Positions 1-52,808 of a stretch of DNA of 52,808 nt are shown here, piece by piece. The stretch is from positions 1-52,808 of the forward strand of contig JAFZRF010000052.1 of assembly GCA_017620025.1 (NCBI GenBank). Reading direction: 5' to 3'. Numbering within the stretch: position 1 is the stretch's first letter; each line of letters begins with the position of its first letter. The position numbers and the translations under genes were made by a program. This stretch comes from Ruminococcus sp. GTDB taxonomy: Bacteria; Bacillota; Clostridia; Oscillospirales; Ruminococcaceae. The notes under the pieces are model-generated. The model was given only the letters and a program-made list of their open reading frames with translations, did no database searches and was not told the origin of the DNA.

Positions 1-6
1 GTATAT

Positions 7-90
7 GACTTCATCTTGTCCTCCGTGTTGTTGGTGTTGTGGTAAACTCAATTTTACACCTTGGACGAGATGAAGTCAATTCTTTTTTTA
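7..90 (+). terminator. Long-armed hairpin followed by a T-run (terminator or 3' end of a small RNA)
   Basis: Bases 7-21 pair with 63-77 (15 pairs, one G-U). An inner partial hairpin lies around 36-60, and a run of T follows at 82-88. The 41-base gap between arms is long for a plain terminator, so this could be the 3' end of a structured small RNA or the terminator of a gene left of the window. No ORF covers it. Confidence 0.5.
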
Positions 91-118
91 TTTGTTGCAC
101 TTCATATTATAATCTGCC

Positions 119-137
119 GCAGCCCCTTTAGAATCCC
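119..137 (-). repeat. Copy of the 19-base intergenic repeat core
   Basis: This is the exact reverse complement of the 19-base core gggattctaaaggggctgc found at 19552-19570 and 27647-27665. It lies alone between two terminators. Confidence 0.7.
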
Positions 138-172
138 AAACTTTTGAATACGTTCTGTTATGAGAAAAACGA

Positions 173-201
173 AGGGCGCACTAACAAGTGCACCCTTTTT
201 A
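173..201 (-). terminator. Terminator of uppP
   Basis: A hairpin gggtgcac / gtgcgccc (one wobble) lies just past the uppP stop codon. Because T (173-side A-rich) and A tracts flank both sides, it may work in both directions. Confidence 0.6.
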
Positions 202-205
202 CTTA

Positions 206-1063
206 TTATTTTACAAATGCAAAGTATGCAAGCACCAATGCACCGAGTATGATACGATACCAGCCGAACACCTTGAAATCGTGCTTCTTTATATAGTCCA
301 TAAGGAACTTGATAACGAATATGGATACAGCGAATGCAACGATCATGCCTACAGCGAGTATGGCGGTCTGCTGTGCGGTGAAGCCGCCGTCATACTTTAT
401 GAGCTTCAGAAGACTTGCGCCGAACATTACGGGTATCGCAAGGAAGAAGGTGAACTCTGCCGCAACTGCACGGGAGATACCTATAAGGAGCGCTCCGACT
501 ATTGTTGCACCCGAACGGGAAGTACCGGGGAATATAGCAGCAAGGAGCTGGAACATACCGATGATGAATGCGTCCTTGTATGTAAGCCTGGCAATGTCGC
601 TTACTCTTGAAGTGCGGCCCTTGTTCCAGTTCTCAACGATGATGAAGGCAATACCGAATGTGATAAGTGCTATTGCGACCACCCAGGGATTGTAAAGATG
701 CTCATCGATCCAGTCATCGAGTGCAAGACCTATAACAGCAGCGGGGATGCAGGCAACGAGTACCTTGAACCACATCACGAAGATGTCGGTCTTTATCATT
801 GCGCCGAAGCCGTCCTTTGAGAGCGGTGCATTGTTGTCCTTCTTGCCGAAAGGCCAGAGCTTCTTGAAAAAGATGACTACTACTGCGAGTATGGCGCCGA
901 GCTGTATGACAACATCGAACATTTCCTTGAAGTCGTCTGTCTCGTTGAGTTTCAGGAACTCGTCAACGAGGATCAGATGTCCGGTGCTGCTGATAGGCAG
1001 CCATTCTGTGATACCCTCTACAATGCCGAGGATTATGGCTTTGATGATCTCGTAAAAACTCAT
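206..1063 (-). CDS. uppP: Undecaprenyl-diphosphatase (UppP/BacA family)
   Basis: Integral membrane enzyme that dephosphorylates undecaprenyl diphosphate to recycle the lipid carrier of cell-wall synthesis; it also confers bacitracin tolerance. At 285 residues it has the usual family length. Both signature motifs are visible: [15 protein letters not shown] near residues 15-29 and [10 protein letters not shown] in the second half, with several hydrophobic segments between. I chose the ATG at 1063 because an AGGAAG site lies 8 bases upstream and the protein then begins MSFYEI like its relatives; an in-frame start at 1168 would add 35 residues reaching into the promoter. Transcribed alone, divergent from the signalling operon. 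Family assignment is firm. Confidence 0.96.
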
Positions 1064-1109
1064 GTTCTCTTCCTTTCTCTGTCGTATGACATAAATAGAT
1101 ACAGGTACT

Positions 1110-1138
1110 ATTATAGCACAGAGAAGCTGCGCTGTCAA
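1110..1138 (-). promoter_or_regulatory. Sigma-A promoter of uppP
   Basis: On the minus strand TTGACA (1133-1138), 17-base spacer, TATAAT (1110-1115): perfect consensus. Confidence 0.85.
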
Positions 1139-1195
1139 ATAGAAAATGTCTGTACAGATCTGATACAATTGCGCATTATGACAGCAGTGATTGTC

Positions 1196-1224
1196 TTGAC
1201 ATTGGCTGTGCTGTATGTTATAAT
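1196..1224 (+). promoter_or_regulatory. Sigma-A promoter of the kinase/phosphatase/FHA operon
   Basis: TTGACA (1196-1201), 17-base spacer, TATAAT (1219-1224). It is a perfect consensus promoter, divergent from the uppP promoter. No further promoter this strong is evident inside the operon. Confidence 0.85.
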
Positions 1225-1237
1225 TTTTTATGTATGC

Positions 1238-1267
1238 GTAAGGCTTCGGTGCTGTTCAGAGCCTTAC
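1238..1267 (+). other. 5'-UTR stem-loop of the signalling operon
   Basis: gtaaggct (1238-1245) pairs perfectly with agccttac (1260-1267) shortly after the predicted transcription start. No T-run follows, so it is not a terminator; it may protect the 5' end. Confidence 0.5.
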
Positions 1268-1293
1268 ATTAATAAAAGAAAGCAGGGTATGGA

Positions 1294-2571
1294 ATGAGCG
1301 GACCAAAAGTAGATACAGCGACGCTGCGTAAAATGGAAAGGGACAGGCTGATCGCAGCAAGGCATGACCGTCAGGCGCTTGCTGCCGATATACAGAAGAC
1401 CATCAACGATCTTACCGGGATCTGTGATGAGCTCTGCGGTCTCTTTGATCAGGAAAGCGGATTCAGCGATCCTTCTGACAAAGTGCGCAAGAAGCGTGAG
1501 TCATACGGAAAAAGACTCAGGAAGCTTCTTAACAAGGTGCAGAGGGGCAATGAGATGTTCGATGTGACTTCGGCAAAGGGCGAGCTGCAGGAGATAAGAC
1601 GTGATATCGAAAGAGATCAGGAGTTTGTCACTGTCCGTAATATCGCTGATAACAACGTACAGATCGTCAAGCGGAAACAGGAGACACAGGCTGTAATTAA
1701 TACAAGGCGCAGGATAATTGAAAACCTTGCTCCTTCAGTTCCTGTCCCTGAGACAGGTGTGACCGAGGAAGAGGTAAGCGAACAGGCCGCCGCTTTTGAG
1801 GAGGATATCCGTATCCGCATGGAGGAGGGTGAGATGACAGGCACTCACAAAAACTCCATTCTCCTTATCAGTCAGGATCTTCATGAGCTGCTTGAAAGCT
1901 CTCTTCCCGCTGAAACGAGAGTCAAGCGTATGCGCCGCCTCTATGCCCAGTACGAAAAGGTGAATGCTCTTATCAGGAGTGAGATGGAGGTAATGCGTGC
2001 CGCCTATAATGAATACTGTGCCGAGTGCTTCGATTCCGGTTCGGAACCTGCTGCAATTTCTGATTTCTCGACCGTGAACGATATCAGGAAGGCAACAAAG
2101 GAAGCCGGCGAGTACGCAGAGAACAAGCTTTCACAGGAGTATATCAGAAGACAGATCGACGATGTCATGGCCAGACACGGCTACAACGTCATCCGCTCCG
2201 ATATCCTCGAGGAGACTTCGGGTCAGGTCCTCTACGGCGTTGACGAGGATTCAGCTATCAACGTATTTGTGTCAGATGACAATCAGGTCACGATGCGTGT
2301 CGTTGGCGTCGGCTTCGATTCAGATATTTCCGATGCTGAGAGCGAAAAGCTCTATCAGCAGCAGTGTGCATTCTGCTCTCTCCATCCGCAGCTCACAGCA
2401 GAGCTCGAGATGCGCGGGGTCATACTGACCACGAGAAAGCACAACCCGCCTGATAAGAAATTCAACAAGAAGATAAAGGTAAAGACAAAGAAGAACGAGC
2501 GGCAGTCGTCACGCACCGGAAGGGCGCAGCAGCGGCAGGAGCTCAGGACTATGTATAAGGAGAATGACTGA
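1294..2571 (+). CDS. Coiled-coil protein of unknown function, first gene of the phospho-signalling operon
   Basis: A 425-residue soluble protein that I do not recognise. It starts MSGPKV, has no signal peptide or membrane segment, and is highly charged with long heptad-rich helical stretches (roughly residues 5-35, 60-150 and 155-245). A more globular region follows (about 270-375, with a Val/Asp-rich strand-like patch around NVFVSDDNQVTMRVVGVG), then a very basic tail (last ~40 residues, KKFNKKIKVKTKK). The ATG at 1294 follows a CAGGG site. The stop overlaps the next start by one base (TGATG), so it is translationally coupled to the FHA gene. Context suggests a scaffold or substrate of the operon's kinase and AAA+ ATPase, which is inference only. 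Confidence 0.85.
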   Translation: MSGPKVDTATLRKMERDRLIAARHDRQALAADIQKTINDLTGICDELCGLFDQESGFSDPSDKVRKKRESYGKRLRKLLNKVQRGNEMFDVTSAKGELQEIRRDIERDQEFVTVRNIADNNVQIVKRKQETQAVINTRRRIIENLAPSVPVPETGVTEEEVSEQAAAFEEDIRIRMEEGEMTGTHKNSILLISQDLHELLESSLPAETRVKRMRRLYAQYEKVNALIRSEMEVMRAAYNEYCAECFDSGSEPAAISDFSTVNDIRKATKEAGEYAENKLSQEYIRRQIDDVMARHGYNVIRSDILEETSGQVLYGVDEDSAINVFVSDDNQVTMRVVGVGFDSDISDAESEKLYQQQCAFCSLHPQLTAELEMRGVILTTRKHNPPDKKFNKKIKVKTKKNERQSSRTGRAQQRQELRTMYKEND

Positions 2572-3302
2572 TGGCATCGATACGCTGTCCGCAGTGCGGA
2601 TATGAAAACCCCGAGGGTTCTGTGATATGTGATATTTGCGCCGAGACTCTTGTAAAGGCACCGGAGGTCCCTGCACCTACAGCAGCAGAGATCCCGCAGC
2701 CGGCACCAATGCATGCCATGAACGTTCCCGATCGCCTGCCCGAGCAGGTGTCTCCTGTAACAGAGAGCAGCAGTCAGCAGGCAGCGTCCGGCGAAACCGG
2801 CAGGCAGTACTATGTATTCTGTCCGGAATCGCAGGCGAAGACCATAGTAAAGAACGGAGAGGTCACAAGGTTCTACTGTGAGGGCTGCCATATCGAGCAT
2901 GATATAGACGGCTTCCTCTGGCAGATAGAGGTGAGTGAGGAAACCGCACCGTCCGCTCCCGGGGCGACCGCACCTCAGCAGACTGCCCCCGGGAGCGACG
3001 ATCTCTGGCTCGAGGAGATAAACACCGGCTTCCGTATAGATATTGCAAAGACCGGCGGCACTCTCGGAAGATACGGCAATTTCGGCTCGGAATTCTTCCT
3101 CTCGCACAATATGCATACTGTCTCCGGCGAGCACTGCCGCATAACCTATGAGTACGGCTCATGGGTGCTCAGGCATATAAGCCGTACCAACAGCACGCAC
3201 TACAACGGCGTTTCTCTCACCCGTGAGGAACCGAATCTCCTTGAGGACGGCAAGCTGCTCGTCCTTGCGAATACGGTTACTCTGCGTGTACATATAGGCT
3301 GA
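2571..3302 (+). CDS. Zinc-ribbon and FHA-domain protein (phospho-threonine reader)
   Basis: 243 residues in three parts. An N-terminal zinc ribbon has CPQC and CDIC knuckles (residues ~5-21). A Pro/Ala-rich linker leads to a second cysteine cluster (FCPE...YCEGCH, about 83-105). The C-terminal FHA domain (about 145-243) shows the GR loop (LGRYG), SGEH in place of the SxxH motif, and NSTHYNG for the conserved Asn turn. FHA domains bind phospho-Thr peptides, so this is the probable reader for the kinase encoded downstream, playing the role Fha plays with PpkA in type VI secretion (analogy, not shown here). It overlaps the genes on both sides by one base (TGATG), so it is strongly coupled. Confidence 0.9.
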   Translation: MASIRCPQCGYENPEGSVICDICAETLVKAPEVPAPTAAEIPQPAPMHAMNVPDRLPEQVSPVTESSSQQAASGETGRQYYVFCPESQAKTIVKNGEVTRFYCEGCHIEHDIDGFLWQIEVSEETAPSAPGATAPQQTAPGSDDLWLEEINTGFRIDIAKTGGTLGRYGNFGSEFFLSHNMHTVSGEHCRITYEYGSWVLRHISRTNSTHYNGVSLTREEPNLLEDGKLLVLANTVTLRVHIG

Positions 3303-3874
3303 TGTATATAGACCGCATCCTCTTCCCGATACAGGCACTCGGCCCCGGCGACCGTCTTGTGATATGGACGGCGGGCTGCTCCAGGCGCTGCACCGGCTGT
3401 GCAAACCCGGAGCTCTGGAGCACGGAGGGCAGACGCTCACGTTCTCCGCTTGAGATAGCCCGTATCATCAACAACATAGCAGCTGAAAACAGTATCAGCG
3501 GCATAACGGTCACCGGAGGAGATCCTCTCGAGCAGCCGGAGGAGCTTATCGAGCTCCTGCGCCTTGTCTCCTGTGTGACGGACGATGTCCTCGTCTATAC
3601 AGGCTACACCCTCGGACAGCTCTGCTGCGAGCTCACAACGGAGCAGTACGACGAGCTGAGAACACTTGTCTCCGTCCTTGCGGAGGGACCATACATCGAA
3701 GAACTGAACACACCGGATACCGTACTGCTTGGCTCATCGAACCAGAGCCTTGTATATTTCCGGGAGGATATGCGTGAGCGTTATGAGGAGTATCTTTCGC
3801 AGGGCAGGAAGATACAGAATGTGTATATGGGAAACAGGCTGATTTCCGTAGGCATACACAACAGGCAAAAGTAA
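3302..3874 (+). CDS. Short radical-SAM / 4Fe-4S protein (NrdG-like activase family)
   Basis: 190 residues. The radical-SAM cluster motif CX3CX2C is explicit (GCSRRCTGC, residues ~24-32), followed by NPELW as in NrdG/PflA-type activases, and GITVTGGDPLEQ (about 63-74) is the GGDP/GGEP motif that contacts S-adenosylmethionine. The length fits the minimal NrdG-like family, but no anaerobic ribonucleotide reductase or other glycyl-radical enzyme lies nearby; the neighbours are FHA, AAA+, phosphatase and kinase genes. The substrate is therefore unknown and probably not NrdD. It starts at an ATG overlapping the FHA stop and ends 18 bases before the AAA+ gene. Confidence 0.9.
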   Translation: MYIDRILFPIQALGPGDRLVIWTAGCSRRCTGCANPELWSTEGRRSRSPLEIARIINNIAAENSISGITVTGGDPLEQPEELIELLRLVSCVTDDVLVYTGYTLGQLCCELTTEQYDELRTLVSVLAEGPYIEELNTPDTVLLGSSNQSLVYFREDMRERYEEYLSQGRKIQNVYMGNRLISVGIHNRQK

Positions 3875-3892
3875 AACGATAAGGAGTTATTT

Positions 3893-5755
3893 ATGAAGAA
3901 GCACAGCGTGCCGAAGTGGCAGCAGGAGATATCGAGCTTCAAGGGTATCAAGAGCACGTTTATCATCGAAGGCAATATTAACGATTTCTATCCTCTTTAT
4001 GACGGCGGAGAGAATCCGCTTGCCTTCGTTGACCTGAACATGACTCTGCTCAGGCTCTTCAACGAGCGCAAGGAGGATACCGACTATGAGTTCCTGTTCT
4101 GTGATCCTGCAACAGGCATATACAACAAATTCGGCGACAGATACGGCAATATCGAGGAGATGCTCAACAAGTACTCTTCGGGTACCGACGGAGAGCCTCT
4201 TCCCTTCGGAATAGACAGGCTCTTCAAGAAGTCCTGCAAGCTTGATGATATCGAGCAGCTTTCTTCCGTGATAAGGAATGCCATGGTAGATACCGACAGA
4301 CAGAAGCCGGTTGTTGTTGTCATGAATTTCGTATCACGCTACATATCAAGTCCGTCGAATCTTGCACCGGATGAGAGCAAGATGTTCCTGAACCTCCTGT
4401 TCGCATCCCTTAATTCGGCAAGGATAAACAACGATTTCAACACCCTCATCATGATCGTTGAGAAGTTCAATGACCTTCCGGCATGGTTCTTCTACAACAA
4501 TCCGAACGTACGTACCATATCCATTCCCGATCCTGACAAGGACCTGAGAACGATATTCATTGACAAGGAGTATCTTGAATTCCGTGATGATCCCCGTCTT
4601 GAAAAGGTGAAGGAAAAATTCATAGATATCACTGAGGGACTCAAGCACCGTGAGCTGAAGGAGCTTCGCAATCTCTATCAGAGACTTATCGCGAAGAACC
4701 CCGAGACAGAGCTCCTTGATGCGGTATCGATATACAAGTACGGCATTATCGAGAATATGTGGCATTCCATAGACAAGGAAAAGATAGCAGGACTTGAGGA
4801 GCTTCTCAAGCAGCGTGTAATGGGACAGGACGAGGCGGTAAGCAAGACCGTGAATATCGTAAAGCGTGCAGTATCAGGTCTTTCGGGCCTGCAGCATTCC
4901 TCCGGCCAGAACAAGCCCCGTGGCGTACTCTTCTTTGCAGGCCCCACAGGTACCGGTAAGACTGAGCTCACGAAGGCGCTCTCCGAGCAGCTCTTCGGTG
5001 ACGAGAACAACTGCATCCGCTTCGATATGAGTGAGTTCTCCGAATCTCATGCAGCACAGAAACTCTTCGGAGCGCCTCCCGGATATGTCGGCTACGAAGC
5101 CGGCGGACAGCTTACCAACGCCATCAAGGAGCGCCCCTTCTCGATACTCCTCTTCGACGAGATTGAAAAGGCCCATCCGTCTATTATGGACAAGTTCCTC
5201 CAGATACTCGAGGACGGCCGTATGACGGACGGACAGGGCAATACGGTATACTTCTCCGAGACCCTTATCATCTTCACCAGCAACCTCGGTATCACAAGGC
5301 AGTACATCGACTCCACCGGACGTGAGTGCCGTGAACAGCTCGTCACCCCGAGTGAGACCTATGAGGAGATAAAGCCGAAGGTGCTAAGTGCTATAAAGGA
5401 TCACTTCAAGCCCGAGGTCCTCAACCGTATCGGCAACAATGTCATAGTATACGACTTCATTCGTCCCGAGGCTGCAAAGGCGATAGTAAGGGGTCAGGTG
5501 AAGAAGATAAACAGCCGCATACTCAAGCAGAACAAGATCACCGTCAACGTTACTGACGCTCTCCTTGAGCTATTCTATGAGCTTGCCTCCCGTGACAACG
5601 TACTTGAAATGGGCGGACGAGGCATAGGAAACCTCATGGAGGAGCAGTTTATCAATCCGCTTGCCGAGTTCATCTTTGAAGCCGCCTGTGATACAGGTGA
5701 TACAGTAACAGCGGATGCAGCAGACGGCAAGGTCGTCTTCTCCAAGGGGGCATAA
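3893..5755 (+). CDS. ClpB/ClpV-like AAA+ ATPase with a degenerate first ATPase half
   Basis: 620 residues. The C-terminal half (about 300-610) is a complete Hsp100 D2-type module. It has GPTGTGKTEL (Walker A, near 350), pore loop GYVGYEAGG, LLFDEIEKAH (Walker B), FTSNLG (sensor 1), FKPEVLNRIG (arginine-finger region) and GGRGI (sensor 2). The N-terminal ~290 residues look like an AAA fold (STFIIEGNINDF; PVVVVMNFVSRY) but lack a Walker A and an acidic Walker B. No ClpP-binding loop or ClpB middle domain is evident, so a disassembly/remodelling role is more likely than proteolysis (inference). The GAAGGAGT-type site upstream (AAGGAG at 3880s) supports the ATG at 3893. The phosphatase gene follows after 3 bases. 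Confidence 0.93.
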   Translation: MKKHSVPKWQQEISSFKGIKSTFIIEGNINDFYPLYDGGENPLAFVDLNMTLLRLFNERKEDTDYEFLFCDPATGIYNKFGDRYGNIEEMLNKYSSGTDGEPLPFGIDRLFKKSCKLDDIEQLSSVIRNAMVDTDRQKPVVVVMNFVSRYISSPSNLAPDESKMFLNLLFASLNSARINNDFNTLIMIVEKFNDLPAWFFYNNPNVRTISIPDPDKDLRTIFIDKEYLEFRDDPRLEKVKEKFIDITEGLKHRELKELRNLYQRLIAKNPETELLDAVSIYKYGIIENMWHSIDKEKIAGLEELLKQRVMGQDEAVSKTVNIVKRAVSGLSGLQHSSGQNKPRGVLFFAGPTGTGKTELTKALSEQLFGDENNCIRFDMSEFSESHAAQKLFGAPPGYVGYEAGGQLTNAIKERPFSILLFDEIEKAHPSIMDKFLQILEDGRMTDGQGNTVYFSETLIIFTSNLGITRQYIDSTGRECREQLVTPSETYEEIKPKVLSAIKDHFKPEVLNRIGNNVIVYDFIRPEAAKAIVRGQVKKINSRILKQNKITVNVTDALLELFYELASRDNVLEMGGRGIGNLMEEQFINPLAEFIFEAACDTGDTVTADAADGKVVFSKGA

Positions 5756-5758
5756 GCT

Positions 5759-6532
5759 ATGTTCAGATATGCAGTACTTATCGATATAGGCGTTCACGAG
5801 GATCAGAACGATGACCGTGTTTCCGTGGACGGAAATATAGTAGAAGAAGGATGGCTGCTCGGAACAGCGGATAAGGATTATTTCCTTGCAGCTGTCTGTG
5901 ACGGAGCAGGCGGAGTGAAGCAGGGCGGCAGAGCTGCCGGAATGGCGGTAAACGGCATAAGTGAGTGCCTTGCCCCCGGACTCTCGGCTGCCGATATACG
6001 TGCAGCGATCGAACGTGTGAACTCCCGTGTCGTAGAGACCGGCGAAGCAGAGGGCGCAAGGAAAGAGCTGATGACCACTGTTGCCGGTATTTACGCAAAC
6101 GGTGAGGATCTCATCGTATTCAATGCGGGCGACAGCCGTGTCTACCGCCTCAGAGGACAGTACCTCCGCCTGCTCTCAAAGGATCATTCCTATGTGCAGG
6201 ATCTTGTGGATATAGGGAAGATAACCCCGGAGGAAGCTCACCTTCACCCGAAGAAGAATATAATCAACAAGTTCATAGGCATAGAGCAGCCGGTAAACCC
6301 GAGAGTAAAGGAGTTCACCGAGGATCTGCTCAACGGAGATATATTCATGATCTGCTCCGACGGCATAACCGATGTGCTGACGGATGCAGAGATATGTGAG
6401 ATCATGCGCAGTCACAGCCGTGATATCAAGCTTGACAGATGCTGCTCAGCCCTCAGGGACGCAGCAGTAAAGGCAGGCTCACTCGACAACATGACTGTGC
6501 TTCTTATAAGAAAGGAAGGGACGGAAGAATAA
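5759..6532 (+). CDS. PP2C-family Ser/Thr protein phosphatase
   Basis: 257 residues, full length for a bacterial PPM/PP2C phosphatase. The metal-binding and catalytic motifs are all present: HEDQNDD near residue 14 (the N-terminal acidic site), CDGAGG (about 43), ELMTTVAGI (about 102), NAGDSR (about 121), CSDGITD (about 200) and DNMT near the C-terminus. It removes phosphate from Ser/Thr residues and here most likely counteracts the kinase encoded next; its TAA overlaps the kinase ATG by one base. No membrane segment is seen. The AAGGGGG at 5744 region gives an 8-base spacing to the ATG. Confidence 0.95.
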   Translation: MFRYAVLIDIGVHEDQNDDRVSVDGNIVEEGWLLGTADKDYFLAAVCDGAGGVKQGGRAAGMAVNGISECLAPGLSAADIRAAIERVNSRVVETGEAEGARKELMTTVAGIYANGEDLIVFNAGDSRVYRLRGQYLRLLSKDHSYVQDLVDIGKITPEEAHLHPKKNIINKFIGIEQPVNPRVKEFTEDLLNGDIFMICSDGITDVLTDAEICEIMRSHSRDIKLDRCCSALRDAAVKAGSLDNMTVLLIRKEGTEE

Positions 6533-8982
6533 TGGCAGAAAGGATCCCGACAGTACCTCAGGCAGACGATGAGCGAATTCCGACGATGCCACAGGACAGC
6601 GATGAACGCATACCCACGATGCCACAGGACAGCGACGAGCGCATACCCACGATGCCTCAGGGCAGCGAGGAACATATACCCACAATGCCGCAGGGCAGCG
6701 ATGAACGCATACCCACAATGCCGCAGGGCAGCGACGAGCGTATACCCACGATGCCGCAGGGAATCAGTGACCGCATCCCGACAGTGCCGCAGGGCGGAGC
6801 AGACGGTCGCATCCCGACAGTGCCGCAGGGCGGTGCAGACGGACGTATAGCTACAGTACCTCAGGGCGGTGCAGCGACAGCGGCTCAGACAAATTCAAGA
6901 CCTTCTCTCTTTGCCGGCAGGCTCAGCCTGAAGGGCGAAAGAGGAAACGAATTCGAGATAGACGGCAATAAGGTGATAAGCAACGACAGCGGCGAGTCAC
7001 AGATCTTCGGCTGTACCATGAAGGACAGCAGTGAGAGCTATGTTGCAAGGATACTCACAACAGTTACGCCTGCTGACAGTGTCGAGAGAAGACAGGTGCG
7101 TGACAAGGTCATTTCCTTCCTTGACAGCGTCAGCCGGAAGAATAATTCGCACATCCTTCCTCTTATCGATCACGGTACAGTCAGGATAGGCGACAAGGAC
7201 TACTACGCCGAGATATATCCCTTCTGTGAGGGCGGCGACCTCGGCAGGCGTGCCGGCAGCTTTGATTATGCCACACTCTGCAAGGAGATAATCCCCGCAG
7301 TGAATTCGGCCCTGCATGAGTTCCATGAGGCAGGCTTCGTTCACAGGGATGTAAAGCCCGATAACCTCTACTATTACAAGGGCAGGGTAGTTCTCGGTGA
7401 TTTCGGCATCACCTGCGATCTCCGTGAGGACGGCTTTGCTACCGACCGCAAGAAGACCGGAACCCTCGGCTACTACGCACCTGAGCTCATGTCTCAGGCG
7501 GCTATCAAGGCCTCCGATTACTATTCATTCGGCCAGACGATATGGACTCTCTACAGCGGCGAGATGATGTACCGCAACCTGCTGCGTATCTACAAGAGCT
7601 ATGGCATAGACGAGCAGCGCAATCAGGTAAACTTCGCCATGATGAACAATACCTATTTCGGCCTTGACGAGATACCTGAGAGCCAGTCCTTCTTCGAGGT
7701 GCTCATCCGCGGACTTCTCCAGTATGATCCCACCGAGCGCTTTGACTACGATCAGGTAAAGCGCTGGCTGAACGAAGACAAGTCCCTCATCAACGAGGTC
7801 AAGGGACTTGAGGCTTCCAAGACGACATACTCCCGTCCGTTCAAGCTTTTAGGCGGCGAGGCATGGAACGACGGCGAGCTTGCAGAGACCCTCAGGAAGC
7901 ACTGGGATGATGCAAAGCAGTACCTCTATGACGGAACTATCCGTGATTTCATTGCCATGGAGAATTTCGACCTGGCGACCTACCTCAAGCAGCTTGTCAA
8001 GAAGTATGCCTATACTCCCTACGAGGAGAAGACTTCCTACTGGCATGATGAAGGTCTCAGCCGGCTTATCATGCACCTTGAGAATAACAAGCGTCTCTGC
8101 TGGCATGATATGGTCATTGAAGACATAACCGATGTCGGGAAGCTGGATCTTAATGATACTGGATCTCAGGCAGCCGACCTTATCCGTTCGCATCTTATAA
8201 TGGAGTGGTATCAGACACAGCGCAGCTGCAACGATACCGTAATAGAGATGCTGCAGACTGCCACTGACTTCTACTGCGGTGATACCGATGGTTACAGGAT
8301 AGGAAAGGAATGGTTCAGCCGTTTTTCCGATATCGGCAGGGATTCAATCTATGCCGGAGCTTCCGATCTTGACGGCGCAGTTATGAAGCTCTTTGAGAAG
8401 CCGTCATACGTATACGGTACAGAGCGTATCGAAGGCGTTGACCGTCCGGGAAGACTGCCGTACCTCCTTGTGGACAGGCATGATTTCCTTGGTGCTCTCT
8501 GTATGTGGGGCTACTGGGAAGCAGTAAAGCTACTGCATCAGTCATTCAGTCAGTCCGTGTATCTGCGGTTTGAACTTCTTTTCCATTTCCTCGATGAAAA
8601 TACGACCGGCGATGTACAGGCAAAGGTACGCAGCTTCTATAACGAGTACGGCCCGAGCGGCTATATCACATGGCTCAGCAGGAACTTTGAGCTGTATACT
8701 GTCTCCGGCACACGCTGCACAGAGCTTACGGAGCAGATCAGGACGAATATCCCCGATCCGGCTTCCGATATAAAGACGCAGTGTCAGACGTTCGCAGAAG
8801 TATACGAACTCCTCAAGGAGCTTCTGCAGTATAACGAGGCAGATATCTTCATGGCGAGAATAGGTATCATTCAGTCAGGAAACGGCGAATGCTTCACCTC
8901 CGACAAGCTCAGTGCAATGTGGTATTTTGATTTCCTCGGGCAGGCAAGTCCGCTCGGATTCAAATTTGATTCAGGAATATAA
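6532..8982 (+). CDS. Ser/Thr protein kinase with an N-terminal array of IPT(M/V)PQ repeats
   Basis: 816 residues from the ATG at 6532, which overlaps the phosphatase stop; an earlier in-frame start at 6439 would lie inside the phosphatase gene. Residues ~4-115 are about ten 11-12-residue repeats of the type RIPTMPQGSDE. A Hanks-type kinase domain follows (about 125-420): HRDVKPDN (catalytic loop) and DFGIT (metal-binding loop) are intact, but the usual VAIK lysine position reads YVARIL, so Lys appears replaced by Arg. TGTLGYYAPEL is the activation-segment/APE region. The last ~390 residues (Trp/Asp/Tyr-rich, mostly helical) match nothing I recognise. No transmembrane segment, unlike PknB/PrkC. 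Likely autophosphorylates the repeat Thr residues for FHA binding (inference). Confidence 0.93.
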   Translation: MAERIPTVPQADDERIPTMPQDSDERIPTMPQDSDERIPTMPQGSEEHIPTMPQGSDERIPTMPQGSDERIPTMPQGISDRIPTVPQGGADGRIPTVPQGGADGRIATVPQGGAATAAQTNSRPSLFAGRLSLKGERGNEFEIDGNKVISNDSGESQIFGCTMKDSSESYVARILTTVTPADSVERRQVRDKVISFLDSVSRKNNSHILPLIDHGTVRIGDKDYYAEIYPFCEGGDLGRRAGSFDYATLCKEIIPAVNSALHEFHEAGFVHRDVKPDNLYYYKGRVVLGDFGITCDLREDGFATDRKKTGTLGYYAPELMSQAAIKASDYYSFGQTIWTLYSGEMMYRNLLRIYKSYGIDEQRNQVNFAMMNNTYFGLDEIPESQSFFEVLIRGLLQYDPTERFDYDQVKRWLNEDKSLINEVKGLEASKTTYSRPFKLLGGEAWNDGELAETLRKHWDDAKQYLYDGTIRDFIAMENFDLATYLKQLVKKYAYTPYEEKTSYWHDEGLSRLIMHLENNKRLCWHDMVIEDITDVGKLDLNDTGSQAADLIRSHLIMEWYQTQRSCNDTVIEMLQTATDFYCGDTDGYRIGKEWFSRFSDIGRDSIYAGASDLDGAVMKLFEKPSYVYGTERIEGVDRPGRLPYLLVDRHDFLGALCMWGYWEAVKLLHQSFSQSVYLRFELLFHFLDENTTGDVQAKVRSFYNEYGPSGYITWLSRNFELYTVSGTRCTELTEQIRTNIPDPASDIKTQCQTFAEVYELLKELLQYNEADIFMARIGIIQSGNGECFTSDKLSAMWYFDFLGQASPLGFKFDSGI
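6541..6870 (+). repeat. Tandem 33-36-base coding repeats (IPTMPQ array)
   Basis: About ten consecutive in-frame units encode [R/H]IPT[M/V]PQ plus a four- or five-residue Asp/Glu/Gly/Ser spacer. The middle units are nearly identical at the DNA level and the outer units have drifted, which suggests slippage or recombination-driven change in copy number. Confidence 0.9.
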
Positions 8983-8994
8983 GGAGGCCGGACA

Positions 8995-10416
8995 ATGATA
9001 CAGAACAACGGAATCAATATAAGCAGGCTCGCAGAGGCAGCGGCTAAGCAGAAGGACGTGCTCGATGAGCTTTTTACCGGGCTTCGCAATGAGCACAGTG
9101 AGTATCAGGCCAATAACCCCCTCTACAGAAAGTACGGCTTCTTCAATCTTGTCTGGACACTCCTTGTACTTGCAGGCATAGTCTTCGCATTCCTCAAAAG
9201 GGAGCTGCTAACAGAGAAGCTTTCCGACAAGCTGTTTGAAATGAACGTACCGACCGGAGCCAGAGACGAGCTTGAAGCAAATCTTATCTGGCTGGGAGCG
9301 GCTCTGCTGGTACTAATTGCTGTGATAAGGGTGACGAATCTTCTGAGGATGATCTACAGCCGCAGAGTTTCAAGGCGGGCAGCAAAGATAGGTTCATTCC
9401 GCAAGACTGCCGAAAAGCGTATGGCAGCTACTGACATGGCCGATTTCAGAGCGGCTGTTGTCAATGCAGCAGAGGAAGGCAACAGGGATTTTTCAGCAGA
9501 CCGCAAGAACGATCTCGGAAAAAAGATCAGCGCCTTCAGAGACAGTCTTGCAAATTCCAACCGTCATGCACGACTGATAAAGGGTATCGTATCACCTGTT
9601 CTTTCGGCATTTTACTATCTCTTCGGTTTTGCCGTGATATGGCTGCTTAAAGACAAGTTCGCGGACGACAGCTATATTACATATATGTGGCTTGTCCTCT
9701 TCGGCATCTACACCTATTTTGCCATCGATGCAGTCATATGCAGCATCGGCGGCTACCTCGGAAAGTTCATGCGTCCCTTCGGCTGTCTTCTTGCAGCGGG
9801 CTACGCAGCATTCCTATGGTACATAATAAGAGGTATTGACGGCAGTTTCTTTGACAGCGCAGCTTTCTGCACAAATGACGGAACGAAGCTCATACCGCAG
9901 CTGAAGATCTCCTATGTGGTGATACTGCTCCAGTTCATAGCAATGATCGTTGGCATCATCAAGGGAGATTATCTCGGAATGAAGGATAAATGGGAGCATT
10001 CCTTTGATCTTTCCATGCTCTACGGCGGTTCCGGCAGAATGAAGACAAGAGGCTCCGTGATACGCCGTATGCTCTGGAGCTTGCCGTGGGTACTGGCAGC
10101 ATGGGCAGCCGGCATATATTTATCCAGGGCACTGGTTCTCGTATCCTTTGTAATTACCTGGTGGAGATCAATGCCGCTGTTCAAGCCGTTCGGTTCGGTC
10201 ATCTATGAGTTTTTCGGAAGAGTAAAGTCGATAAGTATGTCACTTATGAGCTTTGCACTCATGATCATGATCATCCTCCGTGTCAACGGCGCTTTAAGCA
10301 TGAAGGATCTGATCATGTTCGGCATTGCCCTTGTGGTATATCTGGTATTCGGACTTATCATCAAAGCAATAAACGACGGCACAGAGCTTTTCGGCTTCAT
10401 GAATTTCTTTGTATAA
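8995..10416 (+). CDS. Polytopic membrane protein of unknown function, last gene of the signalling operon
   Basis: 473 residues that I do not recognise. About nine or ten hydrophobic segments are visible: near residues 48-68, 100-117, 200-220, 232-254, 263-278, 307-325, 361-391 (probably two), 410-426 and 440-458. A long soluble loop of ~80 residues (118-198), rich in Arg/Lys/Glu, separates the second and third segments. There is no signal peptide. AAGGAGG lies 8 bases before the ATG and the gap to the kinase gene is 12 bases; a strong terminator follows. It may be the membrane anchor or effector of the kinase/FHA/AAA+ system, on context alone. Confidence 0.88.
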   Translation: MIQNNGINISRLAEAAAKQKDVLDELFTGLRNEHSEYQANNPLYRKYGFFNLVWTLLVLAGIVFAFLKRELLTEKLSDKLFEMNVPTGARDELEANLIWLGAALLVLIAVIRVTNLLRMIYSRRVSRRAAKIGSFRKTAEKRMAATDMADFRAAVVNAAEEGNRDFSADRKNDLGKKISAFRDSLANSNRHARLIKGIVSPVLSAFYYLFGFAVIWLLKDKFADDSYITYMWLVLFGIYTYFAIDAVICSIGGYLGKFMRPFGCLLAAGYAAFLWYIIRGIDGSFFDSAAFCTNDGTKLIPQLKISYVVILLQFIAMIVGIIKGDYLGMKDKWEHSFDLSMLYGGSGRMKTRGSVIRRMLWSLPWVLAAWAAGIYLSRALVLVSFVITWWRSMPLFKPFGSVIYEFFGRVKSISMSLMSFALMIMIILRVNGALSMKDLIMFGIALVVYLVFGLIIKAINDGTELFGFMNFFV

Positions 10417-10434
10417 CAGCCCTGCAGGCTCCTG

Positions 10435-10474
10435 TATCCCGGAGGTATACCGATACTTCCGGGATATTTTTTTG
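10435..10474 (+). terminator. Terminator of the signalling operon
   Basis: A 15-base arm (10435-10449) pairs with 10452-10466 (one wobble) and is followed by a run of T to 10474. Confidence 0.9.
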
Positions 10475-10490
10475 TAATATGAAAAAATAA

Positions 10491-10519
10491 TTGAATCTGC
10501 CGCATCAACGTGATATAAT
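10491..10519 (+). promoter_or_regulatory. Promoter of sbcDC
   Basis: TTGAAT (10491-10496), 17-base spacer, TATAAT (10514-10519), with an AAAGGAGG ribosome site at 10537. Confidence 0.75.
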
Positions 10520-10549
10520 GGTAATACAGAAACCATAAAGGAGGACACT

Positions 10550-11704
10550 ATGAAGCTATTTCATCTTTCAGATCTTCATATAGGCCTTAAACTCTATGAC
10601 CGTGATCTTCGTCAGGATCAGGAGCATATCCTCGGCCTGATAGTGAAGGCAGCAGCAGAGCAGCGCCCCGATGCAGTCATCATTGCCGGTGATATCTACG
10701 ACAAAGCAGTTCCGTCAGCTGAGGCAGTGAGCCTGTTTGACAGTTTCATATCCTCTCTGACAGAGACTCTTCCGGATGCTGAGATCATGATGATAAGCGG
10801 CAACCATGACAGCGCCCCGAGAGTGAACGTATACCGCAGCATACTCAGCCGTCAGCGTATACATATGATAGGCATCCCGCCGCAGGCTCCCGGAGAGCAT
10901 ATCGAGAAGGTAACTCTTTCCGACGAGTACGGCGATGTGGATTTCTGGCTTCTCCCTTTTGTAAAGCCGTCTATGGTACGCAGAGCAGTCGGTACAGAAG
11001 AGGATACGGCACTCTCCTATGATGAGGCAGTACGCCGTCTGCTTGCAAGGGATATGCCTGATCCGGAGCGCCGCAGCGTTCTTGTCAGCCACCAGTTCTA
11101 TCTGCCGGACGGCAGTGATCCGGACAGCATCGGCCGAACGGATTCCGAGATAAAGACAGCCGGAAATATAGACAGTATCAGCGCTGATGTACTCGAGCCG
11201 TATGACTATGCCGCACTCGGCCATATCCACAAGCCCATGACAGTGGGCAAGCACCGTTTCCGCTACTGCGGCACCCCGCTTGCATATTCGGTAAGTGAGG
11301 CCGGACAGCAGAAGGGTATAATCATGGCAGAGCTCGGCGAGAAGAGGACTGAGGTATCACTGACCGTCATTCCTCTTGAGCCCCTTCATCAGGTACGCGA
11401 GATAACAGGCAGCCTTGAGGAGATACTCTCACAGGCCTGCGATGATTACGTAAGGGCAGTACTCGTCGGAAGACCGGGCGCAGATGCCTTCGATATACAG
11501 GACAGGCTTCGCTGCGCATTCCCGAATCTCCTTGAGATAAGACGTGAATGGCAGGGAATTAGAGGCACAGCCCTCAGCGGCAGCTCACCTGCACCGGATA
11601 CAGACCCGTTCACCATATGCTGCCAGATGCTCGGAGACCTTGACGAAGCGGAAGAAGCTCTTCTCCGTGAGGTAGTGAACGCAGTAAAGGAGGAAGAGGA
11701 ATGA
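10550..11704 (+). CDS. sbcD: Exonuclease subunit SbcD (Mre11-type)
   Basis: 384 residues. Metallophosphoesterase that, with SbcC, forms the SbcCD (Mre11-Rad50) nuclease which cleaves hairpins and processes blocked DNA ends. The metal-binding motifs run in the expected order: LSDLHIG (residues 6-12), AGDIYDKAVPS (about 45-55), SGNHDS (about 84-89), VSHQFY (about 182) and ALGHIHKP (about 222-229). The ATG has an optimal AAAGGAGG site. Its stop overlaps the sbcC start by four bases (ATGA), the normal arrangement for this pair. The family assignment is certain. Confidence 0.97.
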   Translation: MKLFHLSDLHIGLKLYDRDLRQDQEHILGLIVKAAAEQRPDAVIIAGDIYDKAVPSAEAVSLFDSFISSLTETLPDAEIMMISGNHDSAPRVNVYRSILSRQRIHMIGIPPQAPGEHIEKVTLSDEYGDVDFWLLPFVKPSMVRRAVGTEEDTALSYDEAVRRLLARDMPDPERRSVLVSHQFYLPDGSDPDSIGRTDSEIKTAGNIDSISADVLEPYDYAALGHIHKPMTVGKHRFRYCGTPLAYSVSEAGQQKGIIMAELGEKRTEVSLTVIPLEPLHQVREITGSLEEILSQACDDYVRAVLVGRPGADAFDIQDRLRCAFPNLLEIRREWQGIRGTALSGSSPAPDTDPFTICCQMLGDLDEAEEALLREVVNAVKEEEE

Positions 11705-14700
11705 GACCGCTTAAACTCAGAATGGAAGCATTCGGCTCCTACGGAAAGGAGACCGTGATAGACTTCACACGTCCGTCTCAGGAGCTCTTCCTGATAACCG
11801 GAGATACCGGCTCGGGCAAATCAACGATATTTGAAGCGATAGTGTTCGCTCTCTACGGCGCACCCGACAGGGACAAGAGGCTCAAATCCGGCCTTGACTT
11901 CCAGAGCAGGTTTGTCCGTGACGGCGCAGAACCCTATGCGGAGCTTACCTTTACAGAGCTTACGGGCGGCGAGGAGCTTACCTATACTGTCCGCCGGACT
12001 CCGAGACACAGAGTCAGGAAAAAGCGCGGCGAGGGCTTCAAGGACGTTTCCGAGACGCTGAGCCTTACAATGCCCGACGGAATTGAGTATCCGCAGAAGG
12101 AAACGCAGGAAAAGATAACCGAAATAGTGGGCCTGACAAGAGAGCAGTTCATGCAGGTCGCCATGATCGCTCAGGGAGAGTTCAGAGAGCTGATAAGCTC
12201 CGATACCCCGAGACGCAAGTCGATCTTCCGAAAGCTCTTCGGCACGGAGATATTCGACAGAATAGTCGGAGAGCTCGATTCCCGCAGAAAGCTGCTTGAA
12301 GCGGAAATGGAAAAGATACAGGAGGTCTGCCGGACGCACGTATCCATGATAGTCCTCCCGCCCGAAGCACAGGAAGACGAGGATAACAGGATAAAGGTGC
12401 TCCGTGACAGCATCGTCTCCTCGAAGCGTCTCAGCATCACCGACCTTGAAGAACTGACGGGAGCCATGAGCACATACTGTGAGGAGCTTTCCGGAGAGCT
12501 CGGTGAGCTTGAGAAAAACGCATCACAGAAGGAGAAGGAAAGAGACAGGATACGTGAGAGCTTTGCAAAGGGTGAGCAACTTGTAAAGGCCTTTGTCTCA
12601 GCTGAAGCAGCCGAAAGGGATCTTAAGGAATGCACTGCCGCAGTTCCTGTTATAAAGGAGTACGAGAAGCAGCGCAAGGCCATAACCGATTCCTATGCCG
12701 TAAAGACCAAGTACACTTCCTATGAAAGAGCCGCAAAGGACGCAGAAGAAACAAAGCAGAAGCTTGACAGGCTGCGTGAGGAACTGCCGGCACTGACCGA
12801 AGCTTCCGAAAAGGCAGCAGCAGAGGAAAGAGCAGCCACAGCAGAGAGCGATAAGGAGCTTGAAGCCTGTACAAAAGTACGTGAGCGCACTGAAAAGGCT
12901 GTAAAGGCGATAAGGGAACTGAAAGAGGCGCAGGAGCAGTTCAGACAGAAGACGGAAGCGCTTAAAACCTGTTCCGGTCTTGTTGCAGAGGCAGAAAAGG
13001 CCATGAAGGAGCATGAGATTCGTGAGAAGGAGTGGAAGGAACGTGAGAACGCCCTTTCAGATGCCGGAGTACGTCTTGTTGAATGCGGCGCAAGGAGAAA
13101 GAGCCTCATCACTGCAAGAGAACAGTATACAGCTGCCGCAGAGGCACAGAAAGCCGCGCAGCAGCAGGAGAAGAAGGCTGCTTCTGCAAAGCAGGCGTAT
13201 CTCAGTGCAAGAACTGACTTTGAAGCGGCAAACAGCGAATACTCAGTTATCCGCAGCCGTTTCCTTGATGCGCAGGCCGGTCTCCTTGCTTCTGAACTGC
13301 GTGACGGTGAAAAATGCCCTGTATGCGGCTCAAGAGAACACCCCGAGCCATGTGTGCTGAAAGACGAACACCGTGAGCTCACAAGGGAGACGGTTGAAGA
13401 GAAGCAGGCAGAGGTAACAGCTCTTGATGAAGTGCAGAACAAGCGCTCTGCGGAATCGAGTTCTGCATCTGAGCTGCTGGAAGAGAAGCGTGAACAGGCT
13501 GTAAAGCAGCTAAGTGTGCTGCTTTCTGCGACAGCAGAGCTTTCGGGAAAACAGACAGAAGGCATGACAGCAGAGCAGGCCGGCGCTGAGCTTGAAGCAC
13601 TTCTTGCTGAGGCAGAGAAAGCATATTCCGAAGCAGAAGTGAATGCGGGACTTCTTGAAAAAGTGCGGGAGGATCTTAAAAATGCCGGCGCTGAGGGAGA
13701 GAAGCTGCGTGAGAACGCAAAGAAGGCTTCCGACAACGTCAATGCTGCAAGAAATGCCTGTGCCGCAGCTGAAGCGGCCGTCAAGGAACGGGAGAGCCGT
13801 ATAGACTATCCTACCGAGGCTGAGGCTGAAGCTGCCCTTGCAGAAGCAGAGAAGAAGCGCAGCGAAAAGGAAGAGAAAAAGAAGACAGCGCAGAGTGTCG
13901 CTTCATTGGCTAAGACTAAGGCAGACAAGGCAGCAGCACAGATCGCACAGTATCAGGAACAGCTTCCCGGGCTTGAAAGCAGGCGTGATTCACTCCGGAC
14001 TGAGTACGAGCAGGAGATGAAGGAGAAGGACCTTGTGGAGTTTGAGTGGAAGGACATCACAGAAAAGCATACCATAGAGACAGCAGAGCAGCTGACGGAA
14101 AAGATCGACAGCCATAACCGCAGGATCCATGCGGCAGAGGGTGCTCTTAAATCGGCAAAGGCCACGGTCGGAGATCAGGAAAAGCCGGATATGGAGGCTC
14201 TTGAAGAAGCAAAGGCAAAGGCGGAGGAGGAATATCTCTCCGCCCAGCAGAGATGTAACGCCTGCAAGGATATATACTCAAGGAACAGCGGAGTGCTCGC
14301 ATCGCTTGCCGAGAAGCAGGAGGAACGCAGGATCACGGCGGAGAATTTCTCCCGCACGGAGAACCTCTACAAGCGTCTTTCCGGAAAGATGACCGACGGC
14401 AGGATGGATATAGAGACCAGAGTGCAGAGATTCTATCTTGCAAGGATACTCGATGCGGCAAACCGACGTTTCAGGGAGATGTCAGACGGCCGGTTCGAGC
14501 TGGGTATGACTCCCGAGGAGGCGGCAGCAAAGGGCAGCAATACCGGTCTCGACCTGATGGTATATGACAACGTCAACGGCAGCGAGAGAGAGATAAAGAC
14601 TCTCTCCGGCGGTGAATCCTTCATGGCGGCGCTGGCGCTTGCACTCGGTATGGCAGATCAGATACAGGAAAGCTCGGCAGCAGTGAATCTTGACATAATG

Positions 14701-14895
14701 TTCATCGACGAGGGCTTTGGCTCGCTCAGCGACCACGCAAGGGCACAGGCTATAAAGGTGCTCCGTACCATGGCTGGCGGCTCAAAGCTCATAGGTATCA
14801 TATCCCACGTAACGGAGCTGAAGCAGCAGATAGAGGACAAGCTCGTTGTTGAGAAGGACTCATCGGGCAGCCACATCAGCTGGGTCATCTCTTAG
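11701..14895 (+). CDS. sbcC: Exonuclease subunit SbcC (Rad50/SMC-type ATPase)
   Basis: 1064 residues. N-terminal ATPase lobe with GDTGSGKST (Walker A, residues 34-42) and a Q-loop region around EQFMQVAMIAQGEF. Long coiled coils of Glu/Lys/Ala heptads (about 190-530 and 560-900) flank the zinc hook CPVC (about residue 538), through which two SbcC molecules dimerise. The C-terminal lobe has LSGGE (about 968) and DIMFIDEGFGSL (Walker B, about 1000). ATP-driven partner of SbcD in double-strand-end processing. Large minus-strand open frames opposite the coiled coil come from its composition and are not genes. Confidence 0.97.
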   Translation: MRPLKLRMEAFGSYGKETVIDFTRPSQELFLITGDTGSGKSTIFEAIVFALYGAPDRDKRLKSGLDFQSRFVRDGAEPYAELTFTELTGGEELTYTVRRTPRHRVRKKRGEGFKDVSETLSLTMPDGIEYPQKETQEKITEIVGLTREQFMQVAMIAQGEFRELISSDTPRRKSIFRKLFGTEIFDRIVGELDSRRKLLEAEMEKIQEVCRTHVSMIVLPPEAQEDEDNRIKVLRDSIVSSKRLSITDLEELTGAMSTYCEELSGELGELEKNASQKEKERDRIRESFAKGEQLVKAFVSAEAAERDLKECTAAVPVIKEYEKQRKAITDSYAVKTKYTSYERAAKDAEETKQKLDRLREELPALTEASEKAAAEERAATAESDKELEACTKVRERTEKAVKAIRELKEAQEQFRQKTEALKTCSGLVAEAEKAMKEHEIREKEWKERENALSDAGVRLVECGARRKSLITAREQYTAAAEAQKAAQQQEKKAASAKQAYLSARTDFEAANSEYSVIRSRFLDAQAGLLASELRDGEKCPVCGSREHPEPCVLKDEHRELTRETVEEKQAEVTALDEVQNKRSAESSSASELLEEKREQAVKQLSVLLSATAELSGKQTEGMTAEQAGAELEALLAEAEKAYSEAEVNAGLLEKVREDLKNAGAEGEKLRENAKKASDNVNAARNACAAAEAAVKERESRIDYPTEAEAEAALAEAEKKRSEKEEKKKTAQSVASLAKTKADKAAAQIAQYQEQLPGLESRRDSLRTEYEQEMKEKDLVEFEWKDITEKHTIETAEQLTEKIDSHNRRIHAAEGALKSAKATVGDQEKPDMEALEEAKAKAEEEYLSAQQRCNACKDIYSRNSGVLASLAEKQEERRITAENFSRTENLYKRLSGKMTDGRMDIETRVQRFYLARILDAANRRFREMSDGRFELGMTPEEAAAKGSNTGLDLMVYDNVNGSEREIKTLSGGESFMAALALALGMADQIQESSAAVNLDIMFIDEGFGSLSDHARAQAIKVLRTMAGGSKLIGIISHVTELKQQIEDKLVVEKDSSGSHISWVIS

Positions 14896-14932
14896 TGTCA
14901 GGGATAATAGTTTATTTCGGGAGGGAATAACA

Positions 14933-17530
14933 ATGAACATATCATTTACAGCGGCGCTGAGACGTGCAGCTGCGGCGGTATGCGGAGCGGTGCTTGCGCT
15001 TTCGGCTGCCCCTTCAGCTCTGCCTGCAGAGGTGCAGGCGGCTCAGGCAGTTCACACTGACGTATCAAAGGACATCGGCCTTGTCGGCAATCTCTTCTGT
15101 ATCTCCGGCAGCGATAACGCCGACCATGCAGAGCTCCAGTGGGCTACAACGCTCAAGGCTGACAGCTTCACGCTCTATCGCTCCACCTCGCCTGATACCG
15201 GCTTCGAGGAGGTATATCACGGCGGCGGAGCTTCATGGGAGGACAACACCATGCAGCTCGGCTCGACCTATTATTACCAGCTCGGCGTTGACGTAGGCGG
15301 AAAGGAGTACTATTCCTCCGTAAAGTCACTCGAGCCTGTAAGAGTGCCGGAGGGTCTAAGCACCTACGACAACCAGAAGGGAAGCAGTCTCTACTACGAG
15401 ACAAACGGCTACAAGGTAGGCGATACCTACTACAGCTACTCACTTAAAAAGCACAGCGGACAGAACGATATCTACCTTGCCGAGACGACCTCAAGGGACG
15501 GCAGAAACTTCGGCAGCGAGCGCAATGTAGCAGATTCCTCACAGAACTCCGACCTTGCAAGCTGCAAGATAGAATCGGTTCATATCGACTACGTGCCTGA
15601 GAAGAACAAGGTAGTCGTATGGGCTCACTGGGAGAAGCCAAGCGGCTACAGCGACGGCAAGGCTCTCGTAATCACGGGTACTCCCGGCGGACAGTTCACC
15701 GTACACCATGTATACAACCCGCTTGGAATACAGGTACGTGATATGGCGATCTTCTTCGACGATGACGGTACAGGCTACCTCATTGCTGCCGCCAACAAGG
15801 AAGGACAGGGCGCAAATGCGACCATGTACATCTTCCGTATGAATGACGACTACAGCGGAGTGACCGAGGTGGTAAAGACTCTGTTCGAGGATCAGTACCG
15901 TGAGTTCCCGAATCTTGTAAAGCATGACGGCCACTATTTCCTCTTCACCTCACAGGCAGCCGGATGGTATCCGTCCAGCGGTGCATACAGCGTAACGGAC
16001 AACCTTGCCGGAGAATGGAGCGGCCTTCGCAATATCGGAAACTCTTCAACCTTCTCTTCACAGTCAGGCTGGATAGTTGACCTCAAGGGCAAGAACTATC
16101 TGATGCACGCCTACCGGTGGCTGAGAGCGAATTCGACAAGCGGCACAACACTCTGTCCGCTCTACTTCGACAACGGCTTTGCGTTCTATGACTACTGCCC
16201 GTCCTTCCGCTACAATACCTCTACCGGAGATCTCTATCCGGTTCAGGAGGGTGAGCTGCTCTCGCAGGATAAGCCGACCGTAGCTTCGATAGCCTCCGAT
16301 CCCAAGTATCCGCCGTCGAGAGTGGTAGACGGCCATTACAACAACTCCTTTATCGCAGACGAGGATCACAAGAAGTGGCCGTTCTATATACAGATAGACC
16401 TCGAGGATGTCTGCGACCTTGCCAATATACAGACCTCATGGTATATCGTAAAGGGCTCTGAGGCCTACTATACCTATACTGTAGAGGGCAGCAGGGACGG
16501 CATAAACTGGACCAAGCTCCTTGACCATACCGACAAGAGCAGCGATGTGGTAAACAGCACCTACGGCTTCAACAGCGATATGATAAAGGGACAGGCAAGG
16601 TATGTGCGGCTTAACGTAACGAGCGCAGTACCGCAGAACAATCCCGACAATAACTGGTATACCCCGAGAGTATACGAAGTGAAGATATACGGAAAGCGTC
16701 TTGAAAAGGGCAGCGCACCGAAGCCTGTTGTAAGCTACGACTTTGAGACCTCGTCCGGAGGAAAAGTGCCTGATATAAGCGGCAGCGGCGGAGACCTTAC
16801 TCTTCATGGTACAGCTGCGCTTTCAAATGATTCGGAGAAGGGAAGTGTCCTCAGGCTCTACGGCTCAGCGGACGACTATGCACAGCTCCCCTCAGGTCTT
16901 CTTGACGGCTGCCACGACTATACCGTAGTAATGGACGCACGCTCCGACTCAGAGGGCGATTTCTTCACCTTCGCCGCCGGACAGGACAAGGAGAAGTACA
17001 TATTCTACAAGGTGGCAAAGGACCATTTCCGTTTCCAGACCACCACAGATACATGGCGCGGCGAGACAGGCTTCCGCTACGACCTTGACGGCACGAAGTG
17101 GCACAGATACGTGCTTGTGGTAAACGGCTCAACAGGCACTCTCTACGTAGACGGACAGCAGGTCGCACAGGATTCCACCCTGTCCACTCATGCCGCAGAC
17201 CTTGGCACTTCACAGAGCTGTTACATCGGCCTTTCCTACTACCCGGACGATATCGGCTTTACCGGCTCTGTCGATAATTTCAGTCTCTACCGCCATGCAC
17301 TTACCCCGGCGGAAGTTGCAGCACTCGGTTCATCTCAGCAGGTGCAGCCGGCAGAGGTAAAGGGCGATGTCAACGCAGACGGAGCATTCAATGCAGCCGA
17401 CCTTGTGGCAATGGAGCGCTTCCTCCTCGGCGCAGGAGAGCTTAAAGCACCCGCAGCCGGAGACCTCATAGCAGACGGTATTACAGACACCTTTGACCTT
17501 ATCGCAATGAGAAGACTTATAATACAGTAA
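14933..17530 (+). CDS. Secreted dockerin-bearing GH43-like carbohydrate-active protein
   Basis: 865 residues from the ATG at 14933, preceded by GGGAGGG; the first ~36 residues are a Sec signal peptide ending in an Ala-rich cleavage region. Next comes a fibronectin-III-like region (about 37-120) and a beta-propeller domain (about 125-435) resembling glycoside hydrolase family 43 (REFPNLVKHDGHYFLF, SGAYSVTDNLAGEWSG), closest in feel to the exo-beta-1,3-galactanase-type branch. An F5/8-C (CBM32-like) domain (about 445-586) and a LamG/concanavalin-like domain (about 596-799) follow. The C-terminal dockerin (811-865) has loops DVNADGAFNAAD and DLIADGITDTFD; the second has Ile at the usual Asn position. 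Probably docked to a cellulosome scaffold. Substrate is inferred. Confidence 0.88.
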   Translation: MNISFTAALRRAAAAVCGAVLALSAAPSALPAEVQAAQAVHTDVSKDIGLVGNLFCISGSDNADHAELQWATTLKADSFTLYRSTSPDTGFEEVYHGGGASWEDNTMQLGSTYYYQLGVDVGGKEYYSSVKSLEPVRVPEGLSTYDNQKGSSLYYETNGYKVGDTYYSYSLKKHSGQNDIYLAETTSRDGRNFGSERNVADSSQNSDLASCKIESVHIDYVPEKNKVVVWAHWEKPSGYSDGKALVITGTPGGQFTVHHVYNPLGIQVRDMAIFFDDDGTGYLIAAANKEGQGANATMYIFRMNDDYSGVTEVVKTLFEDQYREFPNLVKHDGHYFLFTSQAAGWYPSSGAYSVTDNLAGEWSGLRNIGNSSTFSSQSGWIVDLKGKNYLMHAYRWLRANSTSGTTLCPLYFDNGFAFYDYCPSFRYNTSTGDLYPVQEGELLSQDKPTVASIASDPKYPPSRVVDGHYNNSFIADEDHKKWPFYIQIDLEDVCDLANIQTSWYIVKGSEAYYTYTVEGSRDGINWTKLLDHTDKSSDVVNSTYGFNSDMIKGQARYVRLNVTSAVPQNNPDNNWYTPRVYEVKIYGKRLEKGSAPKPVVSYDFETSSGGKVPDISGSGGDLTLHGTAALSNDSEKGSVLRLYGSADDYAQLPSGLLDGCHDYTVVMDARSDSEGDFFTFAAGQDKEKYIFYKVAKDHFRFQTTTDTWRGETGFRYDLDGTKWHRYVLVVNGSTGTLYVDGQQVAQDSTLSTHAADLGTSQSCYIGLSYYPDDIGFTGSVDNFSLYRHALTPAEVAALGSSQQVQPAEVKGDVNADGAFNAADLVAMERFLLGAGELKAPAAGDLIADGITDTFDLIAMRRLIIQ

Positions 17531-17534
17531 CAGG

Positions 17535-17572
17535 AGCCCCTGCCGTACTCTGACGGACAGGGGCTTTCTTTG
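17535..17572 (+). terminator. Terminator of the dockerin GH43-like gene
   Basis: agcccctgccgt (17535-17546) pairs with acggacaggggct (17553-17565, one bulge) and is followed by a T-rich tract. Confidence 0.85.
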
Positions 17573-17596
17573 CGGATAGGAAAATACTTTCCGGCA

Positions 17597-17625
17597 TTGA
17601 CATTGTATCTGTGATGTGATAAAAT
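17597..17625 (+). promoter_or_regulatory. Promoter of maf and the DUF1015 gene
   Basis: TTGACA (17597-17602), 17-base spacer, TAAAAT (17620-17625). Confidence 0.75.
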
Positions 17626-17663
17626 AATAACATCACGGTCATTGACCAGAAAAAGGAAGGATC

Positions 17664-18230
17664 ATGATGAAGATCATACTTGCTTCGGCCTCTCCCCGCA
17701 GAAGGGAACTGCTGAAGCTCATAACACCGGACTTCGAGGCAGTCTCAACGTATACCGACGAGACACTGCCGGACGATATCGCACCGGAAAAGGCCTCCGA
17801 ATACCTTGCAGAGCTCAAGGCCTCCGCAGCAGCGGAGCAGTATCCGGATGCGCTCGTTATAGGCTGCGACACCACAGTTATATGCGACGGGAGGATACTC
17901 GGCAAGCCGGCGGACAAGCAGGAATGCCTTGACTTCATGCACCTCCTCTCAGGCAGGACGCATCAGGTCATCACGGGCTGTGCGGTAGTCTGCGGCGGGA
18001 AAACGGAGTCCTTCTCACAGTGTACCGACGTCACCTTCCGTGAACTCACGGAGGAGGAGATACAGAGCTATGCCGCATCAGACGAGCCCTATGACAAGGC
18101 GGGCGGCTACGGCATACAGGGCAGGGGAGCGCTGCTTATAAGCGGCATAAACGGCGATTACTTCAACGTAGTCGGACTTCCCGTGTCGGCGCTTTATCAG
18201 GTCATGAAAAACTATATTAAGGAGATATGA
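17664..18230 (+). CDS. maf: Maf-family nucleoside triphosphate pyrophosphatase
   Basis: 188 residues, the usual Maf length. Maf proteins hydrolyse (d)TTP/UTP or modified nucleotides to monophosphates as house-cleaning enzymes and have been linked to septum formation. N-terminal signature ILASASPRRRELL, a central VIGCDTTVICDGRILGKP and the C-terminal NVVGLPVS are all present. Two ATG codons are possible (17664 and 17667) after an AAGGAAGG site. Its TGA overlaps the next gene's first ATG. Substrate subtype cannot be set from what I see. Confidence 0.95.
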   Translation: MMKIILASASPRRRELLKLITPDFEAVSTYTDETLPDDIAPEKASEYLAELKASAAAEQYPDALVIGCDTTVICDGRILGKPADKQECLDFMHLLSGRTHQVITGCAVVCGGKTESFSQCTDVTFRELTEEEIQSYAASDEPYDKAGGYGIQGRGALLISGINGDYFNVVGLPVSALYQVMKNYIKEI

Positions 18231-19495
18231 TGATGAACAAGACAGCTTTTCACAGTGCGGATATCCTTATTCCCGGAGCTTCCGCAGATCTTTCAAAATG
18301 GGCAGTTATCGCCTGCGACCAGTACACCAGCGAGCCTGAGTACTGGAACGCTGTATATTCCACAGTCGGCGATGCACCCTCAACTCTCAGCCTTATACTC
18401 CCTGAGATATACCTTGAGGAGGCTGACTCCGCACAGAGGATAGACAATATCCACAAGGCTATGGACAAGTACCTTGCAGACGGTCTCTTTGAGGAGCACA
18501 AGGACGCAGTCATATACGTGGAGCGTATCCAGTCCAACGGCATAGTACGCAAGGGACTCATCGGCGCTATCGACCTTGAGCAGTATGATTTCTCCAAGGG
18601 CAGCACTTCACAGGTAAGAGCTACCGAGGCAACAGTTATCGAGCGTATCCCCCCGAGAATCAAGGTTAGACAGGGCGCTCCCCTTGAGCTTCCCCACATC
18701 ATGATACTTATCGACGATCCCGAGGATACAGTATTCAGCCTTGCCGATACTTCTTCCATGACTAAGCTCTACGAGACAGAGCTTATGCAGAACGGCGGCA
18801 GCATCAAGGGATGGCTCGTCGGCGCAGAGGCTCAGGAGAAGATCGACGCAGCTCTCAGTGCACTTGCCGATCCCGATACTTTCAACAAGAAGTACGGCCT
18901 TACAGATACACCTGTACTCCTCTATGCTATGGGCGATGGTAACCACTCCCTCGCAACAGCCAAGGAGTTCTACGAGCAGCTCAAGCGTGAGAATCCCGGC
19001 AAGGATCTCAGCAATCATCCCGCACGCTATGCTCTTGCAGAGATAGTGAACCTTCACAGCGACGCACTCAAGTTCGAGGCTATCCACCGCCTTGTATACG
19101 ATGTTGACTGCGACAGGCTCATCAGCGAGATGAAGTCCGCTCTTGCTCTCTCCGACAAGGAGACAGACCAGTACTTCGCATGGTACTGCTGCGGCAGTGA
19201 GAACAAGATGTTCATCGGAAACAAGAGCTCCAACCTTACTGTAGGCTCTCTCCAGAACTTCCTTGACTCCTATATCGAGGCAAACGGCGGCAAGATAGAC
19301 TATATCCACGGCATCGAGAACGTAAGGACACTTGCCGAAAAGCATAACGGCATAGCATTCGTGCTTCCTGATATGGACAAGTCACAGCTCTTCCCGACAG
19401 TAATAAAGGACGGCGCTCTCCCGAGAAAGACCTTCTCCATGGGCCACGCCGATGACAAGCGTTTCTACATCGAGGCAAGAAGAATAACCGAATAA
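18227..19495 (+). CDS. DUF1015-family protein
   Basis: 422 residues, cytoplasmic, no signal peptide or membrane segment. The opening (ADILIPGASADLSKWAVIACDQYTSEPEYW) and internal GDGNHSLATAKEFYE are hallmarks of the DUF1015 family, a widespread family of unknown function in Clostridia. GDGNHS looks like an active-site or ligand loop, but no reaction is established. Three consecutive ATG codons (18227, 18230, 18233) follow AAGGAG, so the exact start is open; the first gives an ATGA overlap with maf. Its codon use is among the most biased in the window, pointing to high expression. Confidence 0.9.
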   Translation: MMMNKTAFHSADILIPGASADLSKWAVIACDQYTSEPEYWNAVYSTVGDAPSTLSLILPEIYLEEADSAQRIDNIHKAMDKYLADGLFEEHKDAVIYVERIQSNGIVRKGLIGAIDLEQYDFSKGSTSQVRATEATVIERIPPRIKVRQGAPLELPHIMILIDDPEDTVFSLADTSSMTKLYETELMQNGGSIKGWLVGAEAQEKIDAALSALADPDTFNKKYGLTDTPVLLYAMGDGNHSLATAKEFYEQLKRENPGKDLSNHPARYALAEIVNLHSDALKFEAIHRLVYDVDCDRLISEMKSALALSDKETDQYFAWYCCGSENKMFIGNKSSNLTVGSLQNFLDSYIEANGGKIDYIHGIENVRTLAEKHNGIAFVLPDMDKSQLFPTVIKDGALPRKTFSMGHADDKRFYIEARRITE

Positions 19496-19500
19496 GATAC

Positions 19501-19530
19501 AAAGGACGTCCTGCGGGGCGTCCTTTTTTC
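19501..19530 (+). terminator. Terminator of the maf operon
   Basis: aaaggacg (19501-19508) pairs with cgtcctttt (19519-19527), followed by T residues. Confidence 0.85.
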
Positions 19531-19551
19531 ACCTTGCCCAAGAGTCAGCCC

Positions 19552-19570
19552 GGGATTCTAAAGGGGCTGC
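19552..19570 (+). repeat. Copy of the 19-base intergenic repeat core
   Basis: Exact match to 27647-27665 and, inverted, to 119-137. Here the palindromic second half is cut short (gctgcgctcttttt). Confidence 0.75.
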
Positions 19571-19995
19571 GCTCTTTTTATAGAACGTTTGTATTATTAC
19601 AAAAGTGTAATACAGTTTTAATGAAGAAGTAATACAGATGATGTAAAATATTTCTTGTGATCGTGTAACGAATTGACAGTATGAGTAGTCTTATATATGA
19701 AGATTCTTACCGGAAATCAGGAGAAACGTTCCGTTCACAAGAAAAAACAGAGCTTTCGCAAAAAAATCATTAAATAATTCTTAATTCGCTTGACAAACGT
19801 TTTATATTGTGCTAATATACTATTGTATTAGGTGTGCAATGTATTAACACCATTAGTACATTAAGCATAGTAGCATTTGCTACAAATGATAGGGCACAAT
19901 ATTACAATACGTTTTAATACCTGCTGAATTGACACATTGTTAATAATATGTTATAATTATCAGGTATTCGATTTTTTGGTATAACTGAAAGGGGT
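19571..19995 (+). promoter_or_regulatory. Long A/T-rich regulatory region with tandem promoters before the MacAB-like operon
   Basis: Non-coding. Two good sigma-A promoters face the operon: P1 TTGACA (19790-19795), 17 bases, TAATAT (19813-19818); and P2 TTGACA (19929-19934), 17 bases, TATAAT (19952-19957), a perfect consensus. Between them lie a near-perfect palindrome gtagcatttgctac (19870-19883) and a ggtgt...acacc inverted repeat near 19831-19852, suitable as operator sites. A third, weaker TTGACA is at 19673. Confidence 0.75.
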
Positions 19996-20004
19996 AGTAT
20001 TTCA

Positions 20005-21453
20005 ATGAAATCAAACAACATCAGACGCATTATTGCGGGGTTATGTATCTCTGCTCTTGCACTTTCCGGTGCAACGTCATGTGGAGCATCCAATGCTGAG
20101 ACGACCTTTAAGCATGACGCTTACAAGGTAGAGAAGACAGACCTTGAGAACTACATAAGTGTATCAGGAGCAGTTGAAGGATCAAACATAGTAAAGGTAA
20201 CCACCGATCTTGCCGCAAAGGTATCACAGCTCAACGTTGAGCTCGGAAGCAGCGTAAAGGCAGGCGATGTGCTCTGCGTATTCGACAGCAAGGATCTCCA
20301 GAGTGAGTATGATGCACTCAAGAACAGCATGGACAAGAACGGTGAGAGGGTTGAATCCACTCATAAGATAAATCAGCGTAACCTCGACAGCGCAAAGTCA
20401 GATAAGGCTAATGCACTTTCACAGGCTCAGAGAGTTATCGACAAGGCAGTTTCTGCCCGTGATGAGGCATACAACAAGTATAATTCAACAGTGGCAAGCG
20501 CAAATGATTATTATGCCAAGTACATCGATGCTTACAACCGTGCATATTCCGGTGAGGGCGATGCAAGCGCAGTTTCAGAGGTTGAATCATATCTTAAGAT
20601 GTTCCAGTCAGCAGAGGCTGAGTACAAGGCACTTGCCGAGCAGCTCCCCGCATTTGATGCAGCTGTACAGGATGCAAGAGATGCTTATTCTCAGGCTGAG
20701 AGAGCCGCAGACGCTGCAATCCAGACCGCACAGGATGTAGTAAATGCCGAGAAGTTCGATTCAGACGATTCTACAAAAACACAGCTTGAGAAGCTCCAGG
20801 AGAAGATCAACAAGTGTACAGTAGTTGCACCCAAGGACGGTATCATCACAGCTATCAATGTTTCAGAAGGATCTATCCCCAGCACTGATGCTATCATGAC
20901 TATCGAGGATACTTCTCAGCTCCGCATCAAGGTTGAGATCAAGGAGACAGATATCCTTTCAGTTGAGAAAGGCCAGAAGGCTGTTATCACAACAAATGCA
21001 ACCGGTGACAAGGAGTTCACAGGTACTGTTGACCGTGTCCTCAATGTAATGTCCGATTCTGTAAATCCCTACAGCGGAGAGAAGAACGGAGGCTATTCCG
21101 CAGAGATCACTATCGATGATTCTGATACAGCTCTCCTTATCGGCATGAACGCAAAGGTAAAGATCATCATCGAGGAGAAGGAAGACGTATTTGCAGTACC
21201 ATATGATTCCATTATCGAGAACAAGGACGGCACTTTCAGTGTAGTTATTGCAGACGGCACACCCGGCAACTATACTGCAAAGCACATAAACGTTGAAAAG
21301 GGTATGGAGTCCAGCTATCTCACAGAGATAAAGTCCTCTGAGATCAAGGAGGATACACTCGTTCTCACAAGCCCCAACTATGTTTCTGACGGCGATCACC
21401 TCAACATCTCAGAAAGCTACTATGAGACACAGACTGAAGGTGCGAGCAAATGA
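20005..21453 (+). CDS. Periplasmic-adaptor / HlyD-MacA-like membrane fusion protein, probably a lipoprotein
   Basis: 482 residues. The N-terminal signal (basic start, hydrophobic ISALALSG) ends in ATSC, a loose lipobox, so Cys ~26 may be lipidated outside the cell. The barrel-sandwich/lipoyl halves appear at VSQLNVELGSSVKAGDVLCVFD (about residues 73-92) and CTVVAPKDGIITAINVSEG (about 272-290). They flank a long helical hairpin with Ala/Glu/Asp heptads (about 95-265), followed by beta-barrel and membrane-proximal domains. It starts the three-gene ATP-driven export system and overlaps the ATPase gene by four bases (ATGA). In Gram-positives such sets move peptides or antimicrobials; the substrate is unknown. 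Confidence 0.9.
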   Translation: MKSNNIRRIIAGLCISALALSGATSCGASNAETTFKHDAYKVEKTDLENYISVSGAVEGSNIVKVTTDLAAKVSQLNVELGSSVKAGDVLCVFDSKDLQSEYDALKNSMDKNGERVESTHKINQRNLDSAKSDKANALSQAQRVIDKAVSARDEAYNKYNSTVASANDYYAKYIDAYNRAYSGEGDASAVSEVESYLKMFQSAEAEYKALAEQLPAFDAAVQDARDAYSQAERAADAAIQTAQDVVNAEKFDSDDSTKTQLEKLQEKINKCTVVAPKDGIITAINVSEGSIPSTDAIMTIEDTSQLRIKVEIKETDILSVEKGQKAVITTNATGDKEFTGTVDRVLNVMSDSVNPYSGEKNGGYSAEITIDDSDTALLIGMNAKVKIIIEEKEDVFAVPYDSIIENKDGTFSVVIADGTPGNYTAKHINVEKGMESSYLTEIKSSEIKEDTLVLTSPNYVSDGDHLNISESYYETQTEGASK

Positions 21454-22298
21454 GCAGAACAATAATCAAAATGCGTAATATCGTCAAGCGGTATTATATC
21501 GGGCAGCCCAACGAGCTCGAGATACTCCACGGCATGGATATAGATATCCATGAGGGAGAGTTCGTAGCTATCGTCGGTGCATCAGGTTCCGGTAAGAGTA
21601 CCCTGATGAATATTATCGGCGCACTCGATAAACCCACAGAGGGTGTGTACTATCTTGATGATACTGATATCAGCAAGCTCAACGACAAGCAGCTCAGCGA
21701 TATCCGCAACAAGAAGATAGGCTTTGTATTCCAGACCTTCAACCTTATTTCGAGACAGAATGCTCTCAAGAACGTTGAGCTCCCTATGCTTTACGGCGGT
21801 ATGTCGAGAAAGGACAGGAGCAAAAGGGCAATGGAGCTCCTCAAGCTCGTAGAGATGGAGGACAGATATACCCACCAGCCTAATGAGCTCTCCGGCGGAC
21901 AGAAGCAGAGAGTTGCCATAGCAAGAGCAATGGCAAACGATCCTGCAATAATCCTTGCCGATGAGCCTACCGGAGCTCTCGATTCCAAGACAGGACATCT
22001 TGTAATGGATATCTTCCACAAGCTCCATAAGCAGGAGGGCAAGACCATCGTACTCATCACTCACAGCCCGGAGCTTGCCTCAGAGACAGAGCGTATCATC
22101 ACCATAAGCGACGGTATGATAATCTCCGATTCGGCAAATCCCGATGCAGGAAAAGATATTGATCTCAGTGATATAGACGATTTTGAGACGGATGAGAACG
22201 GAATGCAGATCCTTCCCGTCGGCGATGACCCGATGAAGAATATGCAGGTTCTCATGAAAGGCGGCATCAGGGTCACCGGAGAGGAGGACCACAGATGA
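21450..22298 (+). CDS. MacB/LolD-type ABC transporter ATP-binding protein
   Basis: 282 residues. It has GASGSGKST (Walker A, about residues 44-52), a Q-loop (VFQTFNL), LSGGQKQRVAIARA (signature) and IILADEPTGALD (Walker B with catalytic Glu); the H-loop is LITHS. The DEPTGALD form and the small size are typical of the MacB/LolD/FtsE class that works with FtsX-fold permeases, here encoded next with a four-base overlap. The ~50-residue acidic C-terminal tail beyond the NBD (DLSDIDDFETDENG) is unusual. Confidence 0.95.
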   Translation: MSRTIIKMRNIVKRYYIGQPNELEILHGMDIDIHEGEFVAIVGASGSGKSTLMNIIGALDKPTEGVYYLDDTDISKLNDKQLSDIRNKKIGFVFQTFNLISRQNALKNVELPMLYGGMSRKDRSKRAMELLKLVEMEDRYTHQPNELSGGQKQRVAIARAMANDPAIILADEPTGALDSKTGHLVMDIFHKLHKQEGKTIVLITHSPELASETERIITISDGMIISDSANPDAGKDIDLSDIDDFETDENGMQILPVGDDPMKNMQVLMKGGIRVTGEEDHR

Positions 22299-23599
22299 GC
22301 TTCTGGGAAAACATTAAAATGGCGCTCGGAGCTATCAAGTCGAACAAGATGCGTTCGCTCCTCACGATGCTCGGTATCATTATCGGTATCAGCGCCGTTA
22401 TCACTATCACCACTCTTGGTAATACTCTTAAATCTACCTTCAACAATGCCATGTCTTTAACAGGAAGTTCGAACCTTATCATGGCACAGCTTTATCCGAA
22501 TGACGGCGATTATGATATCGACATCGACATTTCTGATTATATCACAATGGATATGGTCGAGGAATTCATGGATAAGTATCCCGGTAAATTCTATTTCGGT
22601 TCAGATACATCTGCCGGCGAAGGCACTCTTATCAATTCCAAGAATAACACAGTAAACGTTTCAATCCTCGGAGGTGCGGAAGGAACATTTGATTCCTACG
22701 CTATAAAGATGCTTTACGGAAGAAAGGTCACATTCCGCGACAGTCTTGAATCACGTCATACCTGTGTCGTATCTGATGTATTCGTTGAGCAGTATTTCAA
22801 GAACAAGGAAGAGCCTATCGGAAAGCAGATAAGCGTTACAGTAAACGAATCACTCCCTGTTGATTTCACTATCATCGGTGTATACAAGTACAACGAGATG
22901 ATCATGGGCAACAGCGGCGGAGTAAAGAGGGAAGACCTGAAGACAAATCTTATCATTCCTTACTCTGTTGCTCTGGAGGTCAACAACAGATACCGTGACG
23001 ACCTCTTCTATTCTGTTATCTTCTCCTTTGACAAGTCTCTGACACCTGAGGAAGCTACCTCCACGCTCGAGGATTTCTTCTCGGAGAAGTATGAATATAA
23101 CAAGAACTGGGGAGTAAAGGTAGTAACAAACGAGCAGCTTATGAGCGTAATGTCAACAGCTATCAATATAGTTACAGTTATCATTTCTGTAATCGCTGCA
23201 CTCTCACTTATCGTAGGCGGCGTAGGCGTTATGAACATAATGCTCGTAAGCGTTACAGAGCGTACCCGTGAGATCGGTATACGAAAGGCGCTCGGTGCCA
23301 AAAAGAAGACGATCAAGGGGCAGTTCGTCACAGAGGCTATCATTATCTGCCTTATAGGCGGTATCATCGGAATCCTTCTAGGACTTCTCAACGGTGAGCT
23401 TGTTGCGATTATAGCAAACAAGATAGTAGCATCCCAGCCGGACTATGCAGATCTCCTCGGAAATGTAAAGGTATCACCTCCGGTCGGCGGAATCATCATC
23501 TCACTCATCTTCTCCACCCTTACAGGTGTGTTCTTCGGACTCTATCCTGCAAGCAAGGCTGCGAAGATGAATCCTATCGACGCACTCCGTTACGACTGA
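22295..23599 (+). CDS. MacB-like FtsX-fold ABC permease
   Basis: 434 residues. One N-terminal membrane helix (LTMLGIIIGISAVITITTLG, about residues 23-42) is followed by a large extracellular MacB-type domain (about 45-280). Three C-terminal helices (about 290-320, 345-370, 395-420) complete it. The motif GGVGVMNIMLVSVTERTREI before LGAKK is diagnostic of MacB/FtsX permeases. It forms a mechanotransmission exporter with the preceding ATPase and adaptor. A terminator lies 50 bases after the stop. Confidence 0.95.
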   Translation: MSFWENIKMALGAIKSNKMRSLLTMLGIIIGISAVITITTLGNTLKSTFNNAMSLTGSSNLIMAQLYPNDGDYDIDIDISDYITMDMVEEFMDKYPGKFYFGSDTSAGEGTLINSKNNTVNVSILGGAEGTFDSYAIKMLYGRKVTFRDSLESRHTCVVSDVFVEQYFKNKEEPIGKQISVTVNESLPVDFTIIGVYKYNEMIMGNSGGVKREDLKTNLIIPYSVALEVNNRYRDDLFYSVIFSFDKSLTPEEATSTLEDFFSEKYEYNKNWGVKVVTNEQLMSVMSTAINIVTVIISVIAALSLIVGGVGVMNIMLVSVTERTREIGIRKALGAKKKTIKGQFVTEAIIICLIGGIIGILLGLLNGELVAIIANKIVASQPDYADLLGNVKVSPPVGGIIISLIFSTLTGVFFGLYPASKAAKMNPIDALRYD

Positions 23600-23651
23600 T
23601 GATCGTATAACGTGCATAAGCAAGACCCATAAAATACATGATATAGTTAAT

Positions 23652-23681
23652 GCCGCTCCGGTGATCCGGGGCGGCTGTTTT
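23652..23681 (+). terminator. Terminator of the MacAB-like operon
   Basis: gccgctcc (23652-23659) pairs with ggggcggc (23668-23675), then a T-rich tract. Confidence 0.8.
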
Positions 23682-23810
23682 ATACGTATAATTGGGAAAA
23701 CAGCGAATGTTCCGTTGAAAGAATTGCCAGCAGCCAAATGCAGCCCATACAAAATAACATAGCCGCAGGCGATACAGCAAATTCCGCATTCCTAATCAAA
23801 GCTGCCATAT

Positions 23811-23843
23811 AATTATGAATTAAGAATTATGAATTATGAATTG
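23811..23843. repeat. Short A/T-rich tandem repeat (aattatga units)
   Basis: Four imperfect copies of aattatga / aattaaga lie just upstream of the pheS leader promoter. The rest of 23682-23854 shows nothing I can assign. Confidence 0.6.
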
Positions 23844-23854
23844 CCTAAGCCCTC

Positions 23855-23883
23855 TTGACAAATCAAAAACAATGTGCTATAAT
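23855..23883 (+). promoter_or_regulatory. Promoter of the pheST leader
   Basis: TTGACA (23855-23860), 17-base spacer, TATAAT (23878-23883): perfect consensus. Confidence 0.85.
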
Positions 23884-23889
23884 AGCACC

Positions 23890-24138
23890 ATACTGTGAAT
23901 ATGTGTAAGTAGCCTGCATAATACTGCATCAGAGAGCCCGTATCACTGGCTGAAAGTACGGACGGCAGAGATGTAAGGTGAATTTCAGCATAGGAGTGTT
24001 CCTGCGAAAACCGTTTCCGGACTAAGCAGGAGTGCAGGCGTCCACACCATGACGCCGCTGAGTGCAGGTTTATCCTGAATTTGGGTGGTACCGCGGGTAA
24101 TGCTCGTCCCATGATGCATGGGACGGGCTTTTTGTTTT
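23890..24138 (+). promoter_or_regulatory. T-box leader, tRNA-Phe-responsive, with terminator
   Basis: The canonical T-box gggtggtaccgcggg is at 24083-24097. Downstream, 24102-24113 pairs with 24117-24128 and is followed by a T-run (terminator). Stem I lies about 23905-24000; AGAGAG (about 23930) and a likely specifier codon TTC at 23984-23986 followed by A fit phenylalanine. When uncharged tRNA-Phe accumulates it binds the specifier and T-box and prevents termination, raising pheST expression (established for the class). Confidence 0.93.
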
Positions 24139-24174
24139 TCCCATCGCAAATAATTACGAAAGGAAATGCTGAGT

Positions 24175-25227
24175 ATGTCAGAAAAAGTAAAAGAGCTAAG
24201 AGAACAGTTCGGCCAGAAGCTCAGTGCAGCGGCAGATCCACAGGTACTGGAAGCCCTGCGTGTAGAGTATCTCGGCAAGAAGGGCAGCGTCACAGACCTG
24301 CTCAAGAGCATGAAGGATCTCTCCGGTGAGGAGAAGAAGGAGTTCGGACAGCAGGTCAACCTGCTCAAGAACGAGATCGCAGAGGCTATCGCAGCAAAGA
24401 GCGAGCAGCTCAGACAGGAGGCTCTCGAGCGTGAGATCAGCCTTATGCCAGAGTTCGACCTCAGTGCGCCCCCGGTACTCGACAGAGGCTCATATCACCC
24501 GATAACACTTGTACAGCGTGAGTGCGAGAACGTATTCCGTTCCATGGGCTTCACCGTTGAGGACTACAGCGAGATCGTAACAGACTATGAATGCTTCGAG
24601 TCCCTCAATATCCCCAAGCACCACCCCGCAAGAGATATGCAGGATACCTACTATCTCACAAACGGACAGCTCCTCAAGTCCCAGACCTCCGCAGCCCAGA
24701 ATGCGATCTACAAGAAGTACCGCAAGGCTCTTATAGAGGAGGGCAAGCCGATCAAGGCTATCTTCCCGGGACGCTGCTTCCGCAACGAGGCAACAGACAA
24801 CTGCCATGAGAACACATTCTTCCAGATGGAAGGCGTTATGGTAGACAAGAATATATCCATATCCAACCTTATCTTCTTCATGAAGACCATGCTCTCCGAG
24901 GTATTCCGCAAGGATATCAAGGTAAGGCTGCGTCCCGGATTCTTCCCCTTCGTAGAACCCGGCTTCGAGCTTGATATAAGCTGCCTTATCTGCGGCGGTA
25001 CGGGCTGTCCCTCATGCAAGCACAGCGGCTGGCTCGAGCTCTGCCCCTGCGGCATGATACACCCCGAGGTACTCAAGGCAGGCGGCATCGATCCCGAGGA
25101 GTATACTGGTTTCGCATTCGGCCTTGGTATGACACGTCTTGCAATGATGAAGTACGGCATCAAGGATATCCGTGACCTGAACAGCGGCAATCTCAAGGCG
25201 CTGTCTCAGTTCACACAGGACTGCTGA
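24175..25227 (+). CDS. pheS: Phenylalanyl-tRNA synthetase alpha subunit
   Basis: 350 residues from the ATG at 24175. I prefer this start because AAAGGA (24159-24164) lies 10 bases before it, whereas the in-frame ATG at 24166 would sit directly against the ribosome site. An N-terminal coiled coil (about 1-85) contacts tRNA. The class II catalytic core includes motif 2 (FRNEATDNCHENTFFQMEG) and motif 3 (GFAFGLGMTRLAMMKYGI). It charges tRNA-Phe as an alpha2-beta2 enzyme with PheT, encoded 16 bases downstream. A CPSCKHSGW stretch near residue 275 is Cys-rich: CLICGGTGCPSC could bind zinc, as in some PheS proteins. Confidence 0.96.
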   Translation: MSEKVKELREQFGQKLSAAADPQVLEALRVEYLGKKGSVTDLLKSMKDLSGEEKKEFGQQVNLLKNEIAEAIAAKSEQLRQEALEREISLMPEFDLSAPPVLDRGSYHPITLVQRECENVFRSMGFTVEDYSEIVTDYECFESLNIPKHHPARDMQDTYYLTNGQLLKSQTSAAQNAIYKKYRKALIEEGKPIKAIFPGRCFRNEATDNCHENTFFQMEGVMVDKNISISNLIFFMKTMLSEVFRKDIKVRLRPGFFPFVEPGFELDISCLICGGTGCPSCKHSGWLELCPCGMIHPEVLKAGGIDPEEYTGFAFGLGMTRLAMMKYGIKDIRDLNSGNLKALSQFTQDC

Positions 25228-25243
25228 TAGGAGGTAACGAATA

Positions 25244-27592
25244 ATGTTTTTATCTATGAACTGGATCTCTGATTTCGTTGATCTCAGCGGTCTTGACAAG
25301 CTTAAGCTGATACAGCAGTTCTCACTTTCCACAGCAGAGGTAGAGAACGAGATATTCATGAAGGGCGAGCAGATCAGCGGTATCGTATGCGCTGAGATAC
25401 TCTCCGTAGAGCCTCATCCGGAGTCACAGAAGCTCCACCTTCTCAAGGTTGACTGCGGCAAGGGCGAGCCCGTAGACGTAGTATGCGGCGCACCCAATGT
25501 AAGAGTGGGCATGAAGACTGCCTTTGCTCCTCTCGGTGCACAGATAGGCGATATTACCATCGCCCCCCGCAAGCTTGCCGGCTATACTTCAAACGGTATG
25601 TGCTGCTCTGAGGCTGAGATAGGCATCAGCGACGATAACAGCGGCATCATGGAGATAACCGATGATATCGCTAACGGCACAGAGCTCAAGAGCGTATACG
25701 AGATAGACGATATCGTATTCGAGGTAGACAACAAGTCCCTCACAAACCGCCCCGACCTCTGGGGACACTACGGTATCGCCCGTGAGTTCGCAGCACTCTG
25801 CGGCAGACCGCTCAAGGCTATAGATACAGCAGATCTCACACAGTACAGCGGACTTCCCTCCGTTGATATGAAGATAGAGGATCCCCTCTGCTACCGTTAT
25901 GCCTGCATACAGGTGGAGAACGTAACACGCAGGGTAAGCCCTGTAAATATGCGTATCCGTCTGTTCTACTGCGGTATGCGTGCTATCAATTTCCTTGCTG
26001 ATATCACCAACTATATCATGCTCGAAATGGGACAGCCCATGCACGCCTTCGATTCACGCAAGGTCGAGAAGATCCGCATCAAGCGTTTCGACAAGCCCTT
26101 TGTATTCCGCACCCTTGACGGCGAGGACAGGAATATCGACGAGAACACTCTCATGATCTGCAACGGTGATACTCCCGTGGCTATCGCAGGTATCATGGGC
26201 GGACTTGATTCCGAGATCGTTGACGATACAACTACACTCACACTTGAATCAGCAACCTTTGATCCGGTATCCATCAGAAAGTCAACTGTACGCCTTTCAC
26301 ACCGTACAGAGGCTTCACAGCGCTACGAGAAGAGTCTCGATCCCGAGATGGTAGTAACGGCAGTGGGACGTTTCCTCTGCCTGATGAACGAGTCCGATCC
26401 CGGAACAAAGATCGTGTCTTCACTCACAGACGAGTACGCTTATCACTACCCTGAGATATCCTTCGGCTTCGACAAGAAGTACGTTGACAGATATACAGGT
26501 ATCGAGATAGACAACGCAACTATCGTAAAGACTCTTACCTCTCTCGGCTTCGGAGTAGAGAATACAGGAGATGATTTCACAGTAAGCATCCCGAGCTGGA
26601 GAGCTACAAAGGATGTTACTATCAAGGCTGATATCATCGAGGAGATCACACGTATCTACGGCTATGACAACTTCGATGTACATACCGCTGAGTCTCCGCT
26701 CTATCCTGTGCGTATCTCCGCGGAGAAGAATGTGGAGGAGCAGATCAAGGACCTCCTTGTAAAGCGTTTCTCCCTCCATGAGGTACACTCCTATGTATGG
26801 CCTTACTATGACGAGTTCAAGGCTCTCGGCATCGAGGCTGAGGACAACATCCGTCTTATCAGTGCTCCTATGGCTATCCGTAAGAACATCGCTCCCACAC
26901 AGTTCTGCCAGATCAAGCTGAATTCCGCATATGCTCCCGATTTCGGCATCTTCGAGATCGGCCGTGTAGTTGACGGACTGAAGGAGGACGGTCTCTGCAA
27001 CGAGAAGAAGATACTCTCTGTAACACTCTTCAGCAGAACAGACAGCACAGAGAAGCTCTATCTGAGACTCCGTGACATCATCGCAGTTCTTGCAGATGAT
27101 ATCAAGCACCAGCCAGTATCCTTCGAGACAGCTGCGCCTTCACATTCATGGCAGCATCCGAGAAACCTCAATGCTGTAGTATGCGGAGGAAAGAAGATAG
27201 GCGAGATAGGACTTCCTTATCCTTCAATAGCTGCAAAGATCGACAAGAAGGCAGCTATCGTATACGCAGAGATCGAGGTAGCTGAGTTCACAGCAGTTGA
27301 GGCGCTCGGCATCAGCTATGAGGAGCCTTCAAAGTACCCCGAGATCGAGGTGGATCTCACATTCCGCACCTCAGTATTCGCACCTCTTGCCGAGGCAGTG
27401 AAGAATGCAAACTCCGCACTTGTACGCAAGGTCAGCCAGGCTGATATCTACGACGACGAGAGCGGAAGAGCGATCACAATGCGCCTTGTATTCGCAGACA
27501 ATACTAAGACACTTACCCGTGAAGAGGTAACAGAGGTAACAGACAAGATCATCGCAGAGCTTTCCGCAAAGGGAATCGCCCTTAAAGTCTGA
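25244..27592 (+). CDS. pheT: Phenylalanyl-tRNA synthetase beta subunit
   Basis: 782 residues, standard length. It has an OB-fold tRNA-binding domain (about 40-150, HPESQKLHLLKVDCG), the B3/B4 editing domain (about 205-380), a B5 domain (about 395-470) and the catalytic-like core (about 480-680). The C-terminal anticodon-binding FDX-ACB domain (about 690-782, YPEIEVDLTF at its start) completes it. The editing domain removes mischarged Tyr. TAGGAGG precedes the ATG. Co-transcribed with pheS under the T-box. Confidence 0.96.
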   Translation: MFLSMNWISDFVDLSGLDKLKLIQQFSLSTAEVENEIFMKGEQISGIVCAEILSVEPHPESQKLHLLKVDCGKGEPVDVVCGAPNVRVGMKTAFAPLGAQIGDITIAPRKLAGYTSNGMCCSEAEIGISDDNSGIMEITDDIANGTELKSVYEIDDIVFEVDNKSLTNRPDLWGHYGIAREFAALCGRPLKAIDTADLTQYSGLPSVDMKIEDPLCYRYACIQVENVTRRVSPVNMRIRLFYCGMRAINFLADITNYIMLEMGQPMHAFDSRKVEKIRIKRFDKPFVFRTLDGEDRNIDENTLMICNGDTPVAIAGIMGGLDSEIVDDTTTLTLESATFDPVSIRKSTVRLSHRTEASQRYEKSLDPEMVVTAVGRFLCLMNESDPGTKIVSSLTDEYAYHYPEISFGFDKKYVDRYTGIEIDNATIVKTLTSLGFGVENTGDDFTVSIPSWRATKDVTIKADIIEEITRIYGYDNFDVHTAESPLYPVRISAEKNVEEQIKDLLVKRFSLHEVHSYVWPYYDEFKALGIEAEDNIRLISAPMAIRKNIAPTQFCQIKLNSAYAPDFGIFEIGRVVDGLKEDGLCNEKKILSVTLFSRTDSTEKLYLRLRDIIAVLADDIKHQPVSFETAAPSHSWQHPRNLNAVVCGGKKIGEIGLPYPSIAAKIDKKAAIVYAEIEVAEFTAVEALGISYEEPSKYPEIEVDLTFRTSVFAPLAEAVKNANSALVRKVSQADIYDDESGRAITMRLVFADNTKTLTREEVTEVTDKIIAELSAKGIALKV

Positions 27593-27610
27593 TGACCGTA
27601 TAAACTAAGA

Positions 27611-27638
27611 AAGAGCCCGGATCATCCGGGCTCTTTTA
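27611..27638 (+). terminator. Terminator of pheST
   Basis: aagagcccgga (27611-27621) pairs with tccgggctctt (27625-27635), followed by T residues. Confidence 0.9.
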
Positions 27639-27645
27639 ATCAGTT

Positions 27646-27816
27646 CGGGATTCTAAAGGGGCTGCGCCCCTTTAGCGGAGTCCAGAGGCAGAGCCTCTGG
27701 CAGGGCGGGGGACAGAGTCCCGCATATCCGCATGGCGCTTCGCAAGGGGTGAATTTCAAAACAGTCCGGGGGACTGTTTTGGAAGAGGGGACGCCTTGCA
27801 AGTGAAGGCGTCCCCT
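27646..27816. repeat. Cluster of five intergenic palindromes containing the 19-base repeat core
   Basis: Consecutive inverted repeats are seen at 27653-27675 (ctaaaggggc / gcccctttag), 27682-27700 (ccagaggc / gcctctgg), 27705-27723, 27758-27780 (aaaacagtcc / ggactgtttt) and 27786-27816 (aggggacgcctt / aaggcgtcccct). The first overlaps the 19-base core shared with 119-137 and 19552-19570. No ORF. It lies between convergent genes. Confidence 0.8.
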
Positions 27817-27835
27817 GATATGATTATGGTATGCT

Positions 27836-27868
27836 GAAAGAAAGAGAGCCCGGATAATCCGGGCTCTC
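27836..27868 (-). terminator. Terminator of the dockerin gene at 27894
   Basis: gagagcccgga (27844-27854) pairs with tccgggctctc (27858-27868). Read on the minus strand it is followed by a T-rich tract (ctttcttt). It resembles the pheST terminator 230 bases away. Confidence 0.8.
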
Positions 27869-27893
27869 GTATTTATGTATTACCAGACACTCA

Positions 27894-28859
27894 TCAAACG
27901 CCGAGGAACTCCTCGATAGACTGAGGATTCTCAGCTGTAGCAGCGTAAGCGTAGTAGGAAAGGATATCTGATGCATCAGAAGAATCGGCAAGATTATCAA
28001 AGTTGGTATCAGCCACCTTCTGGGTGAGATCATCAAATGTACGCTCACCGCCTGTTGAAGTAACAGCATACTCGGAAAGAATGAGTGAAGCATCGTTTGA
28101 ATCGATGAGACCGTCATTGTTTACGTCACCGAGGAGATAGTCAATGACCTTGATGTTCATATTCTTTGCTCCGGGAACGGAGATAGCGTGGTTGATGTTT
28201 ACCTCGCAGAACTTCTGATCTGCATTGTCCTCAGCCTTTGTGAGGAAGTGGATATCATAGCTGCCTGCTGTAAGAGCCTTGGGGTTGAAGGAGAGCTTGA
28301 AGCTTGCGAAAGCGTATGTATCAGTCTTCTCGCCGAGGGGAACAAGAGGACCGTCCATAGAACCGCCTGAACGGCAGGTGAAGCCCATTGTATTAAGCTC
28401 TGTGTTTGTTGCTGTGTTTACGGAGATAGTTCTGTTGCCTGTATCATCAGCGAACTTGTACTTTCCGCTTGCTGTCTTAACAGCGAATGCATAAGGTTCA
28501 TCAAGCTCAGCGGTAGCCATTGTATCGGGATCGGTATATGGATTAGTGAGGTCGGAAAGTGCAAGCTTGTCAGAGGGAGCTGAGCACTTCCAGTTTGCTC
28601 TTATGTACCATGCGCCTGCTGTGGGCTCTGTATAGAAAACATCAACGGGAGCCTTCACTGAGGAAGCGCCGTCCTTTCCTGCAAGCCTGAGATTGATAAG
28701 AAGTGATCCGTCGTTTGTTGTTGATACTCCGGCGGGGAGATCCTTTCCGGCCTTGAAGCTGAATGTTGCAGCATCATCGGCAGATGCCGGAAGCATAGAT
28801 ACTGCGGATGCGGCCATTACTGCGGCGCAGACTGCTGAGATCATCTTTTTCATTTTCAT
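27894..28859 (-). CDS. Secreted dockerin protein with an unassigned N-terminal module
   Basis: 321 residues. Residues 1-27 form a signal peptide (basic start, Ala/Val-rich core, cleavage near ASA-DD). Residues ~28-235 form a beta-rich module I do not recognise: no glycosidase motif, and no clear cohesin signature. The C-terminal ~80 residues are a dockerin with loops DVNNDGLIDSND and DTNFDNLADSSD spaced about 45 residues apart and SDASLIL / SDASDIL helices, the form common in Ruminococcus flavefaciens-type systems. Size and layout resemble small adaptor scaffoldins (ScaC-like: one module plus dockerin), but that is a guess. It starts 17 bases after mtnN. Confidence 0.87.
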   Translation of the reverse strand: MKMKKMISAVCAAVMAASAVSMLPASADDAATFSFKAGKDLPAGVSTTNDGSLLINLRLAGKDGASSVKAPVDVFYTEPTAGAWYIRANWKCSAPSDKLALSDLTNPYTDPDTMATAELDEPYAFAVKTASGKYKFADDTGNRTISVNTATNTELNTMGFTCRSGGSMDGPLVPLGEKTDTYAFASFKLSFNPKALTAGSYDIHFLTKAEDNADQKFCEVNINHAISVPGAKNMNIKVIDYLLGDVNNDGLIDSNDASLILSEYAVTSTGGERTFDDLTQKVADTNFDNLADSSDASDILSYYAYAATAENPQSIEEFLGV

Positions 28860-28876
28860 GTTTATTACCTCGCTTT

Positions 28877-29554
28877 TTATATAATTTCAGTCATTCTGAG
28901 CACGAGCTCAGCGACTTTTTTAGCAGCAATTTTTTCAAACTCGTCGAAGGACATAGCGCCCTCATCGTCAGCGTTGTCGGAGATACATCTCACGCTTACG
29001 AAGGGCATATCATTGAGGAAGCAGCACTGGCCTACAGCGGCGCTTTCCATGTCCACGGCGAAAGGACTGAACTTGTCAAGTATCATGTTCTTCACTTCTG
29101 TGCTGGTTATGAACTGCTCGCCTGATACTATACGTCCGCGGAAGCAGTTCACGCTCTCCTCGGCACATACCTTCTCAGCGGTTTCGATAAGATGGCTGTC
29201 AGCCTTGAAGATTCCGCAGTAGGGCGGATAATCCTGGAGGAAGTGGAGATCAAGGTCGTGAGGGAGGACCTCGCTTGATACGACGATATCGCATACCTTG
29301 ACGGAAGCGTTCATACCGCCCGCGATACCTGCATTGATTATGCAGTCGGGGTGGAAGTTATCAGTCATCACCTGAGTGCATACAGCGGCATTTACCTTGG
29401 CTATACCGCAGCAGGCATTGATGATCGTGTTTCCCTTGTAGTTGCTGATGTGGAAATCGAAGCCCGAGATACGGCGTACCTCAGCCTCGCCGAGTATCTC
29501 CCTGATGTCTTTGAGTTCAGAGGGCATGGCTCCGATGATTGCGATTGTTTTCAT
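28877..29554 (-). CDS. mtnN: 5'-methylthioadenosine/S-adenosylhomocysteine nucleosidase
   Basis: 225 residues, normal length. It cleaves adenine from methylthioadenosine, S-adenosylhomocysteine and 5'-deoxyadenosine, the last being a by-product of radical-SAM enzymes such as PflA encoded just upstream. It opens MKTIAIIGAMPSEL; NAGIAGG, FAVDMESAAVGQ and RCISDNADDEG (purine-binding and catalytic Asp) are all present. An AAAGGAG site precedes the ATG. The gap to pflA is 35 bases, so probable co-transcription. Confidence 0.95.
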   Translation of the reverse strand: MKTIAIIGAMPSELKDIREILGEAEVRRISGFDFHISNYKGNTIINACCGIAKVNAAVCTQVMTDNFHPDCIINAGIAGGMNASVKVCDIVVSSEVLPHDLDLHFLQDYPPYCGIFKADSHLIETAEKVCAEESVNCFRGRIVSGEQFITSTEVKNMILDKFSPFAVDMESAAVGQCCFLNDMPFVSVRCISDNADDEGAMSFDEFEKIAAKKVAELVLRMTEII

Positions 29555-29589
29555 GTATTACTCCTTTGTGTGTATATTTGCAGGGGAGG

Positions 29590-30330
29590 TCATTTCCTCC
29601 TCAGTGCGTGCTTGATACCGCTTATTATCACCTCACGGGCGGCAATTGCCGCCTCTTTGGTTAGCGGTGGGGTATCCGGCAGGGGATAGCTGATCCCGAG
29701 CTCTGCGTACTTAGGCTTTGCCATATCATGATACGGCAGTACATCGAGTGCCTTGAGGTTTTTCAGCTCCGCAAGGAACTCACCGAGCCGGAAGAGGTCA
29801 TCGTGTCCGTCAGTTATGCCGGGAACTACGACGTGCCTTATCCATACCGGTATGCCGAGTTCACAGAGATACCGTGCAAATGCGAGTATATTCTCGTTCC
29901 CCGCACCTGTCAGCTCCCTGTGCCTGTCCGTGTCGATATGCTTGATGTCGAGCATCACGAGATCTGTGTATTTTAGTACCCTGTCGGTGTCATCGTGTGA
30001 ATCGGGATCGAAGAGAGCACCCGAGGTGTCAAGACAGGTATGTATGCCTTTCTTCTTTGCAAGTGCGAAGAGCTCTGCAAGGAACTCCGGCTGTCCGAGC
30101 GGTTCTCCTCCGGTAGCGGTGATGCCTCCCGATCTCAGGAACTCCTTGTAGGAATCATACTCCTTCATAAGCTCCTCAGCTGTTACTTCCCGTCCCTTGC
30201 CGAATTCCCAGGTGTCCGGGTTATGGCAGTACAGGCATCTCAGTGGGCAGCCCTGAAAGAAGACGACATAGCGTATGCCCGGACCGTCTACTGTGCCGAA
30301 GCTTTCGGTGGAATGTATCCTTCCGGTCAC
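29590..30330 (-). CDS. pflA: Pyruvate formate-lyase activating enzyme
   Basis: 246 residues from the GTG at 30330. A GTG at 30339 is also in frame, but the 30330 start leaves 9 bases after an AGAAGG site and overlaps the cca stop as GTGA, the classic coupled form. The radical-SAM motif is CPLRCLYC (CX3CX2C), with ESFGTVDGPGIR before it and TATGGEPLGQP after; the length fits PflA. It uses S-adenosylmethionine to install the glycyl radical on pyruvate formate-lyase. No pflB gene lies in the window, so the target is encoded elsewhere. Confidence 0.93.
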   Translation of the reverse strand: MTGRIHSTESFGTVDGPGIRYVVFFQGCPLRCLYCHNPDTWEFGKGREVTAEELMKEYDSYKEFLRSGGITATGGEPLGQPEFLAELFALAKKKGIHTCLDTSGALFDPDSHDDTDRVLKYTDLVMLDIKHIDTDRHRELTGAGNENILAFARYLCELGIPVWIRHVVVPGITDGHDDLFRLGEFLAELKNLKALDVLPYHDMAKPKYAELGISYPLPDTPPLTKEAAIAAREVIISGIKHALRRK

Positions 30331-31652
30331 TGTCTGCACCTTCTTCCGGCGTATGCGAGAAGCTCCTCACGGCTGTTCGGCAGCTTTTCCGTTATGACCT
30401 GTTCAAGCAGCTCATGGAGCATAGCTCCGATTTCAGTACCGGAAAGGCCGGCCTCCCTGAGATCACTTCCGTTTACGGCAAGCTCCTTCAGAGTGCAGCA
30501 CTCACCGGCTTCAAGGAATTCTCTTGCTGTCTGAGCGAGACCGTCAAACATGAGGTTCTCTTCGAGTACGAATTCGTTCTTTGCAAGGTTATCAAGCTTC
30601 TTGACCTCTATGAGCCGGAAAAGCGTATCAATGCCTATCTCTGATACAAGCCTTTTAAGATCCGGCTTTGAGTAGAACTTATCCGCATGGTGACGGATAA
30701 GAGTACAGATCTCTGCTATCGATTTGTTATCGTACCGCAGGCGCTTCATGATGCCACCTGCCATATCCGCACCTACAGGTGCATGGCGCTTGAAGTGCCC
30801 TCTGCCGTTCTCGTCAAAGCGGGCACAGGCCGGCTTGGCGACATCGTGGAAGAGCATCGTCCGGCGGAGAAGCAGATCTCCGTCAGGCGCAGCGTCCACT
30901 GCACGTACTGTATGTTCCCATACATCATATTTATGATAAGGCGAATGCTGGTCAAATCCTACGCTCGGTGAAAGCTCCGGTATCACCTCTGTGATGACGT
31001 CGGAGTATTCCAGCATAACACGTATGCAGTCTCTGCCGCATATCAGTTTGTCTATCTCATCGCGTATACGCTCAGCCGAGATCAGTCCGAGCCTGCTTTT
31101 CATGCCGTGTACGGCAGCAGCAGTCTCTTCGTCTATCGCAAATCCGAGCTGTGCTGCAAAGCGCACTGCCCTGAGTATGCGCAGGGCGTCCTCGTTGAAT
31201 CTTTTCTCCGGATCTCCTACGCAGCGTATAACGCCTTTTTCTATATCCTCACTTCCGCCGAACGGATCAACGATCCTTCCGTCAGCGCTTGCAGCTATCG
31301 CATTCATGGTGAAATCACGGCGTGAGAGATCGTCACGTATATCCGTGGTAAAGCTTACGTTGTCCGGCCGCCTTGAATCGGAATAGCTGCCGTCCACACG
31401 GAATGTAGTTATCTCAAGCGGCTCGCCCTCAAAAATTACAGTCACTGTGCCGTGCTTTATGCCTGTCGGGATGACAGTGCAGTCGCTGAACACCTCCATG
31501 ACCTGTTCGGGCATGGCGCTTGTTGTTATATCGTGATCGTGGACAGACCTTCCCATCAGCTGATCCCTGACGCAGCCCCCCACAAGGTATGCTTCATATC
31601 CGGCTTTTTCCATTCTTTCAAGTGCTTTGATATGACCGGCGGCATTTTCCAT
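30327..31652 (-). CDS. cca: CCA tRNA nucleotidyltransferase / poly(A) polymerase family
   Basis: 441 residues from the ATG at 31652 (GAGGA ten bases upstream). An in-frame ATG at 31691 would fall inside the promoter -10 region. The class II nucleotidyltransferase head has YLVGGCVRDQLMGRSVHDHDITT, and RRDFTMNAIAAS and DEDALRILRAVRFAAQLGF are the A/B/C motifs for nucleotide selection. A C-terminal HD region is suggested by LFHDVAKP and IRHHADKF, as in some clostridial and E. coli-type enzymes. It adds or repairs tRNA 3' CCA ends. First gene of the cca-pflA-mtnN-dockerin minus-strand group. Confidence 0.94.
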   Translation of the reverse strand: MENAAGHIKALERMEKAGYEAYLVGGCVRDQLMGRSVHDHDITTSAMPEQVMEVFSDCTVIPTGIKHGTVTVIFEGEPLEITTFRVDGSYSDSRRPDNVSFTTDIRDDLSRRDFTMNAIAASADGRIVDPFGGSEDIEKGVIRCVGDPEKRFNEDALRILRAVRFAAQLGFAIDEETAAAVHGMKSRLGLISAERIRDEIDKLICGRDCIRVMLEYSDVITEVIPELSPSVGFDQHSPYHKYDVWEHTVRAVDAAPDGDLLLRRTMLFHDVAKPACARFDENGRGHFKRHAPVGADMAGGIMKRLRYDNKSIAEICTLIRHHADKFYSKPDLKRLVSEIGIDTLFRLIEVKKLDNLAKNEFVLEENLMFDGLAQTAREFLEAGECCTLKELAVNGSDLREAGLSGTEIGAMLHELLEQVITEKLPNSREELLAYAGRRCRQ

Positions 31653-31682
31653 TCTATCACCGTCCTCTGTATGTACATTCTC

Positions 31683-31711
31683 ATTATACACTCTTTTATA
31701 GAAAAAAGCAA
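31683..31711 (-). promoter_or_regulatory. Promoter of cca
   Basis: Minus strand TTGCTT (31706-31711), 17-base spacer, TATAAT (31683-31688). Confidence 0.7.
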
Positions 31712-31733
31712 CGATTATACAGAAAGTTCACAT

Positions 31734-32525
31734 TTATTGGCAAGTGTCGTCGCTTTCCGATGTGCTGTTTTCAGTGCCTGTAACGGTCAGAGGAACGAGT
31801 TCTGCGGCGTGTTTCTCGGTCATACCTTCAACGAGAAGAAGCTCATAGGTATTGGTGAAGCCGCCGATATCCTCACGCAGCTTTATGATCTTTGCGGCAA
31901 GCTCCTCATCGACGCCCGGAAGAGTCAAGAGCGCTTCTGCATCAGCTGTGTTTATGTTCACGGGATATTCGGGCCCCGCTGTCTCTTCCTGTACTTCCGG
32001 TATACCCGCATCCGGCTGCGGATCATTCCGCGGAGGCTCGGGTTCTGGGGGATAAACAGGATCTACTACATAGATATGCTCACGTATGCCGGAGAATATG
32101 CCCTCACCGATACCGCTGACCTCCATGATCTCTTCGGGATTGAGGAAACGACCGTGTGCCTGCCTGTAGCTTATGATCGCTCCGGCAAGCACTTCGCCTA
32201 TACCGGGCAGCTGTGCAAGCTCCTCAGCTGAGGCGGTATTTATATCGAGAAAAAGAAAAGTCTCCGCAGTTGCGGAGACAGAGATAGTTTCTGTTGTTTC
32301 AGCAGTAACGTTGACAGACTCAGTGACAGGCACAGCTGTTCCGGCAGCCGGCGGAGCAGTCTCAGCCGGTGCGGTCACGGCAGTTTTCTCGGGAAAAGAG
32401 ACAACGGTACGCCGCTGCTGTGCTTTTCCGGGCATGGACAGACCGACAGAGACAGCCGCTGCAGCAGCTGCCGCAATACCTATCATGATGACCTCAGTCC
32501 TGCCGAGCTTGTCGCCCTTTTTCAT
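31734..32525 (-). CDS. ComEA-like membrane-anchored helix-hairpin-helix protein with two DNA-binding modules
   Basis: 263 residues. One N-terminal membrane helix (about 8-30) is followed by a Thr/Ala/Pro-rich linker (about 35-85). The first helix-hairpin-helix module (INTASAEELAQLPGIGEVLA) is followed by a Pro-rich spacer and then a second module (NINTADAEALLTLPGVDEEL). ComEA captures DNA at the cell surface during competence, but usually has one HhH repeat and an SLBB domain; here there is no SLBB and the HhH is duplicated. No other com genes are adjacent. The ATG at 32525 is preferred; a GTG at 32534 is possible. Confidence 0.85.
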   Translation of the reverse strand: MKKGDKLGRTEVIMIGIAAAAAAAVSVGLSMPGKAQQRRTVVSFPEKTAVTAPAETAPPAAGTAVPVTESVNVTAETTETISVSATAETFLFLDINTASAEELAQLPGIGEVLAGAIISYRQAHGRFLNPEEIMEVSGIGEGIFSGIREHIYVVDPVYPPEPEPPRNDPQPDAGIPEVQEETAGPEYPVNINTADAEALLTLPGVDEELAAKIIKLREDIGGFTNTYELLLVEGMTEKHAAELVPLTVTGTENSTSESDDTCQ

Positions 32526-32554
32526 CCCGATCACCGCCCAATGTAATTTATTGT

Positions 32555-32583
32555 ATTATAACATATTTGTGTTTATCAGTCAA
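32555..32583 (-). promoter_or_regulatory. Promoter of the ComEA-like gene
   Basis: Minus strand TTGACT (32578-32583), 17-base spacer, TATAAT (32555-32560). Confidence 0.75.
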
Positions 32584-32625
32584 GTCTTTTCACGATTTAT
32601 TCAGTGGAATCTTACAGCAGATTCA

Positions 32626-34365
32626 TTATGATGCAAACTGGCTGTTATAAAGCTCCGCATAGAAGCCGCCCATTTCCATGAGCTCGTCGTGACTGCCCTG
32701 TTCGATGATGTTGCCCTGCTTCATAACGAGTATAACATCGGAGCTGCGTATTGTTGAAAGACGGTGAGCGATTACGAAGCTCGTCCTTCCTTCCATGAGC
32801 TTGACAAAAGCACGCTGTATCCTCTGCTCTGTGCGGAGGTCGATAGAGCTTGTCGCCTCGTCGAGTATAAGCATGGGCGGATCCATCAGCATTATCCTTG
32901 CTATACAGATAAGCTGCTTCTGACCCTGCGAGAGCCCGCTGTCCTCGGAGATTACGGTATCGTATCCCTCGGGCAGTCTCTTGATGAAGCCGTGAGCGTG
33001 AACTGCCTTTGCCGCTTCGATTATCTGCTCCCGTGAAGCATCAGGGGCACCGTAGCTGATGTTCTCCGCAACAGTTCCCGTGAATACCCATGTCTCCTGC
33101 AACACCATACCGAAACGGCTCCGGAGACTGTCACGGGTATACTCTCCGATATCCTTTCCGTCAACGCTTATGCTTCCGCTGTCCGGATCGTAGAAGCGCA
33201 GCAGCAGGTTTATGATAGTGGATTTTCCGCAGCCCGTAGGTCCTACGATAGCAATACGCTGTCCGGACTTGACATCGAGCCTGAAATCTTCGATAAGCTT
33301 CATGTCCTTCGTGTAGGAGAAGAAGACGTCACTGAAGCTGAGAGCGCCGCTGCACTTGTCAAGCTCCTCCTTGCCGGAGTCGTCCGATATCTCCTCCTCA
33401 TCGAGTACGGAGAATACTCTCTCCGCCGAAGCGACCGCATTCTGAAGCTCTGCGAATACTCCCGAGATCTCGTTGAAGGGCTTAGTGTACTGATTGGAGT
33501 AGGCAAGGAAGCTCGAGAGCTTTCCGACTGACATAGCGCCTATGAACGGGAACGAACCGAGAGCACCGAGAGCACCCATGAGACCAACTGCCGCATAGAT
33601 AAGGCCGTTTACAAAGCGTGTGGAGGGATTCGTCACGGAGCTGAAAAAGGTTGCCTTTGTGCCGACTCTGCCGTATTCATTGTTCAGCTCCGAGAAGCTG
33701 TTCCGGGCACGTTCTCCGAAGACAAAGGCGTTCACAAGCTTCTGGTTGCCGGCGTATTCCTCAGCAAAACCTACCATCCTTCCTCTCAGCTTCGACTGCT
33801 GGATGTACTGGTCATGCGTGGCCTTGGTGACCTTTGAAGCGACAATGAAGGAGAGGGGAGTGAGGAGAACAACGACAACGGTTATCCTCACATTGATAGT
33901 GAGCATGAATATAAGCGTACCGAGTATCGTGATGACACCGGTGAAGAACTGCGTGAAGCCCTGCAGAAGACCGTCGGATATGACCTCGATATCGTTTATC
34001 ACACGGCTTGAAAGCTCACCCTTGGTATGCCTGTCGATGTACCTTATCGGTACACGCTGAAGCTTGGCAAATACATCAGCCCTGAGATTTCTTACTGTCA
34101 GGAATGCGAGCTTGTTGGTGCAGAGACTCATCAGCCACTGGAACAGCGCACTTGCCGCTACCATGATGCCGAGCTTTATGACAAGCGGCTTCAGGCTGTC
34201 AAAATCCACTCTTCCCTTACCGGCGCAGAGATCAACGGCATTACCGATGAATACCGGCACAGCGAGGGAAAGCGATATACCGGCCGCAGCGAATACTACG
34301 GTAAGTACGAAATAGATCATGTACGGGCGGGCGTAGGAGAACACCCTTCTGAGCGTTTTAAGCAT
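32626..34365 (-). CDS. ABC exporter half-transporter (canonical Walker B partner)
   Basis: 579 residues: about six N-terminal membrane helices (about 1-310) fused to an ATPase domain (about 335-579). Walker A is GPTGCGKST and Walker B is MLILDEATSSID with the catalytic Glu, but the signature is LSQGQ instead of LSGGQ. With the upstream half-transporter (LDDST Walker B) it forms the asymmetric type of heterodimeric exporter (BmrCD / TM287-288-like) with one degenerate ATP site. Its start overlaps the upstream gene by eight bases, consistent with a fixed 1:1 pair. Substrate unknown; drugs or lipids are typical. Confidence 0.94.
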   Translation of the reverse strand: MLKTLRRVFSYARPYMIYFVLTVVFAAAGISLSLAVPVFIGNAVDLCAGKGRVDFDSLKPLVIKLGIMVAASALFQWLMSLCTNKLAFLTVRNLRADVFAKLQRVPIRYIDRHTKGELSSRVINDIEVISDGLLQGFTQFFTGVITILGTLIFMLTINVRITVVVVLLTPLSFIVASKVTKATHDQYIQQSKLRGRMVGFAEEYAGNQKLVNAFVFGERARNSFSELNNEYGRVGTKATFFSSVTNPSTRFVNGLIYAAVGLMGALGALGSFPFIGAMSVGKLSSFLAYSNQYTKPFNEISGVFAELQNAVASAERVFSVLDEEEISDDSGKEELDKCSGALSFSDVFFSYTKDMKLIEDFRLDVKSGQRIAIVGPTGCGKSTIINLLLRFYDPDSGSISVDGKDIGEYTRDSLRSRFGMVLQETWVFTGTVAENISYGAPDASREQIIEAAKAVHAHGFIKRLPEGYDTVISEDSGLSQGQKQLICIARIMLMDPPMLILDEATSSIDLRTEQRIQRAFVKLMEGRTSFVIAHRLSTIRSSDVILVMKQGNIIEQGSHDELMEMGGFYAELYNSQFAS

Positions 34366-36088
34366 CCTTTCTGCCCTCCCTTTCGTTCATCTGTGAGCGG
34401 TATATCTCACGATAGATATCACACGATCCGAGAAGCTCTTCATGAGTTCCGATGCCTGCTGTTTCTCCGTCGTCAAGCACAACAATGATATCTGCATCTT
34501 TCAGGGATGTTGTGCGCTGTGATATCATGATTACGGTAGTATCCGCCATATCGCTTTTAAGCGCCTGACGCATCTTTAGGTCTGTCGCATAGTCAAGAGC
34601 ACTCGTCGAGTCGTCAAGTATGAGTATCTCAGGCTTTCCGACAAGGGCACGGGCAATTGCAATACGCTGCCTCTGACCGCCGGAGAGATTTCGGCCGCCC
34701 TGAGTGATATGCGTATTGAGTCCGTCCGGCATACGGCTGATGAAATCCCATGCCTGAGCAGTTTTCAGTGCATCGATTATCTCCTCATCCGTTGCGTCTT
34801 CTTTCCGCCACTTCATATTATCACGGACAGTACCGGAGAAAAGCACAGCCTTCTGCGGAACCCATCCGATAAGATGCCTGAGCGCAGCCTGATCACAGTG
34901 GTCAACATTTACTCCGCCGACGATCACCTCGCCGGAAGTTGCCCTGTAGAATCCGGGTATCAGTGCAGCCGCAGTAGACTTACCGCTTCCCGTACCTCCT
35001 ATAAGGCCGAGCATACCGCCCATGCGTACAGCGAAACTCAGCCCCTTGATGGAGTGATCACCTGCACCCTCATAGGCGTAGGAAACATCTCTGAACTCTA
35101 CCATAGTATCAGCATCTGCGGATGGTACTTCCTTACCGTTCTCCTCTTCCTCAAGAGCGAACACCTCGCTCACTCTGTTTGCTGAGGCGAAGGCCTTTGT
35201 GAAGGTGATTATCAGATTAGCAAGTACAACGAGCGCAAGGAGTATCTGCGTCATGTAGTTTGTAAAGGCTGTCAGCTCACCCTGTGTGAGCCTGCCGGAG
35301 TCTATGCGTATTCCGCCGAACCAGAGTATAGCTACGATGCCGAGGTTCATTACCATGAAGGCAAAGGGATTGAGAACAGCAGATATCCTGCCGACAGCTG
35401 CCGAGCAGTCCGCAAGCTCATCCACAGCCTCGTCAAATTCATCTATCTCCTCCTGCTGACGTGAAAAGGCACGCACTACACGCACACCCTCAAGATTCTC
35501 ACGGGTGAGCAGAGCGGCACGGTCGAGCTTCTGCTGTGTCTTTTTGTACATCGGAACGGTTTTCCGCATGATGAAGAATATCGCAGCGGATATCAGCGGA
35601 GCCGCTGCAAAGAACACGAGCGAGAGCTTAAGGTCTATCGATACCGCCATAACAGCCGCACCTATAACAAGGAACGGCGCTCTTACCGCAAGACGAATGA
35701 ACATATTCACACCGTTCTGAACTGTCATGGTATCATTCGTCAGCCTGTTGACAAGGGAGGAAGTACCTATCCGGTCGATGCTTTTGAAGGAGAGAGCATT
35801 GATATGCCTGTAAAGCTCCTCACGCAGCTCCGTTCCGAAGCCGTAGGCGCATCTTGCTGCAAGGTACTGACAGGTCAGGGCAAAGCAGAGTCCGCAGACA
35901 CCGAGCAGTACGATTAGTCCGCTCCTGCTGAATATGTAGGAGGTATCGCCGGCGGCAATGCCCTTGTCGATGATGCTTGCCATTATCATGGGTACAATAA
36001 GCTCGAATATTGCCTCGAGCAGCTTGAAAAACGGACCGAAGACAAGCTCCTTCCGGTAGTTTTTCAGAAATCGCAAAAGTGGTCTCAT
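34358..36088 (-). CDS. ABC exporter half-transporter (degenerate Walker B partner)
   Basis: 576 residues with six membrane helices and an ATPase domain. Walker A GGTGSGKST and signature LSGGQRQ are normal, but after ILILD the catalytic Glu is replaced by Asp (LILDDSTSALD), which marks the degenerate-site subunit of heterodimeric exporters. The reciprocal change (LSQGQ) in the partner completes one non-hydrolysing site. No strong promoter is seen in the 76-base gap to the upstream gene; only a hairpin lies there, so expression may depend on read-through or an undetected promoter. Confidence 0.94.
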   Translation of the reverse strand: MRPLLRFLKNYRKELVFGPFFKLLEAIFELIVPMIMASIIDKGIAAGDTSYIFSRSGLIVLLGVCGLCFALTCQYLAARCAYGFGTELREELYRHINALSFKSIDRIGTSSLVNRLTNDTMTVQNGVNMFIRLAVRAPFLVIGAAVMAVSIDLKLSLVFFAAAPLISAAIFFIMRKTVPMYKKTQQKLDRAALLTRENLEGVRVVRAFSRQQEEIDEFDEAVDELADCSAAVGRISAVLNPFAFMVMNLGIVAILWFGGIRIDSGRLTQGELTAFTNYMTQILLALVVLANLIITFTKAFASANRVSEVFALEEEENGKEVPSADADTMVEFRDVSYAYEGAGDHSIKGLSFAVRMGGMLGLIGGTGSGKSTAAALIPGFYRATSGEVIVGGVNVDHCDQAALRHLIGWVPQKAVLFSGTVRDNMKWRKEDATDEEIIDALKTAQAWDFISRMPDGLNTHITQGGRNLSGGQRQRIAIARALVGKPEILILDDSTSALDYATDLKMRQALKSDMADTTVIMISQRTTSLKDADIIVVLDDGETAGIGTHEELLGSCDIYREIYRSQMNEREGRKDA

Positions 36089-36120
36089 AAAGTATTATCG
36101 CTTTCTGTTGGTTTAAAAGG

Positions 36121-36150
36121 ACGGGCAGCTAAATAAGCTGCCCGTAATAG
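36121..36150 (-). terminator. Hairpin after the UDP-sugar pyrophosphorylase gene
   Basis: acgggcagct (36121-36130) pairs with agctgcccgt (36136-36145). The T-rich tract on the minus-strand side is short (ccttttaa), so it may be leaky. Confidence 0.6.
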
Positions 36151-36164
36151 CCGTATATTATAGA

Positions 36165-37394
36165 TCAGAGCTCTACGCCGTTTTCCTTGAGAAGCTCTCT
36201 TGCAGAGTCAACGGAATCCACGCCTGTTGCATTCTTGACAGGAGCAAATTCCTTGCTGCGGACTACCTCATAAGGAAGGCAGCTGTCCTGCATATGCACC
36301 ATATCGAGAACAAGAGTCTCGAACTTGTAGCCGTTGGGCTCTGTGGGGCTTATGCTGTTTCCGTTCTCGTCCATGTAGGGTATCTTCTTCTTTACAACGT
36401 GGAGAGGAAGGTTCCTGTCAACGATCTCAACGAGCTTATCGACATTGAAGAGATAGTTGAGGATAACGCCGTAGTTGTATGCGAGGCTTCCGTCCTCGTT
36501 GCGGAGATTGAGCATCTTGTCAGTCATTTCGTAGTACTCAACTATGGAAGGCTTGCCGTCCTCAAGACAGAGTACACCGACCTTTTCCTCAGGAGCAGCC
36601 TTGCTTACCACCTTGCTGCCTGACTGGCTGCCTGTACTGATAACAGCGCCGATAAAGAGGGGATCGGCGATCTGCTGGAGCACATTGTCAACGGCGAATA
36701 TGTTGATCCATTCCACGCCCTTTTTACGGATATCGTCAAGCAGACCGGCTCTTACAAGAGAGGAGAACCAGCCGCCGTTGCCGTTGGGGGAGGAGGATAT
36801 GCGAGACTTGCTCTCCATGTAGATCTTTCCGTCAAAGTCTGTGGAGGGAGCCATGCTCTGTACGAAGAACTTTACATAGTCCTTGTTGTATCCGAAGTAG
36901 TTTTTCTCCTCAAAGAAGGAGGTCGTGTCTTCGTTGTTCTTTTCACTCGTCATGATGTAGAGCGGTACCCAGCAGCCGGCTTCCCTGACTACCTTCATCA
37001 GGTTGTTGATAAGGCACTCGAATATGAAGAGGTCCTTGCTGACGCCTATGTTGAACATACCCTTGGGCTTGTCAAAGCCGAGACGTGTGCCCTGTCCGCC
37101 TGCAAGAAGGACAGCGGCAGCCTTTCCGGCCTGTATTGCCTCAATACCGGTCTTTCTGTAGGAATCGCTGTTGGCTGCGATATCCCCGACAGTGACTGCT
37201 CCGATGGGAGCGAATGTGCCTCTGGGTGCGGGGGAATCAGCGCTCTTGACTGCCTCAACGACCGAGAAATCGATCTCCTCGATCTGACGGAGCAGGCTTG
37301 CCTGTTCATCGGGGGCGAGTTCGTTGTAGAATCTGAGCAGATGCTCCTGACCGTATTCAGCGAGTCTGCTTTTTGCTTCATTGAAATCCAGCAT
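36165..37394 (-). CDS. UDP-sugar pyrophosphorylase of the eukaryotic-type UDPGP/UAP1 family
   Basis: 409 residues. The nucleotide-binding signature LLAGGQGTRLGFDKPKGMF (about residues 95-113) and PNGNGGWF (about 210), which parallels the PDGNGG loop of UDP-N-acetylglucosamine pyrophosphorylases, place it in the UDPGP type 1 family. It is not the short bacterial GalU or bifunctional GlmU family. It joins UTP with a hexose-1-phosphate to make UDP-sugar; whether the sugar is glucose or N-acetylhexosamine cannot be told by eye. AAAGGAG lies eight bases before the ATG. It has its own promoter. Confidence 0.9.
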   Translation of the reverse strand: MLDFNEAKSRLAEYGQEHLLRFYNELAPDEQASLLRQIEEIDFSVVEAVKSADSPAPRGTFAPIGAVTVGDIAANSDSYRKTGIEAIQAGKAAAVLLAGGQGTRLGFDKPKGMFNIGVSKDLFIFECLINNLMKVVREAGCWVPLYIMTSEKNNEDTTSFFEEKNYFGYNKDYVKFFVQSMAPSTDFDGKIYMESKSRISSSPNGNGGWFSSLVRAGLLDDIRKKGVEWINIFAVDNVLQQIADPLFIGAVISTGSQSGSKVVSKAAPEEKVGVLCLEDGKPSIVEYYEMTDKMLNLRNEDGSLAYNYGVILNYLFNVDKLVEIVDRNLPLHVVKKKIPYMDENGNSISPTEPNGYKFETLVLDMVHMQDSCLPYEVVRSKEFAPVKNATGVDSVDSARELLKENGVEL

Positions 37395-37460
37395 TTCAAT
37401 TCTCCTTTACCTTTTGTGTAAAACTCCGAAAATGATACACAAAGTTGTGATAATGAGTAT

Positions 37461-37489
37461 ATTATACCACAAGAGTTAAAATTAGTCAA
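37461..37489 (-). promoter_or_regulatory. Promoter of the UDP-sugar pyrophosphorylase gene
   Basis: Minus strand TTGACT (37484-37489), 17-base spacer, TATAAT (37461-37466). Divergent from the pfkA promoter. Confidence 0.8.
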
Positions 37490-37532
37490 TATAAATTAAA
37501 TTTAAAAAGTATTAAAAATAATAGAGAAGGGC

Positions 37533-37561
37533 TTGACAATAAATCTGCAAAGTAGTAAAAT
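37533..37561 (+). promoter_or_regulatory. Promoter of pfkA
   Basis: TTGACA (37533-37538), 17-base spacer, TAAAAT (37556-37561). About 75 bases of leader follow without a clear structure. Confidence 0.8.
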
Positions 37562-37643
37562 AGAATGTGTATGGAATCTAAAGTTTTTGCAAAGACGCAA
37601 AGCTTGATAAATTATCGCAACGAGCAGAATGGAGAAATTATTT

Positions 37644-38606
37644 ATGATCAAGAAGATTGGCGTTTTAACCAGCGGCGGTGACGCTCCCGGAATGAATGCT
37701 GCTATCAGAGCAGTAGTCAGAACAGCTCTCAGCAAGGGCATGGAGGTATACGGTATCCGCAGAGGCTACATGGGACTCATCACAGGCGACATCATCCCCA
37801 TGGATGAGAAGAGCGTTACAGATATAATCCACAACGGAGGTACAATCCTCTATACAGCAAGATGTCCTGAGTTCAGAACTGCAGAGGGCGTTGCAAAGGC
37901 TAAGGCAAAGTGCGACGAGCTCGGCATCGAGGGACTTGTTGTTATCGGCGGCGACGGCTCCTTCAGAGGCGCAGCTGATCTTTCAGCACAGGGTATGCTC
38001 TGCATCGGTCTGCCCGGCACTATCGACAACGATATCGCCTGCACAGACTATACTATCGGTTTCGACACAGCTATGAACACAGCTATGGAGCTCGTGGACA
38101 AGCTTCGTGATACATCACAGTCCCACGACCGTATCTCAGTAGTTGAGGTAATGGGAAGAGGCGCCGGCCACATCGCTGTTAATACAGGTGCTGCCTGCGG
38201 TGCTACAGATATCATCACAAAGGAGATACCTTATGATATCGATGCTATCGCAAACAACATGATGGCCAAGAAGGCAAAGGGCAAGCAGAACTTCGTTGTT
38301 ATCGTTGCAGAGGGCATAGGCCACTCACAGGAGATCGCAACTGCTCTCCAGGAGAAGACAGGCATCGATGCACGTGCAACTATCCTCGGTCACGTTCAGC
38401 GCGGTGGTTCTCCCACAGTAAGAGACAGAGTAGAGGCTACAAGAATGGGTTACTATGCTGTTGAGCTTCTTGCACAGGGAATCGGCAACCGTGTTGTCGG
38501 CATCAAGGACAGCAAGATCGTTGATTATGATATCCAGGAAGCACTCAGCATGAGCAAGCCTTATGATGAGGAACTCCACCGCATCGCAGAGACAATCGCA
38601 TTCTGA
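37644..38606 (+). CDS. pfkA: ATP-dependent 6-phosphofructokinase
   Basis: 320 residues from the ATG at 37644 (GGAG nine bases upstream). The in-frame ATG at 37629 is rejected because it precedes the ribosome site and the protein otherwise begins MIKKIGVLTSGGDAPGMNAA exactly like classical PfkA. It phosphorylates fructose-6-phosphate, the committed glycolytic step. GGDGSFRGA (ATP site), GTIDNDI (catalytic Asp) and LGHVQRGGSPT are all intact, and Gly in GGDGS favours ATP over pyrophosphate. Codon use is extremely biased, so strongly expressed. Confidence 0.97.
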   Translation: MIKKIGVLTSGGDAPGMNAAIRAVVRTALSKGMEVYGIRRGYMGLITGDIIPMDEKSVTDIIHNGGTILYTARCPEFRTAEGVAKAKAKCDELGIEGLVVIGGDGSFRGAADLSAQGMLCIGLPGTIDNDIACTDYTIGFDTAMNTAMELVDKLRDTSQSHDRISVVEVMGRGAGHIAVNTGAACGATDIITKEIPYDIDAIANNMMAKKAKGKQNFVVIVAEGIGHSQEIATALQEKTGIDARATILGHVQRGGSPTVRDRVEATRMGYYAVELLAQGIGNRVVGIKDSKIVDYDIQEALSMSKPYDEELHRIAETIAF

Positions 38607-38612
38607 TCATAC

Positions 38613-38641
38613 AGACCGTCCCGGAAAGGGACGGTCTTTTT
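38613..38641 (+). terminator. Terminator of pfkA
   Basis: agaccgtccc (38613-38622) pairs with gggacggtct (38628-38637), followed by T residues. Confidence 0.9.
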
Positions 38642-38652
38642 ACGTTCCGCTC

Positions 38653-38681
38653 TTGCATTTCTTCCGGGTATGTGTTATAAT
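38653..38681 (+). promoter_or_regulatory. Promoter of trmB
   Basis: TTGCAT (38653-38658), 17-base spacer, TATAAT (38676-38681). Confidence 0.75.
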
Positions 38682-38723
38682 GTATGATAACGGAAAGTAC
38701 ATGGATAACATACGGAGGTAAGT

Positions 38724-39380
38724 ATGCGAATAAGACATAAACCCTGGGCAAAGCCGGAGCTTGAGGCCTGCCCGTTCTATATACCTGATCCGCAGGCACA
38801 GAAGGGCCGCTGGACAGAGCTGTTCCCCGAGCCGGACAAGCCGCTCTATGTGGAGCTCGGCTGCGGTAAGGGAGGTTTCATATCACAGGCTGCACCTGCA
38901 CATCCCGAGGCCAACTTCATCGCGATGGATATTAAGAACGAGATGCTGGTCCTCGCAAAGAGAAAGATCGAAGCTGCATACGGCAGCAGCGAGCCTGAGA
39001 ATGTCCGCATAGCGATACAGAATATCGAGCGCCTTGATCTTGCATGGGACGAGAACGACCGTGCGGACAGGATATACATCAACTTCTGCAATCCCTGGCC
39101 TAAGAAGAAGCACAAGAAGCGCCGCCTTACACATACAAGGCAGCTTGTGAACTACAGGAAGTTCCTCAAGGGTGAGATCTGGTTCAAGACGGATGACGAC
39201 GAGCTGTTTGATGAATCGCTTGAGTATTTCGCAGAGGCGGGATTCCGCATAAAGTTTATTACCCATGATCTCCACAGCGAGACGGGTATCGAGAATTTTG
39301 AAACTGAGCATGAGAAGATGTTCACGGATATGGGACTGAAGATCAAGTTCCTTATCGCAGAGCCTGTACAGGAGGACTGA
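38724..39380 (+). CDS. trmB: tRNA (guanine-N7)-methyltransferase
   Basis: 218 residues. It methylates G46 in the tRNA variable loop using S-adenosylmethionine. The SAM site VELGCGKGGFISQAA (about residues 43-57), the acidic FIAMDIKNEM loop and the family-specific NFCNPWPKKKHKKRRLT (about 123-139) are clear, and the C-terminal FETEHEKMF fits TrmB. An ACGGAGG site precedes the ATG. A small ORF follows after four bases. Confidence 0.95.
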   Translation: MRIRHKPWAKPELEACPFYIPDPQAQKGRWTELFPEPDKPLYVELGCGKGGFISQAAPAHPEANFIAMDIKNEMLVLAKRKIEAAYGSSEPENVRIAIQNIERLDLAWDENDRADRIYINFCNPWPKKKHKKRRLTHTRQLVNYRKFLKGEIWFKTDDDELFDESLEYFAEAGFRIKFITHDLHSETGIENFETEHEKMFTDMGLKIKFLIAEPVQED

Positions 39381-39384
39381 GAGC

Positions 39385-39603
39385 ATGGAGTATCAGAAGG
39401 ATTTCGGTGACAAGTTTTCAATAGGTTACGGCACGATGAAGACTGCCGGCAGCGGCGATCTCTCGCAGAGCCGTGAGATACCGAAGTCGATGAAGTACAG
39501 GCATGACCGCCGTGAGATACTTGTCGCAGCGGGCAAGGCAGCTCTCCTGACGACTGTTGCAGTGCTGAATTTCAGCTGCAAACGCAAGAAAAAGAAAAAA
39601 TGA
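39385..39603 (+). CDS. Small protein with a hydrophobic segment and a Lys-rich tail
   Basis: 72 residues, not recognised. A polar N-terminus (about 1-45) is followed by a hydrophobic stretch AALLTTVAVLNFS (about 53-65) and a terminal KRKKKKK run. It starts four bases after trmB, probably coupled to it, with a GAGGA site in the trmB tail. Synonymous codon choice matches neighbours, which supports it being real. The hydrophobic segment with a positive C-terminus suggests a tail-anchored membrane protein. No known function. Confidence 0.6.
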   Translation: MEYQKDFGDKFSIGYGTMKTAGSGDLSQSREIPKSMKYRHDRREILVAAGKAALLTTVAVLNFSCKRKKKKK

Positions 39604-39625
39604 CCTGCAAATTTTCAGAAAGTAC

Positions 39626-39654
39626 TGGACAAATGATTGCAGGTATGATATAAT
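39626..39654 (+). promoter_or_regulatory. Promoter of the pyr operon
   Basis: TGGACA (39626-39631), 17-base spacer, TATAAT (39649-39654). Confidence 0.75.
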
Positions 39655-39679
39655 GTCATAAGCAATTACTGTCCTTTAA

Positions 39680-39798
39680 TTCAATCCTGTGAGGTTGGCA
39701 AGGCGGCATTAATACAGATGAAGGCGAAGCTGTGTCCCGTAGTGCGGGCACAGATGTAACTGTAACTATGCTCCCTGCTGTAAAGCCGGGAGCTTTTT
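39680..39798 (+). promoter_or_regulatory. PyrR-binding attenuator before pyrR
   Basis: The PyrR anti-antiterminator consensus is visible at 39684-39702 (atcctgtgaggttggcaag). A hairpin ctgtgtcccg / cgggcacag follows (39730-39753), and a terminator at 39770-39798 (gctccc / gggagc plus T-run). When UMP is abundant PyrR binds the first site and favours termination (established for Bacillus-type pyr operons). Confidence 0.88.
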
Positions 39799-39814
39799 GT
39801 ATCTGGAGCAGAAT

Positions 39815-40363
39815 ATGGAAGAGAAACGCATTATAATGGATGAAAAGGCGATACAGCGTGCAACGGCACGTATCTCCTACGAGATAATCGAGCGCAACAA
39901 GGGCATTGAGGATATATGCGTCATAGGCATCCTCTCACGCGGCGTGACGCTCGGAAGACGTATCGCTGAGAAGCTCTCTGAGCTGGAAAAATGCAGTATT
40001 CCTTTCGGAGGACTGGACATAACACCCTACAGGGACGACGGTTCACCGGAGGGTCACAGCGAAAGGACGGATATACCGTTCACTGTGCAGGACAAGAAAG
40101 TCATACTCGTTGACGACGTTATATTCACCGGAAGAAGCGTCCGTGCAGCGATAGAAGCAATTATGAAGCGGGGAAGACCGAAGTCGATACAGCTTGCAGT
40201 GCTGATCGACAGAGGACACCGTGAACTGCCTGTGCGTCCTGATTACGTGGGAAAGAACCTTCCCACATCGCACAGCGAAGTAGTAAAGGTATCAGTAAAG
40301 GATCTCGACGGGGCTGACATGGTCTGCATATTCAGCGGAGATCCGGGACACAGCACACGCTGA
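39815..40363 (+). CDS. pyrR: Bifunctional pyr operon regulator / uracil phosphoribosyltransferase
   Basis: 182 residues from the ATG at 39815 (GGAG seven bases before). An upstream TTG at 39797 would lie within the attenuator T-run. It begins EKRIIMDEKAIQRA, and VILVDDVIFTGRSVRAA is the PRPP-binding loop; SRGVTLGRRIAE and RPDYVGKNLPTS are PyrR family features. It binds pyr mRNA in a UMP/UTP-dependent way and has weak uracil phosphoribosyltransferase activity. First gene of the operon it controls. Confidence 0.96.
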   Translation: MEEKRIIMDEKAIQRATARISYEIIERNKGIEDICVIGILSRGVTLGRRIAEKLSELEKCSIPFGGLDITPYRDDGSPEGHSERTDIPFTVQDKKVILVDDVIFTGRSVRAAIEAIMKRGRPKSIQLAVLIDRGHRELPVRPDYVGKNLPTSHSEVVKVSVKDLDGADMVCIFSGDPGHSTR

Positions 40364-40380
40364 AGCAAAGGAGGAGATCA

Positions 40381-41658
40381 ATGTCATCTGTACTGATCAA
40401 GAATATACGGGTGGTAGATACCGAAAGGGATACCGTAACGGATGTATACATATCCGGTGACAGAATAGCAGAGGTAGGAAAGGATATCAGCCGTGAGGCT
40501 GATACGGTTATCGACGGAACAGGGCTTACCCTCATGCCGTCCCTGTTCGATATGCACGTTCATTTCCGTGATCCCGGCCAGACCGAGAAGGAGGACGTCC
40601 TCACAGGCTGTGCCGCAGCACTTGCAGGAGGAGTTACCGGCGTGCTTGCCATGCCGAACACGGTGCCGCCCTGCGACGATCCGGAGATAATACGCTATAT
40701 CCGCAATAAGGCCGAAGGCACCGGCGTGGATGTATACCCAGTAGGCTGCATCACAGGCGGCATGAAGGGCGACGGTCTCTGCGACTATGAAGCTCTTAAG
40801 GAAGCCGGCTGCATCTGTATTTCCGACGACGGACGCCCGGTAGAGAATGCCGAGAATATGCGCCGTGCGCTGGAGCTCTCCAAGGAGAACGGCCTGCTCG
40901 TTGCCTCCCACTGCGAGGATCTGAGCATAATAAACGGCGGTATCATGAACAAGGGTGAGACCTCCGAAAAGCTCGGAGTCAAGGGCATGGACAGAGCCTC
41001 AGAGGACTATATCACAGCCCGTGAGATGATACTTGCTTCATCGGTCGGTGCAAGAGTCCATATCTGCCACGTATCCACCGAGGGCAGCACGGCAATGATA
41101 AGATTCGCCAAGTCAAGGGGAGTGAAGGTAACCTGCGAGACAGCACCGCACTACTTCATGCTCACCGACGAGCTTCTTGAAAAGCGTGACGCCTACTACC
41201 GCATGAATCCGCCTCTCAGGACTCCTGCGGACGTAAGAGCTATTATAGAAGGCATCAAGGACGGCACGATCGACTGCATCATCACCGATCACGCTCCGCA
41301 TACCGACGAGCAGAAGGCAGTCTTCGAGAAGGCTCCCAACGGAGTCGTAGGTCTTGAGACCTCTCTTGCCGCAACGCTTACTGCTCTGTATCACACCGGA
41401 GAAATAACCCTCTCAAAGGTTGTAGAGCTGATGTGTGTGAACCCGAGAAAGATACTCGGCCTTGAGGTACCCTCCGTATCGGAAGGAAGTATCGCAGACC
41501 TTGTCATAGCAGACCTTGACCGCAGCTGGACGGTAGATCCCGCAAAGCTGCACTCAAAGTCACATAATACAGTGTTCAAGGGCATGACCCTCAGGGGCAA
41601 GCCTGTAATAACAATATCAAAGGGTATCGTAAGATACGATGAAAGGATGGAGAAGTAA
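40381..41658 (+). CDS. pyrC: Dihydroorotase
   Basis: 425 residues, class I (about 45 kDa). It cyclises carbamoyl-aspartate to dihydroorotate in UMP synthesis. The zinc-site motif DMHVHFRDPGQTEKED (about residues 57-72) and further ligands in SHCED, HICHVSTEGS and CIITDHAPHT (catalytic Asp) are intact. AAAGGAGGAG precedes the ATG; its TAA overlaps the pyrF start (TAATG). No aspartate carbamoyltransferase (pyrB) lies in the operon here, so its partner must be elsewhere. Confidence 0.96.
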   Translation: MSSVLIKNIRVVDTERDTVTDVYISGDRIAEVGKDISREADTVIDGTGLTLMPSLFDMHVHFRDPGQTEKEDVLTGCAAALAGGVTGVLAMPNTVPPCDDPEIIRYIRNKAEGTGVDVYPVGCITGGMKGDGLCDYEALKEAGCICISDDGRPVENAENMRRALELSKENGLLVASHCEDLSIINGGIMNKGETSEKLGVKGMDRASEDYITAREMILASSVGARVHICHVSTEGSTAMIRFAKSRGVKVTCETAPHYFMLTDELLEKRDAYYRMNPPLRTPADVRAIIEGIKDGTIDCIITDHAPHTDEQKAVFEKAPNGVVGLETSLAATLTALYHTGEITLSKVVELMCVNPRKILGLEVPSVSEGSIADLVIADLDRSWTVDPAKLHSKSHNTVFKGMTLRGKPVITISKGIVRYDERMEK

Positions 41659-42584
41659 TGTCATTTGACAGACTTATCAGCAGGATCATTGAGTTGAAAA
41701 ACCCCACAGTAGTAGGACTTGATCCGAAACTGGAGTATGTACCGGCTTTTATACAGGAGAGGTACATGGAGAAGGACGGCGGTACCCTCAAGGCAGCCGC
41801 AAAGGCTATCTTTGATTTCAATAAGGCTATCATCGACGAGATCCACGATCTTGTGCCGGCTATCAAGCCCCAGGCCGCTTACTACGAGATGTACGGCCAC
41901 CACGGCATCAAGACACTGGAGAAGACTATCCAGTATGCACAGCTCAACGGTATGTTCGTTATCACAGATGCAAAGCGCAATGATATCGGAGCTACCATGC
42001 AGGCATACGCAAGCGCACACCTCGGCAGCGTAAATGTACAGGAGAACGAGATCGCACCCTTCGGCGCTGACGCTCTCACAGTAAACGGCTACCTCGGCAC
42101 AGACGGCATCGACCCGCTTCTTGAAGAGTGCAGAAAGAATGACAAGGGCATCTACGTTCTTGTAAAGACCTCCAATCCCTCCTCCGGCGAGCTTCAGGAT
42201 TTGAAGCTTGCAGACGGCCGCACCATCTACGAGTGCATGGGTGATATGTGCGAGAAGTGGGGCGCTGATACAGCAGGAAAGTACGGCTACTCCGCAGTAG
42301 GCGCAGTAGTAGGTGCAACCTACCCCGAGATGCTCACAGAGCTCAGAAAGAGACTTCCCCACACAATGTTCCTTGTTCCCGGCTACGGCGCACAGGGCGG
42401 CGGAGCAGCAGGCCTCAAGGGCGGCTTCGACGAGAACGGCCTCGGAGCTATCGTAAATTCATCCCGTGCAGTAATGTGCGCATACAAGAAGGAAGGCTGC
42501 GATGAGCGTGAATTCGCACAGGCAGCACGCCGTGAGGTAATCCGTATGCGTGAGGATATCTGCCAGTACATAAATCTTAAGTAA
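41658..42584 (+). CDS. pyrF: Orotidine-5'-phosphate decarboxylase, long (type 2) form
   Basis: 308 residues, longer than the ~240-residue type 1 enzymes. It converts OMP to UMP. VGLDPKLEYVP at the start and the catalytic DAKRNDIGATM (Lys-x-x-Asp core, about residue 95-105) are typical of the type 2 family. LVPGYGAQGGG and FDENGLGAIVNSSRAVM form the phosphate-binding end. Coupled to pyrC by overlap. A 100-base gap with an imperfect hairpin near 42610-42640 separates it from carA. Confidence 0.95.
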   Translation: MSFDRLISRIIELKNPTVVGLDPKLEYVPAFIQERYMEKDGGTLKAAAKAIFDFNKAIIDEIHDLVPAIKPQAAYYEMYGHHGIKTLEKTIQYAQLNGMFVITDAKRNDIGATMQAYASAHLGSVNVQENEIAPFGADALTVNGYLGTDGIDPLLEECRKNDKGIYVLVKTSNPSSGELQDLKLADGRTIYECMGDMCEKWGADTAGKYGYSAVGAVVGATYPEMLTELRKRLPHTMFLVPGYGAQGGGAAGLKGGFDENGLGAIVNSSRAVMCAYKKEGCDEREFAQAARREVIRMREDICQYINLK

Positions 42585-42684
42585 TCCATAACCAGCATTT
42601 ATACGGCTCTTTCTACAATGGCGTGGAAAAGAGTCTGATACATCAGTAATACGACCTTCTACATATCACAAGGAGGAATTGTAA

Positions 42685-43791
42685 ATGTCACTTTTCAGAA
42701 ATGCAGAAAAAGCATGGCTTCTGCTTGCCGACGGCACCCTCTTCGAAGGCAAGAGCTTCGGCGCAAAGGGCACTGTAGTCGGCGAGGTAGTATTCACTAC
42801 CGGTCTTACCGGCTATCAGGAGACCCTCACCGACCCCAGCTACTACGGTCAGCTTGTAACACAGACCTTCCCGCTCATAGGCAACTACGGCGTGAACTCT
42901 CAGGACAGCGAATCCGCAAAGTCCTACGTAGGCGGCTATATCGTACGTGAGTGGTGCGAGATACCTTCAAACTTCCGCTGCGAGGGAAATATCAATGATT
43001 TCCTCAGGGAGCATAACGTAATAGGCCTCTGGGATATCGATACCCGCCGCCTGACACGTATAATCCGTGAGACAGGCGTTATGAACGGCGTTATCACCAC
43101 AGATGATCCCTCCGCAAAGAAGGAGGAGCTCCTCAAGCAGCTCTCCGCATATACCGTAAAGGATGCGGTAAGCACTGTTACCTGCACCGAGAAGCGCGAA
43201 TATGAGCCCGAGCAGAAGAAGTACCGTGTAGTTCTCTTTGATTTCGGCTACAAGCGCAATATCCGTCAGGAGCTTGTAAAGAGAGGCTGCGAGGTCATCG
43301 TAGTTCCCGCTTATACCACAGCAGAGGAGATCAAAGCACTTGCACCGGACGGCATCATGCTTTCCAACGGCCCCGGAGACCCTGCTGAGAATACAGAGAT
43401 CATCGCAAATATCCGTGAGATCGAGAAGCTCGGCATACCGATATTCGGCATCTGCCTCGGCCACCAGCTCATGGCTCTTGCCAACGGCGCAAAGACCGAG
43501 AAGCTCAAGTACGGCCACAGAGGTGCAAACCAGCCTGTTATCGACCTCGAGAGCGGACTCACCTACGTTACCAGCCAGAACCACGGCTATGCCGTAATAG
43601 GCGACACGATACCCGAAGAAGCCGGAAAGGTTTCTCATATCAACGCCAACGACAAGACCTGTGAGGGCATACGCTATACTGCATTCAACGCATTTACGGT
43701 ACAGTTCCACCCGGAGGCCCACGGCGGCCCGCTGGATACGTCGTATCTGTTTGATGAGTTTATCAGCAGAATGAATAAGGGGGTTGAGTGA
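42685..43791 (+). CDS. carA: Carbamoyl-phosphate synthase small subunit
   Basis: 368 residues. It hydrolyses glutamine and channels ammonia to CarB. An N-terminal CPSase_sm domain (about 1-140) begins AWLLLADGTLFEGKSFG. A class I glutamine amidotransferase domain (about 175-365) has nucleophile Cys in IFGICLGHQLMALA and the His/Glu pair in VQFHPEAHGGP. AAGGAGG precedes the ATG. The carB start follows directly. Because it sits in the PyrR operon, it mainly feeds pyrimidine synthesis. Confidence 0.97.
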   Translation: MSLFRNAEKAWLLLADGTLFEGKSFGAKGTVVGEVVFTTGLTGYQETLTDPSYYGQLVTQTFPLIGNYGVNSQDSESAKSYVGGYIVREWCEIPSNFRCEGNINDFLREHNVIGLWDIDTRRLTRIIRETGVMNGVITTDDPSAKKEELLKQLSAYTVKDAVSTVTCTEKREYEPEQKKYRVVLFDFGYKRNIRQELVKRGCEVIVVPAYTTAEEIKALAPDGIMLSNGPGDPAENTEIIANIREIEKLGIPIFGICLGHQLMALANGAKTEKLKYGHRGANQPVIDLESGLTYVTSQNHGYAVIGDTIPEEAGKVSHINANDKTCEGIRYTAFNAFTVQFHPEAHGGPLDTSYLFDEFISRMNKGVE

Positions 43792-43792
43792 T

Positions 43793-46700
43793 ATGCCGCT
43801 GAGAAAGGATATTAAGAAAGTACTTGTAATCGGTTCCGGTCCTATCGTTATCGGACAGGCAGCCGAATTTGACTACGCAGGAACACAGGCCTGCCGTGCT
43901 CTTAAGCAGGAGGGACTCGAGGTTGTTCTCGTAAACTCCAACCCTGCTACTATCATGACCGACAAGGCCATGGCAGACAAGGTTTATATCGAGCCGCTCA
44001 CACTTGATGTAGTAAAGCGCATTATCGAAATGGAGAAGCCCGACAGCCTCCTTTCCACACTCGGAGGACAGACCGGACTTACTCTCTCCATGCAGCTTGC
44101 AGAGGAAGGCTTCCTCGACGCTCATAACGTAAAGCTGCTTGGTGCAGATCCCCTGACCATCCATAAGGCCGAGGACAGACAGGCCTTCAAGGACACAATG
44201 GAAAAGATAGGCGAGCCCTGTATCCCCTCAAAGGTCGTAGAGACAGTTGAGGACGCAATGGATTTCGCCAAGGTTATAAGCTACCCCGTTATCGTTCGTC
44301 CCGCCTTCACGCTCGGCGGTACAGGCGGCGGTATCGCAAACAACGAAGAGGAACTCCACGAGATAGCAACCAACGGACTCCGCCTTTCACCTATCACACA
44401 GATCCTTGTTGAAAAGTGTATCAGCGGCTGGAAGGAGATAGAGTTCGAGGTAATCCGTGATGCAAAGGGCAATGTTATCACCGTCTGCTCCATGGAGAAC
44501 TTCGATCCCGTCGGCGTACACACCGGCGACAGTATCGTTATCGCACCGGCTGTAACTCTCAGCGACCGTGAGTATCAGATGCTCCGTACCGCTGCTATCA
44601 ATATCATCAAGGAGCTGAAGGTAGAAGGAGGCTGCAACTGCCAGTTCGCACTTCACCCCACAAGCTTCGAGTATGCAGTTATCGAGGTAAACCCGAGAGT
44701 ATCACGTTCATCGGCACTTGCCTCAAAGGCTACAGGATACCCGATAGCCAAGACAGCTGCAAAGATCGCAGTAGGCTATACCCTTGACGAGATCATCAAC
44801 CAGGTAACAGGCAAGACCTACGCCTGCTTCGAGCCTGCACTCGACTATGTTGTAATCAAGTTCCCCAAGTGGGCATTCGATAAATTCGTATACGCAAAGC
44901 GTACCCTCGGTACACAGATGAAGGCTACCGGCGAGGTAATGGCTATCGGCACCAGCTTCGAGCAGGCTATGATGAAGGCAGTTCGCTCCATCGAGCTCGG
45001 TATGGATACCATGAACCTCAAGAAGCTTGCAAAGCTTTCTGACGAGGAGATAAGAGAGAAGCTTCATGTCATCGACGACGAGCGTTCTTTCGTTGTATTC
45101 GAGGCTCTCAAGCGCGGAGTCACACCCGAGGAGATCCATGAGATCACCATGATCGATAACTGGTTCCTCTACAAGCTGCTCAATCTCGTTGAGCTGGAGC
45201 GCTGGCTCGCAGACGGCGAACTGACAGAGGACAAGTACCGCACAGCCAAGAAGTACGGCTACCTCGACTCAACTATCGAGCGTATTTCCGGACAGAAATG
45301 TCCTATGCACCAGAGTGCCGTATTCAAGATGGTTGATACCTGTGCCGGTGAGTTCAAGGCCGAGACTCCCTACTTCTACTCCACCTACGACGAGGAGAAC
45401 GAAGCAGCAGAGTTCATCGAACATCAGAATTCCGGCAAGAAAAAGGTGCTGGTATTCGGAAGCGGACCTATCCGTATCGGACAGGGCATCGAGTTCGACT
45501 ACTGTTCCGTACACTGCGTATGGAGCCTGAAGAAGCTCGGCTATGAAGCAGTTATCTGCAACAACAACCCCGAGACTGTATCCACCGACTTCGATACCGG
45601 CGACCGCCTCTACTTCGACCCCCTGACCAGGGAGGACGTAGCCGACATCATAGAGACCGAGAAGCCCTACGGCGTTGTCGTACAGTTCGGCGGACAGACT
45701 GCTATCAAGCTGACACGCTACCTCTCCGATATGGGAGTAAACATACTCGGCACCTCCGCTGATATGATAGACGCAGCCGAGGACAGAGAGCGCTTCGACG
45801 AGGTACTTGAGAAGTGCGGCATCCCACGTCCGGCAGGCCATACAGTAATGACCACCGAGGAGGCTATCGCAGCCGCTGAGGACCTTGGCTATCCCGTACT
45901 CCTCCGTCCCTCCTATGTACTCGGCGGACAGAACATGATAATCGCCCACTCCAAGGCAGACGTAATCGAGTACATGGGCATCATCACCAGCCACATGATA
46001 GAGAACCCTGTTCTCATTGACAAGTACATGATGGGTACTGAGGTCGAGGTTGATGCTATCTGTGACGGTGAGGACTTCCTCATCCCCGGAATCATGGAGC
46101 ATATCGAGCGAGCCGGTGTACACTCCGGAGACTCCATCTCCATCTACCCCGCACAGCACCTTTCCGAACGCATCAAGCGCATCATCGTTGAGTATACACG
46201 TCTCCTCTCCAAGGAACTCAACGTAATCGGCCTTGTAAATATCCAGTACGTTGTTTACAACCATGAGGTATACGTTATCGAGGTAAATCCCCGTTCATCA
46301 CGTACAGTGCCCTATATCAGCAAGGTAACGGGCATCCCCATGGTAGATATCGCAACACGCATCATGTTCGGCGAGAAGCTTAAAGACATGGGCTATCCCA
46401 GCGGACTCTACCCGGCAGGCGACTATGTAGCAGTAAAGGTACCCGTATTCAGCTTTGAGAAGCTGACTGATGTTGATACCATGCTCGGACCTGAGATGAA
46501 GTCAACAGGTGAGTGCCTCGGCATCGGACGCAACCTGCAGGACGCTCTCCTCAAGGGACTTACCGCAGCAGGCTTTGACCTCAAGCGCGAGGGCGGAGTG
46601 CTGATATCGGTACGTGATACCGACAAGCAGGAGATACTCCCGATAGCGGACAAGTTTGAGCGTATGGGCTTTGAACTCTATGCTACGTCCGGTACACAGA

Positions 46701-46984
46701 GCGTGCTCCACAGGAACATGATCGCCGCACATCTTGTAAGAAAGATCTCAGACGGTGAGCCTAACGCAGTGACACTCCTTGAGAGCGGAAAGATACACTA
46801 TGTCATCTCGACCTCCGCAAAGGGCAGACTTCCCGAGCGCGACAGCGTAAAGATGCGCCGCAAGTCCATCGAGCGCTCTATCTGCAGCCTTACAGCTATA
46901 GATACCGCCAAGGCTCTTGTAAAGGTGCTTGAATCCGGCAGGACTATCAATGACGTCGAGCTCGTGGATATAACAAAGATATAA
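43793..46984 (+). CDS. carB: Carbamoyl-phosphate synthase large subunit
   Basis: 1063 residues from the ATG at 43793 (AAGGGGG nine bases before); an in-frame TTG at 43784 is rejected. Two homologous halves each hold an ATP-grasp domain. The first opens VLVIGSGPIVIGQAAEFDYAG and has RPAFTLGGTGGG; the second opens VLVFGSGPIRIGQGIEFDY and has RPSYVLGGQNM. They phosphorylate bicarbonate and carbamate. The C-terminal MGS-like allosteric domain (about 930-1063) binds UMP or ornithine in relatives. Full length, last gene of the pyr operon in the window; palindromic repeats follow. Confidence 0.97.
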   Translation: MPLRKDIKKVLVIGSGPIVIGQAAEFDYAGTQACRALKQEGLEVVLVNSNPATIMTDKAMADKVYIEPLTLDVVKRIIEMEKPDSLLSTLGGQTGLTLSMQLAEEGFLDAHNVKLLGADPLTIHKAEDRQAFKDTMEKIGEPCIPSKVVETVEDAMDFAKVISYPVIVRPAFTLGGTGGGIANNEEELHEIATNGLRLSPITQILVEKCISGWKEIEFEVIRDAKGNVITVCSMENFDPVGVHTGDSIVIAPAVTLSDREYQMLRTAAINIIKELKVEGGCNCQFALHPTSFEYAVIEVNPRVSRSSALASKATGYPIAKTAAKIAVGYTLDEIINQVTGKTYACFEPALDYVVIKFPKWAFDKFVYAKRTLGTQMKATGEVMAIGTSFEQAMMKAVRSIELGMDTMNLKKLAKLSDEEIREKLHVIDDERSFVVFEALKRGVTPEEIHEITMIDNWFLYKLLNLVELERWLADGELTEDKYRTAKKYGYLDSTIERISGQKCPMHQSAVFKMVDTCAGEFKAETPYFYSTYDEENEAAEFIEHQNSGKKKVLVFGSGPIRIGQGIEFDYCSVHCVWSLKKLGYEAVICNNNPETVSTDFDTGDRLYFDPLTREDVADIIETEKPYGVVVQFGGQTAIKLTRYLSDMGVNILGTSADMIDAAEDRERFDEVLEKCGIPRPAGHTVMTTEEAIAAAEDLGYPVLLRPSYVLGGQNMIIAHSKADVIEYMGIITSHMIENPVLIDKYMMGTEVEVDAICDGEDFLIPGIMEHIERAGVHSGDSISIYPAQHLSERIKRIIVEYTRLLSKELNVIGLVNIQYVVYNHEVYVIEVNPRSSRTVPYISKVTGIPMVDIATRIMFGEKLKDMGYPSGLYPAGDYVAVKVPVFSFEKLTDVDTMLGPEMKSTGECLGIGRNLQDALLKGLTAAGFDLKREGGVLISVRDTDKQEILPIADKFERMGFELYATSGTQSVLHRNMIAAHLVRKISDGEPNAVTLLESGKIHYVISTSAKGRLPERDSVKMRRKSIERSICSLTAIDTAKALVKVLESGRTINDVELVDITKI

Positions 46985-47029
46985 CAGCCGCAGCACTTGC
47001 TTTTCTATGGCATTTTTGACGGATTTATA

Positions 47030-47190
47030 TTGAGGGCTCTGCCCTCAAACACCCGCCAAAGGGACTCATCCCTTTGGAATCCCACTGCAAAATACCCTCT
47101 CCCCATTCATGGGGAGAGGGTATTTTGAAATGAGAGTCCAGAGAGGCGGAGCCTCTTTGGCAGGGGTGTGGGGGCAGCGCCCCCGCTGTC
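47030..47190. repeat. Cluster of intergenic palindromes after carB
   Basis: Five inverted repeats in a row: 47030-47048 (ttgagggc / gccctcaa), 47056-47077 (ccaaaggga / tccctttgg), 47089-47126 (16-base perfect arms, probably also the pyr operon terminator), 47138-47160 (ccagagaggc / gcctctttgg) and 47170-47184 (gggggc / gccccc). The fourth resembles the one at 27682-27700, including the preceding agt and following cagggg. The rest of 46985-47303 holds only the tRNA promoter. Confidence 0.75.
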
Positions 47191-47250
47191 AATCCGACAG
47201 AGGTGCCACAGAGAGTAAGCGCTGTAACTGTATACGTTTGCTTATGCCAC

Positions 47251-47279
47251 TTGACAAAACTCTTACGCCGTGATATAAT
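47251..47279 (+). promoter_or_regulatory. Promoter of tRNA-Leu
   Basis: TTGACA (47251-47256), 17-base spacer, TATAAT (47274-47279), 24 bases before the tRNA: perfect consensus. Confidence 0.85.
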
Positions 47280-47303
47280 AATTAAGTTGTTTGTACAAAA
47301 CAA

Positions 47304-47390
47304 GCCGGCGTGATGGAATTGGCAGACGTGCGAGACTCAAAATCTCGTGTCCGCGAGGACGTGCGGGTTCGACCCCCGCCGCCGGCACCA
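47304..47390 (+). tRNA. tRNA-Leu (anticodon CAA)
   Basis: 87 bases including an encoded CCA. The acceptor stem gccggcg pairs with cgccggc; the anticodon stem cgaga / tctcg encloses the loop ctcaaaa, giving CAA, which reads UUG. The long class II variable arm (tgtccgcgaggacg) and the T-arm gcgggttcgacccccgc are intact. Its 3' end is the apparent integration site of the mobile element. Confidence 0.95.
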
Positions 47391-47406
47391 TTGTGATCGC
47401 AGGTTC
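47370..47406. mobile_element. Probable left attachment site (attL) of the integrated element
   Basis: The integrase stop codon lies 16 bases past the tRNA-Leu CCA end, and int and xis read toward the tRNA, the usual arrangement for elements that integrate at a tRNA 3' end. The second att copy would lie beyond the right edge of the window, so the core sequence cannot be defined here. Confidence 0.6.
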
Positions 47407-47429
47407 TTACACGGAGCCTGCGATTTTTT
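47396..47429 (+). terminator. Rightward terminator of tRNA-Leu overlapping the integrase 3' end
   Basis: atcgcagg (47396-47403) pairs with cctgcgat (47417-47424), followed by a T-run (47424-47429) on the plus strand. It contains the integrase stop codon. Confidence 0.7.
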
Positions 47430-48696
47430 CGTTTTCTTCATCGTCATCGTCGCCGAGGACTCTTGCGATGGTCTCCGCCGAAGAAATCCTTGACGAGTAA
47501 TCGAGATGGCTGTAAAAATTCGCTGTTACGTTAAATGTTGAGTGTCCGAGCCAATCCTGGATGGCTTTCATGGACTCTCCGTTTGCAAGCAAAAGACTGG
47601 CACAACTGTGTCGCAGATCATGGAACCGCAGTTTCCTGAGACCATATTTCTTAATCATGATCTTGAAATGGTCGCTGACGTAGTTCGGCGTGATCAGCTT
47701 TCCGAATGCGTCACGGCACACAAAGCCCTCATAGGTTCTGTCAAAGTCAGACCTCAGAAGATTGGAGTACATTTCCTCTTTCTGCTGCTGATCTCTGAGC
47801 ATCCGCTCAATGTGCGGAATCAGAGGGAGCGTTCTCACACTTGCTTCTGTTTTCAGCGTATTGTCCACGATAATCTCCTCATGACCTGAGCCGTTCCGGC
47901 TTGTAACCTTGCGGCAAATTTTGATCGTCTTATTCTCAAAGTCGATCGCATCCCACTTCAGACCGATGACTTCGCTTCTGCGGAGTCCGTAGTAGGCTGC
48001 AATATGAACGACAAGCTCCATTCTGTCACCCTTGAACACCTCAAGCAGCTTGTTCAGTTCTTCCTTGCTGTAAAAACACGCTTTGTATTTTTCCAGTTTC
48101 GGCAGTTCTACCTTGTCGGCAGGATTGGAACTGAGCATATCCATCTTAACGGCATATTTCAATGCCTTGTGGATATTGGCATGATAATGCTTGATTGTAT
48201 TGCCTGTCAGACCGCTGTTATACAAATCATTGTAAAACTGCTGAATCTGCAAAGGCGTGATCTCACATAAGAGCAGATCAGGGTATTTATCGTTGAAATA
48301 GGTGCAGATCTTCTGAATATAGCTAATATAGCCACAATACGTTGTATATGCTATCGTAGGCTTTACGGTTTCGAGCCAATGGTTCAGAAAGTCTGCAAAC
48401 AGACAATTCCCTGCTCTTATCACAACGCCTTCTGCGAGCGCCTCAGCACTCACGACCGTGCGGTCTGCTCTCTTATGCTTGGCTTTGGTTGCCTTGCCGG
48501 AGAGAAAGTCCTCGTAGAATGCACCGACGATCTCCTCGACCTTTGCTGCCAGTGCTTTCTTGGTACACTTCTCGCCCAAACCTGTACTTACCCATTTGCG
48601 CCTGCGTTCGCCGTTATCGTCCTTGAAATCAAAGACCACATACTGTTTTCCGTTTTTGCTTGTAATGATGTACTTAAAAGGCAGACTTGCTTTCAT
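47407..48696 (-). CDS. int: Tyrosine site-specific integrase
   Basis: 429 residues. It has an N-terminal arm-DNA-binding region (about 10-60, YVVFDFKDDNGERRRKW), a SAM-like core-binding domain (about 85-175) and a C-terminal catalytic domain (about 190-415). The catalytic set is visible: Arg in YGLRRSEVIGLKW, HDLRHSCASLLL (His-x-x-Arg), WLGHSTFNVT (second His) and the nucleophile Tyr in NFYSHLDY. It excises and inserts the element at tRNA-Leu. GGAGG lies ahead of the ATG. The promoter at 48750-48778 sits between it and xis. Confidence 0.95.
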   Translation of the reverse strand: MKASLPFKYIITSKNGKQYVVFDFKDDNGERRRKWVSTGLGEKCTKKALAAKVEEIVGAFYEDFLSGKATKAKHKRADRTVVSAEALAEGVVIRAGNCLFADFLNHWLETVKPTIAYTTYCGYISYIQKICTYFNDKYPDLLLCEITPLQIQQFYNDLYNSGLTGNTIKHYHANIHKALKYAVKMDMLSSNPADKVELPKLEKYKACFYSKEELNKLLEVFKGDRMELVVHIAAYYGLRRSEVIGLKWDAIDFENKTIKICRKVTSRNGSGHEEIIVDNTLKTEASVRTLPLIPHIERMLRDQQQKEEMYSNLLRSDFDRTYEGFVCRDAFGKLITPNYVSDHFKIMIKKYGLRKLRFHDLRHSCASLLLANGESMKAIQDWLGHSTFNVTANFYSHLDYSSRISSAETIARVLGDDDDEENEKIAGSV

Positions 48697-48749
48697 TTGA
48701 TATACCTCCTATGCTGAAAGCGGTAGAAAAGTCTGCTGTTGACTACTTC

Positions 48750-48778
48750 ATTGTAGCGCAGTCTGACGGCAAATGCAA
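48750..48778 (-). promoter_or_regulatory. Promoter of the integrase gene
   Basis: Minus strand TTGCAT (48773-48778), 17-base spacer, TACAAT (48750-48755). Confidence 0.65.
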
Positions 48779-48830
48779 GGGATTTCTACCAACTTTATGA
48801 TTTTTCGGCGCAATGGATATTTCTACCCGC

Positions 48831-49052
48831 TCAGATTTGTGCGCCTTGCAGGATGTAATCTATCACAAAGAGCTTTGCGACCTTGATCGTCCTGTTATCA
48901 GGGATGCAAGGAAGCTTATTCTCCTGAACAAGCTGCCGTACCCTTTTCGGGCTGATGCCAAGCATCTGGCTGATGTCCTTTACCCCGACCACTTCGGGAT
49001 AGTCTCTGTACATTGTCTTGTAAGCCTGGCTGATCGTTATATTTCTATCCAT
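48831..49052 (-). CDS. xis: Excisionase-like small helix-turn-helix protein
   Basis: 73 residues from the ATG at 49052, which has an AAAGGAG site; an upstream in-frame start at 49100 lacks one. VGVKDISQMLGISPKRVRQLVQENKLPCIPDNRTIKV is a MerR/excisionase-type winged helix-turn-helix (about residues 23-60). It sits directly upstream of int and reads the same way, as in Tn916-like elements, where Xis bends DNA near the att site to direct excision. A regulator of int is the alternative role. Confidence 0.85.
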   Translation of the reverse strand: MDRNITISQAYKTMYRDYPEVVGVKDISQMLGISPKRVRQLVQENKLPCIPDNRTIKVAKLFVIDYILQGAQI

Positions 49053-49201
49053 AGTGATTCTCCTTTCGGAGCGGAAGAATTCGGAAAACAAACGAATCAT
49101 GCTTCATATTCTGTTGTCAAGATGCTTTTATAAGCAACCGCTCTCATGATAAGAGTGATTGCCGCCAAACATAAGCCAGTTTATGTGGCTTTCTGTTGGT
49201 T

Positions 49202-49257
49202 TCTGTATACAGTATAGCGCAGAATGCAGCGGTTGTCTATTCGATGAAACTACAAAG
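49202..49257 (-). promoter_or_regulatory. Promoter/palindrome block, copy 1 (xis promoter)
   Basis: On the minus strand TAGACA (49234-49239), 17-base spacer, TATACT (49211-49216), with the palindrome ctgtatacag (49203-49212) overlapping the -10 and start. It is 50/56 identical to copy 2 at 49473-49528 and lies about 150 bases upstream of the excisionase ATG. Confidence 0.75.
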
Positions 49258-49472
49258 TTTTTCGGACGGTAGACGGAAGTCTTTTGTGGTTCGTCCCGTT
49301 TTAGTCCGTTAAAGTCCGTTTTTATCCTTCTGTTTTTTTCCTAACAACGCATCTACGCAGTTTCCTGATTTTTCCTTATTTGTGCATAATGATGAAACAC
49401 ACGCATTTTGGTAGAACGAAAAATCATAAAAAAACGTATTTGTCACCGGCGAACAGTTGATTTCAGCCGGCA

Positions 49473-49528
49473 TCTGTATACAGTATAGCGCAGAAAGCTA
49501 TGCTTGTCTATTCGATGAACCTACAAAG
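49473..49528 (-). promoter_or_regulatory. Promoter/palindrome block, copy 2
   Basis: Same layout as copy 1: TAGACA (49505-49510), 17-base spacer, TATACT (49482-49487), palindrome ctgtatacag (49474-49483). The differences are almost all in the promoter spacer; the -35, -10, palindrome and upstream flank are kept. No gene lies between the two copies. Confidence 0.7.
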
Positions 49529-50011
49529 ATTTTACCGGTGGTAGCAAAAGTCCCTTTGGTGATATGGCATCTCTCGGTATCTCGTCGCATAGACAGGTAT
49601 TCTGTGTACGCAGCAAATCTGGAATATACGGTTTTACGTTGTTTTAACCGCTTGTGGAATATGACGGATAATGAAAAATGGTTAGATAAAAGTTTTTTGA
49701 AACTGAAAAGTGCTGAGTTTTCGGGAGCGATACGAATCATGATTGCCACAGGCGGTGAAGTGATCTGCAACTTTCTGTGCCTATCTATATTATGAACTAT
49801 ATTTCGGAGAAAATCAAGTTTTCGCCGTTCCCGAACGGGAATGCTCAATCACTTGAAAACAACGCATTTTCGCGCTAATTATACAGAGTACAGTCTTGCG
49901 TTATTTCAGCGATTGCGTCCAAGACACGCAATCAGGCGTTTTCTCTATCCCGTGCGATTTTTCGAGTGCGGCAACTTTACACCAAAATTTCATCTGTTTA
50001 TCACATAATAT

Positions 50012-50042
50012 AACAGCGCCGAGTTTTCATGCTCGGCGCTGT
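50012..50042 (-). terminator. Strong hairpin after the antiporter gene
   Basis: aacagcgccgag (50012-50023) pairs perfectly with ctcggcgctgtt (50031-50042), eight-base loop. The following minus-strand tract is only moderately T-rich (atattatg). Confidence 0.75.
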
Positions 50043-50045
50043 TCA

Positions 50046-51239
50046 TTATGATTTGAGTAGTTTTGTATAGCTGCGGTCTATTCCTATCGCTCCAAGCGGA
50101 GCAGTGATCAGTATCGCCAACACTGCCACCGACAGCACGATCTTTCCGCAAGGCAGACCAAGTGACAGCGGTACCGAACCGATTGCCGCTTGGACCGTTG
50201 CTTTCGGGAGATATGCAATCACACAGAACAGCCTTTCTCTTGCATTCAGCTCCGTACCGATCAGGCAGATGCACACGCCGACAGCCCTGAATGCAAGAGC
50301 TAAGAATATCATTGCAAGCGCCGAAGCTCCTGCTGTCATCGTATAGCGAACATCAACGGCAGCTCCCACCAGCACAAACAGTATGACTTCTGCACCGATC
50401 CACAGCTTGCCGAACTTCTCCGACAGCCGAACAGAAACGTAATTGTCTGCTTTCAGCTTTATCTCGCAAGCCATAGCGACAACAGCAAGCAGTCCTGACA
50501 CTGCAACATAGGGCTTTGCTATGCTCTCGACTGACATCAGCAAAAACGCCGTTCCGAGCAGAATAATTACCTTTGCGCTGCTGCGAATCCTGTGCTTATG
50601 CTGATACGATTTCTCAAAGAGCAGATATAACAGAAATCCGACTGCTGCACCGAGCAGAACACCGAGAACTATGGATATGGGGATATTCAGGAAATCAGCA
50701 AGCCGTGCCGAACCGCCCTGTGCCATCGTCACGAATGTTGAGAATAGTACGATTACAAAAATATCATCGCAGGAAGCGCCTGCAAGTATCATCTGGGGGA
50801 TGCTTTTCTGCGTCCCCCATTTTTCTTCGATGAGCTTCAACATTCTCGGCACGACCACCGCAGGAGATACCGCACTCAGGACTGCACCCATAACGGCGGC
50901 TTCGATACGGTTCACGCCGAGCAGAAACGGCGCGATCAGCACATATCCGGCGATCTCACAGCAGGCAGGAACAAATGACATCATCACCGCAGGTCTGCCG
51001 ACCTTTTTCAGATCGGACAGATTCAGCGATAACCCTGCCTTTATCAGTATGATAATGAGCGCAATCTGCCGAAGCTCCGATGAGATTCCGAGGATAGACG
51101 GATCAAGCAGGTCAAGCACATAGGGACTGACAGCAATTCCGACACCGAGCATTCCGATGATACGGGGCAAGCCGATCTTTTCAAAAATCGCAGCGGCGGA
51201 CAGTCCGACAAGAAAAATGATTGCAAGCGATAACAGCAT
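50046..51239 (-). CDS. Cation/proton antiporter (Na_H_Exchanger family), fluoride-riboswitch controlled
   Basis: 397 residues from the ATG at 51239, which has GGAGG seven bases before; the longer frame to 51398 would translate through the riboswitch. About 12 hydrophobic segments cover nearly the whole chain. AVSPAVVVPRM near residue 125 and CDDIFVIVLF near 155 (paired acidic residues in a membrane helix) are typical ion-binding features of the CPA-type Na+/H+ exchanger fold. The leader carries a crcB-type aptamer and terminator, so it is probably made when fluoride is high and helps the cell cope with fluoride or the linked acid/ion load (inference; fluoride riboswitches are known before some antiporters). 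Cargo of the mobile element. Confidence 0.92.
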   Translation of the reverse strand: MLLSLAIIFLVGLSAAAIFEKIGLPRIIGMLGVGIAVSPYVLDLLDPSILGISSELRQIALIIILIKAGLSLNLSDLKKVGRPAVMMSFVPACCEIAGYVLIAPFLLGVNRIEAAVMGAVLSAVSPAVVVPRMLKLIEEKWGTQKSIPQMILAGASCDDIFVIVLFSTFVTMAQGGSARLADFLNIPISIVLGVLLGAAVGFLLYLLFEKSYQHKHRIRSSAKVIILLGTAFLLMSVESIAKPYVAVSGLLAVVAMACEIKLKADNYVSVRLSEKFGKLWIGAEVILFVLVGAAVDVRYTMTAGASALAMIFLALAFRAVGVCICLIGTELNARERLFCVIAYLPKATVQAAIGSVPLSLGLPCGKIVLSVAVLAILITAPLGAIGIDRSYTKLLKS

Positions 51240-51256
51240 AAATTCGACCTCCGGAT

Positions 51257-51306
51257 AAAATAAAAAAGCCGACAACTTTTGCGTAAAAGCGCAGAAGTCA
51301 TCAGCT
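51257..51306 (-). terminator. Riboswitch-linked terminator before the antiporter
   Basis: On the minus strand gctgatgactt (51306-51296) pairs with aagttgtcggc (51278-51268), eleven pairs with G-U wobbles, around an inner tgcg / cgca stem. A T-run follows (51267-51262). Its left arm shares bases with the aptamer's 3' end, so ligand binding and termination are mutually exclusive. Confidence 0.8.
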
Positions 51307-51350
51307 TGAAAAAGCGGTTTCGGTTTCCCGTGGGAGAACATCATTCCCAA
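51289..51350 (-). promoter_or_regulatory. Fluoride riboswitch (crcB motif) aptamer
   Basis: Minus-strand transcript, 5' to 3': P1 hairpin ggga-atgatgttc-tccc (51348-51332), then cgggaaaccgaaaccgc, then a short loop and the conserved gctgatgacttctgc ending near 51291. The ATG-x-TGTTC loop, the AAACCGC strand and GCTGATGACTTCTGC match the conserved pseudoknotted core of crcB-type fluoride aptamers (compare AAACUGCC...GGCUGAUGGCCUCU in the Thermotoga example). Fluoride binding would prevent the overlapping terminator. Confidence 0.85.
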
Positions 51351-51369
51351 TATAAAATTGTCTGTTATT

Positions 51370-51398
51370 ATTATAGCACGGGAGTGCTGAGATGTCAA
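51370..51398 (-). promoter_or_regulatory. Promoter of the riboswitch-antiporter unit
   Basis: Minus strand TTGACA (51393-51398), 17-base spacer, TATAAT (51370-51375): perfect consensus, starting transcription about 15 bases before the aptamer. Confidence 0.85.
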
Positions 51399-51499
51399 TC
51401 ACTTTGCACAAGAATCTGAAGATTGATTTATGCATAAGGGAGAAATATCAAAACCGCACTGAAAATATCGCAGATATGCTTTACGATACCCGCATTTTT

Positions 51500-51771
51500 T
51501 CGGTATATATTTAGGAGAGCATATTCATCATAATGCTCTGAGAAATCCTGCAATTGCAGTATGGAGCAAACCGCACAGCGGTTATGCTCCAAAACAGAGA
51601 GAAAGCACTGAGCCGAAAGACTCAGATGCAAACACGCCGCGCAGGGGCGTGAGCAATCCCAGCCAGCAAGCTCGGTATCTCCGCATTACAAATTTACAAA
51701 TTTGAATGCTTCGATACACATCTTGGCAGAGGGTTCCACCCCTACGACCCCGAACAAAAAAGGAGAGAAAA
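51500..51771 (+). other. Hairpin-rich non-coding region before mobC, candidate origin of transfer
   Basis: Inverted repeats are at 51516-51539 (agagcat / atgctct), 51548-51559 (ctgcaattgcag), 51562-51591 (tggagcaaaccgc / gcggtt-a-tgctcca), 51608-51625 (ctgag / ctcag) and 51634-51650 (acgcc / ggcgt). A direct repeat acaaattt lies near 51694-51709. Such regions next to mobC genes commonly hold oriT. The nick site cannot be placed. Confidence 0.5.
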
Positions 51772-52116
51772 ATGATGAAAAAAGATAACAGGGAACGAGT
51801 ACTTCAGGTACGGTTAAGTCAGGAAGAATTTGATGCTATTGAGCGCAAATACAAGAACAGCGGAATGAAGTCGAAAAGCGCATTCGTGAGAGCAATGATC
51901 TTCGAGGGGCATCTCGTTTATTTCAATGAGAATGAGCTGAAAGAAATCCATCGGCTTATGAATAATATCGCTGGCAATATCAATCAGATTGCACTCCGAG
52001 CAAACAGCACCGGAAACATCTATGAAAATGACCTTGCCGATATCAAAGAGATGCTGAATAAAATATGGCAGCCGCTGTTGTATTTTCAGTCTCAGCTTTT
52101 GCGGCTGAAGCGATAA
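51772..52116 (+). CDS. mobC: MobC-like relaxosome accessory protein
   Basis: 114 residues from the ATG at 51772 (AAAGGAGAG upstream; a second ATG at 51775 is possible). The N-terminal ribbon-helix-helix-like part has VLQVRLSQEEFDAIERKYKNSG and KSKSAFVRAMI. A C-terminal helical region with INQIALRANSTGNIYENDLADI matches the bacterial mobilisation protein (MobC) family. MobC proteins bind oriT and help the relaxase open the strands; the relaxase gene is presumably to the right of the window. Confidence 0.88.
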   Translation: MMKKDNRERVLQVRLSQEEFDAIERKYKNSGMKSKSAFVRAMIFEGHLVYFNENELKEIHRLMNNIAGNINQIALRANSTGNIYENDLADIKEMLNKIWQPLLYFQSQLLRLKR

Positions 52117-52236
52117 CAGAAGCGCTGCCGGTATCAGTTCTGAAAATAGTGAAAAACAATATGTGCGCCTTGCACTGGACTTGCCTTAGAAATTGCTGCG
52201 CACTTCACAAAAATGGTTACAATTATGCCGCAGAGC

Positions 52237-52265
52237 TGGACTTCCGGATATTCAGCGGTTATAAT
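52237..52265 (+). promoter_or_regulatory. Promoter of the small protein / ssb unit
   Basis: TGGACT (52237-52242), 17-base spacer, TATAAT (52260-52265). The stretch 52117-52236 between mobC and this promoter shows only a gtgcgc / gcgcac inverted repeat. Confidence 0.6.
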
Positions 52266-52297
52266 GGAATCACAAACAGAAAACGGAGGTGCTTATT

Positions 52298-52501
52298 ATG
52301 CTGAGAATACCCGAACTGGCGATGCCGAAAACACGCAAGGTCACGACCGTTTATAACGGCAAAAAAGAGGTGTGGGATGACAGGGAAGAAGCGCAGAATT
52401 TCTTTCTCAGACAGATGATGACAACCGAGGGCGAGGAACGTGATCGGGCAGAGTGCATTTACATTCAGCTCATACACGGTCTTGATGAATGCGAGGACTG
52501 A
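52298..52501 (+). CDS. Small element-encoded protein of unknown function
   Basis: 67 residues from the ATG at 52298 (GGAGG eight bases before; a GTG at 52289 is inside the ribosome site). Soluble and charged, no signal or membrane segment: a beta-like start (TRKVTTVYNGKKEVW) followed by an acidic helical half (DDREEAQNFFLRQMMTTEGEERDRAE). I do not recognise a family. It is coupled to ssb, whose start lies three bases after its stop, so it is probably part of element replication or transfer functions. Confidence 0.7.
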   Translation: MLRIPELAMPKTRKVTTVYNGKKEVWDDREEAQNFFLRQMMTTEGEERDRAECIYIQLIHGLDECED

Positions 52502-52504
52502 ATT

Positions 52505-52808
52505 ATGCTGAACAAAGTTATGATGACGGGCAGGCTCATTTCCGAGCCTGCTCTCACCACAGAAAACGACTGCCGATGCTGTAGGATCAGTATCGCTGTG
52601 GATCAGCCCAAACGAAAAGGGTTTGATACTGTCGGAAGCGATATTTTCAACTGTATTGCTTATGAAAGAAACGCTGATATGATAAACGATCTTTTCTCGG
52701 TAGGAGATCTCATCACTATGGTCGGAACGCTCAGGAATGCCCCCGATCATTCCGCAGAAATTGTTGTGCAGGAAGTTCACATCTCAGGCGGCAAACAGGC
52801 TGCTATTA
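52505..52808 (+). CDS. ssb: Single-stranded DNA-binding protein, truncated by the window edge
   Basis: The first ~101 residues are visible: it begins MLNKVMMTGRLISEPALT, the OB-fold start of SSB. ISIAVDQPKRKGFD, IFNCIAYERNADMI and LFSVGDLITMVGTLRN follow, matching the conserved SSB core strands and the family's AWxxxAE/VxVxG region. It binds single-stranded DNA; on mobile elements an own SSB supports transfer or replication. The C-terminal tail is outside the window. There is no separate promoter; co-transcribed with the preceding small gene. Confidence 0.9.
   Translation, partial: MLNKVMMTGRLISEPALTTENDCRCCRISIAVDQPKRKGFDTVGSDIFNCIAYERNADMINDLFSVGDLITMVGTLRNAPDHSAEIVVQEVHISGGKQAAI

Follow-up and report, generated by a model that had tools for sequence, protein, structure and literature searches.

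A conserved, patchily distributed gene cassette that joins Thr-phosphorylation genes to an Hsp100-type ATPase and a radical-SAM protein

The operon and its proteins

The DNA analysed here (henceforth the window) is a stretch of 52,808 nucleotides from Ruminococcus sp. (contig JAFZRF010000052.1, assembly GCA_017620025.1), in which seven adjacent genes are found on one strand (Table 1). An earlier note on this DNA, made from the sequence alone, had listed seven open reading frames, all of which are present at its coordinates, and the families it had named (FHA, radical-SAM, Hsp100, PP2C and kinase) were each matched by Pfam or NCBIfam-type models. Of the one-base gene overlaps it had described as several, we found three (CC/FHA, FHA/RSAM and PP2C/STK; abbreviations as in Table 1), with gaps of 18 bp (RSAM/AAA), 3 bp (AAA/PP2C) and 12 bp (STK/TM) at the remaining junctions, and its single consensus promoter was recovered as a pattern match. 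From their layout, the seven genes look like one transcription unit between the promoter-like and terminator-like sites.

Table 1. Features of the operon, in window coordinates
Feature	Position	Strand	Basis
Promoter-like site, TTGACA-17-TATAAT, TG before second hexamer	1196..1224	+	12/12 consensus positions, pattern match
MSGPK coiled-coil protein (CC), 425 aa	1294..2571	+	No Pfam match above cut-off
Zinc-ribbon + FHA phosphothreonine reader (FHA)	2571..3302	+	Family models; GR...S..H motif present
Radical-SAM protein (RSAM), NrdG-like	3302..3874	+	Family models; CSRRCTGC, GGDP
AAA+ protein (AAA), N-terminal half	3893..4762	+	No Walker A, no Pfam family
AAA+ protein, C-terminal half, Hsp100/ClpB-type D2	4763..5755	+	Walker A, LLFDEIEKA Walker B, ClpB_D2-small
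PP2C phosphatase, Stp1 type (PP2C)	5759..6532	+	Family models; catalytic motifs by inspection
Ser/Thr kinase (STK)	6532..8982	+	HRDVKPDN and DFG intact; beta-3 Lys = Arg (YVARIL)
Thr-repeat tail of kinase, nine [DE]ERIPT[MV]PQ-type units	6568..6867	+	33/36-nt spacing
Polytopic membrane protein (TM)	8995..10416	+	8 segments, simple hydropathy scan
Intrinsic-terminator-like site, 15 pairs, 3' of last gene	10434..10467	+	Pattern match

The C-terminal half of the AAA+ protein resembles the ClpB/ClpA Hsp100 unfoldases in both sequence and motifs, with an AAA_2 match (2.7e-53) that includes Walker A and Walker B, followed by a D2-small domain (ClpB_D2-small, 5.2e-8). By contrast, the ClpB model (1.7e-88) aligned only over positions 507-852 of 853, and the N-terminal half lacks a Walker A motif. 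Residues 1-290 of the window protein matched no Pfam family; this half gave a weak sequence match to VCP-like AAA and is probably a pseudo-D1, i.e., a D1-like fold is weakly indicated while the catalytic D1 ring of Hsp100 ATPases is missing. A single Walker A, located in D2, was found in each AAA+ protein checked in the window and its relatives (a truncated protein, at locus L112, shows none). As regards the earlier description of a ClpB/ClpV-like remodeller, the D2 is active and of ClpB type, but the likeness to ClpV is confined to D2: the ClpV model (TIGR03345) covers positions 513-840 of 852 only. The tripeptide [ILVM]G[FL] is absent from the window AAA+ protein; since IGF-like tripeptides are present in the D2 of some relatives (e.g., L198 and L209), ClpP coupling may be conceivable there.

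The first protein of the operon belongs to a family, here called MSGPK, with few recognisable features. Its Pfam matches all fell below cut-off, and no Pfam family was common to more than two of the 29 aligned homologues, even at E<=1. Matches to Rx_N (5.7e-6) and DS (3.2e-4), found in one homologue each and absent from every other member, were taken for chance, and what the MSGPK profile matched among PDB sequences was set aside as coiled-coil-like noise (best E 0.0016). The N-terminus reads MSGPK or MSG[ST]PK in 20 of the 29 rows, some starts having been chosen manually (at MSGP in L009, L100, L106, L111, L204 and L210), and only G296 (2179-2181) and C361 (2374-2376) are invariant.

The phosphorylation genes comprise an FHA protein (1.4e-7) that also has a zinc ribbon, weakly matched, at its N-terminus, an Stp1-type PP2C (3.4e-49) and a Ser/Thr kinase (4.9e-23) that probably starts at 6532 rather than at the ORF start, 6439. 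Its kinase domain (approximately 6997-7761) precedes a C-terminal domain (approximately 7774-8982) common to relatives. The HRD and DFG aspartates are kept, and the beta-3 Lys is replaced by Arg both here and in the L004 kinase; such a replacement usually cripples kinase catalysis. The N-terminal tail holds 10 Thr repeats in all, the tenth just upstream of 6568, and pairwise differences in the repeat core number 26, 0 and 95 at codon positions 1, 2 and 3, respectively. When compared with shuffles, tail repeats were significant in 9 of 17 kinases from FHA loci at P<0.05 (6 at P<=0.001; uncorrected P) and not significant in the other 8, nor in any of 7 helicase-linked pseudokinases. The set of 17 leaves out L212 (FHA gene 8.5 kb away on the opposite strand; no repeat there), and L240 stood outside both the repeat scoring and the motif check. 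The repeat tail is likely to be a docking site for the FHA reader.

The radical-SAM protein matched Fer4_12 (1.2e-26) and, as its best NCBIfam hit, NrdG (1.7e-27), and all 33 radical-SAM proteins listed carry the CxxxCxxC and GG[DE]P motifs of NrdG/PFL-activase-like enzymes. The membrane protein had no Pfam match and is presumed to be the output or anchor of the window operon.

Conservation, variants and spread of the cassette

The conserved set recurs in the loci of relatives: its genes keep together, and homologues are not scattered over unrelated contexts, a pattern that the earlier note had held would count against it. Among 40 AAA loci, we found RSAM in 33, CC in 32, STK in 29, FHA in 21 and PP2C in 14 (all 14 also with FHA), on the same strand as AAA save for one FHA and one STK. 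CC was assigned by HMM in 23 loci and by eye in nine (L108, L113, L205, L206, L208 and L212-L215), without which the count is 23/40. With the same HMMs and thresholds, 70 control Clp loci yielded no CC, FHA, RSAM or PP2C and a single STK; the HMMs had been iterated on cassette loci, with control loci kept out of training. Because partners co-occur in cassette loci as compared with these controls, the clustering is beyond chance. Distances to AAA were below 150 bp for CC in 12/32 loci and for RSAM in 24/33. Protein distances of AAA correlated with those of RSAM (r=0.82, 31 loci), PP2C (0.80, 13) and STK (0.92, 28), and for each of the three 0 of 2000 permutations reached the observed value. Near-identical pairs (L103/L104, L109/L110, L198/L199 and L213/L215) were counted separately, and the 40 loci leave out L216-L221 (distant AAA), L101 (no AAA on its contig) and L222 (same genome as L012). 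In three Clostridia loci the AAA protein stands alone, without other HMM-detected partners; at E<=1e-4 there was no CC match in their genomes, nor in that of Streptomyces L012. In L207 the HMM missed CC, and a weak one in its genome adjoins the AAA gene.

The presumed output of the cassette varies. Predicted membrane proteins lie 3' of the kinase in seven loci, and a helicase partner was found in nine of the 40. In seven loci the kinase lies within the helicase protein and is a pseudokinase (beta-3 Lys lost in 7/7, DFG Asp in 6/6 visible); these loci lack the Thr repeats as well as PP2C and FHA, neither of which was found within the fetched stretches. A separate helicase-nuclease adjoins a motif-intact kinase with FHA and PP2C in a genome of the same family (L102; one small gene between) and also occurs beside such a kinase, FHA and PP2C on a 44-kb rumen plasmid. 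No REase was detected in L203.

The cassette was found in four phyla, its carriers including Bacillota, Actinomycetota and Cyanobacteriota, and the AAA N-domain is patchy in the three phyla counted (9/299, 7/299 and 5/246 genomes). Rhizobium plasmids that carry it are predicted to be conjugative. The actinomycetotal L209 nests in the window's 100/100 clade, and the window's own family is spread over several lineages; between distant bacterial phyla, the cassette seems to have been transferred as one block. Proteins flanking the operon had no phmmer match among the predicted genes of L004, L100, L111 and L209, and the CC protein found no match in the four other genomes of the genus that were searched. 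An empty-site test within the genus failed (SbcD in 2/4 genomes, with UppP beside SbcD in neither fetched region). As for phages, the AAA N-domain matched no phage record, and none of the best 80 viral-contig matches listed covered query residues 1-207. The wide spread and plasmid carriage, along with the Walker A-less N-domain, the link between Thr repeats and FHA, and the pseudokinase-helicase version, are absent from the earlier note.

Relation to known conflict systems

No catalogued anti-phage system in the PADLOC models of 2023 matched as a whole; the matches were to single proteins or domains. We scanned 94 hand-picked proteins of 186 neighbours, considering the best 25 of 117 PADLOC and the best 25 of 127 Pfam families. 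The families listed, which come without a control set, include CRISPR type III, TIR, PDC-S01, methyltransferase, three weak mad2 and reverse transcriptase. Placed by eye, TIR is at L100 and type III CRISPR at L110, and obvious defence genes could be recognised at few loci.

Several described systems share parts of the cassette. The TerY-P triad consists of a vWA protein, PP2C and STK; the cassette has the same conflict-type STK and PP2C pair, whereas the window operon lacks vWA and adds Hsp100, radical-SAM, FHA and MSGPK proteins. Mokosh and the PADLOC candidate PDC-S37 are defence proteins with STK or SF1-helicase domains, and the Burkholderia kinase-helicase protein matches PDC-S37 (3e-142), Hhe (1e-64) and MkoA (1e-48). 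Unlike these, the helicase protein belongs to a fixed set with Hsp100, radical-SAM and MSGPK, and the window version has no helicase. PMC7159879 describes ternary conflict systems in which modular effectors are likewise paired with an AAA+ ATPase; in one of the FtsH subtypes, a peptide is the proposed target of a radical-SAM domain. Those systems use MoxR or FtsH with vWA, whereas the cassette has Hsp100, STK, PP2C and FHA with MSGPK. Among the matches listed from open-access PMC (including passages of PMC12839542 and PMC8195603), we recognised none that names the cassette.

Proposed mechanism and alternative explanations

On balance, we lean towards a horizontally mobile, conserved cassette built around a dedicated Hsp100 unfoldase that is gated by Thr phosphorylation; its role would most likely lie in conflict/defence or acute stress and not in secretion. 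The kinase would phosphorylate the Thr motifs repeated in its own N-terminal tail; the zinc-ribbon/FHA protein would bind the resulting pThr sites and PP2C would reset them, as their intact motifs and co-occurrence suggest. This signal would activate the pseudo-D1/D2 Hsp100 ring, and the co-encoded MSGPK protein would be its likely client or adaptor. The earlier note had likewise proposed the coiled-coil protein as AAA+ target, a role for which it remains a candidate that fits the co-occurrence on the same strand. In the weakest step, the NrdG-like enzyme would modify or license a cassette protein, and MSGPK, in which a Gly and a Cys are invariant, is the most likely candidate. Output would fall to a lineage-specific module, i.e., the membrane protein in the window and, elsewhere, an SF1 helicase-REase. 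Within one clade of the helicase-REase lineages, the kinase may have turned into a pseudokinase platform.

Because the cassette is patchy, carried on plasmids and equipped with swappable outputs, we suggest that it may be a mobile conflict system. It is possible, if tentative, that it represents an undescribed form of mobile immunity, in which the radical-SAM enzyme modifies MSGPK, the phospho-gated pseudo-D1 Hsp100 remodels it and an interchangeable output fires. Such outputs would be the membrane protein (window type) or the helicase-nuclease on a pseudokinase platform.

More doubtful is a cell-serving, non-defensive proteostasis or envelope-stress system, in which an Hsp100 disaggregase under kinase control would work with membrane proteins and Hsp70-like partners. 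The Hsp100 core, the membrane proteins after the kinase, an Hsp70 family in 2 of the 94 scanned neighbours and, in two Bacteroidota loci, PspA-like genes (recognised by eye) close to distant relatives of the N-domain would all fit, but patchy occurrence, plasmid carriage and helicase-nuclease partners are atypical of housekeeping proteostasis.

We think it unlikely that MSGPK forms a cytoskeleton-like or membrane-anchored polymer whose assembly is phospho-controlled, with no conflict role. Its coiled-coil body, the N-terminal hydrophobic segment seen by inspection in the homologues of L008, L113 and L208, and an Hsp100 that could take a polymer apart are consistent with this, yet the window protein matches no polymer family and the helicase partners would be left unexplained.

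It is improbable that the NrdG-like enzyme activates MSGPK as a small glycyl-radical protein, with G296 as radical site and C361 as its partner, even though these are the sole invariant residues and NrdG is the enzyme's best match. A glycyl-radical motif pattern occurs in 0 of 29 homologues, and carriers include aerobes (e.g., Burkholderia, Sphingomonas and cyanobacteria). The sequence xGYxV is found also in ordinary helix-strand turns. Neither the operon's Pfam matches nor the best 25 of 127 families of the 94 neighbours contained a glycyl-radical enzyme.

Finally, the earlier note had likened the operon to the post-translational control set of type VI secretion (PpkA, PppA and Fha with ClpV), whose secretion genes would here be lost or distant. 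The likeness lies in a kinase, a PP2C and an FHA protein around an Hsp100 ATPase, together with a TagH match of the FHA protein (4.8e-7, far below the model cut-off). Against it, the ClpV N-terminal VipB-binding domain was not matched, no sheath gene is linked to the cassette (the sheath family alone was searched), and the cassette has radical-SAM and MSGPK proteins and other hosts, spanning the phyla named above. The VipB sheath family (PF05943) was not found in 25 of 27 carrier genomes and lies on other contigs in the remaining two, several assemblies being incomplete (that of the window, in which no sheath was found, is approximately 76% complete). The term 'radical SAM' does not occur in a T6SS review (PMC10482370). 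With a ClpV match in D2 only and an unlinked sheath in 2/27 genomes, we reject a T6SS regulator as a general account and consider this origin highly improbable. The earlier remark that the unit holds no secretion genes applies equally to the relatives' loci, where none adjoins the operon, and its notion of a stand-alone switch gains support, as the genes are kept together there without them.

In the four phyla where it was found, the cassette is a co-inherited unit that links an Hsp100 motor both to Thr phosphorylation and to radical-SAM chemistry. Operons with FHA, PP2C and a Thr-repeat kinase, set against pseudokinase-helicase operons without these, provide a natural experiment on wiring. 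The cassette would also account for genes whose present annotation reads no more than 'AAA family ATPase', '4Fe-4S single cluster domain-containing protein' or 'hypothetical protein'.

The window operon and its AAA+ protein

The seven genes of the window operon were read on one strand, with one-base overlaps at three junctions, gaps of 3–18 bp at the remainder and an upstream promoter-like site matching the consensus at 12/12 positions, which bears out the earlier note's seven-gene operon under a consensus promoter. A 15-pair terminator-like site closes the row (both sites by pattern matching). Pfam and NCBIfam searches identified an FHA protein with a weak zinc ribbon, an NrdG-like radical-SAM protein (RSAM), an Hsp100 D2, a Stp1-type PP2C and a Ser/Thr kinase (STK). 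For the coiled-coil protein (henceforth MSGPK) all Pfam matches fell below cut-off, and the membrane protein had no Pfam match.

Locations of the operon, its surroundings and selected comparison loci (L-numbers)
Feature	Location	Strand	Observation
Seven-gene operon	window 1294–10416		
Second 12/12 TTGACA-17-TATAAT site	window 1110–1138	minus	Divergent from the operon's; precedes an undecaprenyl-diphosphatase-like gene (named by eye)
sbcD/sbcC-like genes	window 10550–14895		After the operon, with own promoter-like site
tRNA-Leu(caa) and adjoining opposite-strand tyrosine recombinase-like gene (47407–48696, by eye)	window 47304–48696		Probably one end of an integrative element that targets tRNA genes
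Distant Bacteroidota AAA proteins	L219:5476–11544; L221:262–7202		Near PspA-like genes (by eye); related N-domain, 'FILHGNVxDLV'
Cyanobacterial version	L214:2898–11258		RSAM-MSGTPK-AAA, preceded by vWA-like and Hsp70-like genes (by eye)
Type III CRISPR genes	L110:15681–20000		Adjoin the cassette (by eye)

The C-terminal half of the AAA+ protein is a ClpB-type D2. Residues 1–290 matched no Pfam family and lack a Walker A motif, and the family profile of the N-terminal half (N-domain) weakly resembled VCP-like AAA domains (E=0.005); from its sequence, this half is likely a pseudo-D1. The window protein covers the ClpB model only at positions 507–852 and shares with ClpV only model positions 513–840. 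Judged on these matches, the protein is an Hsp100-type unfoldase and not ClpV. The T6SS frame of the earlier note was wrong. An IGF-like tripeptide is absent from it and present in some relatives.

A recurrent gene set

Scanning genome contigs with the AAA+ query gave 80 loci. For the best 10 (L004–L013) the match began at query residue 182 or earlier; the other 70, with matches beginning at residue 205 or later, were used as Clp-family controls. Partners were scored with iterated HMMs over all reading frames in 40 loci with the AAA+ protein (AAA), recovering RSAM in 33, STK in 29, FHA in 21, PP2C in 14 and a helicase in 9; MSGPK reached 32 loci, 23 through the HMM and a further 9 recognised by eye. 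With the same HMMs and thresholds, the 70 controls yielded one STK and no coiled-coil protein, FHA, RSAM or PP2C. Every RSAM, MSGPK, PP2C and helicase gene lies on the AAA strand, as do all but one FHA and one STK; RSAM is within 150 bp of AAA in 24/33 loci and MSGPK in 12/32. Protein distances of AAA correlated with those of RSAM (r 0.82, 31 loci), PP2C (r 0.80, 13 loci) and STK (r 0.92, 28 loci), each value reached by 0/2000 permutations and uncorrected for the species tree.

Three Clostridia loci (L005–L007) encode a full-length pseudo-D1 Hsp100 with no other HMM-detected partners nearby. A 242–248 aa protein follows the Hsp100 gene, and its relatives come after PP2C in L102 and L106. At E≤1e-4, MSGPK had no match in these three genomes or in the Streptomyces genome of L012.

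Among 29 aligned MSGPK homologues (13–43% identity to the window protein), the sole invariant residues are G296 and C361; 20 begin with MSGPK or MSG[ST]PK, and none carries a glycyl-radical motif. Because MSGPK accompanies RSAM in 29/33 RSAM-bearing loci and is the most constant cassette protein without a recognised enzymatic domain, we infer that it is the preferred radical-SAM client.

Kinases and their tails

Seven helicase-linked kinases (L009, L010, L013, L198, L199, L203 and L204; those of L199 and L203 split in database records) belong to one Pseudomonadota clade. The beta-3 Lys is lost in 7/7 and the DFG Asp in the 6/6 visible. The stretches of these loci showed no PP2C and no FHA. Where a locus bears PP2C, its kinase retains the Asp of both the catalytic loop and the DFG motif in 13/13 seen and the beta-3 Lys in 11/13, with Arg in place of the Lys in the window and L004.

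Repeated Thr motifs are frequent in the tails of FHA-locus kinases: 10 IPT[MV]PQ in the window, and elsewhere 7 QQTRREN, 5 PTQRD, 4 VT[QE]RFD and further motifs. Thr repeats exceeded shuffles (P<0.05, uncorrected) in 9/17 FHA-locus kinases, 6 of these at P≤0.001, and in 0/7 pseudokinases. Within the window repeat core, codon position 2 is invariant and most of the variation falls at position 3. Such a tail has the anatomy expected of a multivalent FHA docking site, and we infer its phosphorylation.

Distribution, mobility and output modules

N-domain profile searches across phyla (E≤1e-8) matched 9/299 genomes of the window's own phylum, 7/299 Pseudomonadota and 5/246 Actinomycetota (each count including a centre genome known beforehand as a carrier), 7/146 Cyanobacteriota (4 clear, 3 weak) and 20/148 Bacteroidota, the last all weakly (E≥6.5e-18). 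HMMs found neither MSGPK nor RSAM in the five Bacteroidota loci read or at one weak cyanobacterial locus. The window MSGPK matched 7/297 own-family genomes, its own counted, and 0/4 other same-genus genomes searched; an sbcD homologue was found in only 2/4 same-genus genomes.

In the AAA tree the window groups with a Lachnospiraceae genome (support 100/100), within a wider 100/100 clade that includes L100 (own family), L209 (Actinomycetota) and L111; own-family L102, L103/L104 and L105 fall in separate lineages, the placement of some being weak. None of the predicted genes in L004, L100, L111 and L209 matched the proteins flanking the window operon. Nine plasmid records carry the N-domain, 5 of them predicted conjugative, and a 44-kb rumen plasmid, predicted non-mobilizable, holds the row helicase-STK-MSGPK-FHA-RSAM-AAA-PP2C.

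Conflict systems typically pair a fixed signalling core with swappable outputs. In seven loci (window, L004, L100, L108, L111, L113 and L209) what comes after the kinase is a predicted membrane protein; in the Pseudomonadota clade an SF1 helicase-REase_MTES_1575 protein takes the place of this membrane protein, and a separate helicase-nuclease occurs at L102 and on the rumen plasmid. The defence link from neighbours, namely TIR genes at L100 (by eye) and the type III CRISPR genes at L110, is thin; the L109 operon, from the same genus as L110, has different neighbours on the CRISPR side (by eye). Searches of an open-access library brought up no paper recognised as naming the cassette. We file it as a new variant among phospho-regulated AAA+ systems, and it may possibly represent a categorically new immunity mechanism.
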